This document shows, in pieces, positions 1-64,000 of a stretch of DNA of 64,000 nucleotides (its first letter is position 1; each line of letters opens with the position of its first letter). The translations under genes and the position numbers were made by a program. The stretch lies in contig CP054184.1 of NCBI GenBank assembly GCA_015709715.1, positions 434,001 through 498,000 on the forward strand. The letters are read 5' to 3'. The notes beneath the pieces are model-generated. The model did no database searches. It was not told the DNA's origin and saw nothing but the letters and a program-made list of their open reading frames with translations. Source of the DNA: Nitrospira sp. GTDB taxonomy: Bacteria > Nitrospirota > Nitrospiria > Nitrospirales > Nitrospiraceae.

Positions 1-2
1 AG

Positions 3-1007
3 CGGCAGTTTTACGAGGGCGCTCTTGCGCGACAGATCCCGAGACCGGTCATCGACCATGCCTGGAGCATGATGATGAGCTTCGCGGGCTACAGCTTTTG
101 CAAGCCGCATTCCGCCAGTTATGCCCAAGTCGCCATAAAATCAGTCTATCTGCGAGCGCATTATCCGGCGGAATTCATCGCCGCTGTGATCAGCAACCAA
201 GGCGGCTACTATTCGCCCTTCGCCTATCTGTCAGAAGCCCGTCGCATGGGTCTGAGGATTGTGCCCCCCGACATCAATGCCAGTGAGTGGGTCTATCGAG
301 GATGCGGCAAGGCCATTCGAGTGGGATTCATGCAGATCAAAACCCTTCGCGAGGAGTTGGTGAAGACAATCGTCGCCGAGCGCCAGGCACACGGCCCGTA
401 TCGCTCGCTGCATGACTTTCTGGATCGAGTGAACCCGGATGTGGCTCAGGCCAAGTTGCTCATCAAGGCTGGTTGTGTCGATTCCATTGCCGGCGACCTG
501 ACTCGCCCAGGTCTCATGTGGAGACTCGTAGCCTTTCATGCCGGACAAAGAAACCGGTATCTGCCAATCCCTCCTGAATATTCACCGCAGCAACAATGGG
601 CGCACGAGTGGGAGCTATTCGGTTTTCCCCTGAGCCGGCATCCCTTGGACCTGGTGAAGGAAGTGGTGGGAAAAGCCGCATACCGTTCGGCACGTGAACT
701 CAATAAATACGTCGGAAGGACCATCACACTCTTGGGCTGGCTGGTCACGGAAAAAATCGTGTCCTCCAAGAAAGGCGAGCCGATGGAGTTCGCGACGTTC
801 GAGGATCAAACCGGCCTGTATGACGCCACCTTCTTTCCTCGCACCTACCGCCAGTATTGTCATCTGCTTGCCTCGAACCAGGCCTATCTCGTCACCGGCC
901 TCGTTGAAGAACACTTTGCCACGGTCACCCTGACGGTTACCGACCTGCGGCTCTGCTCGTCGCCTGAAGCTCAGCGGGAGGACGCTTCCCTTGCGCAAGG
1001 GCTCTAA
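3..1007 (+). CDS. DNA polymerase III alpha subunit family, C-terminal part (cut by window edge)
   Basis: The frame is open from the first bases of the window, so the N-terminal and catalytic part lies outside. The visible 330 or so residues contain the end of the polymerase fingers region (GYSFCKPHSASYAQVAIKS, YLRAHYPAEFIAAVISNQ), a helix-hairpin-helix segment (around SLHDFLDRV) and a C-terminal OB fold (RTITLLGWLVTEK to VTLTVTDLRL). This is the C-family replicative or error-prone polymerase layout. It could be the main DnaE or a second DnaE2/DnaE3-type copy; without the N-terminus and without imuA/imuB in view this cannot be decided. Its stop overlaps the stop of the convergent nuclease gene by 4 bp. 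Confidence 0.85.
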   Translation, partial: RQFYEGALARQIPRPVIDHAWSMMMSFAGYSFCKPHSASYAQVAIKSVYLRAHYPAEFIAAVISNQGGYYSPFAYLSEARRMGLRIVPPDINASEWVYRGCGKAIRVGFMQIKTLREELVKTIVAERQAHGPYRSLHDFLDRVNPDVAQAKLLIKAGCVDSIAGDLTRPGLMWRLVAFHAGQRNRYLPIPPEYSPQQQWAHEWELFGFPLSRHPLDLVKEVVGKAAYRSARELNKYVGRTITLLGWLVTEKIVSSKKGEPMEFATFEDQTGLYDATFFPRTYRQYCHLLASNQAYLVTGLVEEHFATVTLTVTDLRLCSSPEAQREDASLAQGL

Positions 1008-1537
1008 CGCCGCTCAGTTTCTTGCGGTCCGCTATGGTTACGAGCCGAGCGCATGCCTTTTCTCCATTCCCAAGGCGGCACCGGATGCGGTTCTACCCAT
1101 AGACCCTTTTTCATCACCTGTGCTTGCCGTTCCAACTCTCCCAGCCTCAAGTCCTTGGAATACTTCTTAAACCACCAAGCCAATCCGGCCTTGAGGACTT
1201 CCTGATTCAGGCTGCGGCCATCTGAAAGCAATACTTCGGCCAATATTCGACCATAGCGGTCGCGCTTCTGCCCATACACGGTGACAGTCTGACCAAAGGC
1301 CAGTTCCGAGGTGTATGCCTTCGCGCGTGCGCCGAAGGGTTGCCACCTTTCGGGACAATCAATCCCAAGTAACCGTATCTGTTGTGCTTCGCCATCGTGT
1401 ATCACCCGGATGGAGTCACCATCGATGACGCCGACTACCTTTCCCACAAATTCGGCATGGGCTAGGATAGGGACACAGATCAGGCCAAGGAACAAGATAC
1501 AACTGCGAAACGTGGCCACACACCGTGGAGTGCTCAT
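1004..1537 (-). CDS. Secreted thermonuclease (SNase-like) family protein
   Basis: The protein has a signal peptide (hydrophobic ILFLGLICVPILAHA followed by EF) and then a staphylococcal-nuclease fold: GVIDGDSIRV, RLLGIDCPE, the KRDRYGRILAEV segment and an AGLAWWFKKY segment. The catalytic residues expected for the family (Asp/Arg in RLLGID, Glu in CPE, Arg in DRYGR) are present. The start at 1537 (MSTPRC) gives a clean signal peptide. An upstream in-frame ATG at 1573 would add 12 residues; neither start has a strong ribosome binding site. It probably acts in the periplasm or outside the cell as a nuclease. It converges on the polymerase gene with a 4-bp overlap. Confidence 0.8.
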   Translation of the reverse strand: MSTPRCVATFRSCILFLGLICVPILAHAEFVGKVVGVIDGDSIRVIHDGEAQQIRLLGIDCPERWQPFGARAKAYTSELAFGQTVTVYGQKRDRYGRILAEVLLSDGRSLNQEVLKAGLAWWFKKYSKDLRLGELERQAQVMKKGLWVEPHPVPPWEWRKGMRSARNHSGPQETERR

Positions 1538-1617
1538 GGCGGAGGAGTGTACACTGCTCAACCTGCTGAGCATAGCAACGGTTGGGGCATCCGACGGAGC
1601 AATCAGAGAGGAGACGC

Positions 1618-1758
1618 ATGGAGGATAGAACAGATCATCGACGCCACACGATTGAGGAACGTCTTGATGGGCTAGAAGAAATGGGCAAGGCGTTGAAGGA
1701 AGACATCGAAGCGAGGTCGGAGGAGACGTCTGTGACCGATACGGACTCTATTTGCTGA
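1618..1758 (+). CDS. Small acidic helical protein, 46 aa
   Basis: This short frame is preceded by a strong ribosome binding site (AGAGGAG, 4 bp before the ATG). It encodes a charged, probably helical peptide (TIEERLDGLEEMGKALKED). It ends at TGA, but an adjacent frame continues as YLLNKFDEILKLLKPRND up to 1805. That continuation looks like a natural end of a small coiled-coil protein, so a frameshift near 1725-1750 is possible. The function is unknown. It lies just upstream of the DUF72 gene and in the same direction. Confidence 0.4.
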   Translation: MEDRTDHRRHTIEERLDGLEEMGKALKEDIEARSEETSVTDTDSIC

Positions 1759-1867
1759 ACAAATTCGATGAGATTCTGAAGTTGCTGAAACCGCGCAACG
1801 ATTGAACGTATTGCCGCCGGAGTGCCGCGAAACACGCTCGACGGATCGTGCGGGAAAGCCATCACGC

Positions 1868-2806
1868 ATGAATGAACTTCAATTGCCTTTCGACCCTCCG
1901 GGGACGCCTACCACATCTAGAGTTCCTGACCTGATCCGCTTCGGCACCTCCACCTGGACGTATGAAGGGTGGCAGGGACAAATCTATCGCCGCACGTATG
2001 CGCCAACGGCGTTTACCCGCGAGTGTCTTGGCGAATATTGCCAGTATCTCTATAAAGGTCAGCCGCTCTTCAAGACCGTCGGCGTGGATTCCAGCTTTTA
2101 CCGACCGGCGACCACTGCGCAATTGCGGCGCTATCTCACACAGATCCCCGAGGACTTTGAGATGTGTGCCAAGGTGTGGGAGGAGATCACCATCCCGGTG
2201 TATGCCAAGCACCCCCGCTATGGCCCTCATGCCGGACAACGGAACCCGACGTTTCTCGATCCCAAGACGTTTATCGACTTCGTGCTCAAGCCCTACCGCG
2301 ACGCACACTTCCAGCCGCATGCCGGGCCGTTTATCTTCGAGTTTCAACGCCACGGCTTGTCGGCAGATGAGTTTTTGTCGCGACTCGACGACCTTCTCGG
2401 TGCATTGCCGAAAGAGTTTCGGTATTCGGTGGAGCTACGCAACGCGGGATTGCTCGGCGAACGCTACGACCAGGTCTTGAAAAAGCATGGTGTGGCCCAC
2501 GTCTACAATCATTGGTGTTTCATGCCGGGTCTGGCTGAGCAACACCAGCGGATGCAGGAGTTCACGGCATCCTTCACCGTCCTCCGGTTGTTGACGCCGC
2601 TCGGAATGACCTATGAGGCGGCAAAGAAGCGGGCCGCACCGTATGACAAGATTGTGGGTGAGTTACCGGAGATGCGGGCTCAAACGGTGGACTTGGTCAA
2701 ACACGCTGTGAGCCGAAAGATTCGAGCCTATGTGCTCGTGAACAATCGGACGGAGGGAAACGCCCCCCTGACTATTCAAGCCCTCGTCGATATGTTGCGG
2801 AGTTGA
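1868..2806 (+). CDS. DUF72 (YecE-like) protein
   Basis: The sequence shows the DUF72 TIM-barrel family pattern: RFGTSTWTYEGWQG near the N-terminus, the TVGVDSSFYRPAT strand, FEMCAKVWEEIT, GPFIFEFQR, YSVELRNAG and the C-terminal YVLVNNRTEGNAPLTI. Family members are about 240-320 residues and this one is 312 from the ATG at 1868. A start at 1802 would add 22 residues without similarity to the family. The biochemical role of DUF72 proteins is not settled. The gene stands alone on the plus strand behind the small frame at 1618. Confidence 0.8.
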   Translation: MNELQLPFDPPGTPTTSRVPDLIRFGTSTWTYEGWQGQIYRRTYAPTAFTRECLGEYCQYLYKGQPLFKTVGVDSSFYRPATTAQLRRYLTQIPEDFEMCAKVWEEITIPVYAKHPRYGPHAGQRNPTFLDPKTFIDFVLKPYRDAHFQPHAGPFIFEFQRHGLSADEFLSRLDDLLGALPKEFRYSVELRNAGLLGERYDQVLKKHGVAHVYNHWCFMPGLAEQHQRMQEFTASFTVLRLLTPLGMTYEAAKKRAAPYDKIVGELPEMRAQTVDLVKHAVSRKIRAYVLVNNRTEGNAPLTIQALVDMLRS

Positions 2807-3132
2807 TGGGACTGCGATGGCAAGGAGCCATCCAGAGGTGGGGTCGTCAGACCGTCGTCGAGTTGAAGACTAGGCCTGCTTGGCGATGACCCTGCTTGAA
2901 CAGGTGTGTAACGGAGGACGATTACCATCACGAGGCATCGCGTGCCTATGGCGAAGCTGGTCCCCCTTTGAGGGACACGTCGGGCGTCTGCCTTATGCGG
3001 CTATACTGGAGGGTATGCGTGAGTTGCGCAACAGGATCAATGCGTTTCCAAGATATGATTGAGGAGAGTTGGCGGCGTCGAGACGCGTGTCTGTAGGTAG
3101 TCTCTTTCGATAATCGTCAAGGAACCTATATA
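2807..3132. other. Gene-free stretch
   Basis: Short open frames occur on the plus strand (2880-3096), but they lack family resemblance and convincing ribosome binding sites. No terminator hairpin was recognised. It marks the start of the decayed accessory zone. Confidence 0.4.
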
Positions 3133-3471
3133 TCAGTTGCGAACTGTTTCCCTTTTTCGGCGTTGATGGCCAGCTGCGACTTCAATAGGTGGATGATTCG
3201 GGAATGTTGCAATAATCGACAGACTACCACCCATGGCTTCGATATAGCTGCGCAGTGTTGAGATCAAGAGATCGCTGCGCTTTTCGAGGCGGGAGACGCC
3301 TTCCTGTCGGATACCAAGAGTCTCTGCAATGCGCTTCTGGGTGCGTCTGTGGGCCTGGCGTAATTCACACAACGTCATTTCATGCGCGATGAGTTCAGCC
3401 GCACGCGCTTCAATCTTCTTCCGGCGCGCCGCCGGCAGCTTCTTCATCTTATCTTTCAGAGTGGTAGTCAT
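3133..3471 (-). CDS. XRE-family antitoxin-like transcriptional regulator (HigA type)
   Basis: This 112-residue protein carries a helix-turn-helix of the XRE/HipB type (QKRIAETLGIRQEGVSRLEK) in its middle. The C-terminal part (YIEAMGGSLSIIATFPNHP) is typical of antitoxins paired with Gp49/HigB-like DUF891 toxins. The basic N-terminus (KKLPAARRKKIEARAAEL) also fits that family. The expected partner lies immediately upstream on the same strand but is broken by several frameshifts (3480-3835), so this is an orphan antitoxin. It presumably still binds its own promoter. Confidence 0.82.
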   Translation of the reverse strand: MTTTLKDKMKKLPAARRKKIEARAAELIAHEMTLCELRQAHRRTQKRIAETLGIRQEGVSRLEKRSDLLISTLRSYIEAMGGSLSIIATFPNHPPIEVAAGHQRRKRETVRN

Positions 3472-3479
3472 AATACTAG

Positions 3480-3835
3480 TCCCTTGAGCTTACCGTCGCA
3501 CCGAGACGCCGGTCACACGTATCGTGAGCCTTGCGGACCAATTCTTTGCAAAACGCTTCATACTATCGTCTGACTTGTCTCCGGCAATGAGCATGAGGGC
3601 CCGGCGGCAGCGATCACAGGCGAAAGGCACCAGACCCTATCCGCAGCATTGAACCTCAGATTCTTCATGTTTGCATGCTGGTGCCTTTTAAGATGTCGGC
3701 TCATAGGCGTCCGAATACAGGGCCGAATTGCTCAAGAAGGTGAAGAGGGGTCAGCAGCTTGTCCTGGCCCTCCCTATGATCAGCTCGTTCAACTTCAGGT
3801 CGAAGTCCGCACAAATTAGACATCTCACGCCACAG
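3480..3835 (-). pseudogene. Degraded HigB/Gp49-like (DUF891) toxin
   Basis: On the minus strand, fragments in shifting frames can be joined into a recognisable DUF891 toxin. In order they are QDKLLTPLHLLEQFGPVFGRL, ADILKGTS, NMKNLRFNAADRVW, RRALMLIAGDKSDDSMKRF and FCKELVRKAHDTCDRRLGAT (each piece read directly from the DNA). The family pattern LLeefGP.LGRP.vDtLkgS, NMKELRF, DP.R.A..L.GDKsG, rFYk.LI..AD is matched in order. At least four frame changes and an in-frame stop make the gene non-functional. It ends just before the intact antitoxin at 3471, the usual toxin-then-antitoxin order. Confidence 0.75.
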
Positions 3836-4008
3836 AGTGATTATGTCTTTAACAGCATATATTTTCAATTGCATACTACATCGAAGATAACTCTTCCCTT
3901 CCGAGGCAACCGAAGTGGCACTCGTTCTGAAAGAAGATTACCTTCTTTCCTTTTTTGAAATCAGATCCGATGATACTTATGAAGAGTACTAAGGAGGACG
4001 CTATACGC

Positions 4009-4032
4009 ATGACATACATGCGTGCATGTCAT
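4009..4032. promoter_or_regulatory. Imperfect palindrome upstream of vapB
   Basis: A 24-bp inverted repeat (ATGACATACATG then CGTGCATGTCAT, 10 of 12 positions paired) lies 58 bp before the vapB start. VapB-type antitoxins usually autoregulate through such palindromes, so this is a candidate operator. The assignment is inference from position. Confidence 0.4.
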
Positions 4033-4090
4033 ACTGTAGGATAGACCTACAAGTAGGCGGCGTTATGTATATTATCCTGAGTGTCTACTC

Positions 4091-4324
4091 ATGCGAACCA
4101 ATATTGTGATCGACGATAAATTGATGCTCCAGGCCATGAAGGCAGCTGGTGCTCGCACCAAACGCGAAACCGTCGAGGCTGGATTGAAAATGCTTGTCCG
4201 AGTCTACCGCCAAAGGAAAGCGCGCAAGCTCCGAGGAGCAATACATTGGGAAGGCAGTTTAGATGAATCACGCCAAGAACGACTGTCTGTATTGACTCCT
4301 CCCACGAAAACAACAGCACGCTAA
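4091..4324 (+). CDS. vapB: VapB-family antitoxin (orphan)
   Basis: The 77-residue protein matches the VapB type: MRTNIVIDDKLM at the N-terminus (ribbon-helix-helix DNA-binding strand), then TKRETVEAGLKMLVRVYRQ, then the toxin-contacting tail KLRGAIHWEGSLDESR. A vapC toxin would be expected directly downstream. Instead there are about 50 bp and then an IS481-family element, and no PIN-domain frame is seen on its far side. The gene is therefore an orphan antitoxin, perhaps left after loss of vapC. Confidence 0.85.
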   Translation: MRTNIVIDDKLMLQAMKAAGARTKRETVEAGLKMLVRVYRQRKARKLRGAIHWEGSLDESRQERLSVLTPPTKTTAR

Positions 4325-4382
4325 ATCGAGAGTAGCCTGAAAGGCTTCGGCGGTCCGCAACGAAAGGACTGGCCGCATGAAG

Positions 4383-5426
4383 TGTCGGGATCACACACAT
4401 CCTTTCAATGAACTGAGGTATATTCCGGCACCGTGAATGGCGATCAAGATGAGTTGCGACGGCGACGGGTCTGGGTTCAGCTCTATGCCGAAACCAAAGA
4501 TGCGGGCTTGGTCTGTCGGCACTGCGGCATCAGTCGTCCGACTTTACGACTCTGGTGGAAACGGTTTGTGGCGAAGGGGGAGGCGGGACTCGTCAGTCTG
4601 AGCCGAAGACCGCAGCATTCAGCCCGCCGCGTCCTGGATCAGAAACGTATCGACCTGATTTTAGCCCTACGCGATGAGCGCAAGCTTGGCCCGAAACGCA
4701 TCCAAGCCGAATTACTGCGTCATCATGATCTTCGCTTGTCCACTGCCACAATCTGGAAGGTCCTTTATGCCCATGAGCGAGCCCCACTGGTACGCAGGCG
4801 ACCGCCAGAGAGTCCACGGCGGTATAGCCGACCGCTGCCTGGCGATCGCGTACAGGTCGATACGATGAAAGTCAGCACGGGGCGCTTCCAGTATTACCGC
4901 CATCGACGATTGTACGCGTCTCCGCGTGCTGGGCCTGTACCCCAGGCGCACCGCCAGCAATGCGGTCCACTTTCTGGAACATCGCATGGTTGAAGAATTT
5001 CCGTTTCCGATCCAGCGGGTCCAAACGGACCCCGGGGGAGAATTTTTCTGGCTGGCGTTCCAAGAGATCCTGCAACGGTATTGCATTAAGTTCCGGCCCA
5101 ACCGTCCCCGAGCCCCCCCATCTCAATGGCAAGGTCGAACGTTCTCAGCAAACCGATTGGATGGAATTCTATTCCACCGTGGACCTCAAGGATCCGTTGC
5201 TTCCTAACCTTTTAGAGGAGTGGCAGTTCTTTTATAACTGGCATCGCCCTCACAGCGCATTGGGCGGGAAGACACCCATGGGACGCTGCTGTGAACTCCT
5301 GGAGACCACCCCATACCAAGAGGAAGTGGAAGCCAACTACCATCTCAAACAGGAACGCGCTAAGGTACGCGAATTTGGGGTTGATCAACGGCTAGCAGAA
5401 TTGAAAGGATGTCCGTGATCTTCACA
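4383..5426 (+). mobile_element. IS481-family insertion sequence, 1044 bp
   Basis: The ends are imperfect 27-bp inverted repeats. The left end starts TGTCGGGATCAC and the right end, read inward, starts TGTGAAGATCAC; both continue into ACATCCTTTCAAT (22 of 27 identical). The terminal TGT/ACA is typical of IS481. A 7-bp direct repeat CATGAAG flanks the element at 4376-4382 and 5427-5433, consistent with a target duplication. The single transposase gene inside is frameshifted. Confidence 0.85.
4433..5418 (+). pseudogene. IS481-family transposase, two frameshifts
   Basis: The N-terminal part has a helix-turn-helix (CRHCGISRPTLRLWWKRF) and a second HTH region (RDERKLGPKRIQAELLRHH). The integrase core follows with the DDE residues: Asp in RVQVDTMKV, Asp in RVQTDPGGEF and Glu in HLNGKVERSQ. 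The reading frame changes once near 4895 (after TGRFQYY, continuing as TAIDDCTRLRVLGLY) and again near the seven-C run at about 5115 (continuing PHLNGKVERS). The C-terminus HRPHSALGGKTPM is normal. Either the element is dead or two indels are sequencing errors in homopolymers. Confidence 0.85.
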
Positions 5427-6102
5427 CATGAAGCGGTTGAAATTCTCGCGCATTATAACCAGAATGAATCAACCTGTAATTAACATTGACTCCTCTTCTT
5501 GGGCGAAAGATGTGTCCAATCGTTTGTCTTTCAATCTTTCACAAATCGAGATTTGATATTGCTTTGCTAAATGCAGCATGGCTTTATACATGGCGCTCGT
5601 TTATGGTGGACCTTGACCTGCTGCCAGTTTGCTAGATGCATGCAGCGCACCAGTCATCGTAGCGCTAATTTGCAAATGAGCATCCATAGCGCATGACTCA
5701 ATGCCCCTAAGCCTTTTTGGACCACTTATCAGATCAATAGTTTAGAAGATCGCTAGCGAACAACCCTATTGCCCCTGTCCAGTTGTCAGCCCAGTTTCGA
5801 TCTTCGGAACAAACCTTCAAGGTTCACCATAAACGAAACGGGATTCCCCACAGACGCGTTGAGGCTTCGTGTATCTCTTCGTCGTTCCGGACTCGGCGAG
5901 TGGCCGGTGTAGGCGTGGCGACTCGCCAATACGCTGACGACCAACTTCCGCCGTTCTTACGGTTACCTTGCCCAACTGACTCCCTCCCTTAAAAAAATGG
6001 AAGTATTTTAGCATCGTCAGAAATCCACCTGACCCGTTGCTTTTCGTAGCTGTTTCAACTACACCTGAGCACGAAATCTCGAGAGATCCAGGGGTGTAGT
6101 CG
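5427..6102. other. Gene-free stretch, relatively AT-rich
   Basis: About 675 bp between the IS481 element and the next gene. No frame with family resemblance, no RNA gene and no convincing terminator was seen. Confidence 0.4.
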
Positions 6103-6576
6103 ATGCCGCAAACACGTTGCCCCAGCTGCTTCGGTACAGGGCGCTATAGCACTACTCAACAAGTGCCGAATCCAGGGGGCGGCAGCTTGTATCGGGATAT
6201 CGCGGTATGGAAATCATGTTCCTTCTGCGGTGGGATCGGCACCATCTATCGCCCGGAACCCTATAGTCCTCCCCGTCCGCACTCTTCCCCTACCGCCGAA
6301 TCGCAAACATCGAAGCGCACACGTCCATTCCAGTTTGAGGAAAGCATAGCGTCGCTGGCCGTGTTCGGAGCCTGGGGTGCCATCTGGTACTACGGGTACC
6401 GCTGGACGACTCTTGATTGGTATTGGTCAGGGGCCGTCGGTGCTCTAGTCGGTCTCCTCATGGGCAAGCTCCTGACAGGCCCTTTCCGCTGGATACTAAC
6501 GTGGCTCAAATACATTGTCGTCATGGGACTGGTCCTGGCAGGCTTATGGACGGTCTACATCATCGCCACAACATGA
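6103..6576 (+). CDS. Zinc-finger (DnaJ-like CxxCxGxG) membrane protein, unknown function
   Basis: The 157-residue protein starts with a pair of cysteine knuckles resembling the DnaJ central zinc finger: CPSCFGTGR and, about 25 residues later, CSFCGGIGT. A proline-rich linker follows, and then three or so hydrophobic helices (around LAVFGAWGAIWYYGY, WSGAVGALVGLLMG and YIVVMGLVLAGLWTVYII). The predicted layout is a short cytosolic zinc module anchored in the membrane. It is the first of three same-strand unknown genes (to 8813), possibly one functional group, though gaps of 155 and 69 bp separate them. Confidence 0.6.
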   Translation: MPQTRCPSCFGTGRYSTTQQVPNPGGGSLYRDIAVWKSCSFCGGIGTIYRPEPYSPPRPHSSPTAESQTSKRTRPFQFEESIASLAVFGAWGAIWYYGYRWTTLDWYWSGAVGALVGLLMGKLLTGPFRWILTWLKYIVVMGLVLAGLWTVYIIATT

Positions 6577-6731
6577 GTGTCTCTCGATGACGACCGGCCA
6601 TCTCATAACGAACCGTCTACTCACTCCCGGCAACACTGTTTTCGATAGGTCAACATCCTGGGCGGAGTCGTCCATTCTGTGGCTGATCATAGTCGGACAA
6701 TGACGTCAGAACTCTAAAGAGGAGGCATCCC

Positions 6732-7655
6732 ATGCAAGACGGTCCTAAACAACTCCGTAGACGTAAGGCACTCCAGTTTGCACTCTTGTGCCTGTACGCC
6801 CTAACTTTATCGGCATGCTTCGAAAGCGATATCGCTCCTTCACTCGATCCCAACCACCTCGTGAGAGTCCCTGGCTTACAGGGGATCATAAAATTTGACA
6901 ATGATATTTGGCGCATTGCGGAAGCATCGGGATATCAATACGAGATGACAAAAGTGATTTTAGCAGCCAACGCATACACGGTTCCCCCTTCGTCCGAAAA
7001 CCTGTCGATACTCCCACTGAACACCCCGGATGCACCTGGTCAGCATTTTCTTGTGATTCGGGCAGAGCATGTAAATAATCCCGCGAATCCGCGAAAGGTT
7101 ATATATAAGTATTACGAGTTACGGACGGATGGTAGGACATTTGCCGTGAATCTATTTGACCTTCACGAGAAGAATCCACAGTGGGAAGAATCCACTCGAA
7201 TCGCCGCTCGTCATGGAGTGACCCTTGGTGACACCGGTGCAGGCATCCTGATGAAAGGGAGTCTCACTTCGCAGAATCTCCAAGCGCTATTCAGCGACCC
7301 GGCTTTTCGGAAAAATGTCCTTTCCAACTACATGTCCTTGCAACGGTTGTCTGATGAACAAGTCGCAACCCTGCGAGCTGCAGCGATCGCTGAGCTCAGG
7401 AACACTGCCACCAGGAACCCTTCTCCTCCGCCGCCATCGATGAACGAGGACATCCCGCAATGGATTGGAGGAGCCGCTCTGTTCCTGGGCATATTAGGAG
7501 CTCTCTCGAACGGGAGTTCTGGAAAAGATCGGTCGTCGTCTGGAGCGGCCGGTTCTGATAACGACGTTCCCTCTGATTACGACAGGCAACAGCAGTTCAA
7601 TAAGGAGCGCGAAAAATACTGGCGGGATTGCGCCACCTGGAAGTCACTGTGTTAA
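6732..7655 (+). CDS. Putative lipoprotein of unknown function, 307 aa
   Basis: An RBS (AGAGGAGG, about 6 bp before the ATG) supports this start. The N-terminus is a lipoprotein signal: basic RRRK, hydrophobic ALQFALLCLYALTL, lipobox LSAC and then FESD. The body (residues about 40-230) has no family that I recognise. A short hydrophobic segment (WIGGAALFLGILGAL) lies near residue 250 and is followed by a Ser/Gly/Asp-rich tail ending in CATWKSLC. The protein is probably attached to the outer or inner membrane. Confidence 0.6.
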   Translation: MQDGPKQLRRRKALQFALLCLYALTLSACFESDIAPSLDPNHLVRVPGLQGIIKFDNDIWRIAEASGYQYEMTKVILAANAYTVPPSSENLSILPLNTPDAPGQHFLVIRAEHVNNPANPRKVIYKYYELRTDGRTFAVNLFDLHEKNPQWEESTRIAARHGVTLGDTGAGILMKGSLTSQNLQALFSDPAFRKNVLSNYMSLQRLSDEQVATLRAAAIAELRNTATRNPSPPPPSMNEDIPQWIGGAALFLGILGALSNGSSGKDRSSSGAAGSDNDVPSDYDRQQQFNKEREKYWRDCATWKSLC

Positions 7656-7724
7656 CCGAACGAACCCTGCTAGGCACGCTCTGAACATAAGAAAGACCAT
7701 GGCTTTAGTTGTTGGAGTGTCACC

Positions 7725-8813
7725 ATGAACCGTCTTCGTCTCTACAGCAACGTTCCCCTCCTTCTACGCCTTGCCATAATGCTGGTATTTATTTTTGTCG
7801 GACTGCAGGACGTTCAAGCGTACGAGGTCGAGTATACAAACATTAAGGTTTGCAATACGGGGAACGTCAAATTTCTGGTCGCCGTTGTCAAAGCCGATTG
7901 GAATTTATTCGGTGGCGACTTTCGAGGGGATGGATGGTATGGGGTCGATCGTGGAAGGTGTAAGGGAGTTGATTACCGAAGTCAGCCTGGAACCTATTAT
8001 CTGACATTCATCCAATATGATTCTGATGGGAACCCGGGCATTGCGACATATAGACCGGGAAGTAGTAGCGGTATATTTAAGGAATCTGGGTGGTCATTTT
8101 GCGTAAAACTAAAAAATTTCGAGTATGAAGAGTCAGGACGCCCCACTCAAGATTGCCCATCCCCATACTTTCTGGCGCCCTTTCCATTCAGCATTTGGCG
8201 CGTTCCTGGTCAAAATGATTTGTCAATTGACATTCCCGCTACCTCGTCTGCGAGGTTAGTTGCCATTCCTGGATATAAACAAAAGAGCCCGCCAGCTAAA
8301 CAAAGAGAGCAAGAGGCGACCCCAGTGGCGCCAGCTCCTCCCGCGCCGCCCCCTCCTCCAAAGAAACCGGGCTGGATTGGCATCACCGTTATTGACATGA
8401 CTCCTATGGGTGCAAAGATCGGAGCGTTCCTTGGAGGAACCCTCGGGAACCAAAATACTTTAGAGGAAAAGAGGGATGCAGGAGAGGCATGGGGAAAAGA
8501 GTTCTTCGGAGGTTTGCAAATCGAGTCCGTCGCCGATGGTAGCCCGGCAATGAAGTCGGGACTCTTAAAAGGAGATCGAATCAAGACAGTCATTTACGAT
8601 ATATTCAAAGAGTGTACGCCAAAAGACATACCAGAGCTGCGCGCATGTACTAAGCAATTTCAAACCGAAGATCTGATTGCACTATACGTGCAGCGGGGAA
8701 AGCAACATCTCGCACCTGTGATTAGATTAAAGGAAAATCCCATAGTTAACGGAGATGCCTCGTCGGCCAATAAAGAGGCTGAGAAGGAAGATGATTTCAA
8801 GGAATCATTTTAA
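7725..8813 (+). CDS. Secreted protein with DUF1036-like N-terminus and PDZ-like C-terminus
   Basis: An N-terminal signal peptide (LLLRLAIMLVFIFVGLQDVQA) precedes a domain with the pattern KVCNTG, AVVKADW, GDGWYGVDRGRC, TYYLTFIQYD. This resembles the DUF1036 family (residues about 35-150). A proline-rich linker (APAPPAPPPPPKKPG) leads into a PDZ-like domain: GGLQIESVADGSPAMKSGLL, KGDRIKTV and DLIALYVQRGK (residues about 265-340). A charged tail DDFKESF ends the protein. A diverged fragment of the same tail occurs downstream at 8935-9072, showing that a paralogue once existed. No substrate can be inferred. Confidence 0.6.
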   Translation: MNRLRLYSNVPLLLRLAIMLVFIFVGLQDVQAYEVEYTNIKVCNTGNVKFLVAVVKADWNLFGGDFRGDGWYGVDRGRCKGVDYRSQPGTYYLTFIQYDSDGNPGIATYRPGSSSGIFKESGWSFCVKLKNFEYEESGRPTQDCPSPYFLAPFPFSIWRVPGQNDLSIDIPATSSARLVAIPGYKQKSPPAKQREQEATPVAPAPPAPPPPPKKPGWIGITVIDMTPMGAKIGAFLGGTLGNQNTLEEKRDAGEAWGKEFFGGLQIESVADGSPAMKSGLLKGDRIKTVIYDIFKECTPKDIPELRACTKQFQTEDLIALYVQRGKQHLAPVIRLKENPIVNGDASSANKEAEKEDDFKESF

Positions 8814-8888
8814 CATGACACGGGCTTTGACGTGATCTGATTCAATCTTGCAGTGCATTATTATCTCGTCATACAAGCGTAAACACAC

Positions 8889-8916
8889 GGGGAGTCGGCA
8901 TACCATTAGACTCCCC
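8889..8916. repeat. Hairpin repeat, copy 1 (GGGGAGTC stem)
   Basis: An 8-bp perfect stem (GGGGAGTC / GACTCCCC) with a 12-nt loop beginning GGCA. The same stem core and loop start occur in a larger hairpin at 13503-13538. No T-run follows directly, so it is at best a weak intrinsic terminator for the gene ending at 8813. Confidence 0.5.
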
Positions 8917-8934
8917 ATTCAGCTTGGTTATTAA

Positions 8935-9072
8935 ACTTCACACGAAACGTCAGGGAGTTCTCAGGCCGCGTCTTCCGTCGATCATATAGAGGAAAAGCCC
9001 ATGATCGACGGAGATACCTCATCGACTGACAAAAAGATTGAGCTGCCCGATGATTTCCGCGAAACATTTTAG
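8935..9072 (+). pseudogene. C-terminal remnant of a paralogue of the 7725-8813 gene
   Basis: The open frame ends EEKPMIDGDTSSTDKK, then IELPDDFRETF and stop. The neighbouring gene ends KENPIVNGDASSANKE, then AEKEDDFKESF and stop. The two tails align without gaps over about 25 residues. Nothing upstream of this tail resembles the parent protein, so this is the leftover of a tandem duplication that was mostly deleted. Confidence 0.55.
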
Positions 9073-9135
9073 AAAGACACGAGGCGAACAAATCATCGTC
9101 GGCCCGTCGAGGCATGCCGTGTCAGAGCAAGCGAT

Positions 9136-9957
9136 GTGTCGACATGGGGATGGCCACGCCTCAACGGGCCGTGGGAGGACAGGAGGCCCAGCGATCTGGG
9201 ACATGCACTGACAGGTCTTTTCACGGCGATTGCTGCATCGTCTGCCCTCGCCTGCCTGCCCCCTGCTACGGCGAACGGTGCCGATGTCGGCTTCTGTGCC
9301 ACGCCCGCCACAATGACGGAAGCACTGAAAGCGGAAGGGCAACGCTCCCTCGCCTTCGGCAACCAGCGCATCCTGTTCGAACAACAGCCCGACGGCACGA
9401 CCAAATCCGTCGACAAGCAGATCGGCCACATCTTCACGGCCGGGGCATTCGACACAAACGGCCTCGCAACAGTCGGGTACGTCATCCAGGCCGACCAGCC
9501 CATCGGCACGCCCGCAGCGAAAATGTGCGTCGCCGACCGGATGCAGGATGTGAAGATGTACGACGTCCGCAAGCCCGAATTGCCCGACGAAACGCTGATC
9601 CAGAACACGCCGGAAGCGGCGGCGAAAAAATGCGACGAACTGACGGCGAAGGGGGTCATCACCCGGGACGGGTGCGGCTTTCACAATGATATACTGAAAA
9701 GAAGCGAGGCCGTTGGTGAACGGGTCATGCTGCAAGGACTAGGCGTCAAAAAACAGAATGACGGTTCATTTACACCAAACGGCCTCGTCATTACCATCAC
9801 CGCAAACATGACCGGTGACAAAACTTTCCGCGATGGGCGTGGCGCAATTCAGTACAGCACCCTGCCTGAGGGCGCCTCCATGCTGGCGGGAGTGTTTACC
9901 GGCACGGGCTATACGCAGACCGCGCTGGGCGAACTGTCGCGCACGACGGGCCGGTGA
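9136..9957 (+). CDS. Putative secreted protein of unknown function, 273 aa
   Basis: The N-terminus contains a signal-peptide-like stretch (ALTGLFTAIAASSALACLPP followed by ATANG) and a likely cleavage before ADVGFC. The mature part contains several cysteines (FCATPA, KMCVADR, KCDEL, GCGF) and no family that I recognise. Its base composition is clearly GC-richer than that of the genes just upstream, which suggests a separate origin. The start is uncertain: the ATG at 9136 lacks a clear ribosome binding site and the first 25 residues look unlike a normal n-region. Confidence 0.5.
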   Translation: MSTWGWPRLNGPWEDRRPSDLGHALTGLFTAIAASSALACLPPATANGADVGFCATPATMTEALKAEGQRSLAFGNQRILFEQQPDGTTKSVDKQIGHIFTAGAFDTNGLATVGYVIQADQPIGTPAAKMCVADRMQDVKMYDVRKPELPDETLIQNTPEAAAKKCDELTAKGVITRDGCGFHNDILKRSEAVGERVMLQGLGVKKQNDGSFTPNGLVITITANMTGDKTFRDGRGAIQYSTLPEGASMLAGVFTGTGYTQTALGELSRTTGR

Positions 9958-10141
9958 TGGTGGGGCGGGGCGTGGATCGCGGCCCCACTCGAATTGAAAT
10001 AGGACTGCTCAGGGCAATGTAGGAGGGTGCCCATGGCGACGACCTAAAGCCTGTCGGGCGCTGGCCAGCTATCGCGATCGTCTTGGGCCTCTTCGATTCC
10101 AGATTGGGGGAGAGTTAAACGCCTCTCACACACTCCCTTTG

Positions 10142-10428
10142 CCGACATCGGCGATCCAACTGCTCCGTGATCTCCTGGCAGAGATGGCGGCAGGAAACGG
10201 TGTCATCCTCCTGCCCGTTCAGGCTCAGCTGACGACGCCCTGAACGTCTCCAGACCCTTTCTCGTGAGTCTGCTCGAAGCAGGCACGATCCCGCATCAGA
10301 CAGTGGGGACACAGCGCCGGATCCTTCTCGAGGATCTCATGCGCGACAAGCAGAGCGTTGATCGAAAACGCTGCCAAGCCCTTGATGCGCTCGTCACGGA
10401 ATCACACGCATTGGGTATGGGCTACTAA
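10142..10428 (+). pseudogene. Broken excisionase-type (HTH) antitoxin of a PIN-domain TA pair
   Basis: One frame reads IQLLRDLLAEMAAGNGVILL then PVQAQLTT. After a shift near 10240 the next frame reads LNVSRPFLVSLLEAGTIPHQ, then TVGTQRRILLEDLMRDKQSV, then DRKRCQALDALVTES and stop. Together they match the antitoxin family ELTTQEAADLLNVSRP.LV.LLE.G.IP...VGtHRRI...DL..YK with a few codons lost at the junction. The PIN-domain toxin that normally follows was not found downstream, so the module is dead. Confidence 0.7.
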
Positions 10429-10507
10429 GGTTGGCGATATTCACGGCCATTGGCGCGTGGTCCCTGACCTCCTTCATCCCAATGGGGTATCGCCTGAGGC
10501 CACTTGA

Positions 10508-10849
10508 TCCGGTAGACTGCCGTTCCTGGCTACACCGCAACGCGTCCGTCTCCGAACCTATCGCCGCGTTCCCATCCAGGGCACGGCCTTCTTTCTGAAC
10601 GAGGACACTCGCAGCCGGGGGGTCGTGTGGAACCTTTCGCCCACGGGATGCCGAATCGATGCAGAGAAGACCGTGCCGGCAGGGACGGAACTGACCATCA
10701 TCCTTCATCTGGACAAAGCTGACGAGAGCATCCACGTCCACAGCGCGGTGGTGGCGTGGAGCCGCGGGCAAGAAGTTGGGCTCCGCATCGATGCCATCGA
10801 CACACCGGAGGCCGTCCGCTTGAAACGGTACCTTCGGCACGCTCACTAG
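10508..10849 (+). CDS. PilZ-domain protein, start codon unclear
   Basis: The frame carries a nearly complete PilZ domain. It has an arginine-rich N-terminal motif (RLRTYRRVPIQGTA), the second c-di-GMP motif in the form WNLSPTGCRI (Asn where Asp is usual), the strands LTIILHLDKAD and HVHSAVVAWSRGQEVGLRI, and a C-terminal helix (RLKRYLRHAH). The domain begins well upstream of the first usable start (GTG at 10625). The frame is open back to a stop at 10505-10507 but offers no ATG, GTG or TTG there, only a CTG at 10517. Either a rare CTG start is used or the 5' end was lost. Confidence 0.6.
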   Translation, partial: SGRLPFLATPQRVRLRTYRRVPIQGTAFFLNEDTRSRGVVWNLSPTGCRIDAEKTVPAGTELTIILHLDKADESIHVHSAVVAWSRGQEVGLRIDAIDTPEAVRLKRYLRHAH

Positions 10850-11087
10850 CTCACCTCGTCAGATCCGCCGGCTCGCGTGAGTCCATAGCGGCAAGCCAGC
10901 CCATCCCGCAATTTCAGCGACCGAGGTCATGGAGGCAAGCGAAAAGCCTTGGGGGCTGTGTGGGAAGGAAAGTTCAACTTTCAGACGAATGCTGACCCTC
11001 CCCCAATAGTGACACCAGCGCCGGGGAATGTGGGGATGGCCTTGGTGTCCGGTATCTGCTAGTATTGAGCCATTCCTGAGAGGGCCT

Positions 11088-11234
11088 ATGACCCACCTCA
11101 TTGCCTTCACCGCGATGGTTGTCGGAACCGGAATTCTTGCCAAGGTTTTCCCGAAGGTCATGGTGTGGGTGTTCGGTCGCTTTCCAGAGCACTTCAAGCC
11201 TTCAGAAGCCGCCCAATCTATACCAAAGAAATGA
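11088..11234 (+). CDS. Small membrane protein, 48 aa
   Basis: An RBS (GAGAGGG) stands 5 bp before the ATG. The peptide starts MTHLIAFTAMVVGTGILAKV, a single hydrophobic helix, followed by a short basic and polar tail ending IPKK. Its stop overlaps the start of the next gene as ATGA, indicating translational coupling. Function is unknown. Confidence 0.6.
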   Translation: MTHLIAFTAMVVGTGILAKVFPKVMVWVFGRFPEHFKPSEAAQSIPKK

Positions 11235-11506
11235 AGGGGCACTGTGAACGGGAGAAACAGCTCGCCCGCCAGGCGAGAGACGTGGTCCGTTCGATCCTCA
11301 GCCAAGCCGAAACCATCCATCTCCGCAACGCCAGCCGAGACAAGCATTTCAGAATCGACCCAAGGGTGATCGCCAATGGCCAGCATCTCAGCGCGGTCTT
11401 GATCAAGCAAGAGCTAGCGATACCCTATGACGGCGGGACCAAGACCAAAGACTGGTGCGTGGAGGTTCCAGGCGATGCCTCCAACCATCTTAGCGGTGTG
11501 CCATGA
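11231..11506 (+). CDS. Thermonuclease-like protein lacking the N-terminal half
   Basis: The 91-residue product resembles the C-terminal half of SNase-family nucleases: CEREKQLARQARDVV, then SQAETIHLRN, then GQHLSAVLIKQELAIPYDGG and a final DWC. The N-terminal DGDT and RLxGIDxPE segments that carry much of the active site are absent. The gene starts at ATGA with the previous gene and ends at ATGA with the next one, so it is fully embedded in a small operon. It could be a degenerate nuclease or a non-catalytic binding protein. Confidence 0.6.
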   Translation: MKGHCEREKQLARQARDVVRSILSQAETIHLRNASRDKHFRIDPRVIANGQHLSAVLIKQELAIPYDGGTKTKDWCVEVPGDASNHLSGVP

Positions 11507-11679
11507 ACCCAGAGGAGCCTGTCCATTACTGCCCTATCTGCCAGACCCCCGTCGTCCCAGAACGTCTGCTGATCAGGCCAGACGTTCCCGGTCGGCGTGG
11601 CGCCCCTCTGCGGCCGGAATGGCACTGTAACCAGTGTGGGCGGACGTTCGCGCCGGATTACTTCGATGCTGCGAAGTAG
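11503..11679 (+). CDS. Small zinc-ribbon protein, 58 aa
   Basis: The peptide has two CxxC knuckles (YCPICQT near residue 10 and HCNQCGRTF near residue 42), a zinc-ribbon layout. It starts inside the ATGA that ends the nuclease-like gene, so the three small genes at 11088-11679 are translationally coupled. No close family is recognised. Confidence 0.65.
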   Translation: MNPEEPVHYCPICQTPVVPERLLIRPDVPGRRGAPLRPEWHCNQCGRTFAPDYFDAAK

Positions 11680-12100
11680 GGATAGCTCCTGAACTGGTGT
11701 AAGCCGCATCAGGCTCACCACCCCACTAGACCCGCAAGCACTCGGCACGTGCCGCATCCAGGAGCGGTGGAAGCGTGCCATGCAGATGGGCTTAGCTTTC
11801 CCAATCCTCGGTCCTCTCTTGCCCGTGTCGTCGGAGCACTGACTGCCAGGGGTGGACATCGAGTCAGGACCCGTGCCCGAGAGATCCATCAGCGCGTCTC
11901 TACTGAGCCCTGACGGTAGTCCGAGGGTCCCGCTTGCCGTCGCGACGGCGATGAGGCCCCAAATCGCGCAAATCATGGGCCATTCTCCCTCTTCGTGATA
12001 GGGTGCGATGGATGCCGCGAGCAATGCCGCGGAGGCAGGTATGAGCTCCCGTGGCTCGCAGAGAGGCTGCGAGCCCTCATGTTCTTGATAGGACAGACCC
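11680..12100. other. Gene-free stretch
   Basis: No plus-strand gene is visible. A minus-strand frame starts at 11976 with a possible RBS (AGAGGGAGA) and the hydrophobic start MICAIWGLIAVATASG. It runs antisense through the zinc-ribbon gene down to 11425 and has no family resemblance, so it is not called. Confidence 0.3.
12053..12075 (+). promoter_or_regulatory. Hairpin in the 5' leader of the transglutaminase-like gene
   Basis: A perfect 9-bp stem GGCTCGCAG / CTGCGAGCC with a 5-nt loop ends 25 bp before the start at 12101. It may affect translation or stability of that message; no T-run follows, so it is not an intrinsic terminator. Confidence 0.4.
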
Positions 12101-13183
12101 ATGGGCGTCCGCGATCGAGCATACATGCACCACCGGGATCCCCTGCCGGCTTCTCGTTTGCCGACGCGCCGAGTCCTGGTGATCGGATTAGTGCTGATCG
12201 GGCTAGGGTCGTGGTACCGCCTGACGCACACCGTCACGAACCAAGCGCCGCCGACCACGCAGCAGGCAGCCCCTGTCCCCGTCAGTCCCCGCACGCCACT
12301 CCAATCGCCAGCCCATCGCTATCAGCGGTATCTGGATGCCATCGTGCCGGAATCCGATGGGCTTCGGGCGCTGGCCTATGGAAAAGTCAAAGACTGTCCA
12401 GCCGGCGATCGCACATGTGTGCTGACGGAGTTGTATCGATTCGTTCAACAGGAGATCGGCTATTTGGCCGATCCTGTTGCCCGGGAGCACATTCAATCCC
12501 CACAGGCGACACTCGACATTGGCGCGGGAGATTGTGAAGACCTGTCGATTCTCCTCGCATCACTCCTCGACAATGTCGGCATTCCTAACTATCTCGTCTT
12601 CACAGAGGACCATGCCGATACCATGGCCTGCGAGGTCGACTCACGGACGATCGTCCCCACGCTTGAACAGCGGTACGCCATCCAACAACCGCCAGTCCTG
12701 CGGGAAGAGACGCGCTGGATCCAGCCTTGGTCACTCTCAGTGACCACGCTCACCGCCACCACGCCTCTTCAGGTGGATATCGATCTCCACACCAGTGGTC
12801 CACTGGATTGGATGGTGGTCCCCTCGCAGCAGGACGTCGAGGCTATTCAGCAGCACCGTGCCTATCGGACCTACCCGTCATGCTCGAGAGAACAGATGAC
12901 CAGTTTTCGTTCGACCTGTGCGATCCCAGTGGGCGCGCCCTTGGTGGCCTACAATCGTCAGGAGACACCAATTGAATTGGCCCTCACGGTACGGTATCAG
13001 CTCCCACCAGTACCACCCACGTTGCCGCCCATCAAGACATACGTCGTCAATGGCACCCAATGCCTGCCGCTCGATCCGTCCATCAAAGGTCAAGCCTATC
13101 CAGGACAGCTCATGCCGAACGTCGTGACGGCTCCCTCCAGGACAGCTGTGAATCGAGCGGGGCACCTGCTCACGCTCAATTAA
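12101..13183 (+). CDS. Membrane-anchored transglutaminase-like (cysteine-protease fold) protein
   Basis: The start at 12101 is supported by AGGACAG about 6 bp upstream. An N-terminal membrane anchor (VLVIGLVLIGLGSW, residues about 25-38) precedes a linker rich in Pro and Gln. The transglutaminase-like core follows at residues about 75-195, with the nucleophile region DIGAGDCEDLSILLASLL and the histidine region VFTEDHADTMACEVD. The remaining 150 residues are unassigned. Proteins of this type are predicted peptidases or cross-linking enzymes of the envelope. The gene stands alone, with a hairpin in its leader and another beyond its stop. Confidence 0.7.
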   Translation: MGVRDRAYMHHRDPLPASRLPTRRVLVIGLVLIGLGSWYRLTHTVTNQAPPTTQQAAPVPVSPRTPLQSPAHRYQRYLDAIVPESDGLRALAYGKVKDCPAGDRTCVLTELYRFVQQEIGYLADPVAREHIQSPQATLDIGAGDCEDLSILLASLLDNVGIPNYLVFTEDHADTMACEVDSRTIVPTLEQRYAIQQPPVLREETRWIQPWSLSVTTLTATTPLQVDIDLHTSGPLDWMVVPSQQDVEAIQQHRAYRTYPSCSREQMTSFRSTCAIPVGAPLVAYNRQETPIELALTVRYQLPPVPPTLPPIKTYVVNGTQCLPLDPSIKGQAYPGQLMPNVVTAPSRTAVNRAGHLLTLN

Positions 13184-13268
13184 GCCGTATCACGAGCGCT
13201 ACCTGCGCGAATTCCCTGTCGGCGGCCCAGTTCAGACCACCAAGAGAGCCAAGCTCACACCAAATCGA

Positions 13269-13301
13269 GTGTGTTGGTGACTTACGCAACCCCCAACACA
13301 C
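13269..13301. repeat. Inverted repeat, 9-bp stem
   Basis: GTGTGTTGG and CCAACACAC pair perfectly around a 15-nt loop, 85 bp past the stop of the transglutaminase-like gene. It may act in termination or mRNA stability; no T-run follows. Confidence 0.4.
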
Positions 13302-13502
13302 GGGTAAAGCTATGGTTGCACTGCTAGTCGCCGGGGCCACGATTCATCATAACTGTTGCTAGGACCGCCGCCGCGACGGCAATGGAGTAGTCCTGCGAGC
13401 GGCGTTGCCTCTTGTGCCGGACGCCCAATGCATTTAGTACAGTTTTGTACGTGCACCACAAAACGGATCGACCTGGTCTGGTTTCGGTAGATTCGCCGTT
13501 TG

Positions 13503-13538
13503 GAAGGGGGAGTCGGCACCGTGAAGGACTCCCCCTTC
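13503..13538. repeat. Hairpin repeat, copy 2 (GAAGGGGGAGTC stem)
   Basis: A perfect 12-bp stem (GAAGGGGGAGTC / GACTCCCCCTTC) with a 12-nt loop beginning GGCA. Its core matches the hairpin at 8889-8916, and both are followed by similar bases (TTCAG), so the two look like copies of one repeated element. Confidence 0.55.
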
Positions 13539-13891
13539 AGACCAGTATTTCTCACTGCCGGGCGGCTGTGCCCCATCACCAATTCTTTCCATCCCATCTC
13601 GCGCGAGTTCGCCAAACGGGAGTACAATTGCCCCTCGACAAATTGCTATTAAGCTGTCGGTTTAATTGAAGATCTCTGAGCGAAAAGATATCGATTTACT
13701 CACTGCCCCACGCTGGACTACGTGTGACCGAGAAGAATCTGAGCCATCTCCTCGCTTTAATTGGCGTGAAGAAGATACTAGGTCCTGCACCTCGGCTATA
13801 TATGTATGCCATTAGGTGTTCCGTTTAATTCCACATTGAGCGCGACGCCCTCAATCTATTAGCGAACTCGCACATCACACTGGATGACAAA

Positions 13892-15910
13892 ATGACGAAA
13901 CTCACGGGATCAGGGGCCTCTTTAGCAGACTTCATCTGGAAAAACGCCGAAGACTTATGGGGTGACTTTAAACATACCGACTTTGGCAAGATCATCCTTC
14001 CGTTTACGCTGCTTCGTCGTCTGGAATGCGTCCTTGAACCCACGCGCCAGGCTGTCCTCAAGGCACAGAAGAGACACAACAAATCGGGCATCGATCTTGA
14101 CCTGATCCTGCGTCAGACGACCCGGTATCCGTTTTACAACACCTCCGAATATGAGCTCGTCACATTGGGTGGTACGAAGACCAGGCAGAACCTCCAGGAT
14201 TACATTGCGCAATTTTCAGACAATGCTCGTGTAATCTTTGAACAATTTGATTTTACGAATACGGTCATTCGCCTGGACAAGGCAGGCCTTCTGTTCAAAA
14301 TCTGCAAGAACTTTGCTGCGATCGATCTACATCCGGGCACGGTCCCCGATCGAGTGATGAGCAATGTCTATGAGCACCTGATTCGTCGTTTTGGGTCGGA
14401 AGTCAACGAAGGGGCTGAAGACTTCATGACTCCTCGCGATGTGGTTCATTTGGCCACGGCACTCCTGCTGGATCCCGATGATGACCTCTTCCGTTCGAAC
14501 CCGGGCCTGATTCGCACGCTGTACGACCCAACCTGCGGCACGGGTGGCTTTTTGACTGATGCGATGAATCATATCGCCGACTACGGTAGCCGCTTCAAAG
14601 TTCCTCCAGTCTTGGTGCCGCATGGACAGGAACTCGAACCGGAAACTCATGCCGTCTGTCTCACCAGCATGCTCCTGCGCACACTGGAGTCTGACCCTGG
14701 ACGAGATCTCTCAAAAAACATCAAGCTGGGCAGTACGCTCTCCAACGATCAATTTCCCAGCGATCGCTTTCACTACGGCTTGTCCAATCCGCCGTTTGGG
14801 AAAAAATGGGAAAAGGATGCGTCTGATGTGACGAGCGAGCATAAAGAAAAGGGTTATAACGGCCGCTTTGGACCAGGATTGCCCCGCATCAACGACGGAT
14901 CCATGCTGTTTCTGCTCCATCTCGCTAGTAAACTTGAACACCCCAAGAACGGGGGTGGCCGCGCCGCGATCGTCCTCTCCGGCTCGCCATTATTCAATGG
15001 TGGCGCAGGGTCAGGAGAGTCCGAAATTCGCCGGTGGCTCTTGGAACAGGATTTGGTGGAAGCCATCGTGGCGTTGCCCACCGAAATCTTCTTTAGAACA
15101 GGCATTGGGACCTACTTGTGGATCTTGTCGAACAAGAAACCGAAGCATCGACAAGGTCTGGTCCAACTGATCAACGCCACCGGCCTCTATACCCCAATAA
15201 AAAACGAAGGCAATAAGCGCCGAATCATCAGTGACGATCAGATTCGTCAAATCGTCGATATCTATGCTTCTGCGGAGGACACTGACATCAGTCGGATGGT
15301 TGACTCGAGACGCTTTGCCTATCGCCGCATTCGCGTGCTGCGTCCGCTTCGGATGGCCCTGCACATTAACCCGGAGACGATGGCAACCCTCCAGACCGAA
15401 AAAGCATGGACCAAGCTCACGCCGGCACAGCAGAAGGTCTGGACACGCGCGTTGAAGCCGTTCATGGAATCCACTCAACCGGTTCGTTGGGCTGAATCCT
15501 TCGTAACCAACACAGCCAAAAAGGAAAAAGAGGTCAGCAAAATTGGCGGAGGGTTCCTGAACGCGCTGACTCACGCGTTTGGGGTTCGTGATCCTCAGGG
15601 CGAACCGGCCTGTGACGTCGATAGTCGTCCTGTGTCTGACCCTGATCTAACTGATTACGAGAACGTCCCACTGCTCGAAGATATTCGCGAGTACTTCGAT
15701 CGAGAGGTCTTGCCGCATGTGTCAGATGCTTGGATCGATGAGTCTTACTTGGATAAGAAAGATAAGGCGATTGGGCTTGTCGGCTACGAGATCAACTTCA
15801 ATCGCTTCTTCTATAAGTATGAAGCGCCACCCAAATTGAAGGATATCGATAAGGAATTGAAGCGCGTTGAGGCCGAGATTGCAGCATTGCTTGGCGAGGT
15901 GACGGAATGA
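13892..15910 (+). CDS. hsdM: Type I restriction-modification N6-adenine methyltransferase (HsdM)
   Basis: The 672-residue protein has the HsdM N-terminal helical domain (LADFIWKNAEDLWGDFKHTD then FGKIILPFTLLRRL), the SAM-binding motif I (YDPTCGTGGFLTDAMNHI near residue 210) and the catalytic motif IV NPPF (GLSNPPFGKKWE near residue 298). The LFLLHLASKLEHP region and a C-terminal domain with ELKRVEAEIAALLGEV complete it. It methylates adenine at the site read by HsdS and forms the M2S core. Its stop overlaps the hsdS start as ATGA, so the genes are translationally coupled. Confidence 0.95.
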   Translation: MTKLTGSGASLADFIWKNAEDLWGDFKHTDFGKIILPFTLLRRLECVLEPTRQAVLKAQKRHNKSGIDLDLILRQTTRYPFYNTSEYELVTLGGTKTRQNLQDYIAQFSDNARVIFEQFDFTNTVIRLDKAGLLFKICKNFAAIDLHPGTVPDRVMSNVYEHLIRRFGSEVNEGAEDFMTPRDVVHLATALLLDPDDDLFRSNPGLIRTLYDPTCGTGGFLTDAMNHIADYGSRFKVPPVLVPHGQELEPETHAVCLTSMLLRTLESDPGRDLSKNIKLGSTLSNDQFPSDRFHYGLSNPPFGKKWEKDASDVTSEHKEKGYNGRFGPGLPRINDGSMLFLLHLASKLEHPKNGGGRAAIVLSGSPLFNGGAGSGESEIRRWLLEQDLVEAIVALPTEIFFRTGIGTYLWILSNKKPKHRQGLVQLINATGLYTPIKNEGNKRRIISDDQIRQIVDIYASAEDTDISRMVDSRRFAYRRIRVLRPLRMALHINPETMATLQTEKAWTKLTPAQQKVWTRALKPFMESTQPVRWAESFVTNTAKKEKEVSKIGGGFLNALTHAFGVRDPQGEPACDVDSRPVSDPDLTDYENVPLLEDIREYFDREVLPHVSDAWIDESYLDKKDKAIGLVGYEINFNRFFYKYEAPPKLKDIDKELKRVEAEIAALLGEVTE

Positions 15911-16197
15911 GTCACTACAAGCCGTATCCGAAATACAAGGCTTCAGGACTGGAATGGATCAACGCAGTGCCGGTCCACTGGAATACAAAACCTATTAAGG
16001 TAGTAGCCTCATGTAATGATGACTGCCTTCAGGAATCTGTGTCACCCGATACCCCAATAAGGTATGTCGACATTTCCGCTGTTAGCCACAATGAAGGAAT
16101 CACAAAAGAAGAACTAATGCTGTTTGGTGATGCTCCTTCTCGCGCTCGGCGCAAGGCAAAAGTTGGAGACGTGATAGTTTCGACTGTTAGAACTTAT
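15907..16197 (+). pseudogene. hsdS: hsdS specificity subunit, 5' fragment (interrupted by IS5)
   Basis: The fragment codes for the first 97 residues of HsdS: YKASGLEWINAVPVHWNTKP is the standard start of a target-recognition domain, followed by RARRKAKVGDVIVSTVRTY. The frame then runs into the IS5 element, reads 18 foreign codons and stops at 16251. Joining codon 97 (TAT at 16195-16197) to CTT at 17379 restores VRTY-LKAVASVDDKHADC and a 442-residue HsdS without any frame change. Confidence 0.9.
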
Positions 16198-17374
16198 GGA
16201 AGGTCTGATTTATTCTCTTTGCATGATGTGCTAAGGGTAGCGCAGCACTGAACTGGAGGCGTGCCCCATGCAGCAACAGACGTTTGCCGAAGTCTCGTTT
16301 GAACAGTATCGCAAGCCCACCCGCCGGGAGCAGTTTCTCAACGAGATGAACCAGGTTGTTCCATGGGCGGAATTGGTAGCGGCGATCGAGCCGGTCTACC
16401 CCAAGGCCGAGGGCCCAGGGCGTCCGCCCGTGGGTGTCGAACGCATGTTGCGCCTCCATTGTCTGCAACAGTGGTTTAACCTGTCGGACCCGGCGGTGGA
16501 GGAAGCGCTGTACGACTCACACGCCATGCGGCAGTTCGTGGGGATTGATCTGGGCCGCGAGCCCGTACCGGATGAAACCACCATCTGTAAGTTTCGGCAT
16601 CTGCTGGAAGCCCACCACTTGGGCGCACAGCTCTTTGCGCGGATCGGCGCGTATCTGGCTGCCCACGGGCTGAAGGTCAGCCGGGGCACGATCGTGGATG
16701 CCACGATCATCAATGCGCCCAGTTCGACGAAGAATCGCCAGAAAGAGCGAGATCCGGAGATGCATCAGACCAAGAAGGGGAACCAGTGGTATTTCGGCAT
16801 GAAGGCGCATATTGGAGTGGACAGCCGGACGAAGCTGGTTCACTCAGTGGCGGCCACGGCGGCGAATGTCCATGACAGCCAGGTGTTGCCGGAGTTGCTG
16901 CATGGACAGGAGACACGAGTATGGGGCGATGCCGCCTATAGCGGGCAACGCGACATGATTCAGCACCATGCTCCCCATGCCAAGAGCTTCGTCCAGACGA
17001 AAGCCCATCGCCATCGGCCCTTGAGCGAGACGGAGCGGGCCCGCAATCGGACGAAGTCGAAGGTTCGTGCCAAAGTCGAGCATGTGTTCTTGGTGATCAA
17101 GCGGATCTTCGGGTGGGCCAAAGTGCGGTACCGGGGGCTCGCGAAGAATGCGCACTGGTTGTCTATCAGTTGCGGCTTGGCGAATCTGTATGTAGCACGC
17201 CGGCACTTGCTGGCGGCAGCCTAGCGGACGGGGGTGCGAACGGGGCGCGGGCCGCCTGACGGCGGAGGAATCCGAGAAAGGCGCTCTCGGACCAGCGGGT
17301 TCCCAGCTGATGGCCCGTCTTGATCCACCGAGAAACAGATTGCTTCGTGGAAACGCGAATTAATCAGACGTTCC
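16198..17374 (+). mobile_element. IS5-family insertion sequence, copy 1 (1177 bp)
   Basis: Ends are GGAAGGTCTGATT and, read inward from the right, GGAACGTCTGATT; the similarity continues for about 26 bp. The 4-bp direct repeat TTAT flanks it at 16194-16197 and 17375-17378. One transposase gene is carried. A second copy of identical length, encoding an identical transposase, lies in the opposite orientation at 28522-29698. Confidence 0.93.
16268..17224 (+). CDS. IS5-family transposase (copy 1)
   Basis: The 318-residue transposase starts 8 bp after a GGAGG motif. An N-terminal DUF772-like region (RPPVGVERMLRLHCLQQWFN) precedes the DDE core: Asp in GTIVDATIINAPSS, then KAHIGVDSRTKLVHS, Asp in VWGDAAYSGQ and Glu in VRAKVEHVFLVIKRIFGW. 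The protein is full length and identical to copy 2, so at least the coding sequence appears intact. It catalyses cut-and-paste movement of the element that splits hsdS. Confidence 0.95.
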   Translation: MQQQTFAEVSFEQYRKPTRREQFLNEMNQVVPWAELVAAIEPVYPKAEGPGRPPVGVERMLRLHCLQQWFNLSDPAVEEALYDSHAMRQFVGIDLGREPVPDETTICKFRHLLEAHHLGAQLFARIGAYLAAHGLKVSRGTIVDATIINAPSSTKNRQKERDPEMHQTKKGNQWYFGMKAHIGVDSRTKLVHSVAATAANVHDSQVLPELLHGQETRVWGDAAYSGQRDMIQHHAPHAKSFVQTKAHRHRPLSETERARNRTKSKVRAKVEHVFLVIKRIFGWAKVRYRGLAKNAHWLSISCGLANLYVARRHLLAAA

Positions 17375-17378
17375 TTAT

Positions 17379-18416
17379 CTTAAGGCAGTGGCATCGGTTG
17401 ATGACAAACATGCCGACTGCGTGTACTCGACGGGGTTCGCCATACTTCGCGCTCGTGTCGAACAGCTCAGACCGGAATTCCTCAAATGGCTTATGCTCAA
17501 TGAGTTGCTCATCCAGGCGGTAGAGTCTCATTCTGAGGGGCTTAGTTATCCAGCAATCAATGCAGCGGAATTGATAAATCTGAAAACTATAGTGCCGAGC
17601 TTATGTGAGCAAACGCGAATAGCATTAATCCTCGATCGCGCAACCTCCCGCATCGATGCCCTCATCGCCAAGAAGACTGAATTTATCGAACTCCTGACCA
17701 AGAAGCGCCAGGCCCTGATTACGCATGCCGTGACAAAAGGGCTGAACCCGAAGGCCGAGATGAAAGATTCAGGGGTGGAATGGATTGGAGGGGTGCCAAA
17801 GGGTTGGTCCGTCTGTAAATTGAGTTACCGGTACTATGTGGAGCTTGGAAAGATGCTTGACGAAAAAAGAATCACCGGTAGTCATCCCATCCCGTACCTT
17901 CGAAACAAGGATGTTCAGTGGGGTAGCATTAATACCGCCGATCTCCCGGTTATGGATATTCCACCGAATGAAATCGATCGCTATACAATCCAGAATGGCG
18001 ACCTTCTCGTGTGCGAAGGAGGAGATGTCGGGCGAGCTGCGATTTGGCGTGGTGACAGCAACGTTATTGGATACCAAAAAGCACTGCATCGTCTTCGAGC
18101 GGTCTCAGGCGACAAAGATTATGTCGAGTTTTACTTCTATGTTTTATCTGCTGCGAAGACAAATGGGGTATTCAGTGAAAGTGATAATAGGTCAACCATT
18201 TCACACTTGCCTGCAGAAAAATTCCGAGAGTACCGCTTCCCATTTCCGCCTTTCGCCGAACAGAAAGCCATTGCTGATGAACTCACAAAGCACTCAGAAC
18301 GCATTGATACCATGATCAAAAAAACTCAAGACAGTATCGGTCTTCTCTATAAACGCCGTTCTGCTCTGGTCACCGCTGCCGTCACCGGCCAAATCGATCT
18401 CCGGGAGCCCGCATGA
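17379..18416 (+). pseudogene. hsdS: hsdS specificity subunit, 3' fragment
   Basis: This piece carries the rest of the first target-recognition domain, the conserved central helix (RIDALIAKKTEFIELLTKKR), the second recognition domain (KDSGVEWIGGVPKGWSVCKL onward) and the C-terminal helix (TMIKKTQDSIGLLYKRRSAL). A GTG at 17388 could allow separate translation of 342 residues. Truncated HsdS halves are known to be able to dimerise in some type I systems, so partial function with altered specificity cannot be excluded. The stop overlaps the hsdR start as ATGA. Confidence 0.88.
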
Positions 18417-21400
18417 ATAACACGGCCCATCAGGAACGACATTTCGAGGAATACATTGTCTCCAAGCTGAAAGCCCAAGGCTGGAACGTTGGGGATTCGA
18501 AGGGCTATGACACGGAACGCGCCCTGTATCCCGATGATCTAATTGGCTGGCTGAAAGCATCCGGTCAAGACGACAAATGGACCAAGTTCCAAAAGGACAA
18601 TCGTGAGCGGGCGATTGACGCGCTCATGGATCGACTGGACAACGCGCTGGAGACTCATGGGACTATTCACGTGCTCCGCAGAGGGTTCTCCATCGCTGGG
18701 TGCGGCCATCTGGATCTTTCCGAGGCAGCTCCAGAAGACGCGCGGAATAAGACCATCCTCAAGCGTTACGCCGCCAATATTCTGCGCGTGGTCCCACAAC
18801 TCAAGTACCATCCTTCCCGTGAACTGGCCATTGATCTGGGTTTGTTTATTAATGGGATCCCGGTCGCCACCGTCGAACTGAAAACCGACTTCACCCAGTC
18901 GGCCGAAGCGGCGATGGACCAATATCGCACCGACCGCCTTCCATTTGATCCGAAGACGAAACGCCGCGAACCACTCTTAACGTTCAAGCGAGGTGCGATC
19001 GTCCATTTTGCCATGTCCGATTCCGTGATTCAGATGACGACCAAACTCGATGGTCTGAACACTTACTTTCTTCCGTTCAACCAGGGGCACAACGATCATG
19101 CTGGCAACCCGCCGCGGCCTGACGGCGAATACCCCGTCGCCTACTTCTGGGAATCAGTGTGTGATCGTGATGCCTGGTTGCGTGTCTTTCACAGTTTCGT
19201 CTACGTCGAAAAGAAAGACGTCGCCGACCTGAAAGGAAAGTGGTCCAAAAAGGAGACCCTGATCTTCCCCCGGTACCACCAATGGTCCGCCGTCAACAAG
19301 ATGATTGCTGACGCCAAAAAGCATGGGCCTGGGATGCAATATCTCATCGAGCATAGTGCGGGATCCGGCAAAACGAGTACGATTTCATGGACCGCACACG
19401 ATTTGGTGAAATTGCGTCGCAACAATGGCGAGGCGATTTTCAACAGTGTCATTATCGTCACCGATCGTACCGTTTTGGATAGTCAACTCCAGGAGGCCGT
19501 CAAACAGATCGATCATCAGTTTGGCGTCATTGCCGCAATTGATCGTCAGAAATCCAGCCAATCTAAGAGCGATCAGTTAACTGAGGCGCTTCTCGCTGGC
19601 ACGCCGATTATTGTGGTTACCATTCAGACCTTCCCTTACGCCATGGAGGCGATCGTCACCCAGAGCAAGCTGAAGGATAAGAGCTTCGCGGTGATCATTG
19701 ATGAAGCCCATGCCTCGCAAACTGGGACAACTGCGGCGAAGCTTCAAGCGGCTCTCGTGATGGGTGGCAAAGGAGCACTCGGATCTCTGACAGTGGAAGA
19801 ATTGCTCACCGAACTTCAAAACTCTCGATCGCGCCCTAAAAATATCAGCTACTTCGCTTTTACCGGGACGCCGAAGCATAGCACGTTGATGTTATTTGGC
19901 CGACCTGGCGATCCATCCCGCCCGGCGTCAGAAGCTAACCTTCCTGAATCCTTCCATCGCTACCCGATGCGCCAAGCCATCGAGGAGGGTTTTATTCTTG
20001 ACGTCCTTTCAGGGTACGTTCCGTACAAGACAGCCTTTAACCTCGCAAAGCAGATTGAGGATCTCAATCGAGTGAGCGGCAAAGCAGCCAAGCGGGCACT
20101 CGCACAATGGATGGCACTGCACCCCACAAATGTGACCCAAAAAGTACAATTCATTATTGAACACTTCAGTAACAATGTGGCTCACCGCTTGAACGGGAAA
20201 GCCAAGGCCATGATTGTCACGAGTTCTCGACCGGCAGCGGTACGCTATAAGAAGAGTTTCGATGCCTATATCCAGCAGCATCCGGAATACGCAGGTATTC
20301 GTTCTCTGGTTGCGTTTTCTGGAAAAGTGACCGGAAAACAGGTTCTACATGCTGATGATGAACGGATGGGCGGCGAAGCGTTCATTGTGGATGACGGCGA
20401 GGAATTCACCGAGATCAGCATGAATCCAGGCGTCTCCGAGCATGATCTCCGGATCGCATTTGAACGACCTGAATATCGCGTGATGTTAGTGGCAGATAAA
20501 TTCCAGACTGGCTTCGATCAGCCCAAGTTGGTTGCCATGTACATCGACAAAAAGATCGCCAACGATGTAGAGATCGTCCAGACGTTCTCACGTCTGAACC
20601 GCAACGCTCCTGGAAAAGACCAGGTGTTTATTATTGATTTTGTGAACGAACCGAACACGGTAAGGGCGGCCTTTGCCAAATATGATCTTGGCGCACAAAT
20701 TGACGAGATCCAGGATGCCAACGTTGTCTACGACATGAAAGACCAGCTTGATGGCCAGCATCTATATGAAGTTGCCGACCTCGAGTCATTCAAAACGGCC
20801 CGCTTCAGCACCCTCCACGACATCGTTAACGCCAAAGAACCACAGCACAAAGCACTCTATGCTGCCACGGATCGTCCGACCCGCCTCTTCAATGAACGAC
20901 TCAAGGCCCTATGGGAGAGTGTGAAGACATTGGAGACTGCTTACGAGAAGGCTCGAAAGCAGGGCAATAAAGATGGGATGCACGCTGCCGATCACCAGCG
21001 CAAAGACGTTGGTGACCAACTCAAGGTCCTGATGAGCTTCAAAACGGGACTGGGACGGTTTTGCCGTACCTATGGGTATGTGGCCCAGCTGATCGAATTC
21101 GGTGATCCGGATTTGGAGAATTTTGCAGCGTTCGCAAAATTGCTTCAGAAGCGGCTCGACAGTGAGCCTCATGAAAACGTGGATCTGAAGGGTATTGTTC
21201 TTACTGGTTATGATATTCGAGCTAACGACCAGCCGCGCGATGATGGTCAAGAGACTCCAATCATCCACCCTATCGGCCCGGGAGGACAGTCACGAACAGG
21301 AGATGATCCAGAGTATGTTCGCGAGATTATCGAACGTTTGAATCGCTTGTTTGGTGAGGCGACTCCGCTTCGAGACCAAGCGACTTTCGTGAATCACGTC

Positions 21401-21670
21401 GTGGCGATTGCAAAGGAAAATGATGTTGTGGTCGCCCAGGTGGAGAACAACACCCGCGAACAAGCACTAAAGGGCAACCTCCCTGGGGCAGTCCAGCAGG
21501 CTGTCGTTCGTGCGCTCAGTTCGCACCAGGCATTGGCTACCCTTGTGCTCAAATCTGACAAGCAGGCCATGTCGGGGCTGATTGAAATAATTTATGATCT
21601 TGTCCGAAATCATCAGACCATCAACCTAGATCACCTGAATCCTAGCCACACCACACATCCCAATAGTTGA
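18413..21670 (+). CDS. hsdR: Type I restriction endonuclease subunit R (HsdR)
   Basis: The 1085-residue protein has the usual HsdR order. The N-terminal nuclease domain contains the Asp and Glu-x-Lys residues (ELAIDLGLFINGIPVATVEL followed by K). Then come a superfamily 2 helicase domain with Walker A (EHSAGSGKTSTISW) and DEAH box (AVIIDEAHASQTG), the second RecA domain (AMIVTSSRPAAVRYK; VADKFQTGFDQPKL; FSRLNRNAPGK) and a helical C-terminus. It translocates DNA and cuts unmethylated targets in an R2M2S complex. The start overlaps the hsdS stop. Its stop is 5 bp from the stop of the convergent tnsD. Confidence 0.95.
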   Translation: MNNTAHQERHFEEYIVSKLKAQGWNVGDSKGYDTERALYPDDLIGWLKASGQDDKWTKFQKDNRERAIDALMDRLDNALETHGTIHVLRRGFSIAGCGHLDLSEAAPEDARNKTILKRYAANILRVVPQLKYHPSRELAIDLGLFINGIPVATVELKTDFTQSAEAAMDQYRTDRLPFDPKTKRREPLLTFKRGAIVHFAMSDSVIQMTTKLDGLNTYFLPFNQGHNDHAGNPPRPDGEYPVAYFWESVCDRDAWLRVFHSFVYVEKKDVADLKGKWSKKETLIFPRYHQWSAVNKMIADAKKHGPGMQYLIEHSAGSGKTSTISWTAHDLVKLRRNNGEAIFNSVIIVTDRTVLDSQLQEAVKQIDHQFGVIAAIDRQKSSQSKSDQLTEALLAGTPIIVVTIQTFPYAMEAIVTQSKLKDKSFAVIIDEAHASQTGTTAAKLQAALVMGGKGALGSLTVEELLTELQNSRSRPKNISYFAFTGTPKHSTLMLFGRPGDPSRPASEANLPESFHRYPMRQAIEEGFILDVLSGYVPYKTAFNLAKQIEDLNRVSGKAAKRALAQWMALHPTNVTQKVQFIIEHFSNNVAHRLNGKAKAMIVTSSRPAAVRYKKSFDAYIQQHPEYAGIRSLVAFSGKVTGKQVLHADDERMGGEAFIVDDGEEFTEISMNPGVSEHDLRIAFERPEYRVMLVADKFQTGFDQPKLVAMYIDKKIANDVEIVQTFSRLNRNAPGKDQVFIIDFVNEPNTVRAAFAKYDLGAQIDEIQDANVVYDMKDQLDGQHLYEVADLESFKTARFSTLHDIVNAKEPQHKALYAATDRPTRLFNERLKALWESVKTLETAYEKARKQGNKDGMHAADHQRKDVGDQLKVLMSFKTGLGRFCRTYGYVAQLIEFGDPDLENFAAFAKLLQKRLDSEPHENVDLKGIVLTGYDIRANDQPRDDGQETPIIHPIGPGGQSRTGDDPEYVREIIERLNRLFGEATPLRDQATFVNHVVAIAKENDVVVAQVENNTREQALKGNLPGAVQQAVVRALSSHQALATLVLKSDKQAMSGLIEIIYDLVRNHQTINLDHLNPSHTTHPNS

Positions 21671-21675
21671 ACAGA

Positions 21676-23058
21676 TCACGATATCCGACGACCGGTTTCG
21701 CCATCATAATTCCTAACATTAATTACGCCTTCCTTGGAGGGCATTGTCGTAACAGGATTCAGCGTGTGGCGCGTAGGTAATCCCAGCCGCGCTGCCTGAC
21801 GCTTGATGGTTGCAAAACACACCCCTAGACGTACTCCCATCTCTCTGAACTCAATCGTTGGGTCCATCCACAATCGTCGTAGAGTCTTATCCCAGTCTCG
21901 GCCCCAGCTTCTCACCTTCCCAATTCGGAACATATCTTCTGGTCGTTCATCTGGACCTCGTCTCACATAGGTAAACAGGCATGTCGGACATGAAAACGTT
22001 CCAAGTGGTACGCCACCAACTGGCGAGCGCGTAACCTGACACGAAGGAATGATCATACGTTGAAAATGGTCGGAGGCGCGATTTAAACAGGGCCATGGCC
22101 CTGAACCGAATGGGTGTGATTTGATTTTTGTCTGTAAAAACTCTGAAACTGAATATCCCAGCCAATGAATAACCAGCAAGTGCTGCAGAGGATGCACCAT
22201 CCGTATGCGAGAGGCATAAAACATCCGGACAAGCCAATTATTTCGATCCGGGCCGCCGATGATGCAGTGCACGCTGCCCAGGAACTTCCTTGAGTAAAAG
22301 TTCTGGAGCTCATTTATAAGATGGTTCCTCCGCAGACGATTGCCCCAGGTCGCCAAACCTTTAGCTTGGAGCAAGGTGAAGTATCGGTCGCGAAGTTCCG
22401 CCGGATCGACACCATTGCCAGGATTGTTCAGAATCCATTGGCAATCACAAGCGAGTCTTAGTTTGTGACGATCCATACCTACCGCTTCGGATCTTCTGGT
22501 TGACTGTCTTATTCCGTCCTCAGCTGATACCAGGGCTCGCCACTGAGCTCGCATCAGCGATGGGACTGAACTATTCTGAAGCGGAACTCCATGCAGGGGG
22601 CAGATATCTATGACAGGTAATTGGTGCATTCTATGCCAGTATCGAAATCCGAATTGTTCGCGGTCCTCGTCAGCGCATGTTCTGCAGTAACGCACCCACG
22701 GCGGCAAAGGCATGTGACTCGCATGAAGTCCCGCTAACACCTCCGCTCTATTGCCGCTTGCTGAACGCATGGCATTACGGAGAAAACTGACTCTTTCTGG
22801 AGACCAAAAACAGCTAACAAATGGCAATAGGGTGTGATGGTCCATCAAATAATTTGCCGTAAGGCTATGGCCTGGCGGAAGCATCGAGAGAAGATGATCG
22901 AGGCGACTAGGAAGAAAGTTGAGATTGATTGGGTTCAGAGAGCCTGTAAGCTCGTGAAGCAGCTTTAGGCGTCCAGGATACTGCACTCTTTGGCCATATC
23001 TGGCAAAGATACTGTAGAGGGTTTCATCCGGCTGAGGCTGCACAAAGAAACCGAGCAT
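21676..23058 (-). CDS. tnsD: TnsD/TniQ-family target-site selector, full length
   Basis: The 460-residue protein begins with the TniQ signature (PDETLYSIFARYGQRVQYPG), then a zinc finger formed by YCRTCADED and ICPLHGVPL around YWHRMHQLP. After residue 290 it keeps the longer TnsD C-terminal region: HPLQHLLVIHWLG, a second zinc site FSCPTCLFTYVRR, and repeats of the type GKVRSWGRDWDKTLRRLW with a final helix-turn-helix (MGVRLGVCFATIKRQAARLG). Such a protein binds a specific chromosomal site and recruits TnsC. It is the last gene of the tns operon, 6 bp after the short tniQ. Confidence 0.88.
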   Translation of the reverse strand: MLGFFVQPQPDETLYSIFARYGQRVQYPGRLKLLHELTGSLNPINLNFLPSRLDHLLSMLPPGHSLTANYLMDHHTLLPFVSCFWSPERVSFLRNAMRSASGNRAEVLAGLHASHMPLPPWVRYCRTCADEDREQFGFRYWHRMHQLPVIDICPLHGVPLQNSSVPSLMRAQWRALVSAEDGIRQSTRRSEAVGMDRHKLRLACDCQWILNNPGNGVDPAELRDRYFTLLQAKGLATWGNRLRRNHLINELQNFYSRKFLGSVHCIIGGPDRNNWLVRMFYASRIRMVHPLQHLLVIHWLGYSVSEFLQTKIKSHPFGSGPWPCLNRASDHFQRMIIPSCQVTRSPVGGVPLGTFSCPTCLFTYVRRGPDERPEDMFRIGKVRSWGRDWDKTLRRLWMDPTIEFREMGVRLGVCFATIKRQAARLGLPTRHTLNPVTTMPSKEGVINVRNYDGETGRRIS

Positions 23059-23064
23059 GGGAGG

Positions 23065-23955
23065 TTAAGCCAGTGGCATATGTAGGAATCTCATCATGAC
23101 GAGGTGTTCTAGGGGGTGATAATTAGGCCCACCAAGGACTCTGTTTACCAACTTCCGCATATCATTTGAATAGGCGCTGAACGATAGTTGGTGAAGTAGG
23201 TTTGAGGTATAAAACCCCGTTATCGCCTGGCCTAGTTTATCGGTCGAAAGCCTATCATTCCAAATAAACTCTGTGGACTCAAGCTTAGTTCGATACTGAA
23301 AGCGAAGACCAGACAGCTGGATTAGTACGCCTTCCTCCACGATTCGTCTGGCATCATTGGCAAATCCTAACAAATGCCCATTGGCGGACCTGCTCGTTCT
23401 GCCTGTGTTCATCGTAGTAGTTCTGGTCTTGGCACTTACAAGGGATGCCCCCTGCGCCCCTACTTTACTCTCCATAAGGTGGCACTCGTGCTTCGTGCAA
23501 AGAAGCACGCCAGGAATTTGATGCAGGCGATGCCAATATGGTTCTCCATATAGAGACACATCTTCCTTGACACATTCATCGCAAAATCGCAGGTACTGGG
23601 GACAATGCTGTCGATACGTTATCATTCCGACGGCCCGGTACAAGACCGTAGCGGGGGAATCTCCAAGTGCCGCAATAATATGCCGTGCTTTCTCGGGAGA
23701 CCGCGTGCTGACATAGAATGGGAAAAGAGTATGTCGATAGAGCAGCTCCTCTAGGGTTATTCCACTATTACTTGGGAGCTGGCTTACAAGACGGTTTAGC
23801 TGTCCTGGCACATCGTAAGCCACTCGACTGCAGCGATCACCAAACAGATCAGAAATTGCGCTCATCCGAGCAGGATATCGAAATGTATCTGCATAGCGAG
23901 CGCACGCACTCGATAACAGCTCATCTGGATATAAATTAGGAAACCACCCAATCAT
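23065..23955 (-). CDS. tniQ: Short TniQ-family protein
   Basis: The 296-residue protein has the TniQ start (LYPDELLSSACARYADTFRY), the HTLFPFY segment and the zinc finger (RFCDECVKED, YWHRLHQIPGVLLCTKHE). It stops at HPLEHLVMMRFLHMPLA, the point that matches about residue 295 of the neighbouring 460-residue TnsD, so the whole DNA-binding C-terminus is missing. Short TniQ proteins next to a TnsD are known from some CRISPR-associated Tn7-like elements, where TniQ docks on the guide complex. It may alternatively be a simple truncation. Spacing is 27 bp after tnsC and 6 bp before tnsD. Confidence 0.85.
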   Translation of the reverse strand: MIGWFPNLYPDELLSSACARYADTFRYPARMSAISDLFGDRCSRVAYDVPGQLNRLVSQLPSNSGITLEELLYRHTLFPFYVSTRSPEKARHIIAALGDSPATVLYRAVGMITYRQHCPQYLRFCDECVKEDVSLYGEPYWHRLHQIPGVLLCTKHECHLMESKVGAQGASLVSAKTRTTTMNTGRTSRSANGHLLGFANDARRIVEEGVLIQLSGLRFQYRTKLESTEFIWNDRLSTDKLGQAITGFYTSNLLHQLSFSAYSNDMRKLVNRVLGGPNYHPLEHLVMMRFLHMPLA

Positions 23956-23982
23956 GATGAAAGGACGTCCGCATCCATTTAG

Positions 23983-25371
23983 TTAGGCAGCTTTCTTGAC
24001 CTTGCTCTGTTTCGCCTTCTTTTTTTGACGCGCTTTCCGCTGATCTGTTCTTCCACTTGAGGATTGCTCAGCCGTAGGCCTTTTATCGTCGCTATTTTTC
24101 TGAACAACTTTAATTTTTCTGCTTTCTCGCGCCAAAAATTGGTCCAAATCGATCGGAGCAACGTCTTCCATTTCCATCAACCGTCCTCGATCCTTTCGCC
24201 TTAAGGCATCAAGAAAAGGCTCGGCCTGTCTCAGCAAATCTTTTGCAACGGACCTGATTATTCCGGAGGTAATTTGCTCTTTCCCTGCATCGATAGCGCG
24301 CACCTGAGCCGCAGTAAAGACCTTTACGATATAGTCGGTAACTCCCTGAGTGACATCGTACAACGTGCTGCGCATTTCAGACGAAAGTGCCACAGGTTTC
24401 TTCACATACTGATGTTGAAAGAGCGCCTCACAGAGGAGCTGATAGTCACTACTATCTTCGAGCCAGTTGTCCCAAATTATTTCGCCTTCAGTTCCCCCCG
24501 CACGACGAACTTGCATCATATATTTTCCAAGCACCTTCATGGCATGGTAGGTTCCAACCATTACGACCGGAATTCCTATGGTATTCACTAATTCCACAAA
24601 GAAATTCAGAAGACGTTCATGACCACCACTTCGTGCGGCATTCAGGAACTGGATCTCATCAATCACCAACAGGCCCAGCGCTTGCACGCTGGCAACTGTG
24701 GCCATCGCCCGGCCTAGTTGCTCGGCAGTTTCCCCTTTATACTGCTCCTCATACTTAGTCCCTAGCAGGGCATCCATCTCACTAAAAAAGTTATTGCATA
24801 GCTCTTTCAGTGAAGCGCCATCAGATGGACATGACACAATCAGCCATGGCACTTGTTGAAGAATCAGTGGCTGCCCATTATACCTACTATGGACGATAAC
24901 CTGCGGATAAAGCCCCTGTAGAATCCCCACAAGAGATGTTGTCTTCCCCATTCCCGACATACCAATGAGTGACAATCCTAATGGTGCCGTTTGCAGCGAT
25001 GGCGAGGTTCGCAACCCAGGCGTGAAAAGCTGACTATTTCCTCCGGTACTGCTTTGGCGACGCTTAGGGCATGGATTTCTAAGTAGATACCCCGTTCGAA
25101 GGCTTTGAGCAAGACGCCGTTCTAAGTCGAAATGTAAAGAGAGTGGCTGGAACAATGTGCGAATTTGAGAGGCAAGCACACATCGCCGTGTGTGGCTCGG
25201 CAAGCGACGAATCTTGGCGGGTAAGTCAGGAGCATAGCTTAAATGCTCAACAATATCCTCTTCCGTATAATTGGGTGGTAGTGCTTCAATTAATGGATTT
25301 CCGTCGAAATCAGGCACCCCTGTCTTCTGATAGTTTGCAGGACACGTCGCACCCTTGTTAAATCCGCTCAT
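23983..25371 (-). CDS. tnsC: TnsC-like AAA+ ATPase transposition regulator
   Basis: The 462-residue protein carries Walker A (LIGMSGMGKTTSLVGIL, near residue 140) and Walker B (GLLVIDEIQFLNAA), and the sensor region VVMVGTYHAMKVL. TnsC proteins bind target DNA in an ATP-dependent way and link the target selector to the TnsAB transposase. The N-terminal CVLASQIRTLFQPLS region precedes the ATPase, and the C-terminal 70 residues are very lysine- and arginine-rich (KARQKKKAKQSKVKKAA). The start overlaps the tnsB stop as ATGA, showing translational coupling. Confidence 0.9.
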   Translation of the reverse strand: MSGFNKGATCPANYQKTGVPDFDGNPLIEALPPNYTEEDIVEHLSYAPDLPAKIRRLPSHTRRCVLASQIRTLFQPLSLHFDLERRLAQSLRTGYLLRNPCPKRRQSSTGGNSQLFTPGLRTSPSLQTAPLGLSLIGMSGMGKTTSLVGILQGLYPQVIVHSRYNGQPLILQQVPWLIVSCPSDGASLKELCNNFFSEMDALLGTKYEEQYKGETAEQLGRAMATVASVQALGLLVIDEIQFLNAARSGGHERLLNFFVELVNTIGIPVVMVGTYHAMKVLGKYMMQVRRAGGTEGEIIWDNWLEDSSDYQLLCEALFQHQYVKKPVALSSEMRSTLYDVTQGVTDYIVKVFTAAQVRAIDAGKEQITSGIIRSVAKDLLRQAEPFLDALRRKDRGRLMEMEDVAPIDLDQFLARESRKIKVVQKNSDDKRPTAEQSSSGRTDQRKARQKKKAKQSKVKKAA

Positions 25372-27596
25372 GGTCTACCTTCCCTTCGGACTCTGTTGAT
25401 TGTCTTACTGCGGATCATGTTGGACCGGTCTGGCACCTTCACATCTTCGTCGTTCTCGTCCACGAGCTCTTTAGCATTGGCGGAGCGGTATTTTCTTCGT
25501 TCCTGCCGCTGCTCTTCCTTGCGATTCTTTTTTATTCCCTTCAAGCTCGCCGATTTCGACTCAGTGATTGGCGATTCCTTTGTCTTTTGTACAGCTTTGG
25601 TGATGACATCCTTTATCTCCGCCCTCGAATCAGCGAGGCGCTGCTCTTCATTTGAGCGCGAGCGTTCCCTCTGTTGCTTTTTCACAGCAAAATAATCGAT
25701 CACGTCATCCCAATGTCGATCGGCAAAGGCATGATCGCGTCCAAGCAAGTGGCATTCCTCAAGCCGCCCGTTTGGAAGCCTCACGAAAATGCTGCTGGTA
25801 TTTTCTTCGTGGTAGCTAACTCTGATCGATTCCGTGCCGTTCACGCGAGCCCTATCAAACCAATGTCCTCGTATTGCCGATTGGCAACTGTAAGACAAAC
25901 CCTCAAAGATAATGCCCTTCGGTGTGATGCGCGCTTGAGCACTGGGAAGTAGATTTGGCAAGAGTTCGGGTGACACTTCTCGCAGATGGCTACGATTACC
26001 TGCTCCCCAATGCCATAGATCCACTGGATACGGCGGCACGTCGTCCTCGATCATGAACTCCTCGTAGGGATACTCTTTTATCGGAAGTACATTGTTATGC
26101 TGATAAACGAGTTGAACGAACAACTGTTTGAACTCGAGCAAGGTCAACTTCGCATCCAGCCGGTAGTCTTCCCCCATCAAGGTTCGCTCTTCACGTACTG
26201 CCCCTGGCGTCCAACTCAACCCACGTTCATTGATCAACTTAAACTGTCGTTCCACTAGGCCTTTCCAGTCCGCTCGATAAGGCGCAGTGTTGTCCAACTG
26301 AATGTCAAGCCCCAACACAAGATCATCTGATGCATAACTCAAGTATTCTTTGCCGCGATCTGCGCGAATGGTCTCTGGCAAGTAATGGCAGGGCCATTCC
26401 TCCTCTGTTATCGGCCTAGCTAGCCCAATGGATTTGCAATATTCCGTTTTATCTTCCGCAGCATTCTTGATTGCTGCTATCGCACCACGCCATGAGGCGG
26501 GTCTAAGACCAATGTAGAAACCAACGATCAGACGACTAAAGACATCGATGACGACATAGATGATCGGTCGTCCGATGATCCTTCTCCGGGACAGTTGGCT
26601 CACGAGATAGACGTCGGCTACAGTGGAGTCAATTAGAAAACACGAACCAGGCCCAAAGGCACGCTTGGTTGGGCTGCCCACCATTCCTCTGTATTTGAGC
26701 TTGACGATGCGCTGGCCTTTTCGTCTCGACAAGTCGGCGATCCAGCGATCGCTATGACGATACCAATAGTGGGCCTGTCCTTTGGTTGGGCGCCGAGAAG
26801 GGGGGAGCAGGATTGGGGCGAGTACGCGGCTACGCAGCTCATATTCGCCGGCATTGAAATACTCTTCGGTCAGCCTTCTAAATGCTTCAGCGAAGGATAT
26901 CCCTTTATGCTTGGCGAATATCTTTCGAAGCCCACGCAGGGTTCGATCTCGCATCTCGATAGTCATATTGGGGCCGGTTTGCTCGTTCGTAGATCTGCTT
27001 AAGTCACTAGGCCGTCCCCTCTTAATGCATTCTGTCCGCTTCTCCTCTTTTTCAGATCGCAGTCGTGTCTTTCCCTTTCCGCCGCACAGGTGACGGAAAG
27101 GCAAAAATGCATTCTGAACTTGCCCCGCTTGCCACCAGCGATGGAGGTATTTGTAGATGACAGGCTTTTTCCATCTATGGATTTGAATGAGCTCATTAAC
27201 GATCTTGCTTCGTTCTTCCCGATCAAGGATGTTGATCCCTTCGACATACTGCCCCAATACTTGCCACACCTTGTCTCGCTCGTCGCGATGCGCTTCTGGC
27301 AGATCCTTTTCCTTCCATAAAAGACGATGAACGGGCAAACCACCCTCAGCACCATCTGTCTTATCAGTTGATGGCTTTTGCGTATATAGATCTTCCAAAA
27401 CGATCTTGGCCGTACCATTATCAACTGACGATTGCAGAACGTCGGCCTCGATGTCGTACGGCATACCAATCGGCTTCTTGTTATTGACGGGCATTGGATA
27501 GAGTGAGGCCCAATTCCGCTCCAGATCGATACGGAGTACCCGGTCTAGTCGACTATCCTCCACCCACTGAATAAGCGAGTTCTTAGCGATACCCAT
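25368..27596 (-). CDS. tnsB: TnsB-like DDE transposase
   Basis: The 742-residue protein fits TnsB of Tn7 (about 700 residues). After an N-terminal DNA-binding region it has the integrase core: Asp in SCFLIDSTVADVYLVS, the VIDVFSRLIVGFYIG strand, Asp in ETIRADRGKEYLSY and Glu in RADWKGLVERQFKLIN. A Mu-transposase-type C-terminal beta domain (GIIFEGLSYSCQSAIRGHWF) follows, then a charged tail for contact with TnsC. It joins the 3' ends of the element to target DNA. Its ATG overlaps the tnsA stop (TAATG). Confidence 0.93.
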   Translation of the reverse strand: MGIAKNSLIQWVEDSRLDRVLRIDLERNWASLYPMPVNNKKPIGMPYDIEADVLQSSVDNGTAKIVLEDLYTQKPSTDKTDGAEGGLPVHRLLWKEKDLPEAHRDERDKVWQVLGQYVEGINILDREERSKIVNELIQIHRWKKPVIYKYLHRWWQAGQVQNAFLPFRHLCGGKGKTRLRSEKEEKRTECIKRGRPSDLSRSTNEQTGPNMTIEMRDRTLRGLRKIFAKHKGISFAEAFRRLTEEYFNAGEYELRSRVLAPILLPPSRRPTKGQAHYWYRHSDRWIADLSRRKGQRIVKLKYRGMVGSPTKRAFGPGSCFLIDSTVADVYLVSQLSRRRIIGRPIIYVVIDVFSRLIVGFYIGLRPASWRGAIAAIKNAAEDKTEYCKSIGLARPITEEEWPCHYLPETIRADRGKEYLSYASDDLVLGLDIQLDNTAPYRADWKGLVERQFKLINERGLSWTPGAVREERTLMGEDYRLDAKLTLLEFKQLFVQLVYQHNNVLPIKEYPYEEFMIEDDVPPYPVDLWHWGAGNRSHLREVSPELLPNLLPSAQARITPKGIIFEGLSYSCQSAIRGHWFDRARVNGTESIRVSYHEENTSSIFVRLPNGRLEECHLLGRDHAFADRHWDDVIDYFAVKKQQRERSRSNEEQRLADSRAEIKDVITKAVQKTKESPITESKSASLKGIKKNRKEEQRQERRKYRSANAKELVDENDEDVKVPDRSNMIRSKTINRVRREGRP

Positions 27597-28438
27597 TAGG
27601 CGGCCGTCACGTATGAGGCGAGGGGTGTGTCAACTGTGTGCGTCAAGGAGAGAGGCCGGCGGGGGTTATAGGGCTTGTGCAGGTCTATGGGCCACTCTCG
27701 ATTGGCAATTAAATGCCTCGAGACCTTTAAACATGTTCCCACCCGATACCCCAAATTGTGGTCCAGGACAGTGCACAGCTTAACGAGGCTCGTCTTCCGC
27801 CTGAGCACTCCCGGTCTCAGTAGTCTTGCAATTCTTTTCACCTCTCGAGCCGAAAGGGGATAGAGCGACTCTAGTCGCCTATATGGACGGATGATTTCCA
27901 AGTTTCCTACATATGGAAGCGACGCCTCCTCCTCCGTCAATATCACGTGTCGGACAAGAGTGGGCATTGAATGCCAGTAGTCGCGTTCTATGGCTAATTT
28001 GTTCCGAACTCGTGGCCTAATGGCATCCTTCATGTATTTGACCGCGATGGCGACATCCCATTGTCGGCATCCACGCTTGAAGGTCACCAGAAAATCCGTC
28101 GTCATAACCGTCGGCACCCCTGTCCTAGGATAATAAGGATGACGAATGCCGAGATTATCGGCAATAACAAGAGTCCTAGCCCTATCGAGTGGGTATTGCT
28201 CTCTGATGTCCCACACATTGGGGAGGTCTTCGAGGAGCAAAAGTACTTGTCGCTCGAGCATGCTAAATGTGTGATGAATTCGATCGCAGAAAAGACTCTT
28301 TACTCGGCTCGATAAACCATAGGACGAAAATCTTCTTACGGTGAGCCACGGCTTATAAGAATCGCGAGAGCCACTTCCGAGTCCCTCCTCATACCATTTA
28401 GTGATCTGATCTTCAGAGATTGGAGTCCGGCGAGCCAT
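27596..28438 (-). CDS. tnsA: TnsA-like transposon endonuclease
   Basis: From the ATG at 28438 (MARRTPISEDQITKWYEEGL) the product is 280 residues, against 273 for TnsA of Tn7. The restriction-enzyme-like N-terminal fold shows the expected residues: Glu in FSMLERQVLLLLE, Asp in VMTTDFLVTF and Lys in VAIAVKYMKDA. A C-terminal winged-helix domain follows (LYPLSAREVKRIARLLRPG). TnsA cuts the 5' ends so that the element moves by cut and paste. The frame is open further upstream into the IS5 copy, but that extension is foreign. It is the first gene of the operon, so one transposon end should lie just above it. Confidence 0.92.
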   Translation of the reverse strand: MARRTPISEDQITKWYEEGLGSGSRDSYKPWLTVRRFSSYGLSSRVKSLFCDRIHHTFSMLERQVLLLLEDLPNVWDIREQYPLDRARTLVIADNLGIRHPYYPRTGVPTVMTTDFLVTFKRGCRQWDVAIAVKYMKDAIRPRVRNKLAIERDYWHSMPTLVRHVILTEEEASLPYVGNLEIIRPYRRLESLYPLSAREVKRIARLLRPGVLRRKTSLVKLCTVLDHNLGYRVGTCLKVSRHLIANREWPIDLHKPYNPRRPLSLTHTVDTPLASYVTAA

Positions 28439-28521
28439 CGTACTTTCCTGCCGTTCCGAGTAATAGTAGACACTCAATATCAGCAGGCATATCGGATAAT
28501 CTGACCAGAAACTTGAACTAG
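28439..28521. other. tnsA upstream region, disrupted by IS5; likely near a transposon end
   Basis: This 83-bp strip belongs together with 29703-29810 once the IS5 copy and one CTAG are removed. On the minus strand the joined sequence contains ATAGGCTATCAGTTAG and TGGCTATATCAGTCATC, two similar motifs that could be TnsB sites. An inverted pair CAGAAACTT / AAGTTTCTG is also present. No TGT/ACA terminus with a matching 5-bp duplication could be assigned. Confidence 0.35.
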
Positions 28522-29698
28522 GGAACGTCTGATTAATTCGCGTTTCCACGAAGCAATCTGTTTCTCGGTGGATCAAGACGGGCCATCAGCTGGGAACCCG
28601 CTGGTCCGAGAGCGCCTTTCTCGGATTCCTCCGCCGTCAGGCGGCCCGCGCCCCGTTCGCACCCCCGTCCGCTAGGCTGCCGCCAGCAAGTGCCGGCGTG
28701 CTACATACAGATTCGCCAAGCCGCAACTGATAGACAACCAGTGCGCATTCTTCGCGAGCCCCCGGTACCGCACTTTGGCCCACCCGAAGATCCGCTTGAT
28801 CACCAAGAACACATGCTCGACTTTGGCACGAACCTTCGACTTCGTCCGATTGCGGGCCCGCTCCGTCTCGCTCAAGGGCCGATGGCGATGGGCTTTCGTC
28901 TGGACGAAGCTCTTGGCATGGGGAGCATGGTGCTGAATCATGTCGCGTTGCCCGCTATAGGCGGCATCGCCCCATACTCGTGTCTCCTGTCCATGCAGCA
29001 ACTCCGGCAACACCTGGCTGTCATGGACATTCGCCGCCGTGGCCGCCACTGAGTGAACCAGCTTCGTCCGGCTGTCCACTCCAATATGCGCCTTCATGCC
29101 GAAATACCACTGGTTCCCCTTCTTGGTCTGATGCATCTCCGGATCTCGCTCTTTCTGGCGATTCTTCGTCGAACTGGGCGCATTGATGATCGTGGCATCC
29201 ACGATCGTGCCCCGGCTGACCTTCAGCCCGTGGGCAGCCAGATACGCGCCGATCCGCGCAAAGAGCTGTGCGCCCAAGTGGTGGGCTTCCAGCAGATGCC
29301 GAAACTTACAGATGGTGGTTTCATCCGGTACGGGCTCGCGGCCCAGATCAATCCCCACGAACTGCCGCATGGCGTGTGAGTCGTACAGCGCTTCCTCCAC
29401 CGCCGGGTCCGACAGGTTAAACCACTGTTGCAGACAATGGAGGCGCAACATGCGTTCGACACCCACGGGCGGACGCCCTGGGCCCTCGGCCTTGGGGTAG
29501 ACCGGCTCGATCGCCGCTACCAATTCCGCCCATGGAACAACCTGGTTCATCTCGTTGAGAAACTGCTCCCGGCGGGTGGGCTTGCGATACTGTTCAAACG
29601 AGACTTCGGCAAACGTCTGTTGCTGCATGGGGCACGCCTCCAGTTCAGTGCTGCGCTACCCTTAGCACATCATGCAAAGAGAATAAATCAGACCTTCC
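28522..29698 (-). mobile_element. IS5-family insertion sequence, copy 2 (1177 bp, inverted)
   Basis: The same 1177-bp element as at 16198-17374, in reverse orientation. Ends are GGAACGTCTGATT on the low-coordinate side and the complement of GGAAGGTCTGATT on the high side. A 4-bp duplication CTAG flanks it (28518-28521 and 29699-29702). It separates the tns operon from the CBASS operon and interrupts the tnsA leader region. Confidence 0.93.
28672..29628 (-). CDS. IS5-family transposase (copy 2)
   Basis: The 318-residue protein is identical to the transposase at 16268-17224, with the same DDE residues and ribosome binding site. Transcription runs toward tnsA, so read-through or an outward promoter could drive the tns operon. 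Confidence 0.95.
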   Translation of the reverse strand: MQQQTFAEVSFEQYRKPTRREQFLNEMNQVVPWAELVAAIEPVYPKAEGPGRPPVGVERMLRLHCLQQWFNLSDPAVEEALYDSHAMRQFVGIDLGREPVPDETTICKFRHLLEAHHLGAQLFARIGAYLAAHGLKVSRGTIVDATIINAPSSTKNRQKERDPEMHQTKKGNQWYFGMKAHIGVDSRTKLVHSVAATAANVHDSQVLPELLHGQETRVWGDAAYSGQRDMIQHHAPHAKSFVQTKAHRHRPLSETERARNRTKSKVRAKVEHVFLVIKRIFGWAKVRYRGLAKNAHWLSISCGLANLYVARRHLLAAA

Positions 29699-29810
29699 CT
29701 AGGTGAATCTGATGACTGATATAGCCAGGCAACAGAAGTTTCTGTCTATGCTGCCTCTTAGGAAGGTAGGTAATGAGTCTCAGCGATCAAAGCTAACTGA
29801 TAGCCTATTT

Positions 29811-30332
29811 TTATGATAAGCGTTGTCCCGACCCCAGCTGTATCTCTTCAACGAGTCGTGAGGAGTAGGTACCATCATGCCAACCGACCCATAATCCATC
29901 AGCATGGTTAGCGGTCCCTACGATGACCAAGACGAACCCGACGAGCTCATGTGTGGATTTCTTGAAGGAGTCAGCAATTCTACTCAAATCTTCGCTGGAA
30001 GGTTCAGGGTGCCTCTGTGGATGTGTATGCCAATCACCGACATAGTGCAGGCCCTGCATGAAGCAGGCTTCTATATCACTGTTCTCCTTTCCACGATCAG
30101 GACGAAAAAAGTACCGTCCTCGACTGTCACTTGTATAGGGCCCCGTTGCTTTAGAGATTTCAATCTGCGAGGGAGACAGCTTTGCGAACAACTGTCCTCC
30201 CGCCTCAGCGCGCCATGACCAGCGCTGACGATGGCGCCGAAAGTGCTTGACCGCGTCTTCGGTGAAGAGAAGTGTGTGACCGGTCTCTGCAACCCGATAG
30301 CGGAGCGGCGGCCGACCTGTCATTTTTGGCAT
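29811..30332 (-). CDS. cap3: CBASS Cap3-like JAB/MPN deconjugating protease
   Basis: The protein has a JAB/MPN metalloprotease core: GGQLFAKLSP at the first strand, the zinc motif VGDWHTHPQRHPEPSSEDLS (His-x-His followed by Ser and Asp), and FVLVIVGTANH. In type II CBASS, Cap3 removes CD-NTase conjugates made by Cap2. The start chosen (ATG at 30332) has AGGAG 11 bp upstream. An alternative ATG at 30323 overlaps the cap2 stop as ATGA and one at 30359 is also open. It is the last gene of the CBASS operon. Confidence 0.9.
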   Translation of the reverse strand: MPKMTGRPPLRYRVAETGHTLLFTEDAVKHFRRHRQRWSWRAEAGGQLFAKLSPSQIEISKATGPYTSDSRGRYFFRPDRGKENSDIEACFMQGLHYVGDWHTHPQRHPEPSSEDLSRIADSFKKSTHELVGFVLVIVGTANHADGLWVGWHDGTYSSRLVEEIQLGSGQRLS

Positions 30333-32128
30333 AAAGGACAGTGCTCCTGTACTGGCCACGCTAAACGGTAGACTCGTTCACCTGTGCCTATCTCGCCATA
30401 CCGGGCGATCCAGGCTTCGCTCCATTGGGCACCATGGCTGGTCAAAGCTTCCGAAGAACCAACCCAGAGTCGGTGGTGGGATCGTGCGATTGTTCCTTCA
30501 AGCACATCCAGGGCAGTCGAAGCAATCATGGCGTTGATGGGATTTGTTGCGATAGAACCAAACGGTTGAAAAAATCCGCCGCAGCCTGGTTCTCGTTGCG
30601 GTATCGGCGTCACGGACCATGAGATGGGCGAGTGCTGAAAGGTGCCTAATCCATCCATTCCACATGTGAGGCAGCCCCCCATATCAAGCACCGCCACCGC
30701 GTGGCCAGCACAGGCGTAGGCCTCGCTCCATCCGAAGACCACGGGAGGAAAGTGCGGACTCCGTCTAGCAAGCAGATTCAAGGCAGCCTCGGAAGCCCAA
30801 TCTCCTGTCGTCGACACGATGACATCGCATTCCCTAAAGAGTTGCTCCTTCTGCTGATACACGTCTTGCCATCGACGACCAGCCGCGACGATATCCAACT
30901 CCGGAAACCGCTGTTGCAGTTCCTTGCCGATCGCCTCAGCCTTGTTCGTTCCAACCTGGCCCGGACCACCAAGGATATGCCTCCCTACATTGTCCCATGA
31001 CAGTGTATCGTGATCCACAAGCACCAGTCGTCCGACTCCACCTTGTGCAAGCAACTCTGCGATTTGTGAACCGAGCGCACCGCAGCCAATGAGCATGATC
31101 CGCTTGTGCACGTGGCGAGCTGCCTTCGCATCGCCTCCTCGGGCATGGATCCATGCCCGATCACACCGCTGGACTCTTCGCTTTTCCAAGACACCGGGCG
31201 ACGCTAAATATCGTCTGGCAATGACAGCCGGAGGAATCTTTCCGGAGCGAAAGCCTCGAGTTAGCGACGAACGAGCATTGTGGTGAGGGATCGAATGGTT
31301 CAGTGGCAACGACCAGGCACCGGCTAGAACAGAGTCCTGGCCAACATCAAATCCAAACACGACGGGAAAACCTTCTTGGCTCGACTTGATGACCTTCACG
31401 AGGACATCAACACTGTGCTGCCCTAGTTTCTTCGCGATCTCTCGAAGAAAGGTGTTATTGGCCGGGTATTGTTCTGGGTAGAGTGGTGCAGGAAGCCACA
31501 AGAAAATCCCGGAACTGAAGGAGAACCGACTGCCCGTAAATTCTCCCTTGAAATGCTCGAGCCAGGTCCTCCCCTTCTCTGCGGTCTCGGCCAATAAGAC
31601 GAATCGTTGGCCTTCCCAATAGGCAATGCTCCGAGTTGGTCCAACTGGCTTCAGTATGCTCCAGAACCGCTTAACCTTCGCGTCATTAAGGCCTGCGCCC
31701 CAGTAGCTGATGACTTCGGTGGCTAAATCCGCCCGATTGGAGCCGTCCAGACACTGGCGAATCAAGTCACGGGCGTTCTGGACCAAATGGTCGATAAGCC
31801 GCACATCCGTAGATATTTCAAAACCGGCGTGTTCCGGAAGGAGGCACAGCTTCCCGCTTTGTTCGACGTGCGGCCAGCTGAGGAAACGGTCTTGGCCAAC
31901 GAGAAAGATGCTGGGCAGCGAGAAGGGAAAGTGAAGATCGACGATGATGTCCAGTTCAAACGATTGGCCGTTGACCTCAGTCGAGATCCGCCATCCCCTA
32001 GATGGCGAACTAGACCGACCCAGTTCTGAGGAAGATAGCTCTCGGCCGGGAGGTGTGTGATTCTGAATATACGCAGCAAGTGCGGCTACGGCCTTTCGGT
32101 GCCAGGCCGCAAGCGGCCAATCAGGCAT
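30320..32128 (-). CDS. cap2: CBASS Cap2: E2-E1 ubiquitin-transfer-like fusion
   Basis: The first 140 or so residues form an E2-like domain with a candidate catalytic Cys in SGKLCLLPEHAG. The C-terminal half is a ThiF/E1 adenylation domain starting near residue 343: the nucleotide loop MLIGCGALGSQIAELL, then LVLVDHDTLSWDNVGRHIL, and a likely E1 cysteine in GCGGFFQPFGS. A CPLCQK end closes it. In known systems Cap2 links the C-terminus of the CD-NTase to a partner and so primes signalling. The gene overlaps the CD-NTase by 8 bp and cap3 by up to 40 bp, so the three products are translationally coupled. Confidence 0.93.
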   Translation of the reverse strand: MPDWPLAAWHRKAVAALAAYIQNHTPPGRELSSSELGRSSSPSRGWRISTEVNGQSFELDIIVDLHFPFSLPSIFLVGQDRFLSWPHVEQSGKLCLLPEHAGFEISTDVRLIDHLVQNARDLIRQCLDGSNRADLATEVISYWGAGLNDAKVKRFWSILKPVGPTRSIAYWEGQRFVLLAETAEKGRTWLEHFKGEFTGSRFSFSSGIFLWLPAPLYPEQYPANNTFLREIAKKLGQHSVDVLVKVIKSSQEGFPVVFGFDVGQDSVLAGAWSLPLNHSIPHHNARSSLTRGFRSGKIPPAVIARRYLASPGVLEKRRVQRCDRAWIHARGGDAKAARHVHKRIMLIGCGALGSQIAELLAQGGVGRLVLVDHDTLSWDNVGRHILGGPGQVGTNKAEAIGKELQQRFPELDIVAAGRRWQDVYQQKEQLFRECDVIVSTTGDWASEAALNLLARRSPHFPPVVFGWSEAYACAGHAVAVLDMGGCLTCGMDGLGTFQHSPISWSVTPIPQREPGCGGFFQPFGSIATNPINAMIASTALDVLEGTIARSHHRLWVGSSEALTSHGAQWSEAWIARYGEIGTGERVYRLAWPVQEHCPLCQK

Positions 32129-33143
32129 ATCTCTCCCCGCCTTCTCTCTTAACGGGAAATTGAGGCTGGTTGCCCGACGTCGTCAGAATCGTGGGCCCTT
32201 GCGTCTTTCCTTCGTCATCTAGGAATTTGTTAAAGAAGTTGGTATTGAATACCTTGCCCCACGCCTGAAGCGCTGCTTTCTTCGTGCAATCCCGATCGTG
32301 AAGAATTGCCAACCACTCCAAGGCCTGCTTCAGCTGGGTCCTTAGCTCAACCATACTTGCGTCTTCGGCAGTTTTTGTCAAAGCCTCATCGACCACTGGA
32401 TGCCGAACCGTCAGATCCCATTCCAATCGGGCATGGATGCCACGGATGGTTTCATAGAAACTGACATCCTCTCGTCCTGCCAGCGCATGATATTTTTCGC
32501 TGGCCAAGACTGAAAGGATAAAACCGCTGGGCATATTCCATGATTCACGGCTCTTCGCAAAGGCTTTCAGGAGTCGAACTTGGCGACGCAGCTGCTGTTT
32601 TTTCCCCTCTTCATCGGGACTATGCGTCTGCACTTGGGCGTCGAACCACTCGGTGACGGCCTTGGGATTAGATTGGCGCCATTCAACGCTTGCGAGTTCA
32701 AGATAGGTAGCTCCAAGAATCGAGATCATCTGCCGGTACACCGGAATGTCGACATTGTGCCCTTCCTCGTAGTACACCCGCACGCAGTTAGTCCGTACTT
32801 CGGGTTCCTTCTTGAACCGTGAGTCCTGCACCGCCTGGCAGACGACCTGGCGTACTTGCAAGGGGGTCCATTGCCCACCTTGAGAACCGTGCAAATCGTC
32901 TGCACTGAAGATGACACCATCGTCAATGTCATAGTCACTTTTGGGCTGCTGGATAATGGTCTCCATATCGTAGGAACCCTGAATCAGAAAACTAGTCGGT
33001 GTCAGACCATGCGAAGCTTTGAGACCGTTCGAGACGCGCTCTCTATTCGTGTTTCGATGATCACGCAGTTTTTCCTGTACGGCTTCTGACAGACGGACTT
33101 TCTCATCGTGGAATGTGAGTAACTCGTGCGAACAATCAGGCAT
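32121..33143 (-). CDS. CBASS CD-NTase (cGAS/DncV-like nucleotidyltransferase)
   Basis: From the ATG at 33143, which follows a GGAGG at 8 bp, the product is 340 residues. The active site is clear: GSYDMETIIQQPKSDYDIDD contains the GS motif and the first two metal-binding Asp residues, and GHNVDIPVY supplies the third. A helical domain follows (AFAKSRESWNMPSGFILSVL). On phage infection such enzymes make cyclic oligonucleotides. The C-terminus ends GGERYA; a small final residue suits Cap2-dependent conjugation. The layout is closest to the DncV-type enzymes that pair with patatin effectors. Confidence 0.92.
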   Translation of the reverse strand: MPDCSHELLTFHDEKVRLSEAVQEKLRDHRNTNRERVSNGLKASHGLTPTSFLIQGSYDMETIIQQPKSDYDIDDGVIFSADDLHGSQGGQWTPLQVRQVVCQAVQDSRFKKEPEVRTNCVRVYYEEGHNVDIPVYRQMISILGATYLELASVEWRQSNPKAVTEWFDAQVQTHSPDEEGKKQQLRRQVRLLKAFAKSRESWNMPSGFILSVLASEKYHALAGREDVSFYETIRGIHARLEWDLTVRHPVVDEALTKTAEDASMVELRTQLKQALEWLAILHDRDCTKKAALQAWGKVFNTNFFNKFLDDEGKTQGPTILTTSGNQPQFPVKREGGERYA

Positions 33144-33222
33144 ATGTGTTCCTCCATGACGAAATCTCGATGTAGGCAGCAAGTAGGCTAGACATCCAAG
33201 GCCCGCTCCTATCAAACGGGAA

Positions 33223-34311
33223 TCATTTCGACGGTAAAATGGCTGGCATGTCATGAAACAGGCCGTTCAAACACTCTCCCTGGCGATCTCCCACTCTCTG
33301 TGTCAGCCGGTACGCGAGGTCGGCATCTGTCTTACCCAGTTCGCTTAACACATCGAGAGCCTCTTCCGTGGCCTTGTCCAAAGCGAGATGGGCCACCTGG
33401 GACGGGGACGGAGGGGACTGCGGAAGACGGATGACGGTACAGGGCCGAGTGAGGTGTTTGGCAAGAAATTCCGCCATGAACTGGTACCCGGAAGACTGTG
33501 CGTCAAGAGCGACTGACAGGGCTCGTGATCCAAACTGCCATTCCACAATCCCCCAGGAGGTAGCATTTTTCTTGATTGGCTCTCCCTCGGGAGGTGCACA
33601 GGTGCCGACCGATAAAATCTCCACCGGTTGTCCTGGGGCTGCCGTCTCGAGTGCTTCTATCAAGCCAACGAGCACTGGGTTGTTGGCCCATAGACCACCA
33701 TCAACAAAAGTACGGGCATGGGCAGGATCGTCCGGATCAGGAATCTTGGCGATCGGCAAAAACATGGGAGCGGCGCTCGTAGCCAGACATAGATCAACCA
33801 GCCGATATTTGTCATCTCTCCGCTTGTTCGCCAGATGAGGCGTCTTAAAGACCCAGCTTTTCTGATTCCCCATATTGACCGTGGGAATACAAAGCGCAAC
33901 CTTCCGCAACTTGAAAACTTGCTCAAGCGTGAGATCGCCAAAAAACTCCCACAACGCCTGTTTCAACGTCTCTACGTCGCATGAGGCCTTCGAGGCATTC
34001 CTCCACCCCCACCTGACGAGGCTCGCAAACGTTGACGGCATTGGATCGATAAAGATCTTCGGTCCAAACTGTCGATAAAGGGTGATCAGCTGCTCCATTG
34101 GAACTCCCTTGGCAAGCCCACATGCCAGGATTCCCCCCGTACTGGTTCCAGTGATCAGATCAAATCCTTTGCCGATATCCAAGGACGCGACATCGCGTGA
34201 GCGCCCGAACCGAGCCGCCAAAGTCTGCAGCAAGACCGCTGTGTAGAGTCCCCGCATTCCTCCACCATCGAGGGCAAGAACGCGATATGGATGTGTGTGC
34301 TCGTTCGTCAT
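33223..34311 (-). CDS. capV: CBASS effector CapV: patatin-like phospholipase
   Basis: The patatin core is complete: the oxyanion loop LALDGGGMRGLYTAVLLQ near residue 15, the nucleophile elbow GTSTGGILACGLAKG near residue 55, and the catalytic Asp in FVDGGLWANNPVLVGL near residue 210. When activated by the cyclic nucleotide it degrades membrane phospholipids and kills the infected cell. The start at 34311 is an ATG; a GTG at 34323 would add four residues. It is the first CBASS gene, 79 bp ahead of the CD-NTase. Confidence 0.93.
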   Translation of the reverse strand: MTNEHTHPYRVLALDGGGMRGLYTAVLLQTLAARFGRSRDVASLDIGKGFDLITGTSTGGILACGLAKGVPMEQLITLYRQFGPKIFIDPMPSTFASLVRWGWRNASKASCDVETLKQALWEFFGDLTLEQVFKLRKVALCIPTVNMGNQKSWVFKTPHLANKRRDDKYRLVDLCLATSAAPMFLPIAKIPDPDDPAHARTFVDGGLWANNPVLVGLIEALETAAPGQPVEILSVGTCAPPEGEPIKKNATSWGIVEWQFGSRALSVALDAQSSGYQFMAEFLAKHLTRPCTVIRLPQSPPSPSQVAHLALDKATEEALDVLSELGKTDADLAYRLTQRVGDRQGECLNGLFHDMPAILPSK

Positions 34312-34341
34312 TGGTAACGCCACCGCGGCATCATTATTCGC

Positions 34342-34536
34342 CTATCCTCGTCCACTCTTGTTTCTTGTTCTGTCGTTGATAACGTATGTTTGCCCTTGCT
34401 TTGGCGTGGGTGGAAGTGGTTCGCCTTTCACTACGGTTCTCTCTTCCCCGGTATTTCCTCCTCGTTGTCCGCGAATACCGTATTGCGCGGATACTGGAGC
34501 CGGTGTACCAGGTTTGAACGGACCTCTTTTTGGCAT
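34342..34536 (-). CDS. YjzC-like small protein, 64 aa
   Basis: The sequence starts MPKRGPFKPGTPAPVSAQYG and contains EERTVVKGEPLPPTPKQGQT, the pattern of the YjzC family of small conserved proteins with unknown function. AAGGAG lies 7 bp before the ATG. It sits 30 bp before capV on the same strand and could be co-transcribed with the CBASS operon. Confidence 0.75.
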   Translation of the reverse strand: MPKRGPFKPGTPAPVSAQYGIRGQRGGNTGEERTVVKGEPLPPTPKQGQTYVINDRTRNKSGRG

Positions 34537-34589
34537 GACTATCTCCTTATTAGGTTAATGTTCACTACGCTCACTCACGGCTATAGATC

Positions 34590-34643
34590 AAAAAAACCAA
34601 AAGGCCGCCCCCACCTTAGTTGTTTCCAAGGCAGTCGCGGCCT
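34590..34643 (-). terminator. Candidate intrinsic terminator
   Basis: On the minus strand a stem AGGCCGC / GCGGCCT (34643-34637 with 34608-34602) is followed by a T-rich run (TTTGGTTTTTTTG). It lies downstream of the zinc-ribbon gene at 34694-34873. The loop is long (28 nt), which weakens the call. Confidence 0.4.
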
Positions 34644-34693
34644 CTCCGTCAAACTGACGGTGCCTCTGCGACTAGGTTATTTTTGCAGCCGGA

Positions 34694-34873
34694 TTAAATG
34701 ATTCCGTTTGGGACTTTAATCCAAGCGTTACAACGGCATTGGACAGTCAGTTGACCACCAAGGCGGTGAACCGCCTTATATCTGGTCACTAGACGCCCGT
34801 CACGCTCCTGAGCGCTTTCAATAACTGCGCTTCTACAACGAGGACATCTAATCTTGATCGGCTCTTGCTCCAT
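34694..34873 (-). CDS. Small zinc-ribbon protein, 59 aa
   Basis: The peptide contains CPRC near residue 10 and CRCNAWIKVP near residue 46. This is the layout of Com-like or ribosomal-type zinc ribbons found in mobile elements. GGAGAG is 5 bp before the ATG. A candidate terminator follows. Its promoter region carries a 20-bp tandem repeat. Confidence 0.65.
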   Translation of the reverse strand: MEQEPIKIRCPRCRSAVIESAQERDGRLVTRYKAVHRLGGQLTVQCRCNAWIKVPNGII

Positions 34874-34915
34874 ATCACTCTCCGATTATGCTGGTTTTCG
34901 TAGTAAACAGGTTTA

Positions 34916-34961
34916 TTTTTCCGTTAACGACTATGTTTTTCAGTTAATGACTTAATTTTTC
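34916..34961. repeat. Tandem direct repeat, period 20 bp
   Basis: TTTTTC recurs at 34916, 34936 and 34956. The first two full units are TTTTTCCGTTAACGACTATG and TTTTTCAGTTAATGACTTAA (15 of 20 identical). The repeat lies between the nrdJ stop and the zinc-ribbon start and might be a regulator binding site spaced by two helical turns. Confidence 0.5.
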
Positions 34962-34967
34962 TCCACA

Positions 34968-37900
34968 CTACGAGCAGCCGCTCGTCTCGCCGCAGCTCAT
35001 GCACTTCAGGCAGGTTCCGTTACGCACGAGCGTGAACTGCTTACAATTCTGACAGGGGTCGCCCTCGTAGCCCTTCTCCCTGGCTTCCTGACGCACCGAG
35101 GTGACGGTCAGAGTTTCCCGCTTCAGCTCCAGTTTGTGGGCGACGCTGCCGTTCCCATTACCCTGCCGGCGGCTATGGCCATTGCCGCCGTGCAGTCCGT
35201 TCCGGCGGACCGGCAGGTGCTCGGTGAGGATCGAGGCCTTTGCGAGCGCGCTCATGTCCGCCTCCTCCTCGACGCACTCCGGGTCCTGCTCGTCCTTCTT
35301 CATCGAATCCATCCGCAGGTCGTCTTCCTGCACCTGCGACAGGTCCTTCCGTTCGAGATAGGTGATCGCCAACTCGCGGAAGATGTAGTCGATGATCGAC
35401 GTGGCCATCTTGATCCGATCGTTCAATTTGACCGGCCCGTTCGGCTCGAATCGCGTGAAGACGAAGGCCTCCACGAATTCCTCCAACGGCACGCCGTGCT
35501 GCAGGCCGAGCGAGATGGCGATGGCGAAGTTGTTCATCAAGCTGCGGAACGCCGCCCCTTCCTTGTGCATGTCGAGGAAGATCTCGCCGAGCGTGCCGTC
35601 TTCGTATTCACCGGTCCGCAGGTAGACCTTGTGGCCGCCCACGATGGCTTTCTGCGTGTAGCCGCTGCGCCTGGCCGGCAACGGTCGTCGTTTGGCCAGG
35701 TACCGCACCAACACGCGTTCGGCGACTTTTTCCGCCACGCTGGCGACCGTCGGCGCCACCTCCGCCGCCTTGCCGCTGTCCGAGGACGCATTCAACGGCT
35801 GGCTGAGTTTGGAACCGTCGCGGTACAGCGCTACCGCCTTGACCATACTCTTCCAGGCGAAGAGATAGGCCGACTTCACGTCCTCTAAGGTGGCATCCGC
35901 CGGCATATTGATGGTCTTGCTGATCGCGCCGCTGATAAAGGGCTGAGCCGCGGCCATCATGCGGATGTGCGCATCCACGGCGATCGAGCGTTGCCCGATT
36001 CGCCCGCACCGGTTCGCGCAATCGAAAATGGGCAGGTGCTCGACTTTGAGGTGAGGCGCCCCCTCCACCGTCATGGTACCGCAGCAATAGTCATTGGCGG
36101 CCGCCACCTCCTCCTGCGTGAAGCCCAGGAACTTGAGCATGTTGAAGGTGGGGTCGACCAATTGCGCATCGCTGATGTGCAAATTCTCCCGGCAGAACTC
36201 CTCACCGAGGGTGAATTTGTTGAAGGCGAACTGGATCTCGAACGCCTGCGCCAGCGAGCCTTCCAGTCGCTCCAGCGCCGCATCGTCGAACCCCTTTTGC
36301 CGCAACACCTCATGGTTGATGAAGGGCGCACCCTTCAAGGTCTGATGACCGACGCAATAGGCGACGATATCCCGAATCTGTTGGTCGGTATAACCCAAGG
36401 CCGACAAGGCCGGGGGCAGGCTCTGGTTGATGATCTTGAAGTACCCGCCGCCCGCCAGCTTCTTGAACTTCACCAACGCGAAGTCCGGTTCGATACCGGT
36501 GGTGTCGCAGTCCATCACCAAGCCAATCGTGCCGGTCGGAGCAATGACCGTCACCTGGGCATTCCGGAACCCATAGGCAGTCCCCAATTCCAGGGCTCGA
36601 TCCCAGGCTCGCCGGGCCGCCAGCAACAGGGCCGGAGGACAATGCTCCGGTTGGATCGACATGGGCTTGATCGTCAAGCCCTCATAGTCATCGGCGGGCG
36701 CGCTGTAGGCGGCACGCCGGTGGTTGCGAATGACGCGCAACATCGCCTCACGGTTGCTGACGTAGCCAGGGAATGGGCCGATCTCCGCCGCCATTTCGGC
36801 CGAGGTCGCATAGGATTCGCCGGTCATGATCGCCGTGATGGCGCCGCAAATCGCGGTCGCCTTGGGCGAATCGTAAGGCACGCTCTGTTTCATCAGGATG
36901 GTGCCGAGATTGGCATAACCCAGGCCGAGCGTCCGGAACTCGTAACTCTTTTGCGCGATGGCGCGGCTCGGGAACGACGCCATCAACACGCTGATCTCGA
37001 GCACGATGGTCCAGATGCGCACGGCATGGCGGAACGACTCCAAGTCGAACTCGCCTTCCGCGTTGTAAAACTTGGCGAGGTTGAGCGACGCCAGGTTACA
37101 GGCCGTGTCGTCCAGGAACATGTATTCGGAACAGGGATTGGACGCGTTGATCCGGCCGTCATTCGGACAGGTGTGCCATTCGTTGATCGTGGTGTCGTAT
37201 TGGGTGCCGGGGTCGGCGCAGGTCCAGGCCGCCCAAGCGATCTTGTCCCACAACTCGCGCGCCTTGACCGTCTTGCTGACCTTGCCGTCGGTGCGGCGCC
37301 GCAACTCCCAGTCACCGTCCCGCTCCAGCGCGTCGAAAAAGCCGTTGGGAATCCGCACGCTGTTGTTCGAGTTTTGCCCCGAGACGGTCTGGTAGGCCTT
37401 GCCGTCCCAATTGGTGTCGTATTCATGGAACACGAAGTGGGTGTAGCCCTGCTTTGCATAATCAAACATGCGGTGGATGTAGGCCTCCGGCACCATGTCG
37501 CGGCGCGCCGCCGCCACGGCATCCCGCAAGGCCTGGTTCTTCTTCATGTCCAATTCGACCGTGCCCTCCGCCGTCACGCAGGCCTTGAGCACGCTGTTGA
37601 GGCGCTGAGCGCAGATCTTCGACCCGGTGACCATGGCGGCCACCTTCTGTTCCTCCACCACCTTCCAATCGATGAACTCTTCGATGTCGGGATGGTCGAG
37701 GTCCAGGCAGACCATCTTGGCCGCGCGCCTGGTGGTTCCGCCGGACTTGATGGCGCCGGCGGCGCGATCGCCGATTTTGAGGAAGGACATCAAGCCGGAG
37801 GAACGTCCGCCGCCGGAGAGAGACTCGCCGTCGCCCCGCAAGCGCGAGAAATTCGTCCCGGTGCCGGACCCATACTTGAACAACCGGGCCTCACGGACCC

Positions 37901-38504
37901 ACAGGTCCATGATGCCGTTCTCGTTGACCAGGTCGTCCTCGATGGACTGGATGAAGCAAGCATGCGGCTGGGGATGTTCGAAGGCGTTGGTAGCCTTGAC
38001 CACCTCGCCGAGCTTGGGATCGACATAAAAATGGCCTTGCGCCGGGCCCGACAGTCCGTAGGCATAGTGCAGCCCCGTATTGAACCACTGAGGACTGTTG
38101 GGAGCGGCCATCTGGTGGGCCAACATGTAGCAAAGCTCATCGTGAAAGACCGTGGCATCCTCGGGCGTCTTGAAATAGCCGTGGTTCTTGCCCCAGAAGG
38201 TCCAGCAGCCCGCCAGCCGCTCGAACACCTGGCGCGCATCCCGTTCTCCGCCCAAGACCGGCTTGCCGGCCTGATCCAACACCGGCTTCCCGTCCGCATG
38301 GACCTGCGGGACACCGGCTTTGCGGAAGTACTTCTGCGCCAGAATATCGATCGCCAACTGCGTCCAATGTTCCGGCACGTCGATCTGATCCAACTTGAAG
38401 ACCGTCGATCCATCGGGATTCCGGATCTCCGAGGAACGTTTTACGAACGCAAGACCCTCATAGGGGCTCTGCCCACGCGTGGTGAATCTTCGTTCAATTC
38501 TCAC
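34968..38504 (-). CDS. nrdJ: Adenosylcobalamin-dependent (class II) ribonucleotide reductase
   Basis: The 1178-residue protein matches the large NrdJ type. Key segments are the substrate-site region ([13 protein letters not shown]), the glycine-rich [13 protein letters not shown] loop, [20 protein letters not shown] with the active-site Cys and Glu, and the barrel strand [18 protein letters not shown]. The C-terminal tail carries CQNC near the end and [14 protein letters not shown]. It reduces ribonucleotides without oxygen dependence using coenzyme B12. The start is GTG at 38504 with AAGGAGGA 5 bp upstream. Two NrdR-like boxes overlap the promoter. Confidence 0.95.
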
Positions 38505-38637
38505 TGGTTCCTCCTTCGAGAGAAAACTGAAAGATGATGGGAGCGGCGAACGACCATGGCGAGCCTGGCTATGTGTGGAAGTGAGGGCGCCTGATTACGT
38601 TCAGTCTGGTGGTCGACGCCTTGCCCGACGAAAGATG

Positions 38638-38684
38638 CTACTAGATATAGTGATCCGATTTTTTTGTCAAACAAAATGTTGTGG
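38638..38684 (-). promoter_or_regulatory. Tandem NrdR-box-like sites upstream of nrdJ
   Basis: On the minus strand, CCACAACATTTTGTTT (38684-38669) and TCACTATATCTAGTAG (38653-38638) each match about 12 of 16 positions of the NrdR box (ACACWATATATWGTGT). They are separated by 15 bp, giving the 31-bp centre spacing typical of NrdR operators. They sit about 130-180 bp upstream of the nrdJ start and overlap the predicted promoter, as expected for repression. Confidence 0.65.
38642..38670 (-). promoter_or_regulatory. Candidate sigma-70 promoter of nrdJ
   Basis: A perfect -35 hexamer TTGACA (38670-38665) is followed by TATCTA at 17 bp or TATATC at 15 bp. It lies between and over the two NrdR-like boxes. 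Confidence 0.5.
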
Positions 38685-38723
38685 CAACGCTGTGATATCT
38701 GGGGATAAGGTGGTGATAGCAGG

Positions 38724-38741
38724 AGCGCCAGATCTGGCGCT
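38724..38741. promoter_or_regulatory. Perfect 18-bp palindrome AGCGCCAGATCTGGCGCT
   Basis: A perfect dyad between the nrdJ promoter and the DUF4359 gene. It could be a protein binding site or part of the terminator of the DUF4359 message; no T-run follows on either strand. Confidence 0.4.
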
Positions 38742-38838
38742 GCGTTGGCCGCATTTTCGGCCAGGTTATCCACAACAATCCCCGCTCTCAGGTCGGTAGG
38801 ACTTTTATACCGGAGGCGAGAAAAATGTCCGGCTGGAC

Positions 38839-39210
38839 TCAGAAAGCCAGCCGACCGACCTTCAGCGTCGCCTCCTCGACCCCGTGTACCGGTACGAACT
38901 GGCCGCCGACGCCCAACACCAGCACCGATTGGTCCAGCACATTCGTCTCGAACAGGCTGAGGAGCCCGAAATTCGTTCGCACCGTCTTGGGCCGCACAAG
39001 CCCCTCGATCAACTTGCCGCCCTGCGCGCGCACGACCTGCTTGATCAAATCACGGTCGCCGCGCGGAGCCGACTGATCCATCTTGTCGAGTTCCGCCGCC
39101 AGTCGCACCTCGATAAAGCGTAGATAGGCCTCCATCGTGGGATTCGTCGCGGCCAGCCCCACCGCCACGGCCAAGCTTGCCGTCACCGCGGCCAATGTCC
39201 CTGTCCTCAT
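38839..39210 (-). CDS. DUF4359-like exported or membrane protein
   Basis: A hydrophobic N-terminus (TLAAVTASLAVAVGLAATNP) is followed by MEAYLRFIEVRLAAELD and a C-terminal strand-rich part (FGLLSLFETNVLDQSVLVLG then VGGQFVPVHG). The TNPxxxxYxxF motif right after the membrane helix is characteristic of DUF4359. The start may be ATG 39210 or GTG 39228, which is six codons longer; an AGGAGG falls between them. The role is unknown. Confidence 0.6.
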   Translation of the reverse strand: MRTGTLAAVTASLAVAVGLAATNPTMEAYLRFIEVRLAAELDKMDQSAPRGDRDLIKQVVRAQGGKLIEGLVRPKTVRTNFGLLSLFETNVLDQSVLVLGVGGQFVPVHGVEEATLKVGRLAF

Positions 39211-39362
39211 GCCTCCTCGCCGCCGCACTAACCAGGCCGCTGCCGATGGTGGTTCGGCATAGCGGCCGGTTTGACAAATACCACGCGCCTGTTTAGCTTA
39301 CGCCCCATTTGATGCAATTGAAACCCCGGACCGCTCGGTACGGCGGTGATCAGGAGGACCTC

Positions 39363-39656
39363 ATGTTCGTGTGGAGTAAGCGTCTCGTCGGCGGGCTACT
39401 GGGGGGCTTCGTGCTCCTCATTGCAATCTTTCTCGTTCAGGGTGAGCCGGAATCGGTCAGCGGCCTGAAGATCCATACCACGCGATGGATGGCCGCCAAC
39501 TACATCGGGCTGTTGATCTGGGTATTCGTCTGGATGTTCGATCAGGCCCGTGTGCGGGGAAAAAACGTATGGCTGTGGCTGGTGCCCTTCGCGCTGGCGC
39601 CACTCCCGACGCTCATGCTGTTCGTGCTGTTCCTGCAAAAAAAGCTGAAGCCGTAA
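39363..39656 (+). CDS. Small integral membrane protein, 97 aa
   Basis: The ATG at 39363 has AGGAGG at 5 bp, so an upstream in-frame ATG at 39309 is not used here. Three hydrophobic helices are visible (LVGGLLGGFVLLIAIFLV, MAANYIGLLIWVFVWMF, VWLWLVPFALAPLPTLMLFV). No family is recognised with confidence. Confidence 0.6.
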   Translation: MFVWSKRLVGGLLGGFVLLIAIFLVQGEPESVSGLKIHTTRWMAANYIGLLIWVFVWMFDQARVRGKNVWLWLVPFALAPLPTLMLFVLFLQKKLKP

Positions 39657-39757
39657 GAGGTATGAAAGGAAGCAGGATATGGTTCCAGATTCGCCGAGGC
39701 ATGACTGGCTTCCCCGGCAGTGACCTTGGCTCCATACGCACTCCCTGCCGCGTTGAG

Positions 39758-39977
39758 TTATGACGCCCACCTCAGATCAAGCTTCTTCTGATTGAGCGCG
39801 CAATCCCGCAGATACAAATTGATGAGATTCTGGTATGGCATCCCGATTTCGTCGGCCAACCCCTTGAAGTAGGCCACGGTCATTTTGTCACAATCGAATC
39901 GTGATCGGTTGCTTCAGCTGCCCCCGATACGGATTACGCTGCCCTTTCACCTTTGAGAAATCATATTCCGCCCTCAT
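39758..39977 (-). pseudogene. BrnA/CopG-like antitoxin with a frameshift
   Basis: The minus strand reads MRAEYDFSKVKGQRNPYRGQ, then LKQPITIRL and a stop. After a one-base shift near 39890 it continues as MTVAYFKGLADEIGMPYQNL, then INLYLRDCALNQKKLDLRWAS. Joined, this is a complete ribbon-helix-helix antitoxin of the BrnA type (ITIRLD...YFK.LA...GMPYQ.LINLYLRDC). A single inserted T explains the break, so a sequencing error is possible. Confidence 0.75.
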
Positions 39978-39980
39978 ACA

Positions 39981-40166
39981 TCACCTCTTATAATGCTCGC
40001 CCTCCTGTCGTGTCGCTTTTCTGGCTGAAATAATCCGGATGACGGAGTCTCGCTCCCGATAACAGTGACACACAATCAGAATACGCAACGTAAAACTCAG
40101 GCCCAGCATGAGAGATGCCCGTTACCGCGCGATGCTGGATACAGTCTCACACCATTCCGGGAATCT
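39981..40166 (-). pseudogene. BrnT toxin remnant, N-terminus missing
   Basis: The frame ends LGLSFTLRILIVCHCYRERD then SVIRIISARKATRQEGEHYK R and stop, the characteristic C-terminus of BrnT toxins (IRIISARKAT..E...Y). Upstream there is an in-frame stop (TAA near 40119) and no BrnT N-terminus before the AmpG-like gene begins. The antitoxin remnant starts 3 bp after its stop, the normal toxin-then-antitoxin order. Confidence 0.75.
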
Positions 40167-41432
40167 TCAGCAAGACACACTCGCTTCACTCTTCCCCTCA
40201 TTCATCTCCGCATGCTGGGCTACTGGCCTGCGAAGTACCCACAACAGCCATAACCCCGGCAGCGCGGCGAGAACGGTCACGAAGAAGAAAGGCCCCCATC
40301 CGGCGACCCCGACCAGCTTGGCCGCCGGCCAGCCGAGAAAGACCCGTCCGAGGGCTTCCACAGAAGAGAGCAGGGCGAACTGGGTCGCCGTGTAGCGATG
40401 GTTGCAGAGCGACATGACCAGCGCCACAAAGGCCGCGGTCCCCATGCCGCCGGTCAAATTTTCGAATCCGACCGTAAAGGCCATGACGGCGTAATTCTTC
40501 CCAGCCCAGGCCAGCCAGAGAAACGAGAGGTTCGACAACGCCTGCAGGATTCCGAACAGCAGCAGCGAGCGATACAGTCCCAGCCGCGGCATGAGGCCGC
40601 CGCCGATGAAGGCGCCCAGGATCGTCGCTCCGATCCCGAAGGCCCGGACTACCCCAATGTCCTCCGAAGAAAACTGCATACCGCGAAGCAGGAACGACGT
40701 GGTCAAGGCCCCGGCAAAGGCATCACCGAGTTTGTACAGCACAACCAACCCCAACAACGCCCAGGCCATGGGGCGCGACAGGAATTCCGCCAGGGGCCCC
40801 CACACCGCCTCCGCCATCGACTGCGGCGCGGATCGCGCCGCCTCCGGTTCGGGAATCAGGAGGATGGTCAGTACCCCGAGCGCCATCAGCCCGGCCATGC
40901 AGAGATAGGCGGAGGACCAGCCCAAGCGGGCCGCCACGATCAGCGCCAACGAGCCGGACGTAATCATGGCAATGCGATACCCCATCACCCAGGTGGCGGC
41001 ACCCAACCCCCGTTCGTCCGGCTTCAACAGATCCGTGCGGTAGGCGTCGAAGACGATGTCTTGCGAGGCCGAGAGAAAAGCGACCCCCAAGGCCAGCGCC
41101 GCAAAGAGCTGGGCGCTTCCCGACGGGCCGACGAGCGCCATCGTTGCCAGCGCCAAGGCCAGTCCGCTCTGGGTCATGATCATCCAGCCGCGACGGTGGC
41201 CAAGCCAGGGCGGCACGATCCGATCCATCACGGGGGCCCACAGAAATTTCAACGTGTAGGGAAGCCCAACGTAAGCGAACAGGCCGATCGTCGCAAGGTC
41301 CAGCCCCTCCTCGGTCAGCCAGGCTTGGAGGGTGGCGCCCGTGAGGGCCAACGGGAGCCCCGAGGCGAACCCCAGGGGCAACATGGTCCCGAGTCGCGGA
41401 GTCGACAGCGCGCGGAGGGTCGTCCGGCTCAT
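40167..41432 (-). CDS. AmpG-like MFS permease (muropeptide transporter family)
   Basis: The 421-residue protein has about 12 membrane helices and the AmpG signatures: LGFASGLPLALTGATLQAWL at the first helices, YTLKFLWAPVMDR in the second loop, GHRRGWMIMTQ and SASQDIVFDAYRTDLL. AmpG proteins import anhydro-muropeptides released by cell wall turnover into the cytoplasm. It stands alone on the minus strand, and its 3' end runs directly into the BrnT remnant. Confidence 0.85.
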   Translation of the reverse strand: MSRTTLRALSTPRLGTMLPLGFASGLPLALTGATLQAWLTEEGLDLATIGLFAYVGLPYTLKFLWAPVMDRIVPPWLGHRRGWMIMTQSGLALALATMALVGPSGSAQLFAALALGVAFLSASQDIVFDAYRTDLLKPDERGLGAATWVMGYRIAMITSGSLALIVAARLGWSSAYLCMAGLMALGVLTILLIPEPEAARSAPQSMAEAVWGPLAEFLSRPMAWALLGLVVLYKLGDAFAGALTTSFLLRGMQFSSEDIGVVRAFGIGATILGAFIGGGLMPRLGLYRSLLLFGILQALSNLSFLWLAWAGKNYAVMAFTVGFENLTGGMGTAAFVALVMSLCNHRYTATQFALLSSVEALGRVFLGWPAAKLVGVAGWGPFFFVTVLAALPGLWLLWVLRRPVAQHAEMNEGKSEASVSC

Positions 41433-41587
41433 GCGATTTCGTATGATAAGCGAATCACGAGCTGCAGCATACCACTGCCGTAGGGCCGCTGCGCATCAGA
41501 ATCGCGAAAGGTTAACGGGCCGCCGCCGATTCAAGGAGGCTTTTCCGCAAACGACCTGGTATAAGAGGGCCAGCCACGAGAAGAGGG

Positions 41588-41992
41588 ATGACCATGACCA
41601 ACTTAGGCCTGTGGTGGAATGCTAAGTATGTCGAGCTGGAACCGACGGAGCTGGCCGTCGGCGGAGCCTTGGCAATCCTGATCGGCGCGGCAGTTCTGTA
41701 CGTCATCATCAAGGTCCTGAGAAGTCGGATCGTGAAATTGATCGGCATGGGAGCGCTGCTGCTCACGGCGGCCTTCATCGGTTGGCTGGTGGTGGATCAG
41801 CAAGTGCGGGGGGAACGTGAACGGATTGCGCAGATCTGGAGTCGCACGTTCGACAACAATGAGATCAAGGATTTCGAGTCCTGTGTCGCAAATCGCTCCC
41901 CGCGGATCGCAGGCACGCAGTACCGCGTGGAATTGGTAACGGAGTGCGGCGAGGTCGCCAAGGCGATCAAACAGGGTTTGGAGGCCCGCTGA
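41588..41992 (+). CDS. Membrane protein of unknown function, 134 aa
   Basis: Two predicted helices (GGALAILIGAAVLYVIIKVL and LIGMGALLLTAAFIGWLVV) are followed by a soluble C-terminal part with two cysteines (FESCVANRS, VTECGEVAK). AGAGGGATG precedes the start. It ends exactly at the stop of the convergent focA gene. Confidence 0.6.
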   Translation: MTMTNLGLWWNAKYVELEPTELAVGGALAILIGAAVLYVIIKVLRSRIVKLIGMGALLLTAAFIGWLVVDQQVRGERERIAQIWSRTFDNNEIKDFESCVANRSPRIAGTQYRVELVTECGEVAKAIKQGLEAR

Positions 41993-42838
41993 TCATCGCA
42001 CTGGGGCGTCCGTCCTCAGGTACACAAACCAATACACGAGCGCCACCAGCAGGGTCCCGCCGATGATGTTGCCGAGCGTGACGAGCCCAAGATTCACAAG
42101 CGCGCCCGCAACCGACAGGGATGCCGCGCTCCCGGCGGCCAGGACGAGGCCCAACGGCAGGAAAAACATGTTGGCGACCGAATGTTCGAAACCGCAGGCC
42201 ACAAAGGCGCTGATCGGCAGGACGATGGCCAAAATCTTGTCCGCCACGCTCCGCGCCCCCATGCAGAGCCAGACAGCCAGACAGACCAGCACATTGCAGA
42301 GAATGCCGCGCGCCACCGCCTGAACGGGATCGAGCGCGATCTTGCTGCGCGCAATCTTCACCAAGGTCTCGCCCACCGCCCCGTCGCCCAACGTCTGCAC
42401 CCCGGCCGACCAGACAAGTGCCGCAGTGCCGACAGCCCCCAGCAAGTTCCCCAGATAGACCCAACACCAATTCCGAACCACCTGATGGGTCTGAACGCAG
42501 CCGGCGGCCCAGGCCATGGCAATGAGGTTGTTGCCGGTGAAGAGTTCCGCCCCGCCCACGACCACCAGCACCAGGCCGAGGCTGAAGGTCAGGCCCCCGG
42601 CCAACCGCAGCAGCCCGAAGGGCGGAGCCGCCGCCCCCGGTCCCGTCGTCACGGTCACGGTATAGAACAGCGCGCCCAGCGAAATAAAGGCACCGGCTAG
42701 GACGGCCAAGCCGACCATCGTGGAGAGGGGCGTGCTGACCTTGGCCAAACCGACCTTACAGACACGCGCGGCGATCTCGGGAGGAGGATAGGCGTCGGCG
42801 ACGGACACAGTGGAAGGCGTAGTGGATTCCGTCGTCAC
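41993..42838 (-). CDS. focA: Formate/nitrite transporter (FocA/NirC family)
   Basis: The 281-residue protein has six helices and the FNT signatures: AGAFISLGALFYT, the GGAELFTGNNL loop, VYLGNLLGAVG, LCNVLVCLAVW, and GFEHSVANMFFLPLG with the conserved central His (in EHSVANM). The start is GTG at 42838, overlapping the fdhA stop as GTGA; an ATG at 42889 would lie inside fdhA. Next to a formate dehydrogenase it most likely imports formate. Confidence 0.92.
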   Translation of the reverse strand: MTTESTTPSTVSVADAYPPPEIAARVCKVGLAKVSTPLSTMVGLAVLAGAFISLGALFYTVTVTTGPGAAAPPFGLLRLAGGLTFSLGLVLVVVGGAELFTGNNLIAMAWAAGCVQTHQVVRNWCWVYLGNLLGAVGTAALVWSAGVQTLGDGAVGETLVKIARSKIALDPVQAVARGILCNVLVCLAVWLCMGARSVADKILAIVLPISAFVACGFEHSVANMFFLPLGLVLAAGSAASLSVAGALVNLGLVTLGNIIGGTLLVALVYWFVYLRTDAPVR

Positions 42839-45558
42839 GTGATCAACATCGCATGGATCGGCGCCGCGCGGACCCCGGTCGCCGAGCATTTCTCAACCCG
42901 CACCGTCGACACCTTGTACTCAGGACACTTGGAGCTCTCGTCGGCGCTGGACGACAACAGGACATTCACATCTCGGTCGGGAAAATGAAAACTGGTGAAG
43001 AGTTCTCCTGGTTGAACCCGTTCGCTCACCACCACCGGGAGGGTCGCCTCCCCGCGCGCGCTGATCAAGCGGACCAGCTCGCCGTCTCGCACCTCCAGCC
43101 GTGCAGCGTCGCTCGCATGCATCTCGAGGACGTCGGTATCGACCACCTGCATGATGCCGGTCCGTCTGGTCTGAGCGCCGCAATTGTAATGCTGCAGGAT
43201 GCGTCCGGTGATCAACACCAACGGATAGGCCTCGCTCGGAGATTCGCCGGGCGGTAGATAGTCCACCGCCACGAACTGCGCCTTACCCTTGGGGAACGAG
43301 CGGTCGTGCATCAAGGCCGTACCGGGATGGTCGGTCGACGGGACCGGCCACTGCAGCCCCTGGGCTCCTTCCAAACGATCGAACGACACCCCCGCAAACA
43401 ACGGCGCGAGTTGGGCGATCTCATCCATGATGGCCGAGGGGTGGTCGTACCACATGGGATACCCCATGCGTGCCGACACTTCGCAGACCACTTGCCAATC
43501 CGGCAACAGGCCGTCGGGCGGCTCCACCACCTTGCGGATGCGCTGAATCCGCCGTTCCAGGTTGGTGAAGGTGCCATCCTTTTCGAGGAACGAGGCGCCG
43601 GGAATCACCAGATGCGCCAGCTTGGCCGTCTCGCTCAGAAACAGATCCTGCACGATGAGGAACTCCAGGTTCTTCAGGGCGGCATGGACCTTCTTCAAGT
43701 TGGGGTCCGTCTGGGCCACGTCATAGCCGATGACCCAGAGGCTCTTGAGCGTGCCCGCCAAGGCCGCATCCCACATATCGGGCGTTTTCATGCCGCGCGC
43801 GGTCGGCAGCGGGCGTCCGGTCACCGCCAGGTGGGCCGCCGCCAAGGTTGGATCGTTCAACGATTGGTAGCCGGCAAAGTAGGTCGGCAGGCAGCCGACG
43901 TCCGAGGCCCCTTGCACATTGTTCTGGCCGCGCAGGGGATTGATCCCCGTCCCGGGCTTGCCGATATTGCCGGTCGCCAAGGCCAAGTTGACCAAGGCCA
44001 TGACCCCGTGGCTTCCCCATCGATGTTCGGTCATGCCGAGGCCGTGCAGGGCCATCGAGGCCCCGCTCGTCGCATAGAGGCGGGCCGCTTGGGCGACCAG
44101 GTGAGCCGGGACGCCGGTGATCTGGGCCGTGCGCTCCGGTTCGCAAGCCTCGACCGTCTTGACCCACTCCTCGAACCCCTCGGTCCGTTCGCCGACGAAG
44201 GCCTGGTCTACCAGATGCTCTTTGACGATCACGTGGCCCAGACCGTTCAACAGCGCGACGTTCGTGCCGGGATGTAATTGGAGATGCAGATCCGCCAACC
44301 GGGCCAGTTCGGTCCGGCGGGGGTCCACCACGATGAGCGGCACCCCTCGCCGCATGGCCTGTTTGATGCGCGCCCCGACCACGGGATGCGACTCAGTCGG
44401 ATTCGCGCCCACCACCAGCAGCAGGTTTGCCGCCTCCACATCCTGGATGCTGTTGGTCGCCGCCGAGGCGCCGAGTGTCTCCATCATGCCGGTGACGGTT
44501 GCGCTGTGGCAGACGCGGGCGCAATTGTCGATGTGGTTGCTGCCGATCACGCAACGCATGAACTTGCCGAACAGATAGTTCTCCTCGTTCGTGCCTCGGC
44601 TGGATGAAATGGTCGCGAGCGCATCCGTCCCATGCTGCTCCTTGATGCGCATCCATTCTTGGGCGATGCGATCGCAGGCATCCGACCAGGAAATCTCCAC
44701 CCACTGGTTCCCCTGCCTCAGCAGCGGCCTGACCAGCCGGTCCTGTGCATAGTTGTAGGTCCAGCCGAACCGACCCTTCATGCAGGCATGCCCCTGGTTC
44801 GACGGGCCGTCGTCCGCGGGCACCATGCTGACCACGCGCCCATTGCGCACGCCTGCGTCGAACGCACAGCCGACGCCGCAATAGGCGCAGGTAGTGCGGA
44901 CGGCCTTTGTCGGCGGCCCCTGTGTGACGATCGTCTTCTCCACCAAGGCGCCGGTGGGACATTCCTTGACGCAGGCTCCGCAGGACACGCAGTTCGACGA
45001 AGCAAACCCTCCCGCCTGGCCGGTCAAGGCGGCGGCCCCGGCCGTCGGCCTGGCCTCGAATCCGCGATGTAACATCGTCAGGGCATGGGTGCCTTGGATT
45101 TCATCGCAGGCTCGCACGCAGCGGGCGCAGGAGATACAGATCGCATTGTCGAACGAGAAAAACGGATTGGAGTGGTCGACGACCTGCGCGCGCAACGCCG
45201 GCTGCCGATACCGTACCTTCTCCAGCCCCAACCCCTTGGCCAAGCGCTCCAATGCCTCGGGATGCTCTCCGCCGGCCGGCTGTTCCGAGCGATACAGTTC
45301 GAGGATGTTCCGGCGAAGCCGAGTCAATCGTTCGCTTTCCGTGTGCACCACCATGCCCTCGCGCACGGGCGTGGTGCAGGAAGCCGGCAGCCCCGCCTGT
45401 CCCTCCACCTCACAGAGACAGAGCCGGCAGGAGCCGAACGGGTTCAAGTGGTCGGACGCGCACAGGCCGGGAATCGCGATCCCGGCCTTCTTGGCCGCGC
45501 TGTAGACCGTCTCGCCCGGCGAGGCCACCACGAGCCGATGGTTGATGGTGAGTTTCAT
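42835..45558 (-). CDS. fdhA: NAD-linked formate dehydrogenase, molybdopterin (alpha) subunit
   Basis: The 907-residue protein starts with a 2Fe-2S ferredoxin domain (FGSCRLCLCEVEGQ). Two 4Fe-4S clusters follow (CISCARCVRACDE; CVSCGACVKECPTGAL), and then the molybdopterin enzyme with its own 4Fe-4S motif (CAYCGVGCAFDAGV ... GHACMKGRFG). The catalytic position is Cys in RVCHSATVTGM, not selenocysteine. It oxidises formate to CO2 and passes electrons to the NuoE/NuoF-like partners. It is 8 bp downstream of the NuoF-like gene and overlaps focA. Confidence 0.93.
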   Translation of the reverse strand: MKLTINHRLVVASPGETVYSAAKKAGIAIPGLCASDHLNPFGSCRLCLCEVEGQAGLPASCTTPVREGMVVHTESERLTRLRRNILELYRSEQPAGGEHPEALERLAKGLGLEKVRYRQPALRAQVVDHSNPFFSFDNAICISCARCVRACDEIQGTHALTMLHRGFEARPTAGAAALTGQAGGFASSNCVSCGACVKECPTGALVEKTIVTQGPPTKAVRTTCAYCGVGCAFDAGVRNGRVVSMVPADDGPSNQGHACMKGRFGWTYNYAQDRLVRPLLRQGNQWVEISWSDACDRIAQEWMRIKEQHGTDALATISSSRGTNEENYLFGKFMRCVIGSNHIDNCARVCHSATVTGMMETLGASAATNSIQDVEAANLLLVVGANPTESHPVVGARIKQAMRRGVPLIVVDPRRTELARLADLHLQLHPGTNVALLNGLGHVIVKEHLVDQAFVGERTEGFEEWVKTVEACEPERTAQITGVPAHLVAQAARLYATSGASMALHGLGMTEHRWGSHGVMALVNLALATGNIGKPGTGINPLRGQNNVQGASDVGCLPTYFAGYQSLNDPTLAAAHLAVTGRPLPTARGMKTPDMWDAALAGTLKSLWVIGYDVAQTDPNLKKVHAALKNLEFLIVQDLFLSETAKLAHLVIPGASFLEKDGTFTNLERRIQRIRKVVEPPDGLLPDWQVVCEVSARMGYPMWYDHPSAIMDEIAQLAPLFAGVSFDRLEGAQGLQWPVPSTDHPGTALMHDRSFPKGKAQFVAVDYLPPGESPSEAYPLVLITGRILQHYNCGAQTRRTGIMQVVDTDVLEMHASDAARLEVRDGELVRLISARGEATLPVVVSERVQPGELFTSFHFPDRDVNVLLSSSADESSKCPEYKVSTVRVEKCSATGVRAAPIHAMLIT

Positions 45559-45566
45559 GGTCCGCT

Positions 45567-47057
<1,491 letters not shown>

Positions 47058-47063
47058 GTTCCG

Positions 47064-47474
47064 TCACCGATACCGGTCCAACAGGCCATCGAGCTGCGAC
47101 GGCAACACCCGTCCGTAGAGATCGCGATCGATGATCACCGTCGGGGCCACCGCGCAATTGCCGGCGCAGGACATAGTCTCCAACGTGAACTTCCCCCCGG
47201 CGGTGGTTTCGCCTGCATCCACGCGCAGCCGATCCTGCACCCACCGCAAGAGCCGGCTGCAGCCGTTGGCATAACAGGACTCCCCCATACATAGGCGGAT
47301 CACGTGACGCCCGGGCGGCGCGTCGCGGAGATCCGGGTAATAGGACAGGACTCCCGCTACCTGAGCCGTCGTCGTCCCCAGTTGATGCGCAATGCCGCCG
47401 ATCGCTGCAGGAGTAATCGCGCCCTCTCGCTCCTGCAGGGAGAGCAGGGCCTTGAGAATATTTGGTTCAGTCAT
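47064..47474 (-). CDS. Formate dehydrogenase gamma subunit (NuoE-like 2Fe-2S)
   Basis: From ATG 47474 (GAGAGG upstream) the product is 136 residues with the thioredoxin-fold 2Fe-2S pattern: CMGESCYANG and, 35 residues later, CAGNCAVAPTV. The helical N-terminus (SLQEREGAITPAAIGGIAHQ) is also NuoE-like. It completes the soluble diaphorase module together with the NuoF-like subunit. Confidence 0.88.
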   Translation of the reverse strand: MTEPNILKALLSLQEREGAITPAAIGGIAHQLGTTTAQVAGVLSYYPDLRDAPPGRHVIRLCMGESCYANGCSRLLRWVQDRLRVDAGETTAGGKFTLETMSCAGNCAVAPTVIIDRDLYGRVLPSQLDGLLDRYR

Positions 47475-47484
47475 TTCCGACCTC

Positions 47485-48849
47485 TCAACAGAGACCGACA
47501 TGCGCACGGAGTTTGTTGTAGTCGAAAGCCGAGACGCCCGAACGGAGCAGCCCCAGATCGGTCTGCTCCATCTCAGTGATCAAGGCTTCGACGCGGACCC
47601 TTCCCTCGGCGCTCGCCGCGGCATGGCGCGGCACATCACCTCCCAACGCGGGCGATTCGCGGTCGGCCCATTCCAGGTACGCGGTCTCGAAAAACGTATT
47701 CAGCAGCGCGCGGTCTTCCTCGGCTGTCACCACCACCGTGAGGGGCTCATCGGCTGCCAATTCAGCCGGAGTGACACGGCGAAGCGGCGGCTGTTCGATC
47801 TCCCCCCTGAAATGGAGCGAAAATCCGAAAGCGGCTGCCAAGGCATGCTTGATCGTATCCAATCGTTCCCGTGAGTCACACTCGACATACAGCTGCGTCC
47901 CCGTGATGGTCACCCGCCCCACTGCCTGATCCGCCGCTCCTTTTTCGGTGAGCACCCATCGACGCAGTTTCTTCGGCATCGGCGCACCGGGCGGAAGCGT
48001 CGGCGGCTCCTCCTGCCATCCGTCCAACAACCCCATCCCGCTGCTCAGGCAAGTGAATTCGTGGTGCTCGTACAGCGCAACCACATAAAAACAGGGCGTC
48101 CCTCCGGCAGTCCTGTAGCGAATCTCGCTGACCGCCTCCACGAGCGCCCCCAACCGCATCCGCGCGAACGTCCGCAGCAGCACATACCCAAAACGTTTGG
48201 CGAATTCCGGCCAGTCGCCGAGTTCGAAGGCGCCGCCCACCACCTCCATTTCCCGGCGTTCGTCGCAGGCGCTCTCGTACAGCGCCTTCGCATCCTGCGG
48301 CGACAGGATAAGCAACGGCCCCGCCACCACCGCCAAGGGGCTCTCAGGATCACCGGGCTCGCGGATCAGGCGGGTGAAGAGAGATGACCCTGCCTCCGGA
48401 TCTGGCCCCAGGCGCCCCACCTCGACCTCGTAGATCCGGCCGTTTCCGAGCGAGCGTAACCCGCGGCGAGCCGCGCCGGGAGAAAGGGGCAAGACCTCCA
48501 TCAGATCCATATAGGAATGTTTGAGCGGATCCAACCAGGCCCGTTGTTCCTCAGGAATATGTTCCGTGATGACGTCGCGCAGCTGCTCGATCAAGGTCAG
48601 CTGGCCGTCCTCCGGATAGAAATCGGCGTAGAGGAAGAGATCGGCCAATTCGACTTCTTCGGGCAACGGCGAAAGCGGCGACTGCGCGCCCATTTCCACA
48701 TAGACCTGCAGCGCCCGCCGAAGCGCGATCTGACGCTGCAAGGCGAACTCGGGCGCCATGGACAATCGGTCCAACCGATTCAAGAGCTGATCCAGCTCCT
48801 TCGACACCTCCACCGACCGTCCGATCGTCCGCTCACTCCCGAGCTTCAT
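47485..48849 (-). CDS. Unknown protein in the formate dehydrogenase operon, 454 aa
   Basis: The protein is acidic and rich in helices, without signal peptide or membrane helix. I do not recognise the main body (residues 1-360). The end (TAYLEWADRESPALGGDVPR then AAASAEGRVRVEALI) resembles the W.D..iPaLgg.TPReA..t..GR motif found at the end of several DUF2384- or SEC-C-type proteins. It overlaps the DUF2934 gene by 17 bp and ends 10 bp before the NuoE-like gene, so it is very probably co-expressed with the enzyme. A role in assembly or regulation is only a guess. Confidence 0.6.
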   Translation of the reverse strand: MKLGSERTIGRSVEVSKELDQLLNRLDRLSMAPEFALQRQIALRRALQVYVEMGAQSPLSPLPEEVELADLFLYADFYPEDGQLTLIEQLRDVITEHIPEEQRAWLDPLKHSYMDLMEVLPLSPGAARRGLRSLGNGRIYEVEVGRLGPDPEAGSSLFTRLIREPGDPESPLAVVAGPLLILSPQDAKALYESACDERREMEVVGGAFELGDWPEFAKRFGYVLLRTFARMRLGALVEAVSEIRYRTAGGTPCFYVVALYEHHEFTCLSSGMGLLDGWQEEPPTLPPGAPMPKKLRRWVLTEKGAADQAVGRVTITGTQLYVECDSRERLDTIKHALAAAFGFSLHFRGEIEQPPLRRVTPAELAADEPLTVVVTAEEDRALLNTFFETAYLEWADRESPALGGDVPRHAAASAEGRVRVEALITEMEQTDLGLLRSGVSAFDYNKLRAHVGLC

Positions 48850-49027
48850 GGATTTCCTCCATGACGATCGCCTCGGCGTCCAGCCAGTCCTGCAGGGCAT
48901 ACCCCTCTCGGAATCCGCGCTCCCTCCACAATTCGTAAGCTTTCTGCGAAATCCGCTCCCACATCCCGTCCGGCAACTCGATCGAGGCGGGGCCGGTCGC
49001 CAACTGCTTCTTCGCCGAGGTCTTCAT
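48833..49027 (-). CDS. DUF2934 small protein, 64 aa
   Basis: The pattern ISQKAYELWRERGFREGYAL then QDWLDAEAIV is that of DUF2934 (I...AYelye.RG...G...dDWl.AE). AAGGAG lies in the expected place before the ATG (GACCAAAGGAGCGAGCC). It overlaps the next gene by 17 bp and opens the formate dehydrogenase run. Function is unknown. Confidence 0.8.
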   Translation of the reverse strand: MKTSAKKQLATGPASIELPDGMWERISQKAYELWRERGFREGYALQDWLDAEAIVMEEIHEARE

Positions 49028-49058
49028 GGCTCGCTCCTTTGGTCAAGGGATCCCACGA

Positions 49059-49997
49059 TTACGTTTCTCCAAGAGGCACGATGCGTTCCGAATCCGTCGG
49101 GACCGTGAACTGCCGAACCGTCAACACCGGACAGGAGGCATGGCGCAACATGGCTCCTGCGATGCTGCCCACGAGAATGTGCGACAACCCTCGCCGGCCA
49201 TGCGTCCCCATAATCATCAGATCGAATCCTTCCTGCGTAACATAGGACGCGATAGAATCGGCTGGCAAACCGGGCTTCAACACGTACGCGGCCCTCACGC
49301 CCTGCGCCGCCAGGCAGTTCGCCAGTACCTGTAACCGCTCCTCCAAATACTCCCGTTGCCGCCGCCATTCGTTCGCATGGCTCAGACTGAAGTCCAGTCC
49401 GTAGGCCACCGGTTCCATGGCATGCAGGAGGGTCAGGGCTGCGCCGCTGTGTTTCGCAAACCGCGCGGCATACTCGAGAGCGTCCAAGGAACAGCGGGAG
49501 AGGTCGACCGGCGCCACGATCCGCTTGAGGTCTCCCGCTGCGCCGCTGCCCGCAGCGCCCTTCGGGGCCTTGACCGACAGGACGGGACAGGGTGCCATCC
49601 GCACGACCCGCTCGGCCGTGCTGCCGATCAAGACATGGTCCAGCCCCGTACGGCCATGGGTGCCCACCACCAACAGGTCGGCCCCGATCTCCGTAGCGAC
49701 CGTCTGAACCACCTGGCTTGGAATACCGACTTCGATGCGGGTGGCGGCCGATCGCCCCCCTGCGCGAGCGCGCGCCGTCGTCCCCTCCAACTTGCGCGCG
49801 GACTCGTCCCGGAGGTGGTCCAGATACATCTTGTTGACCGTGTAGTCCGGGTCCATGCCCGGATAGAACTCAAGGACGGTCAGGACAGTGAGCTCGGCCT
49901 GCCATTGCGCCGCCAGGGCCACTGCATAATCCAGAGCCCGATCCGCACAGGCGGAAAAGTCGGTGGCAAAGAGAATCCGTGTGATCAGCGGTGCCAT
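49059..49997 (-). CDS. Universal stress protein, tandem UspA domains
   Basis: Two UspA domains of about 150 residues are visible, each ending with the ATP-binding loop: GTHGRTGLDHVLIGSTAERV in the first and GTHGRRGLSHILVGSIAGAM in the second. The first domain starts RILFATDFSACADRALDYAV and the second starts RIVAPVDLSRCSLDALEYAA. UspA proteins bind ATP and respond to stress or growth arrest. The gene lies 3 bp after the cupredoxin gene and 31 bp before DUF2934, in the same direction as the formate dehydrogenase genes. Confidence 0.92.
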   Translation of the reverse strand: MAPLITRILFATDFSACADRALDYAVALAAQWQAELTVLTVLEFYPGMDPDYTVNKMYLDHLRDESARKLEGTTARARAGGRSAATRIEVGIPSQVVQTVATEIGADLLVVGTHGRTGLDHVLIGSTAERVVRMAPCPVLSVKAPKGAAGSGAAGDLKRIVAPVDLSRCSLDALEYAARFAKHSGAALTLLHAMEPVAYGLDFSLSHANEWRRQREYLEERLQVLANCLAAQGVRAAYVLKPGLPADSIASYVTQEGFDLMIMGTHGRRGLSHILVGSIAGAMLRHASCPVLTVRQFTVPTDSERIVPLGET

Positions 49998-50000
49998 GGT

Positions 50001-50417
50001 TCAAACCGCCTCCACGTTCAAGAGCAGCAACTCACCCTTCATGTTCGGATGAATAGAGCAACGGAATTCATGCCGCCCGGGCCGTTCCATCGTGAAGCGG
50101 ATGGTCGCCTCCTTCCGGCCATCGAGGAAGACGCCGCCGATACCCCTCCCGTACGAGAGAACGCCGCCCGACTCGACCCTGGTTTGAACACCGTCGAACA
50201 TGGCGGATCCAAAATCGTGCCGCTCCTCATCCCTATTCGAGATGGCGATCACGGTGGGGACCCCCAGGCGCAAGGGCACCTGTTTCGTGACAAACGCAAA
50301 ATCCTTGATCGTGACCTCGATCCGCTGTTCGGCCTGCGCCCCGCCCTGCGAACAGAGCGCCAACACGAACCCGATCGCAGACATCCATCGCCCTGTCGAA
50401 AGCCTGCTTCCGCCCAT
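50001..50417 (-). CDS. Exported cupredoxin-like copper protein
   Basis: A signal peptide (AIGFVLALCSQGGAQA) precedes a beta-rich domain of about 105 residues. Potential copper ligands are His in ERHDFGSAM and the cluster FRCSIHPNMKG, which supplies Cys, His and Met in type-I copper order. It is probably a periplasmic electron carrier or copper protein. It is 10 bp after the UspA gene at 50428 and 3 bp before the tandem UspA gene. Confidence 0.78.
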   Translation of the reverse strand: MGGSRLSTGRWMSAIGFVLALCSQGGAQAEQRIEVTIKDFAFVTKQVPLRLGVPTVIAISNRDEERHDFGSAMFDGVQTRVESGGVLSYGRGIGGVFLDGRKEATIRFTMERPGRHEFRCSIHPNMKGELLLLNVEAV

Positions 50418-50427
50418 GGTTCCTCCT

Positions 50428-50931
50428 TCAAATGGTTTTGCTCGCGCGAGCCTTCATCCGCTTGGCCGGCAGCGGAACCGTGAGGACCGGGCACCCCGCG
50501 GTCCGCACGACCTTCTCCGCCGTCGTGCCGAAGAAAATCTTATCCACTCCGCCGACCGCCCCGCCATAACTGCCCATCACCACCAAGTCCACCCCCTCTA
50601 CGCGGGCCGTCCGGGCAATTTCTTCGAAGGGGTTGCCGGCCGCCAACAACCGCCGCACGGTCACGCCTTTCGCATCCTCCCAGGCCAAGAGTTCTCTCGC
50701 CTTCAAGCGGGCGTAGTGATGAAGTTGTTTCTTCTGTTTGGCGGCTTCGGAAGGAGCGGCCAACCCCAGGCGATTCAGCGCATCCAAGCTCTTGGTATCA
50801 ATCACGTGCAACAGCAAGACTTCCGCCTGAAACTGTTTGGCAAGCGAGAGCGCCAGACGGAACGCCTCTTCGGAACAGGAAGAAAAATCCACCGGCACGA
50901 GGATTTTGGAAAAGAGACGCGTCGCCATCAC
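50428..50931 (-). CDS. Universal stress protein, single UspA domain
   Basis: The 167-residue protein starts KILVPVDFSSCSEEAFRLAL and ends with the ATP-binding loop GSYGGAVGGVDKIFFGTTAE followed by CPVLTVPLP. It is the first gene of the minus-strand run that leads into the formate dehydrogenase genes. Confidence 0.9.
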   Translation of the reverse strand: MMATRLFSKILVPVDFSSCSEEAFRLALSLAKQFQAEVLLLHVIDTKSLDALNRLGLAAPSEAAKQKKQLHHYARLKARELLAWEDAKGVTVRRLLAAGNPFEEIARTARVEGVDLVVMGSYGGAVGGVDKIFFGTTAEKVVRTAGCPVLTVPLPAKRMKARASKTI

Positions 50932-51214
50932 CCCTCCCTGACTGACCTCTTTACACCATTCCGCCTACCAATTGCTCAGCAAAGCTAGTGCCATCCGAAC
51001 GGATGCCGCGACGACCGGCAGCCGTAGGAAGGACGGCACTTATCGCACTGGGCTCCCATGCGCCCTCTGCAACCGTCATCAATCGGGGGTGTCCTGCTAC
51101 AGCATCCGCATGTGTCCTGTAGCGGAACGCCACAGATTTGGCCGAAGTGGCTCGTGCTGTCTGCGGACCTCGGTGGCACTGCTCTTGCTCGACCTGAGAA
51201 GAAAGGACTCAACT

Positions 51215-51310
51215 ATGTCGCAGACAAGGTGGCTCTTGCTCGGAGCGGTGGTGGTGGGATTGACCGTCGCTCTGTACCTGATCTTCTTCTGCCCAACTGA
51301 GTGCCATTGA
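51215..51310 (+). CDS. Small membrane peptide, 31 aa
   Basis: MSQTRWLLLGAVVVGLTVAL followed by YLIFFCPTECH is a single membrane helix with two cysteines at the end. AAAGGA stands 8 bp before the ATG. It precedes the MgtE-like gene by 34 bp on the same strand. Confidence 0.5.
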   Translation: MSQTRWLLLGAVVVGLTVALYLIFFCPTECH

Positions 51311-51344
51311 GCCTTGCTGGATATCTGTTTCCGATGAATCCCCT

Positions 51345-52295
51345 ATGCCGACTGCCGCCGACTTGATGACCGCTCTGGTTCCACGAGCCGGTGCCGAAGA
51401 CACCGTGGCGGCGGCCCTCGCGAACCTGCGAGGATCGGAGTGGTCGGAAGTCGGGCACCTCTACCTTGTCGATGCCCATGCCCACCTCGTGGGGCAGGTG
51501 CCGATCGAGCGGCTGCTCATCGCGCCCGGCGAACAGGTCCTCGAATCTCTCCGGGGGGATCCACCGATCGAAGTCCGAGCGGGAGAAGACGCCGAGGTGG
51601 TGGCGTTGCTGGCAGTCGAACGCCACGATGCCGATGTGGCCGTCACCGATACGGATGGGGTGCTGCTGGGAGCCATCCCCATCGGACGCTTGCTGGCACA
51701 GCTGCACGACGAACATGTGGACGACCTGTTGCGGATGGGAGGCCTCGGTGCCAAGTATCCAGCCCCGACGGCGCCTCCGAGCGCGGCAGCCGCGTTCCGA
51801 GCCAGGATCCCCTGGTTGGTCGTCGGCCTTGCGGGCGGCATGCTGGCCGGCGGAGTCGCTGCAGCCTTTGAGGAGGCCTTGCGACAGGAAATCGCCCTGG
51901 CGTTCTTTCTACCCCTCGTCGTCTACATGGCAGATGCGGTGGGAACCCAGACGGAAACCCTCCTGGTGCGGGCCTTGGCTTACGGTCACGTCGACCTCAC
52001 ACCACAACTGCTACGAGAGGGGCTGGTCGGGCTCCTCTTGGGCGGCGCCATCGGAGCCCTGGCGGGGGTGACGTTCCTATGGTTCGACGGGCGCGGTTCT
52101 ATCGCCCTGGTGGTCGCCGTCACCCTCGGAGTCACGGCCGTCGTCGCCACCATCGTAGCCAGCCTGCTCCCGATGGCGCTCGCGCGATTGGGGGCGGACC
52201 CCGCGTTGGCCAGCGGACCCGTGGCAACCGTGTTGCAGGACATTCTGAGCGTCGCCATTTATCTCGGCATCGCCTCGACCATTTTGCACTGGTAG
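51345..52295 (+). CDS. MgtE-like divalent cation transporter lacking the N domain
   Basis: The first 135 residues form a CBS pair (LYLVDAHAHLVGQVPIERLL; VAVTDTDGVLLGAIPIGRLL). Five membrane helices of the MgtE type follow, with the signatures FFLPLVVYMADAVGTQTETL and DPALASGPVATVLQDILSVA. MgtE proteins of about 450 residues have an extra N-terminal domain that is absent here (316 residues). It likely moves magnesium or another divalent cation with CBS-based gating. It is followed 33 bp later by the hydrolase gene. Confidence 0.85.
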   Translation: MPTAADLMTALVPRAGAEDTVAAALANLRGSEWSEVGHLYLVDAHAHLVGQVPIERLLIAPGEQVLESLRGDPPIEVRAGEDAEVVALLAVERHDADVAVTDTDGVLLGAIPIGRLLAQLHDEHVDDLLRMGGLGAKYPAPTAPPSAAAAFRARIPWLVVGLAGGMLAGGVAAAFEEALRQEIALAFFLPLVVYMADAVGTQTETLLVRALAYGHVDLTPQLLREGLVGLLLGGAIGALAGVTFLWFDGRGSIALVVAVTLGVTAVVATIVASLLPMALARLGADPALASGPVATVLQDILSVAIYLGIASTILHW

Positions 52296-52328
52296 GGAGG
52301 CCGACGAGGCACGAGAGGACCACGGAGC

Positions 52329-53015
52329 ATGGACGCACACACGCAGCAGGTGACAATTGCCGGAAAGGATATCTCGCTGGATGGATTACTGGGATTGGCC
52401 GACCGGGCCAAGGGCGTGGTCGCCTTTGCCCATGGCAGCGGCAGCGGACGATTGAGTCCCCGCAACCAGTTCGTCGCTCGCCACCTGCAGCGAGGAGGCT
52501 TTTCCACGCTTCTTTTGGATCTCTTGGAGCCGGATGAGGCGGACGATCGCCGCAAGGTATTCGATATCGATCTGCTTGCCGACCGGCTGCTCCTCGCAGC
52601 GGCCTGGCTGGGGAAACAGAACCGTACCGCGGGACTCCCTCTCGGATACTTCGGTGCGAGCACCGGCGCCGGGGCCGCCCTTCAAGCTGCCGCGCGCGAG
52701 CCGCATCTGGTGGGCGCCATCGTCTCGCGCGGCGGTCGGCCGGACCTTGCCGGCCCCTACCTCAGCCGGGTCACGGCGCCGACGCTGCTCCTGGTGGGCG
52801 GTGATGACGAGCCGGTGATCGGAATGAATCAGGAGGCCCTCGTTCGATTACGCTGCCCCAAGCAACTCATGATCATTTCCGGCGCCACGCACCTGTTCGA
52901 AGAGCCGGGAACCCTCGAACAGGTCGCGGAGGAGGCCCTCCGTTGGTTTACACGGCACTTGGCCGCCGACTCACCCACAGCAAGCCGCACAGAGCGAAAG
53001 GAGTCCATACCATGA
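52329..53015 (+). CDS. Alpha/beta hydrolase, dienelactone-hydrolase-like
   Basis: The 228-residue protein has the alpha/beta hydrolase core: VVAFAHGSGSGRLSPRN for the oxyanion region, the nucleophile elbow GYFGASTGAGAALQAA, the Asp strand TLLLVGGDDEPV and the His in SGATHLFEEPG. The substrate is unknown. Its stop overlaps the start of the UspA gene as ATGA, so the two are translationally coupled. Confidence 0.8.
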   Translation: MDAHTQQVTIAGKDISLDGLLGLADRAKGVVAFAHGSGSGRLSPRNQFVARHLQRGGFSTLLLDLLEPDEADDRRKVFDIDLLADRLLLAAAWLGKQNRTAGLPLGYFGASTGAGAALQAAAREPHLVGAIVSRGGRPDLAGPYLSRVTAPTLLLVGGDDEPVIGMNQEALVRLRCPKQLMIISGATHLFEEPGTLEQVAEEALRWFTRHLAADSPTASRTERKESIP

Positions 53016-53875
53016 AGCTGGTTCTTGCCGTCGACGGCTCCGACCATTCTTATGAAGCCGTCCGGGCCTTGAAGTACCTACGGCGCGCCGACGAGTTGAC
53101 GATTCTGCACGTCGTCGACCCGCCTCGGCCCTCCTACCCGATGATGATGTCCGATGTCGCACAGGACCTCTACCGCCAGTTGGAAGAGAGCATGAAGGAG
53201 GATGGCGAGCAGCTCCTGACCCGCGTCCATTCTCTCTTGCCGCCGCACAGCGGACCGGTCACGAAGCGGCTGGAAGTGGGCTCGCCCGCCGACATCATCG
53301 TGAGCATGGCCGAATCCGGCCATGCCGATCTGGTCGCCATGGGCGCCAGAGGGTTGGGCCCGGTCTCTGAGCGGTTGTTCGGAAGTGTCGCCCACCGGGT
53401 GCTCAGTTATGCTCCCTGCGCCAAGCTCTTGGTGAAGGAGCCGCTCCGGGCGTTGGACAAAATCCTGCTGCCGATCCAGGGCCAGTATGATGCCGACGCG
53501 GCGATCCGGTTTCTGGAGAAGCAGCCCTTTCACAAACCGGTCGAGATCCTCCTCTTGACCGTCCTCCCACCGACCCGGCCGCCCTGGCCCGTGGACCACG
53601 CCGCAGCTGAGCAACTCGAGGCCCAAACCCTCCGACATGCGCGTGACTTCGTCGAGGATGTGGCGACCAAGGTTCGTGCGCTCGGACATCACACCCACAG
53701 CGCGAGTCTCCTGGGAAGCCCTGCGGCTACGATCGTGCACGAGGCGGAGAAGGCCGGGACGGACTTGATCATGGTGGGCTCGCGTGGGAGACGCGGTATC
53801 ACCCGCATGGTTCTGGGCAGCGTGTCCCATGCGGTGTTGCACCAGGCTTCCAGTCCGATCCTGGTATTCGAGTAA
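53012..53875 (+). CDS. Universal stress protein, tandem UspA domains
   Basis: From the ATG at 53012 (AAGGAG 9 bp upstream) the product is 287 residues. The first domain runs from LVLAVDGSDHSYEAVRALKY to the ATP loop GARGLGPVSERLFGSVAHRV. The second domain begins near residue 148 and ends with GSRGRRGITRMVLGSVSHAV. It is the third UspA protein in this neighbourhood and the only one on the plus strand. Confidence 0.92.
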   Translation: MKLVLAVDGSDHSYEAVRALKYLRRADELTILHVVDPPRPSYPMMMSDVAQDLYRQLEESMKEDGEQLLTRVHSLLPPHSGPVTKRLEVGSPADIIVSMAESGHADLVAMGARGLGPVSERLFGSVAHRVLSYAPCAKLLVKEPLRALDKILLPIQGQYDADAAIRFLEKQPFHKPVEILLLTVLPPTRPPWPVDHAAAEQLEAQTLRHARDFVEDVATKVRALGHHTHSASLLGSPAATIVHEAEKAGTDLIMVGSRGRRGITRMVLGSVSHAVLHQASSPILVFE

Positions 53876-53926
53876 CGGCGGCCGGGGACGTATCGGCAAG
53901 AGGCCGGAGCACAAGCGAGACAGGTC

Positions 53927-54334
53927 TCAGCAGGGCTGTCCGTTGAAGAGGCAGGGCTTGTAGCGGGCGATGTCGAACTCGACGTCTTCCTGGTAGACGC
54001 GCTCGTTGCCGTTCACCCCGTCTTGGTCGGGATCATTCCACATCGTGTGGTTCCACCAATAGAAGAGTGGGTACTGCTCCGTGTAGTAGACGGGATTCCC
54101 ATAGTTGCTGCGTGAATAGTCCTGCACCAATCGTCCGGTTATGTAGTCCACCTTTCCGTCGCCTTTGAGGGAATAGAGCATGATGAACAGACGGGTCTCA
54201 TGGTCATACAGCTCATCCACGCGACTGTTGACGTCTGGCTCGACCGGAAGATTTTCTTTGGGCCACCCCGCAGTCCACGGGAGGAGCAGCAGTGCGAGGA
54301 GCAGGACGGCAGTGATGGTGCGATGGTTCATCAT
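53927..54334 (-). CDS. Exported protein of unknown function, 135 aa
   Basis: A signal peptide (TITAVLLLALLLLPWTAG) precedes an acidic, aromatic-rich domain (VYYTEQYPLFYWWNHTMWND followed by PDQDGVNGNERVY). The DxDxDGxxGNE-like stretch might bind calcium. Two cysteines stand near the C-terminus. No family is recognised. Confidence 0.6.
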   Translation of the reverse strand: MMNHRTITAVLLLALLLLPWTAGWPKENLPVEPDVNSRVDELYDHETRLFIMLYSLKGDGKVDYITGRLVQDYSRSNYGNPVYYTEQYPLFYWWNHTMWNDPDQDGVNGNERVYQEDVEFDIARYKPCLFNGQPC

Positions 54335-54439
54335 GATTCGCTCGCGCGACGCACACCCGGGCCCAAGCGATTGCGGTCATGCTACCACCCGCCTGAGACC
54401 TGTTCAAGCCGCACGGTGAGTTTTCCTCCCGCACTCGGC

Positions 54440-54476
54440 TTGCCGATGGCTCAATCTCCCACTTATAATCCCGCCC
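54440..54476 (+). promoter_or_regulatory. Candidate promoter of mtaB giving a leaderless message
   Basis: A perfect TATAAT (54464-54469) ends 7 bp before the mtaB ATG, with TTGCCG (54440-54445) 18 bp upstream of it. Transcription would start at or next to the A of the ATG, and no ribosome binding site is present, so translation may be leaderless. Confidence 0.45.
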
Positions 54477-55823
54477 ATGCTTTCGTCGCACCAACCGCGC
54501 GCCTCGTTCCACACTCTTGGTTGCCGGCTCAGCCAATCGGAAACCTCGATGTTGGCGGACAGCCTACAACGCCAAGGGTACCGGCTCGTAGAATACGGCG
54601 AGGAGACCGATCTCCTTGTGCTCAATACCTGCTCCGTCACGGAAAACGCCGAAAAGGATTGTCGGTACGCGGTGCGCAAGACATTGCGTCATTCACCGCA
54701 CGCCTTCGTCGCCGTCACCGGCTGCTATGCACAAACGGGCGCCTCCCGGCTCCAGAGCGTCTCGGGTATCGACTTGATCGTCGGCACGCAGTTCAAGATG
54801 AACCTGCCGGACTATCTGCCGGCACCGACCGAATTGCGGAAACAGCCGGCTGCGGAACTTCGGCATAGCCGCACGATCGACCGCGAAGACTTCGTCCTGC
54901 CGGGAACGGCCTACTCCGATTCCACGCGCGCCCTGCTGAAGGTCCAAGACGGGTGCGACTTCATGTGCAGCTTCTGCCTCATTCCCTTCGCGCGGGGGCG
55001 TGAACGCAGCCGGGTCCTGGAAGACGTGTTGCGTGAAGCACGGGAACTGGCCGCCCACGGCTATCGGGAGTTGGTGCTTACCGGCGTCAATATCGGCCGC
55101 TACCACCACCAGGGCGCGACGCTGGTGGACCTGTTGCGCGCGCTCGACCGCGTGCCAGGCGTCGAACGGATCAGAATTTCTTCCATCGAACCCACGACCG
55201 TTCCCCTCGACTTGCTGGAGTACATGGCGGGATCACCAAAGGTCTGTCGGTATCTGCACCTTCCGCTCCAAAGTGGAGACGATACGATTTTGCAGGCGAT
55301 GAACCGCCGCTATAACGTCGAAGAATACAGGCGCTTAGTCGACCATGCTCGTGCGCTCATGCCGGATCTCGGGCTCGGAACGGACCTGATGGTGGGGTTT
55401 CCCGGTGAGGACGAAGATTCCTTCGCCAGAACGGTGCAAGTCGTGGCGAGCCTTCCCTTTTCTTACTTTCATGTGTTCAGCTATTCCGCGCGGCCCGGCA
55501 CAGCGGCGGCCCGCCTCGACTGCCCGACTCCTCCCGGCCTGATACGACGGCGCAGCAGAGCTCTGGCGGAACTCTCGCGCGCGAAGACCGTAGAGTTCTA
55601 CCAACGTTATCTTGGCCAAACCTTGCCGATCCTGTTCGAACAAGGAGAGCGGGCCGGTTTTCGAACCGGCACCAGCGGCCACTTCATGAAAGTGGCCGTT
55701 CCAGCACGACTCGTCGAAGCAGGCTCCATCCATGATGTGACGATCACCGGCGTCACGGATGGCCTGGCCTACGGGCGCCTCGCCGATCCCGGTTTTTCGA
55801 CTTCTTTACGGACACTCCTATGA
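54477..55823 (+). CDS. mtaB: tRNA t6A37 methylthiotransferase MtaB
   Basis: The 448-residue protein has the N-terminal methylthiotransferase domain with three cysteines (TLGCRLSQSE, LNTCSVTENAEK, VTGCYAQTGA), then the radical SAM cluster motif CDFMCSFCLIPFARGRERSR, and a TRAM-like end. The TLGCR start and short linker point to MtaB, which adds a methylthio group to t6A at position 37 of tRNA, not to MiaB or RimO. It overlaps miaB as ATGA, so the two enzymes are made together. Confidence 0.9.
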   Translation: MLSSHQPRASFHTLGCRLSQSETSMLADSLQRQGYRLVEYGEETDLLVLNTCSVTENAEKDCRYAVRKTLRHSPHAFVAVTGCYAQTGASRLQSVSGIDLIVGTQFKMNLPDYLPAPTELRKQPAAELRHSRTIDREDFVLPGTAYSDSTRALLKVQDGCDFMCSFCLIPFARGRERSRVLEDVLREARELAAHGYRELVLTGVNIGRYHHQGATLVDLLRALDRVPGVERIRISSIEPTTVPLDLLEYMAGSPKVCRYLHLPLQSGDDTILQAMNRRYNVEEYRRLVDHARALMPDLGLGTDLMVGFPGEDEDSFARTVQVVASLPFSYFHVFSYSARPGTAAARLDCPTPPGLIRRRSRALAELSRAKTVEFYQRYLGQTLPILFEQGERAGFRTGTSGHFMKVAVPARLVEAGSIHDVTITGVTDGLAYGRLADPGFSTSLRTLL

Positions 55824-57166
55824 AAGCCCATAAAGTCCACATCGAAACCTTCGGCTGCCAAATGAACGAGTATGACTCGGAACTCGTGCGATCCCTGCTG
55901 CGCAAGGCGGGATTCGAGTTCACCGAAGACCGAGAACGAGCCGACGTCATGCTGATGAACACCTGCGCCATCCGCGAGAATGCCCACAATAAGGTGTTCG
56001 GCCATCTCTCGGAGCTCAAGACCGTCAAGGAACAACGCCCTCTGGTGGTCGGCGTGCTCGGATGCATGGCGCAGAACCTCAAGGAAGAGTTGACGGAGCG
56101 GCAACCGCTCGTCGATGTGCTCGTTGGTCCGGATGGATACCGTCAACTCCCCGTGCTGCTGGCCAAGGCCCTGGAGAGCGAGGAGCAGGGACACGCCCAA
56201 CGAGGCCTGGCCGTCGACCTGTCTGAGTACGAGACCTACGACGACGTCCTGCCGGAACGTGACGGAGGGATGAACGCGTGGATCGCCATCATGCGCGGCT
56301 GCGATAACTTTTGTAGCTTCTGCGTCGTCCCCTACACGCGAGGGCGCGAACGGTCACGTGATCCGCAGGGACTGCTGCGTGAGGTGGAGGCTGCGGTGGC
56401 AAGCGGCCATTCTCAGATCACCTTGCTGGGGCAAAACGTCAACTCATACCGCTTCGAAGATTGGGACTTTGCGCGCCTCATCCTCGCGGTGGCGGAGGTG
56501 TCGGGCGTGCAACGCGTGCGGTTTACGTCTCCACATCCCAAGGATTTTCCGCCCGCCCTGCTGGATGCCGTGGCCGGCCACCCGAACATCTGCAAACACA
56601 TCCACTTGCCGTTGCAGTCCGGAAACGATCGCATCTTGGATCTCATGAACCGTACCTATACCCGCCGGGAGTACCTCGACCTGGTCAGGCTCATCCGTCG
56701 GCGACATCCTGGGATCGCCCTGACCACCGACATCATTTGTGGGTTCTGCTCCGAAACGGAAGAGGAGTTTCTCGACACCTATCGAGTCGTCGAGGAAGTC
56801 ACCTATCAGTCCGCCTACGTGTTCAAATACTCCGAGCGCAAAAACACGATCGCCGCTCGGAAATATCCGGATGACATTCCCGAAGAGGTGAAAGGTGAAC
56901 GCGTCAGCCGTCTGGTGGACCTGCAACGTCCGATCACGGCCCGTTACAACAGGGGCCTGATTGGGCAGACGCTGCCGGTCATGGTCGAGAACGACTCCAA
57001 GCGGTCTTCCGATCAATGGATGGGTCGGACCGATACGAATATTACGGTCATCTGGAATAAGGACGATGCGCCGGCTACCGTGGGTAGCATTCAGCCCATC
57101 ACGATCCACGAGGCCAATGCCGCCGCCTTGATGGGGCGCCTCGTTCGCCCCCTTGCCCACACTTGA
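55820..57166 (+). CDS. miaB: tRNA i6A37 methylthiotransferase MiaB
   Basis: The 448-residue protein shows the MiaB pattern: ETFGCQMNEYDSELVRSLL, NTCAIRENAHNKVFGHL, GVLGCMAQNLKEEL, the radical SAM motif CDNFCSFCVVPYTRGRERSR, LPLQSGNDRILDLMNR and a C-terminal TRAM domain (GLIGQTLPVMVENDSK onward). It converts i6A to ms2i6A in tRNA. It starts within the ATGA overlap with mtaB. Confidence 0.95.
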   Translation: MKAHKVHIETFGCQMNEYDSELVRSLLRKAGFEFTEDRERADVMLMNTCAIRENAHNKVFGHLSELKTVKEQRPLVVGVLGCMAQNLKEELTERQPLVDVLVGPDGYRQLPVLLAKALESEEQGHAQRGLAVDLSEYETYDDVLPERDGGMNAWIAIMRGCDNFCSFCVVPYTRGRERSRDPQGLLREVEAAVASGHSQITLLGQNVNSYRFEDWDFARLILAVAEVSGVQRVRFTSPHPKDFPPALLDAVAGHPNICKHIHLPLQSGNDRILDLMNRTYTRREYLDLVRLIRRRHPGIALTTDIICGFCSETEEEFLDTYRVVEEVTYQSAYVFKYSERKNTIAARKYPDDIPEEVKGERVSRLVDLQRPITARYNRGLIGQTLPVMVENDSKRSSDQWMGRTDTNITVIWNKDDAPATVGSIQPITIHEANAAALMGRLVRPLAHT

Positions 57167-57511
57167 ACAACGATTGCCAATTTTTAGACATGACTTCTGT
57201 CAGACTGACGGCCCATTCCGTAATCACTGCAGTCGCCTCATGAGTCGCTGCATCATTGTGGGTCACTCAATCTCATGGCCTTTGAGGAAGCCGACTCACA
57301 GCCGTACATTGGAACTTCAATAGCTTAGGGCATGGAGTCCAGCGCCGGTACCCCAGGGACGTTCCCCCAGCCCACTGCACCGACCAGTCGTACCAAGAGC
57401 TGCACATTGGTATCAAACAAGAAAACAACAGGGCATAGCCCTTGCTAGGTCCCATCTGGCAACTAGAGCGACCCATCGCGTACCGACCGCAGGCCCAGAG
57501 GACCTTCCATC
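57167..57511. other. Gene-free stretch
   Basis: About 345 bp between miaB and a small membrane peptide. A GTCAGACTGAC dyad occurs near 57197. No riboswitch, RNA gene or terminator was recognised. Confidence 0.35.
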
Positions 57512-57643
57512 ATGAATAAGGACAAATCGCAAATCCGCACGGAAGAAGCTCAACGTGGCATCAGCCTCGAAACCATCATCGCCGTAGGCGTCTTCGGCTG
57601 GATGGCCTTGGGAGTGGTCATGATGGGCTTGGGCATCTGGTAA
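57512..57643 (+). CDS. Small membrane protein, 43 aa
   Basis: A polar N-terminus (MNKDKSQIRTEEAQRGISLE) precedes one hydrophobic helix (IIAVGVFGWMALGVVMMGLG). AGAGGA is about 12 bp upstream. It lies 71 bp before the lipoprotein gene on the same strand. Confidence 0.5.
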   Translation: MNKDKSQIRTEEAQRGISLETIIAVGVFGWMALGVVMMGLGIW

Positions 57644-57714
57644 AGATCGCCTATCCGTCCCCGCGCCTGCGCCTCCTCCGTCCAGCATCGAACAGTCCAG
57701 AGAAGGAATATGCT

Positions 57715-58755
57715 ATGCGGAACCGCGGCTCTTTCGTTTCTTTGACACAGAGCATGACTGTCGGGCTTTCATTGATGACCCTTGCCGGAGTCGCGGCTAC
57801 GGGCTGTTCCACATCGTCCCTCCTGCACCAGCATGCCACCGCACAATCACAGGGTTCCGTGCGGTTGGAGGAAGTCGCCGATTGGGAATTTGAAGCCACA
57901 CACCCCAGTACCATCGATATCGCCACCCTCGAAGGATTGCTGCGTGGTGTCGTGATTGCCGAAACACTCACTGATGTTTCCAAACTGCCCGTGGATGGCG
58001 GCAAGCCGATGAACGTATTCAGCGATGAGGACGTCCGATACCTTGCTCCCCTGCTGGCCGAGGCGCTCACCCAAGCGCAACCTGAATATGTGGTCACGTT
58101 CCGTGTCTCCTCATCGGCAGGGTCAGGCTCTGCACCCACCGCGGGCACCCTTTATGTCAAAGACGACCGGTTGTTTCTCACCATTACCGAGCACGACGGC
58201 TCACTGGAGAAAATCGAGTCCTCGTGGTTTCGTGAGGGGCGACCGGCGCGCATTGTGACTATGAACCCGGAATCAGCCGGACGCGTGGAGCAGACCCTCC
58301 CCTCCATCGCGCAGGGCCACAGTCACCTCAAGTCCCTGGCTATCGATTACACACTCTTTGCCTCGAATCAGGATAAGTCATCGGCCATGGTCGCTGCGGT
58401 TCAACCTTCGCTGGCACAGGGCGCGCCGGCGGCCGTGAAGGGCACCATGATTCAGGTCGACTCCGAAATGCAGCAGGCGAAGGCCGTCCTGCCGGTGTCG
58501 CAATCGACCATCCGGCAGCCGAACATGCCGGCACCCGCCGATCAGGCGGAGCGGCTGAACGAGGCCTTGCAGGAGGTACAGGAAGTCAAACAGGCCATGG
58601 CCCGAAAGGATGCCAAGATCGATGCGCTGCGGAAGGATTTGGAGTCGATGCGCGTGCAGCTCGAGATGAAGGATCGAGAACTTCGGACTGTGAAGACGAA
58701 ATCACTACCGCCCAAGCCAGAGAAGCGCCGCACCGCAGAAATTACCGTCCGCTGA
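57715..58755 (+). CDS. Putative lipoprotein with C-terminal coiled coil
   Basis: The N-terminus is a lipoprotein signal with lipobox VAATGC followed by STSS. Residues 50-210 form an alpha/beta domain without a family I recognise (GLLRGVVIAETLTDV, YVVTFRVSSS, RLFLTITEHDGSLEKIESSW). A Gln/Ala linker leads to a coiled coil from residue 280 (LNEALQEVQEVKQAMARKDA; KDLESMRVQLEMKDRELRTV) and a basic end. It is probably an envelope protein. Confidence 0.6.
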   Translation: MRNRGSFVSLTQSMTVGLSLMTLAGVAATGCSTSSLLHQHATAQSQGSVRLEEVADWEFEATHPSTIDIATLEGLLRGVVIAETLTDVSKLPVDGGKPMNVFSDEDVRYLAPLLAEALTQAQPEYVVTFRVSSSAGSGSAPTAGTLYVKDDRLFLTITEHDGSLEKIESSWFREGRPARIVTMNPESAGRVEQTLPSIAQGHSHLKSLAIDYTLFASNQDKSSAMVAAVQPSLAQGAPAAVKGTMIQVDSEMQQAKAVLPVSQSTIRQPNMPAPADQAERLNEALQEVQEVKQAMARKDAKIDALRKDLESMRVQLEMKDRELRTVKTKSLPPKPEKRRTAEITVR

Positions 58756-58774
58756 CAATCCGCGAGAACGCCTC

Positions 58775-59491
58775 TCAGCCCACGTCGATCAAATCCGGCT
58801 TCAAGAGCACCACCTCCCGTGAGATGGGTTGCCGGAAGTTCATGCGACAATAGCAGCCATAGGTCACGTAGGTATCCTGCAAACAATAAAGCGCGATTTC
58901 CCGCCCCTGCCCCTCCGCCCACATCTGTGCCACTTGAGATCCACTCCCCGACTTGGTCTCCACCTGTAACGCCCTGGCTAGGACATCCAGCTTGACCCAG
59001 CCGCGATTGTCCCAATTGCTCCAGATCGCCATGGTGTCATAGACCGGTTCGGCCCGAAACTTGGCCAAATTGATCTCCATCGTCGGCTTGATCTGATGGA
59101 TGATGGATCGCTTCTTGATGAAGGGCAGGTCAAAGTTGAGCCCGTTGTGGGTGATGAACAGGGAGGGCCTGATTTGCCCCACATGGGTCCAGAAGGCACG
59201 CAACAGTTCCCGCTCATTACCTCCATACCAGGAAGTCGCGCCGCGGGGATCGAGGGTGTCGGAAAATTCCAAGAGCCCGATGCAGACGATCCGGCTGAAG
59301 GTCCCGTCGAACGATGACTTTTCGTAGAGTTCATCGTCGAGCCGCCGCTGGTGCTCGGCCTCGCCGACCGCGAACAGATCACCGTCGGTTTCGTCGAACG
59401 CCGCCGCTCCCGAGACCAGATCGCGACCGGCCAACCTTGCCCATTCTTCGCGAGGAGCCTGGACCGTTTCGATATCCAACACGACCTTCAC
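58775..59491 (-). CDS. DEDDy-type 3'-5' exonuclease (PolB-exonuclease-like)
   Basis: The 238-residue protein shows the three exonuclease motifs: Exo I VVLDIETVQAP, Exo II THNGLNFDLPFIKKR and Exo III YCLQDTYVTYGCY (Tyr-x3-Asp). This fits the predicted PolB-like 3'-5' exonuclease family. It is 6 bp after the Nudix gene, which follows mutY, so the three probably form a DNA repair operon. Confidence 0.82.
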   Translation of the reverse strand: MKVVLDIETVQAPREEWARLAGRDLVSGAAAFDETDGDLFAVGEAEHQRRLDDELYEKSSFDGTFSRIVCIGLLEFSDTLDPRGATSWYGGNERELLRAFWTHVGQIRPSLFITHNGLNFDLPFIKKRSIIHQIKPTMEINLAKFRAEPVYDTMAIWSNWDNRGWVKLDVLARALQVETKSGSGSQVAQMWAEGQGREIALYCLQDTYVTYGCYCRMNFRQPISREVVLLKPDLIDVG

Positions 59492-59497
59492 GGTAAC

Positions 59498-59893
59498 CTA
59501 CGAAGCCTCCTGCTGAAGCGCCTCGATAACGGCTTGGTCGGCTGCAGGAAACTCGAACGAGGCCATTTCATGAGGAGCGACCCATCGAAGCTCCGCACAG
59601 TCCACCGCCGTCGCCTCGCCTGCCTCGATGCGGCAGCGGAAAAAATGCAGTTCCACCGTTTTCTCGGGATATTCATGTCGCACCACCCGGAAGGGAATCG
59701 GAGGGGCAATGCGCACGTGCAATTCCTCCCACAATTCCCGCGCTAAACAAGCCGCCAGGGACTCTCCTGCCTCGCGTTTGCCCCCCGGAAACTCCCAGAG
59801 CCCGCCCAGATGCACTTCCGGTTTGCGGCGCGTGATAAGGTACCGCCCCCCCTGCAGGATCAATCCGGCCGCAACCTCGATGGTTTCCGGCAT
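59498..59893 (-). CDS. MutT-like Nudix hydrolase
   Basis: The 131-residue protein has a full Nudix box, GGKREAGESLAACLARELWE followed by ELHV, matching Gx5Ex7REUxEExGU. The N-terminus VAAGLILQGGRYLITRRKPE and the WEFPGGK motif are typical of 8-oxo-dGTP diphosphatases, which sanitise the nucleotide pool. It is the middle gene of the mutY-Nudix-exonuclease group. Confidence 0.88.
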   Translation of the reverse strand: MPETIEVAAGLILQGGRYLITRRKPEVHLGGLWEFPGGKREAGESLAACLARELWEELHVRIAPPIPFRVVRHEYPEKTVELHFFRCRIEAGEATAVDCAELRWVAPHEMASFEFPAADQAVIEALQQEAS

Positions 59894-59953
59894 AGTGACT
59901 CCCGTCTGATTGCTGACTTCTCCCGCCCAAGCGCCCGCCGGACAGCATCGCCG

Positions 59954-60676
59954 CTACTTTCCACCGTTGAAAGGATAGGTTTTGCAGAACGTCTTCATGG
60001 GACAGAGCAGACAATAGGGATCGCGGGCCGTGCAAACCGTCGCCCCGAAATCCATGATCGCCTGGTTGAAATCATAACCCTTGCCGCGCGGAATCAAGGC
60101 TTCGGAGAGATTCCACAAAGTCGCCTTGTTCGCCTTGGGATCACCCTCCGCGATAAAGACGCGGTGTAACACACGGATGACATTCGTATCGAGGATCGGA
60201 GCATCTTCGTTGAACGCGAAGGATCGGATCGCGCCGGCCGTATAGCGTCCGATGCCTTTGAAAGACAACAACTCATCGGGATCGCTCGGCAGCTGCCCGC
60301 CGTATCGGACCACCGTTTCCCGAGCGATGCTATGCAACCGCTCGGGCCGTATGTTGTACCCCAACGGATACCAAGTCTGCTTCACTTCCGCGACGGGAGC
60401 ACCGGCTAACTCTGCGAAGGTCGGATACCGTGCAAGAAACTCATGGTATTTCGGAATGACCCGATCGACTTGGGTCTGCTGCAGCATCACTTCGGACACG
60501 AGGATGTGATAGGGATCGGAGGTCTTGCGCCACGGAAGGTCTCGCCCATGCTCCTTGTACCAAGTCAGCAGACGGCGTTGAAACCGCTGTTTTACGCCCC
60601 GCGCCAGCGGCACGGAGGACGGAGTCGATTTGGTCGTACGGCGGGGCGATTTCGTGGTGCGGGATTTCGTGGGCAT
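59954..60676 (-). CDS. mutY: A/G-specific adenine glycosylase, short form
   Basis: The HhH-GPD fold is complete: the catalytic Glu in EVMLQQTQVDRVI, the hairpin SFKGIGRYTAGAIRSFAFN, the catalytic Asp in PILDTNVIRVLHR and the 4Fe-4S loop CTARDPYCLLCPMKTFC. At 240 residues it lacks the C-terminal Nudix-like domain by which MutY of about 350 residues reads 8-oxoG. A separate Nudix gene follows 60 bp later. The lysine- and arginine-rich N-terminus (KSRTTKSPRRTTKSTPS) is unusual. Confidence 0.9.
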   Translation of the reverse strand: MPTKSRTTKSPRRTTKSTPSSVPLARGVKQRFQRRLLTWYKEHGRDLPWRKTSDPYHILVSEVMLQQTQVDRVIPKYHEFLARYPTFAELAGAPVAEVKQTWYPLGYNIRPERLHSIARETVVRYGGQLPSDPDELLSFKGIGRYTAGAIRSFAFNEDAPILDTNVIRVLHRVFIAEGDPKANKATLWNLSEALIPRGKGYDFNQAIMDFGATVCTARDPYCLLCPMKTFCKTYPFNGGK

Positions 60677-60819
60677 AACCGGTCGTGATGTAGTGGCGGC
60701 ATTCTAGAAGGCGGGAATGCGGAAAATCAAACCTTATGGAGGGCGGCCGAGCAGGGCCCTGCATCACGGTGCATCGCCCTGCCCTGCGCGTCGGTCGTCA
60801 CATCCGACTTGGTTTCTCC

Positions 60820-61185
60820 CTATTTCGGCGAAGCCTGGACCTTGGTGGCCTCCTTCACCGGCGGATCGATCACGATGTTGGGGCCTTGCACTTTCGGTAG
60901 TAACCCGGCTCCCGGTTTCTCCAACAGACGCTGATCGTGGTCGTTGATCGGCAGCCGTTGCGAGGTATGCCGATCATCGAATGCCGCCGCCTGATTGAGC
61001 GCGGACTCTCCGACCGCATTGGAACGGCCCGGATCGTTGGCAAGCATCTGGCCGTTCACCGGATCCGTGGCCTTGCCCATCGGATAACCTGGATGCTGCG
61101 GCAACATGGCTGGATTGCCCCAGGTCGTTGCGGTAACGAATAACCCCGTCGACAAGGCCAGACCTATGACAAATAAGGCTCTCAT
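60820..61185 (-). CDS. Exported small protein of unknown function
   Basis: The ATG at 61185 has AAGGAGG about 8 bp upstream. A signal peptide (ALFVIGLALSTGLFVTATTW) is followed by about 95 polar residues (PQHPGYPMGKATDPVNGQML; GRSNAVGESALNQAAAFDDR) with no recognised family. An in-frame start ten codons further upstream is less likely. Confidence 0.55.
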   Translation of the reverse strand: MRALFVIGLALSTGLFVTATTWGNPAMLPQHPGYPMGKATDPVNGQMLANDPGRSNAVGESALNQAAAFDDRHTSQRLPINDHDQRLLEKPGAGLLPKVQGPNIVIDPPVKEATKVQASPK

Positions 61186-61369
61186 GGTGCAACCTCCTTC
61201 GTGACGGTGAAACATCAGCCCTTTCGGGACAGGCCCCGAGAGTGCCGTGAGCCGACGTCATGCGGAAATCGCAGCCCGGACCCCTCACGGCCTCCGGGTC
61301 ATCAAGTAGCTTGACGCCCGCCGAAGACCGTAGTCAAGCCTGATGACCTAGTAAACCTCCCAATACCAA

Positions 61370-61768
61370 ATGGTCCGAGACGTTATCCTAGTCGCAGTCG
61401 TCACGGCGATGTGTTATGTCTCTGGAAGAAAGGCCGGGGCCTTGAAAATATTATCCCTGCAGGGCCGCCGACCCGTCACACGCATGAAGGTTCACTACCG
61501 TGTCTCCCTGTCACCGACCTCCACCGCCAGCGGCGAGGCACGGCTGTTGGATCTGTCTGCGGAGGGTTGCCGTATGGACTGTCCCAACCCACCCCCTATC
61601 AACACCTATCTCTCGCTCCGCCTGGAGTTGAGCGCGACGGAACTGCCGATCATTGTGGACCTTGCGGCTGTGCGCTGGGCCAAAGGTTCGGAATGCGGCT
61701 TGCACTTTCTCTCCATCCAACCGCCGCAAAGGCAACGTCTCCTGGCCTTCGTCAACCGCCGCGCCTAG
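61370..61768 (+). CDS. PilZ-domain protein
   Basis: The domain shows RMKVHYRVSLSPTS, the motif LLDLSAEGCRMDCP (matching DxSxxG of PilZ), the strands LSLRLELSATELP and DLAAVRWAKGSECGLHFLSI, and a closing helix QRQRLLAFVNRR. PilZ domains often bind c-di-GMP. The N-terminal 35 residues (VILVAVVTAMCYVSG) could be a short hydrophobic leader if the start at 61370 is right; a later ATG at 61484 begins at the domain itself. It resembles the PilZ frame at 10508-10849. Confidence 0.75.
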   Translation: MVRDVILVAVVTAMCYVSGRKAGALKILSLQGRRPVTRMKVHYRVSLSPTSTASGEARLLDLSAEGCRMDCPNPPPINTYLSLRLELSATELPIIVDLAAVRWAKGSECGLHFLSIQPPQRQRLLAFVNRRA

Positions 61769-61881
61769 AAGCCCCTCTTGCCTTTTTCTCGCGACTTTTG
61801 CATGCTGTCGCCCGCTCCGCCCCCGGCACATCCACCGACCGGAGACCGGCATGGCTAGAATCACACCTCACAGAGGGAAAT

Positions 61882-62499
61882 ATGACCCCTGACAATCAGA
61901 GTCGACAGATTGATGTATTGGCGATCGGCCTTTTCGGCTTGGCCGTGGGAGCCTTGACGCTGGGCGTCGCACAGCTCGGCTGGATTTCACACAAGAACAT
62001 GGTGGGGGCTCTGGTCATCGCCCTTATCTTCGGCGGGGTGGTGCAACTCCTGGCCGGTATTACCGACATCCGCTACAACGAGCAATTGGGCGGTACGGCG
62101 TTGACGATGTATGGGTTCCTCTGGGTCACCCTCTGCACCGTCAAGCTGGTGAGCGCCAGTACGACCTTTCAATTCGACGCAGTACTGTACGCACCGATCA
62201 ACCTGGTCTACGCCGTCTTCTCCGGCGTCATGATTTTCCTGACGGCCTACCGGAACTTGACCTTAAGCGCCCTCCACGTCGTCATCACCTTGACGTTTCT
62301 GACCACGACCTTTGCGCGACTGGACTTCATCAGTGAACTCCTCCCGGGGTGGGGCCATATCGTCGTCGGCTTGATGGCCTTTTACCATGCAGTCGGCAGC
62401 CTCACCCAGGCCTTCATCGGCAAGGCCATCCTACCGCTCGGCCCCCCGCTGCTGCACCACACGCCGAAGCCCCTGCACTCCATCGCCAAGGTCGTATAA
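61882..62499 (+). CDS. GPR1/FUN34/YaaH-family (acetate/succinate) transporter-like protein
   Basis: The ATG at 61882 follows AGAGGGA. The 205-residue protein has six membrane helices and family-like segments: GLFGLAVGALTLGVAQLGW, the loop LIFGGVVQLLAGITDIRYNE, GGTALTMYGFLWVTL and a final helix GWGHIVVGLMAFYHAVGS. YaaH proteins move small carboxylates. The overall pattern fits, but residues that define acetate specificity are not obvious, so the substrate is open. Confidence 0.7.
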   Translation: MTPDNQSRQIDVLAIGLFGLAVGALTLGVAQLGWISHKNMVGALVIALIFGGVVQLLAGITDIRYNEQLGGTALTMYGFLWVTLCTVKLVSASTTFQFDAVLYAPINLVYAVFSGVMIFLTAYRNLTLSALHVVITLTFLTTTFARLDFISELLPGWGHIVVGLMAFYHAVGSLTQAFIGKAILPLGPPLLHHTPKPLHSIAKVV

Positions 62500-62504
62500 C
62501 CGCA

Positions 62505-63224
62505 TCACCAGTCGGCGCCGATTCGGTCCACGATCACCTGTTGAACCGTAGCCTGCGGCCCCAGGCAAGCGAGGTAGAGAGCCGTTTCTGCGATATCGAA
62601 GGGATCGATCTTTTCGCTTCGCGCCCGTTCTGAAGCCGGAGCGTCCACCAGTTCATCGGCCACCCCGGCGGGGCAAATCGCGCTGACCTTGATACCGAAC
62701 GCCCGCCCCTCGTCAGCCAAGGACTTGGTCAAGGCCATCACGGCATGTTTCGAGGCGCTGTAGGTCCCGGTGCCGGTCCACGCCTGGACGCCGGCCACAC
62801 TCGACATGTTGAGGATCAGACCGCCTCCCTGCTGCTTCATCTGCACGAAGGCGGCGCGGCAGCAGAAAAAGGTCCCGCGTACGTTGGTCTTCATCACGTC
62901 GTCGAAAGCCTCGGTGCTGGTTTCGGCCAGTCGACGGCCGCCGAAGATGCCAGCGTTGTTCACCAAGATGTCCAGCCGCTGATACCGCCGCACGGTCTCG
63001 CTGAAGAGATGCCCGACCTGCCCCTCATCCGCAATATCAGTTTGAATTGCCAGGGCGATTCCCCCCGCCTCCTGAATCTGCGTCACGGTTTCTTGGCACC
63101 TCGTTAGCCGCCGAGCCGCCACCACCACCGTCGCTCCCTCTTCAGCGAACCGGAGCGCAATGGCCTTGCCGATGCCGCTGCTGCTCCCGGTCACCACAGC
63201 AACCTTCCCGTTCAATCGTCCCAT
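62505..63224 (-). CDS. Short-chain dehydrogenase/reductase (SDR)
   Basis: From ATG 63224 (GGAGG 6 bp upstream) the product is 239 residues, the usual length of classical SDR enzymes. The cofactor loop VAVVTGSSSGIGKAIALRFA, the NNAG motif (LDILVNNAGIF), the catalytic Ser region LILNMSSVAGVQA and YSASKHAVMALTKS (Tyr-x3-Lys) are all present. The substrate cannot be deduced. Confidence 0.9.
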   Translation of the reverse strand: MGRLNGKVAVVTGSSSGIGKAIALRFAEEGATVVVAARRLTRCQETVTQIQEAGGIALAIQTDIADEGQVGHLFSETVRRYQRLDILVNNAGIFGGRRLAETSTEAFDDVMKTNVRGTFFCCRAAFVQMKQQGGGLILNMSSVAGVQAWTGTGTYSASKHAVMALTKSLADEGRAFGIKVSAICPAGVADELVDAPASERARSEKIDPFDIAETALYLACLGPQATVQQVIVDRIGADW

Positions 63225-63277
63225 GCGAGCCTCCTGTCTGGTCGTTATACCTTGCATGGAAACCGACTTCCATCGGC

Positions 63278-64000
63278 TCAGGTCGAGGAAGAAGGCTTGG
63301 CGAGTCGCACGGTAAACCAGAATCGGCTGCCTCGATCGTCGCTCTCCACCCCGATGTCTCCCTGCATCAATGTGACGAGCCGTTTGCAGATTGCCAGGCC
63401 CAATCCGGTTCCTCCATAATAGTTCCTGCTGCTCGACCCATCCACCTGACTGAAGGGCTGAAAGAGTTTCTGACGACCGAGCGGACCGATGCCGATTCCC
63501 GTATCCGTCACCTCTCCGCGCAGGAGCACGGCATGTTCCGTCTCGTGCACGACGGCCAGATACAGGCCGACCTGCCCCTCGGCGGTGAATTTCACCGCAT
63601 TGTTCAACAGATTTTCCAGCACCTGCCGCAGTCGATCCGGATCCCCTCGGAGGAGCGGCGGCACTGAGGAATCGACCTGCCACAGCAACTTCAACCTCTT
63701 AGGCCCCAGCCCCTCGGCCAGTTGATCCAACACGCCTTCCGCCAGCGACCGGACATCGACATCGCGCGATTCCAACACCACGCGCCCGGCTTCGATCGTG
63801 GAATAGTCGAGGATGTCTTCGATGAGCGCCAGCAGATGTCGCCCGCAGGAACGGGCCGTACCGACAAAGTCCCGCTGCTCGTCCGTGAGGCTGGTTTCGA
63901 GCAGCAGCTCCGTCATCCCGAGTACGCCGTTCAACGGGGTCCTGATCTCGTGACTCATCGTCGCGAGAAACTCCGTTTTGATCCGGGCCGCCTCCATCGC
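63278..64000 (-). CDS. Sensor histidine kinase, C-terminal part (cut by window edge)
   Basis: The frame is open to the window end, so the sensory N-terminus lies outside. The visible part has the dimerisation and phosphoacceptor motif [20 protein letters not shown], then the ATPase boxes: N box [16 protein letters not shown]1 [10 protein letters not shown] box [12 protein letters not shown]2 [13 protein letters not shown]. It ends shortly after the ATPase domain ([10 protein letters not shown]), so no receiver domain follows in this chain. Confidence 0.9.

Follow-up and report, generated by a model that had tools for sequence, protein, structure and literature searches.

We found that the tnsA–tnsB–tnsC–tniQ–tnsD operon in the stretch of Nitrospira DNA analysed here (the window; 64,000 nucleotides) belongs to a complete Tn7-like transposon of 45,091 bp, which is flanked by 5-bp target duplications (CTACG) and sits directly behind nrdJ. 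We hold with modest confidence that this is a dual TniQ–TnsD element in which TnsD homes to nrdJ and the short TniQ acts with a DNA-bound partner in a second target route. This two-route reading draws on the completeness of the element, with its matching duplications and opposite end arrays; on the presence of the same end at the nrdJ stop codon in three other genomes of the genus (G365, G123 and G347); on a short TniQ that is intact, under purifying selection, distinct from the neighbouring TnsD and modelled as a full TnsC-binding core; on the DNA-binding part that TnsD appears to add to such a core; on identical copies of a dual element at two unlike targets in Nitrospira moscoviensis; and on the same logic having been proposed for dual loci (PMC10293859).

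The five genes are intact, tightly packed open reading frames on the minus strand, with overlaps of 1 or 4 bp and gaps of at most 27 bp (Table 1), which confirms both the operon and the coupled or near-coupled starts noted in the preliminary description. A single operon with tnsA, tnsB, tnsC and a TniQ-family gene marks the element as Tn7-like, and having one selector longer than 400 aa and one clearly shorter makes it a dual TniQ–TnsD element. The match of TnsB to the Pfam rve domain was weak, and its assignment is confirmed by an orthologue in the related Nitrospira genome G365 (70–72% identity) and by cyanobacterial TnsB proteins (about 40%). Identity to the G365 proteins fell through TnsC and TnsA (Table 1) to 56% for TnsD and 49% for TniQ. 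Pfam and structure models agreed with the earlier assignment of one full TnsD and one core-only TniQ; the latter matched the Pfam TnsD domain only as a weak piece. We found no third selector gene in the operon, such as the TnsF that stands beside a TniQ in Tn6022, with the convergent hsdR lying 5 bp beyond tnsD, and no match to TnsE_C in the genome, although a control set was equally without a match.

Table 1. Features of the element and its attachment site, in window positions
Feature	Position	Strand	Details
hsdM (cargo)	13892..15910	+	Runs into the upstream hsdS fragment
hsdS (cargo), split by IS5	15907..18416	+	17388-18416 matches HsdS profiles from about position 105
IS5-family copy 1, inside hsdS	16198..17374	+	Target duplication TTAT
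hsdR (cargo)	18413..21670	+	Convergent with tnsD
tnsD	21676..23058	-	460 aa; Pfam TniQ 5.6e-20 and TnsD 4.4e-52; 6-bp gap from tniQ
Short tniQ	23065..23955	-	296 aa; predicted TnsC-binding core only; Pfam TniQ 9e-21; 27-bp gap from tnsC
tnsC, AAA+ regulator	23983..25371	-	462 aa; Pfam AAA_22 and TniB; 66% identity to G365; 4-bp overlap with tnsB
tnsB, transposase	25368..27596	-	742 aa; 1-bp overlap with tnsA
tnsA	27596..28438	-	280 aa; Pfam PF08722 and PF08721 (N and C domains); 64% identity to G365 TnsA
IS5-family copy 2, upstream of tnsA	28522..29698	-	Target duplication CTAG
Type II CBASS cargo (CapV phospholipase, cyclase, E1-E2, JAB)	29811..34323	-	Pfam, PADLOC
YjzC-like small protein	34342..34536	-	Pfam PF14168, E 0.0097, below its cut-off
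Four-cysteine protein	34694..34873	-	59 aa; phage Mu Com-like; just inside right end; no Pfam match
Right end	34900..34967	-	Starts TGTGGAGAAAAATTAAG, directly after nrdJ stop codon; three TnsB-site-like repeats
Target duplication CTACG	34968..34972		CGTAG on the nrdJ strand, includes the stop codon; repeated just before the left end
nrdJ, class II ribonucleotide reductase	34968..38504	-	Pfam; 3' end is the attachment site

Searching the element's own genome with its terminal 16-mer returned two one-mismatch matches, the right end and a site at G000:C1:423877, in opposite orientation and each flanked by CTACG. The second match is the left end, at window position -10123. The preliminary description had the operon right but could not take in the whole element, 10.1 kb of which, including the left end, lies outside the window. 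The right end holds three copies of a repeat of about 19 bp, one every 20 bp, and the left end has its second site 112 bp inward, as in G123. When a TnsB-site motif trained without the source genome was scanned over 84 kb and compared with shuffled sequence, the two left and three right sites ranked first on their strands. All five scored above the mean shuffle maximum (13.4) and four exceeded the highest shuffle maximum (16.5), the weakest scoring 14.4. The TGT...ACA ends, the arrays of TnsB-type sites and the 5-bp duplication are those of a Tn7-like element. A candidate left end had been sought between a DUF72 gene and hsdM (2806-13892), where CTACG-TGT occurs at 13723 without TnsB sites, and it was dropped once the real end was located. 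A right end upstream of tnsA, the place of an IS5 copy, was also considered and rejected.

The same end lies at the nrdJ stop codon in the source genome, G365, G123 and G347, indicating a constant insertion site downstream of a conserved gene. In G129 and G169, only the first 10–13 bases of this end remain at nrdJ. In G365, the element shares the tns gene order and carries a different cassette. There, tnsA stands at the end of contig C44 and a partial tnsA is followed by tnsB–tnsC–tniQ–tnsD on contig C21, and the matching tnsA halves suggest a single element split across the two contigs. In G123, a 13.95-kb element at nrdJ (L058:583-14534) is complete at both sides, with perfect, inverted ends and the target duplication CGTAA. 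This element, in which we found no match to the tns genes of the source element, reads as a non-autonomous relative with metal-efflux-like cargo. We also considered G402, in which DUF72 and dnaE genes adjoin nrdJ, as an empty site; the link is only partial because the left flank of the element is a type VI secretion locus. We found no earlier report of nrdJ as a Tn7 attachment site in the literature searched; this site is new here, as is the naturally occurring two-target situation in N. moscoviensis described below. Inside the element, after the four-cysteine gene, window positions 34600-34672 hold a terminator-like sequence that resembles one following nrdJ in genomes without the element. 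From this resemblance, the element may replace the nrdJ terminator that its insertion displaces.

In Tn7, the ends are bound by TnsB, excision is the work of TnsA and TnsB, and TnsC links the choice of target to the transposase. The same proteins would divide the work in this way here. The AlphaFold2 model of TnsD has a core that superposes on E. coli TnsD(1-318) with a Z score of 28.7 and, beyond it, a strand-rich, zinc-ribbon-like part and a helix-turn-helix; residues 383-427 gave Z 7.3 to the DNA-binding domain of GcrA. This C-terminal part would recognize the conserved 3' end of nrdJ, and the element would be placed right end first, directly behind the stop codon. Whereas the insertion site is seen directly in the ends, we infer that TnsD is its reader.

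The short TniQ model (pLDDT 89.8, pTM 0.89) matched TnsC-bound E. coli TnsD(1-318) with Z 25.6 over 288 residues, ahead of TnsD of 8v32 (Z 14.2) and the TniQ of a type I-B CRISPR-associated transposon (CAST; Z 12.8). The model thus presents the complete TnsC-binding core of Tn7 TnsD and nothing beyond, ending where the core ends, and its fold suggests that the short TniQ docks on TnsC, although likeness to Tn7 TnsD does not itself establish function. It would act as a TnsC-docking core without a DNA reader, recruiting TnsC to a second target marked by a DNA-bound partner, probably from the host or the target replicon. Serving a second target route is its most likely role.

The short TniQ is intact in the source genome and G365, at near-equal length (296 and 297 aa), and keeps its zinc ligands (C125, C128, C153 and H156). 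Between these genomes, pN was 0.33 versus a pS of 0.75 (pN/pS about 0.4), so the gene is under purifying selection. It shares only 28–30% identity with TnsD proteins (about 30% with the adjacent one) versus 49% with its G365 orthologue. When 104 TniQ/TnsD cores were placed in a tree, the two short TniQs formed one fully supported clade on a long stem and the two TnsDs another; the TniQ/TnsD split therefore predates both elements. The low identity to the adjacent TnsD, the orthologue and the purifying selection exclude a recent truncation of that gene, which the preliminary description had raised. A decaying, useless tnsD duplicate, as might be supposed from TniQ being the least conserved of the five proteins (49% versus 56–72% to G365), is very improbable given its intactness in both genomes, the pN/pS ratio, the retained zinc ligands and the confident full-core model.

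The operon had been described as lacking a CRISPR module, and this held. No CRISPR array was found in the window or the whole 45,091-bp element, nor was any 20-mer present three times in either; Rfam gave no match to a known structured RNA in the window and the left part of the element; and no cas match occurred among the element proteins scanned, a scan that covered only some Cas genes individually. Effector genes together with an array inside the element, as in CASTs of types I-B, I-D, I-F3 and V-K, were not found. In G365, which has the same five genes, the scanned stretches likewise held no array. The host's own Cas1 genes, at 31 kb and 3355 kb, are distant from the element and belong to loci that we read from gene order and repeats as probable type I-G and type II systems. 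We consider it improbable that the element is a former CAST whose TniQ once worked with a since-lost Cascade. A clade uniting the short TniQ with cyanobacterial TniQs from CRISPR-array loci was not rejected (AU p 0.24), and Cascade has been gained or lost repeatedly in one dual branch (PMC10293859). However, the tree does not draw that clade, the closest fold is Tn7 TnsD and not the I-B TniQ, selection on TniQ persists, and there was no array in the element and no cas match among those of its proteins that were scanned.

An account that we regard as rather unlikely, while giving it some weight, has both selectors acting jointly at the single nrdJ site, TniQ taking a second position on the TnsC ring and TnsD reading the DNA. 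The best structural match is itself a Tn7 complex (TnsC:TnsD(1-318):DNA, 7:2:1), so that two TniQ cores would fit one ring; the order tnsC–tniQ–tnsD is kept in related Nitrospira elements that pair a short with a long selector; and nrdJ is the only site known for the source-element family. By contrast, CASTs that carry this pair use each protein for a route of its own (PMC10293859, PMC11406308), and the N. moscoviensis pair occupies two unlike targets.

N. moscoviensis NSP M-1 carries two fully identical copies, about 42.3 kb each, of a dual element with tnsABC, a short TniQ of 378 aa and a TnsD of 597 aa (L152/L153; around 75–117 kb and at 4404802-4447060). One copy (target duplication ACTCC) lies directly behind a response-regulator gene, and a related element in G110 starts behind the same gene. 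The other, copy b (AGAAC), lies upstream of ppx, and the target flanks of the two copies showed no similarity beyond chance. The two sites fit two target routes, though they come from another family, which the TniQ/TnsD tree places at a distance; copy b could instead be a TnsD mistake. A Tn7-like transposon of N. moscoviensis is mentioned by Benler et al. (2021; PMC8649781) and may differ from this one. Counting against the two-route reading, no partner turned up, copies of the source-element family have been seen only at nrdJ, the short-TniQ lineage occurs in two genomes only, being absent from all others among the 175 of the family, and the N. moscoviensis family is distinct.

No partner of the short TniQ was found. 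The preliminary description had proposed HsdS, which we discount: hsdS is interrupted by an IS5 copy with its own target duplication (TTAT), and the G365 element has no relative of the source HsdS, HsdM or HsdR. The only non-tns genes found in common between these two elements encode the 59-aa four-cysteine protein, a possible regulator or selector partner, and the YjzC-like protein, both just inside the right end. Two other Nitrospiraceae dual elements have closely similar 179-aa proteins immediately after tnsD (L015:6453-6992 and L017:1003-1542), which are candidate accessory selectors. As a tentative possibility, the short TniQ may be partnered by a non-CRISPR, non-TnsE, non-TnsF selector supplied in trans (a host or plasmid protein, or a DNA structure), which would be an undescribed targeting route for Tn7-like elements.

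The CBASS cargo sits between the right end and tnsA, and hsdM runs into the upstream hsdS fragment. An SOS mutagenesis-like cassette, from G000:C1:430214 to window position 1007, also reads as cargo, with a LexA/S24-type repressor, a Y-family polymerase and a DnaE-type gene. An inversion between the two IS5 copies was ruled out by the separate duplication of each. The type I-G-like CRISPR repeat region of the host contains another copy of this IS5-family transposase (L179:9825-15224). Benler et al. (2021; PMC8649781) recorded Tn7-like elements in Nitrospirae and found CBASS and restriction systems to be common cargo.

Pairing of a short TniQ with TnsD outside CRISPR systems is already known from the literature, and the source element is a well-resolved new example. 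Faure et al. (2023; PMC10293859) counted 998 dual TniQ–TnsD loci, named the small TniQ that lacks an extension a hallmark of elements equipped with additional selectors, and noted that for numerous short TniQs no partner can be identified and that these might recruit selectors supplied in trans. The idea of a different TniQ partner is less surprising for having been stated there. Many Tn7-like elements carry a short TniQ that lacks a known partner, and the discovery of such a partner would uncover a new way in which transposons are aimed; in the source element, both the boundaries and the attachment site are fully defined. Like the dual transposons without CRISPR of that study, it has a short TniQ and a TnsD of more than 400 aa beside tnsC and no identifiable partner for the former, but it lies at nrdJ and has a cargo cassette between the right end and tnsA. 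With E. coli Tn7 it shares TnsABC and TnsD, a 5-bp target duplication, cores that superpose at Z 25–29, and insertion behind a conserved gene. The adjacent TnsB sites at the right end, spaced sites at the left end and right end adjoining the attachment gene follow the Tn7 pattern (PMC11406308). It differs in the lack of a TnsE match (shared with the control set), in having a TniQ core as its second selector, in targeting nrdJ instead of glmS and in inserting at the stop codon itself. CASTs of types I-B and I-D likewise combine a homing TnsD with a short TniQ, whereas the source element has no detected Cascade or array and a TniQ fold nearer Tn7 TnsD than I-B TniQ. The N. moscoviensis NSP M-1 element shares tnsABC, a short TniQ, a TnsD and the genus, and differs in its distant selectors, its site behind a response-regulator gene and its two copies, whose identity in unlike sites makes the two-route question directly testable.
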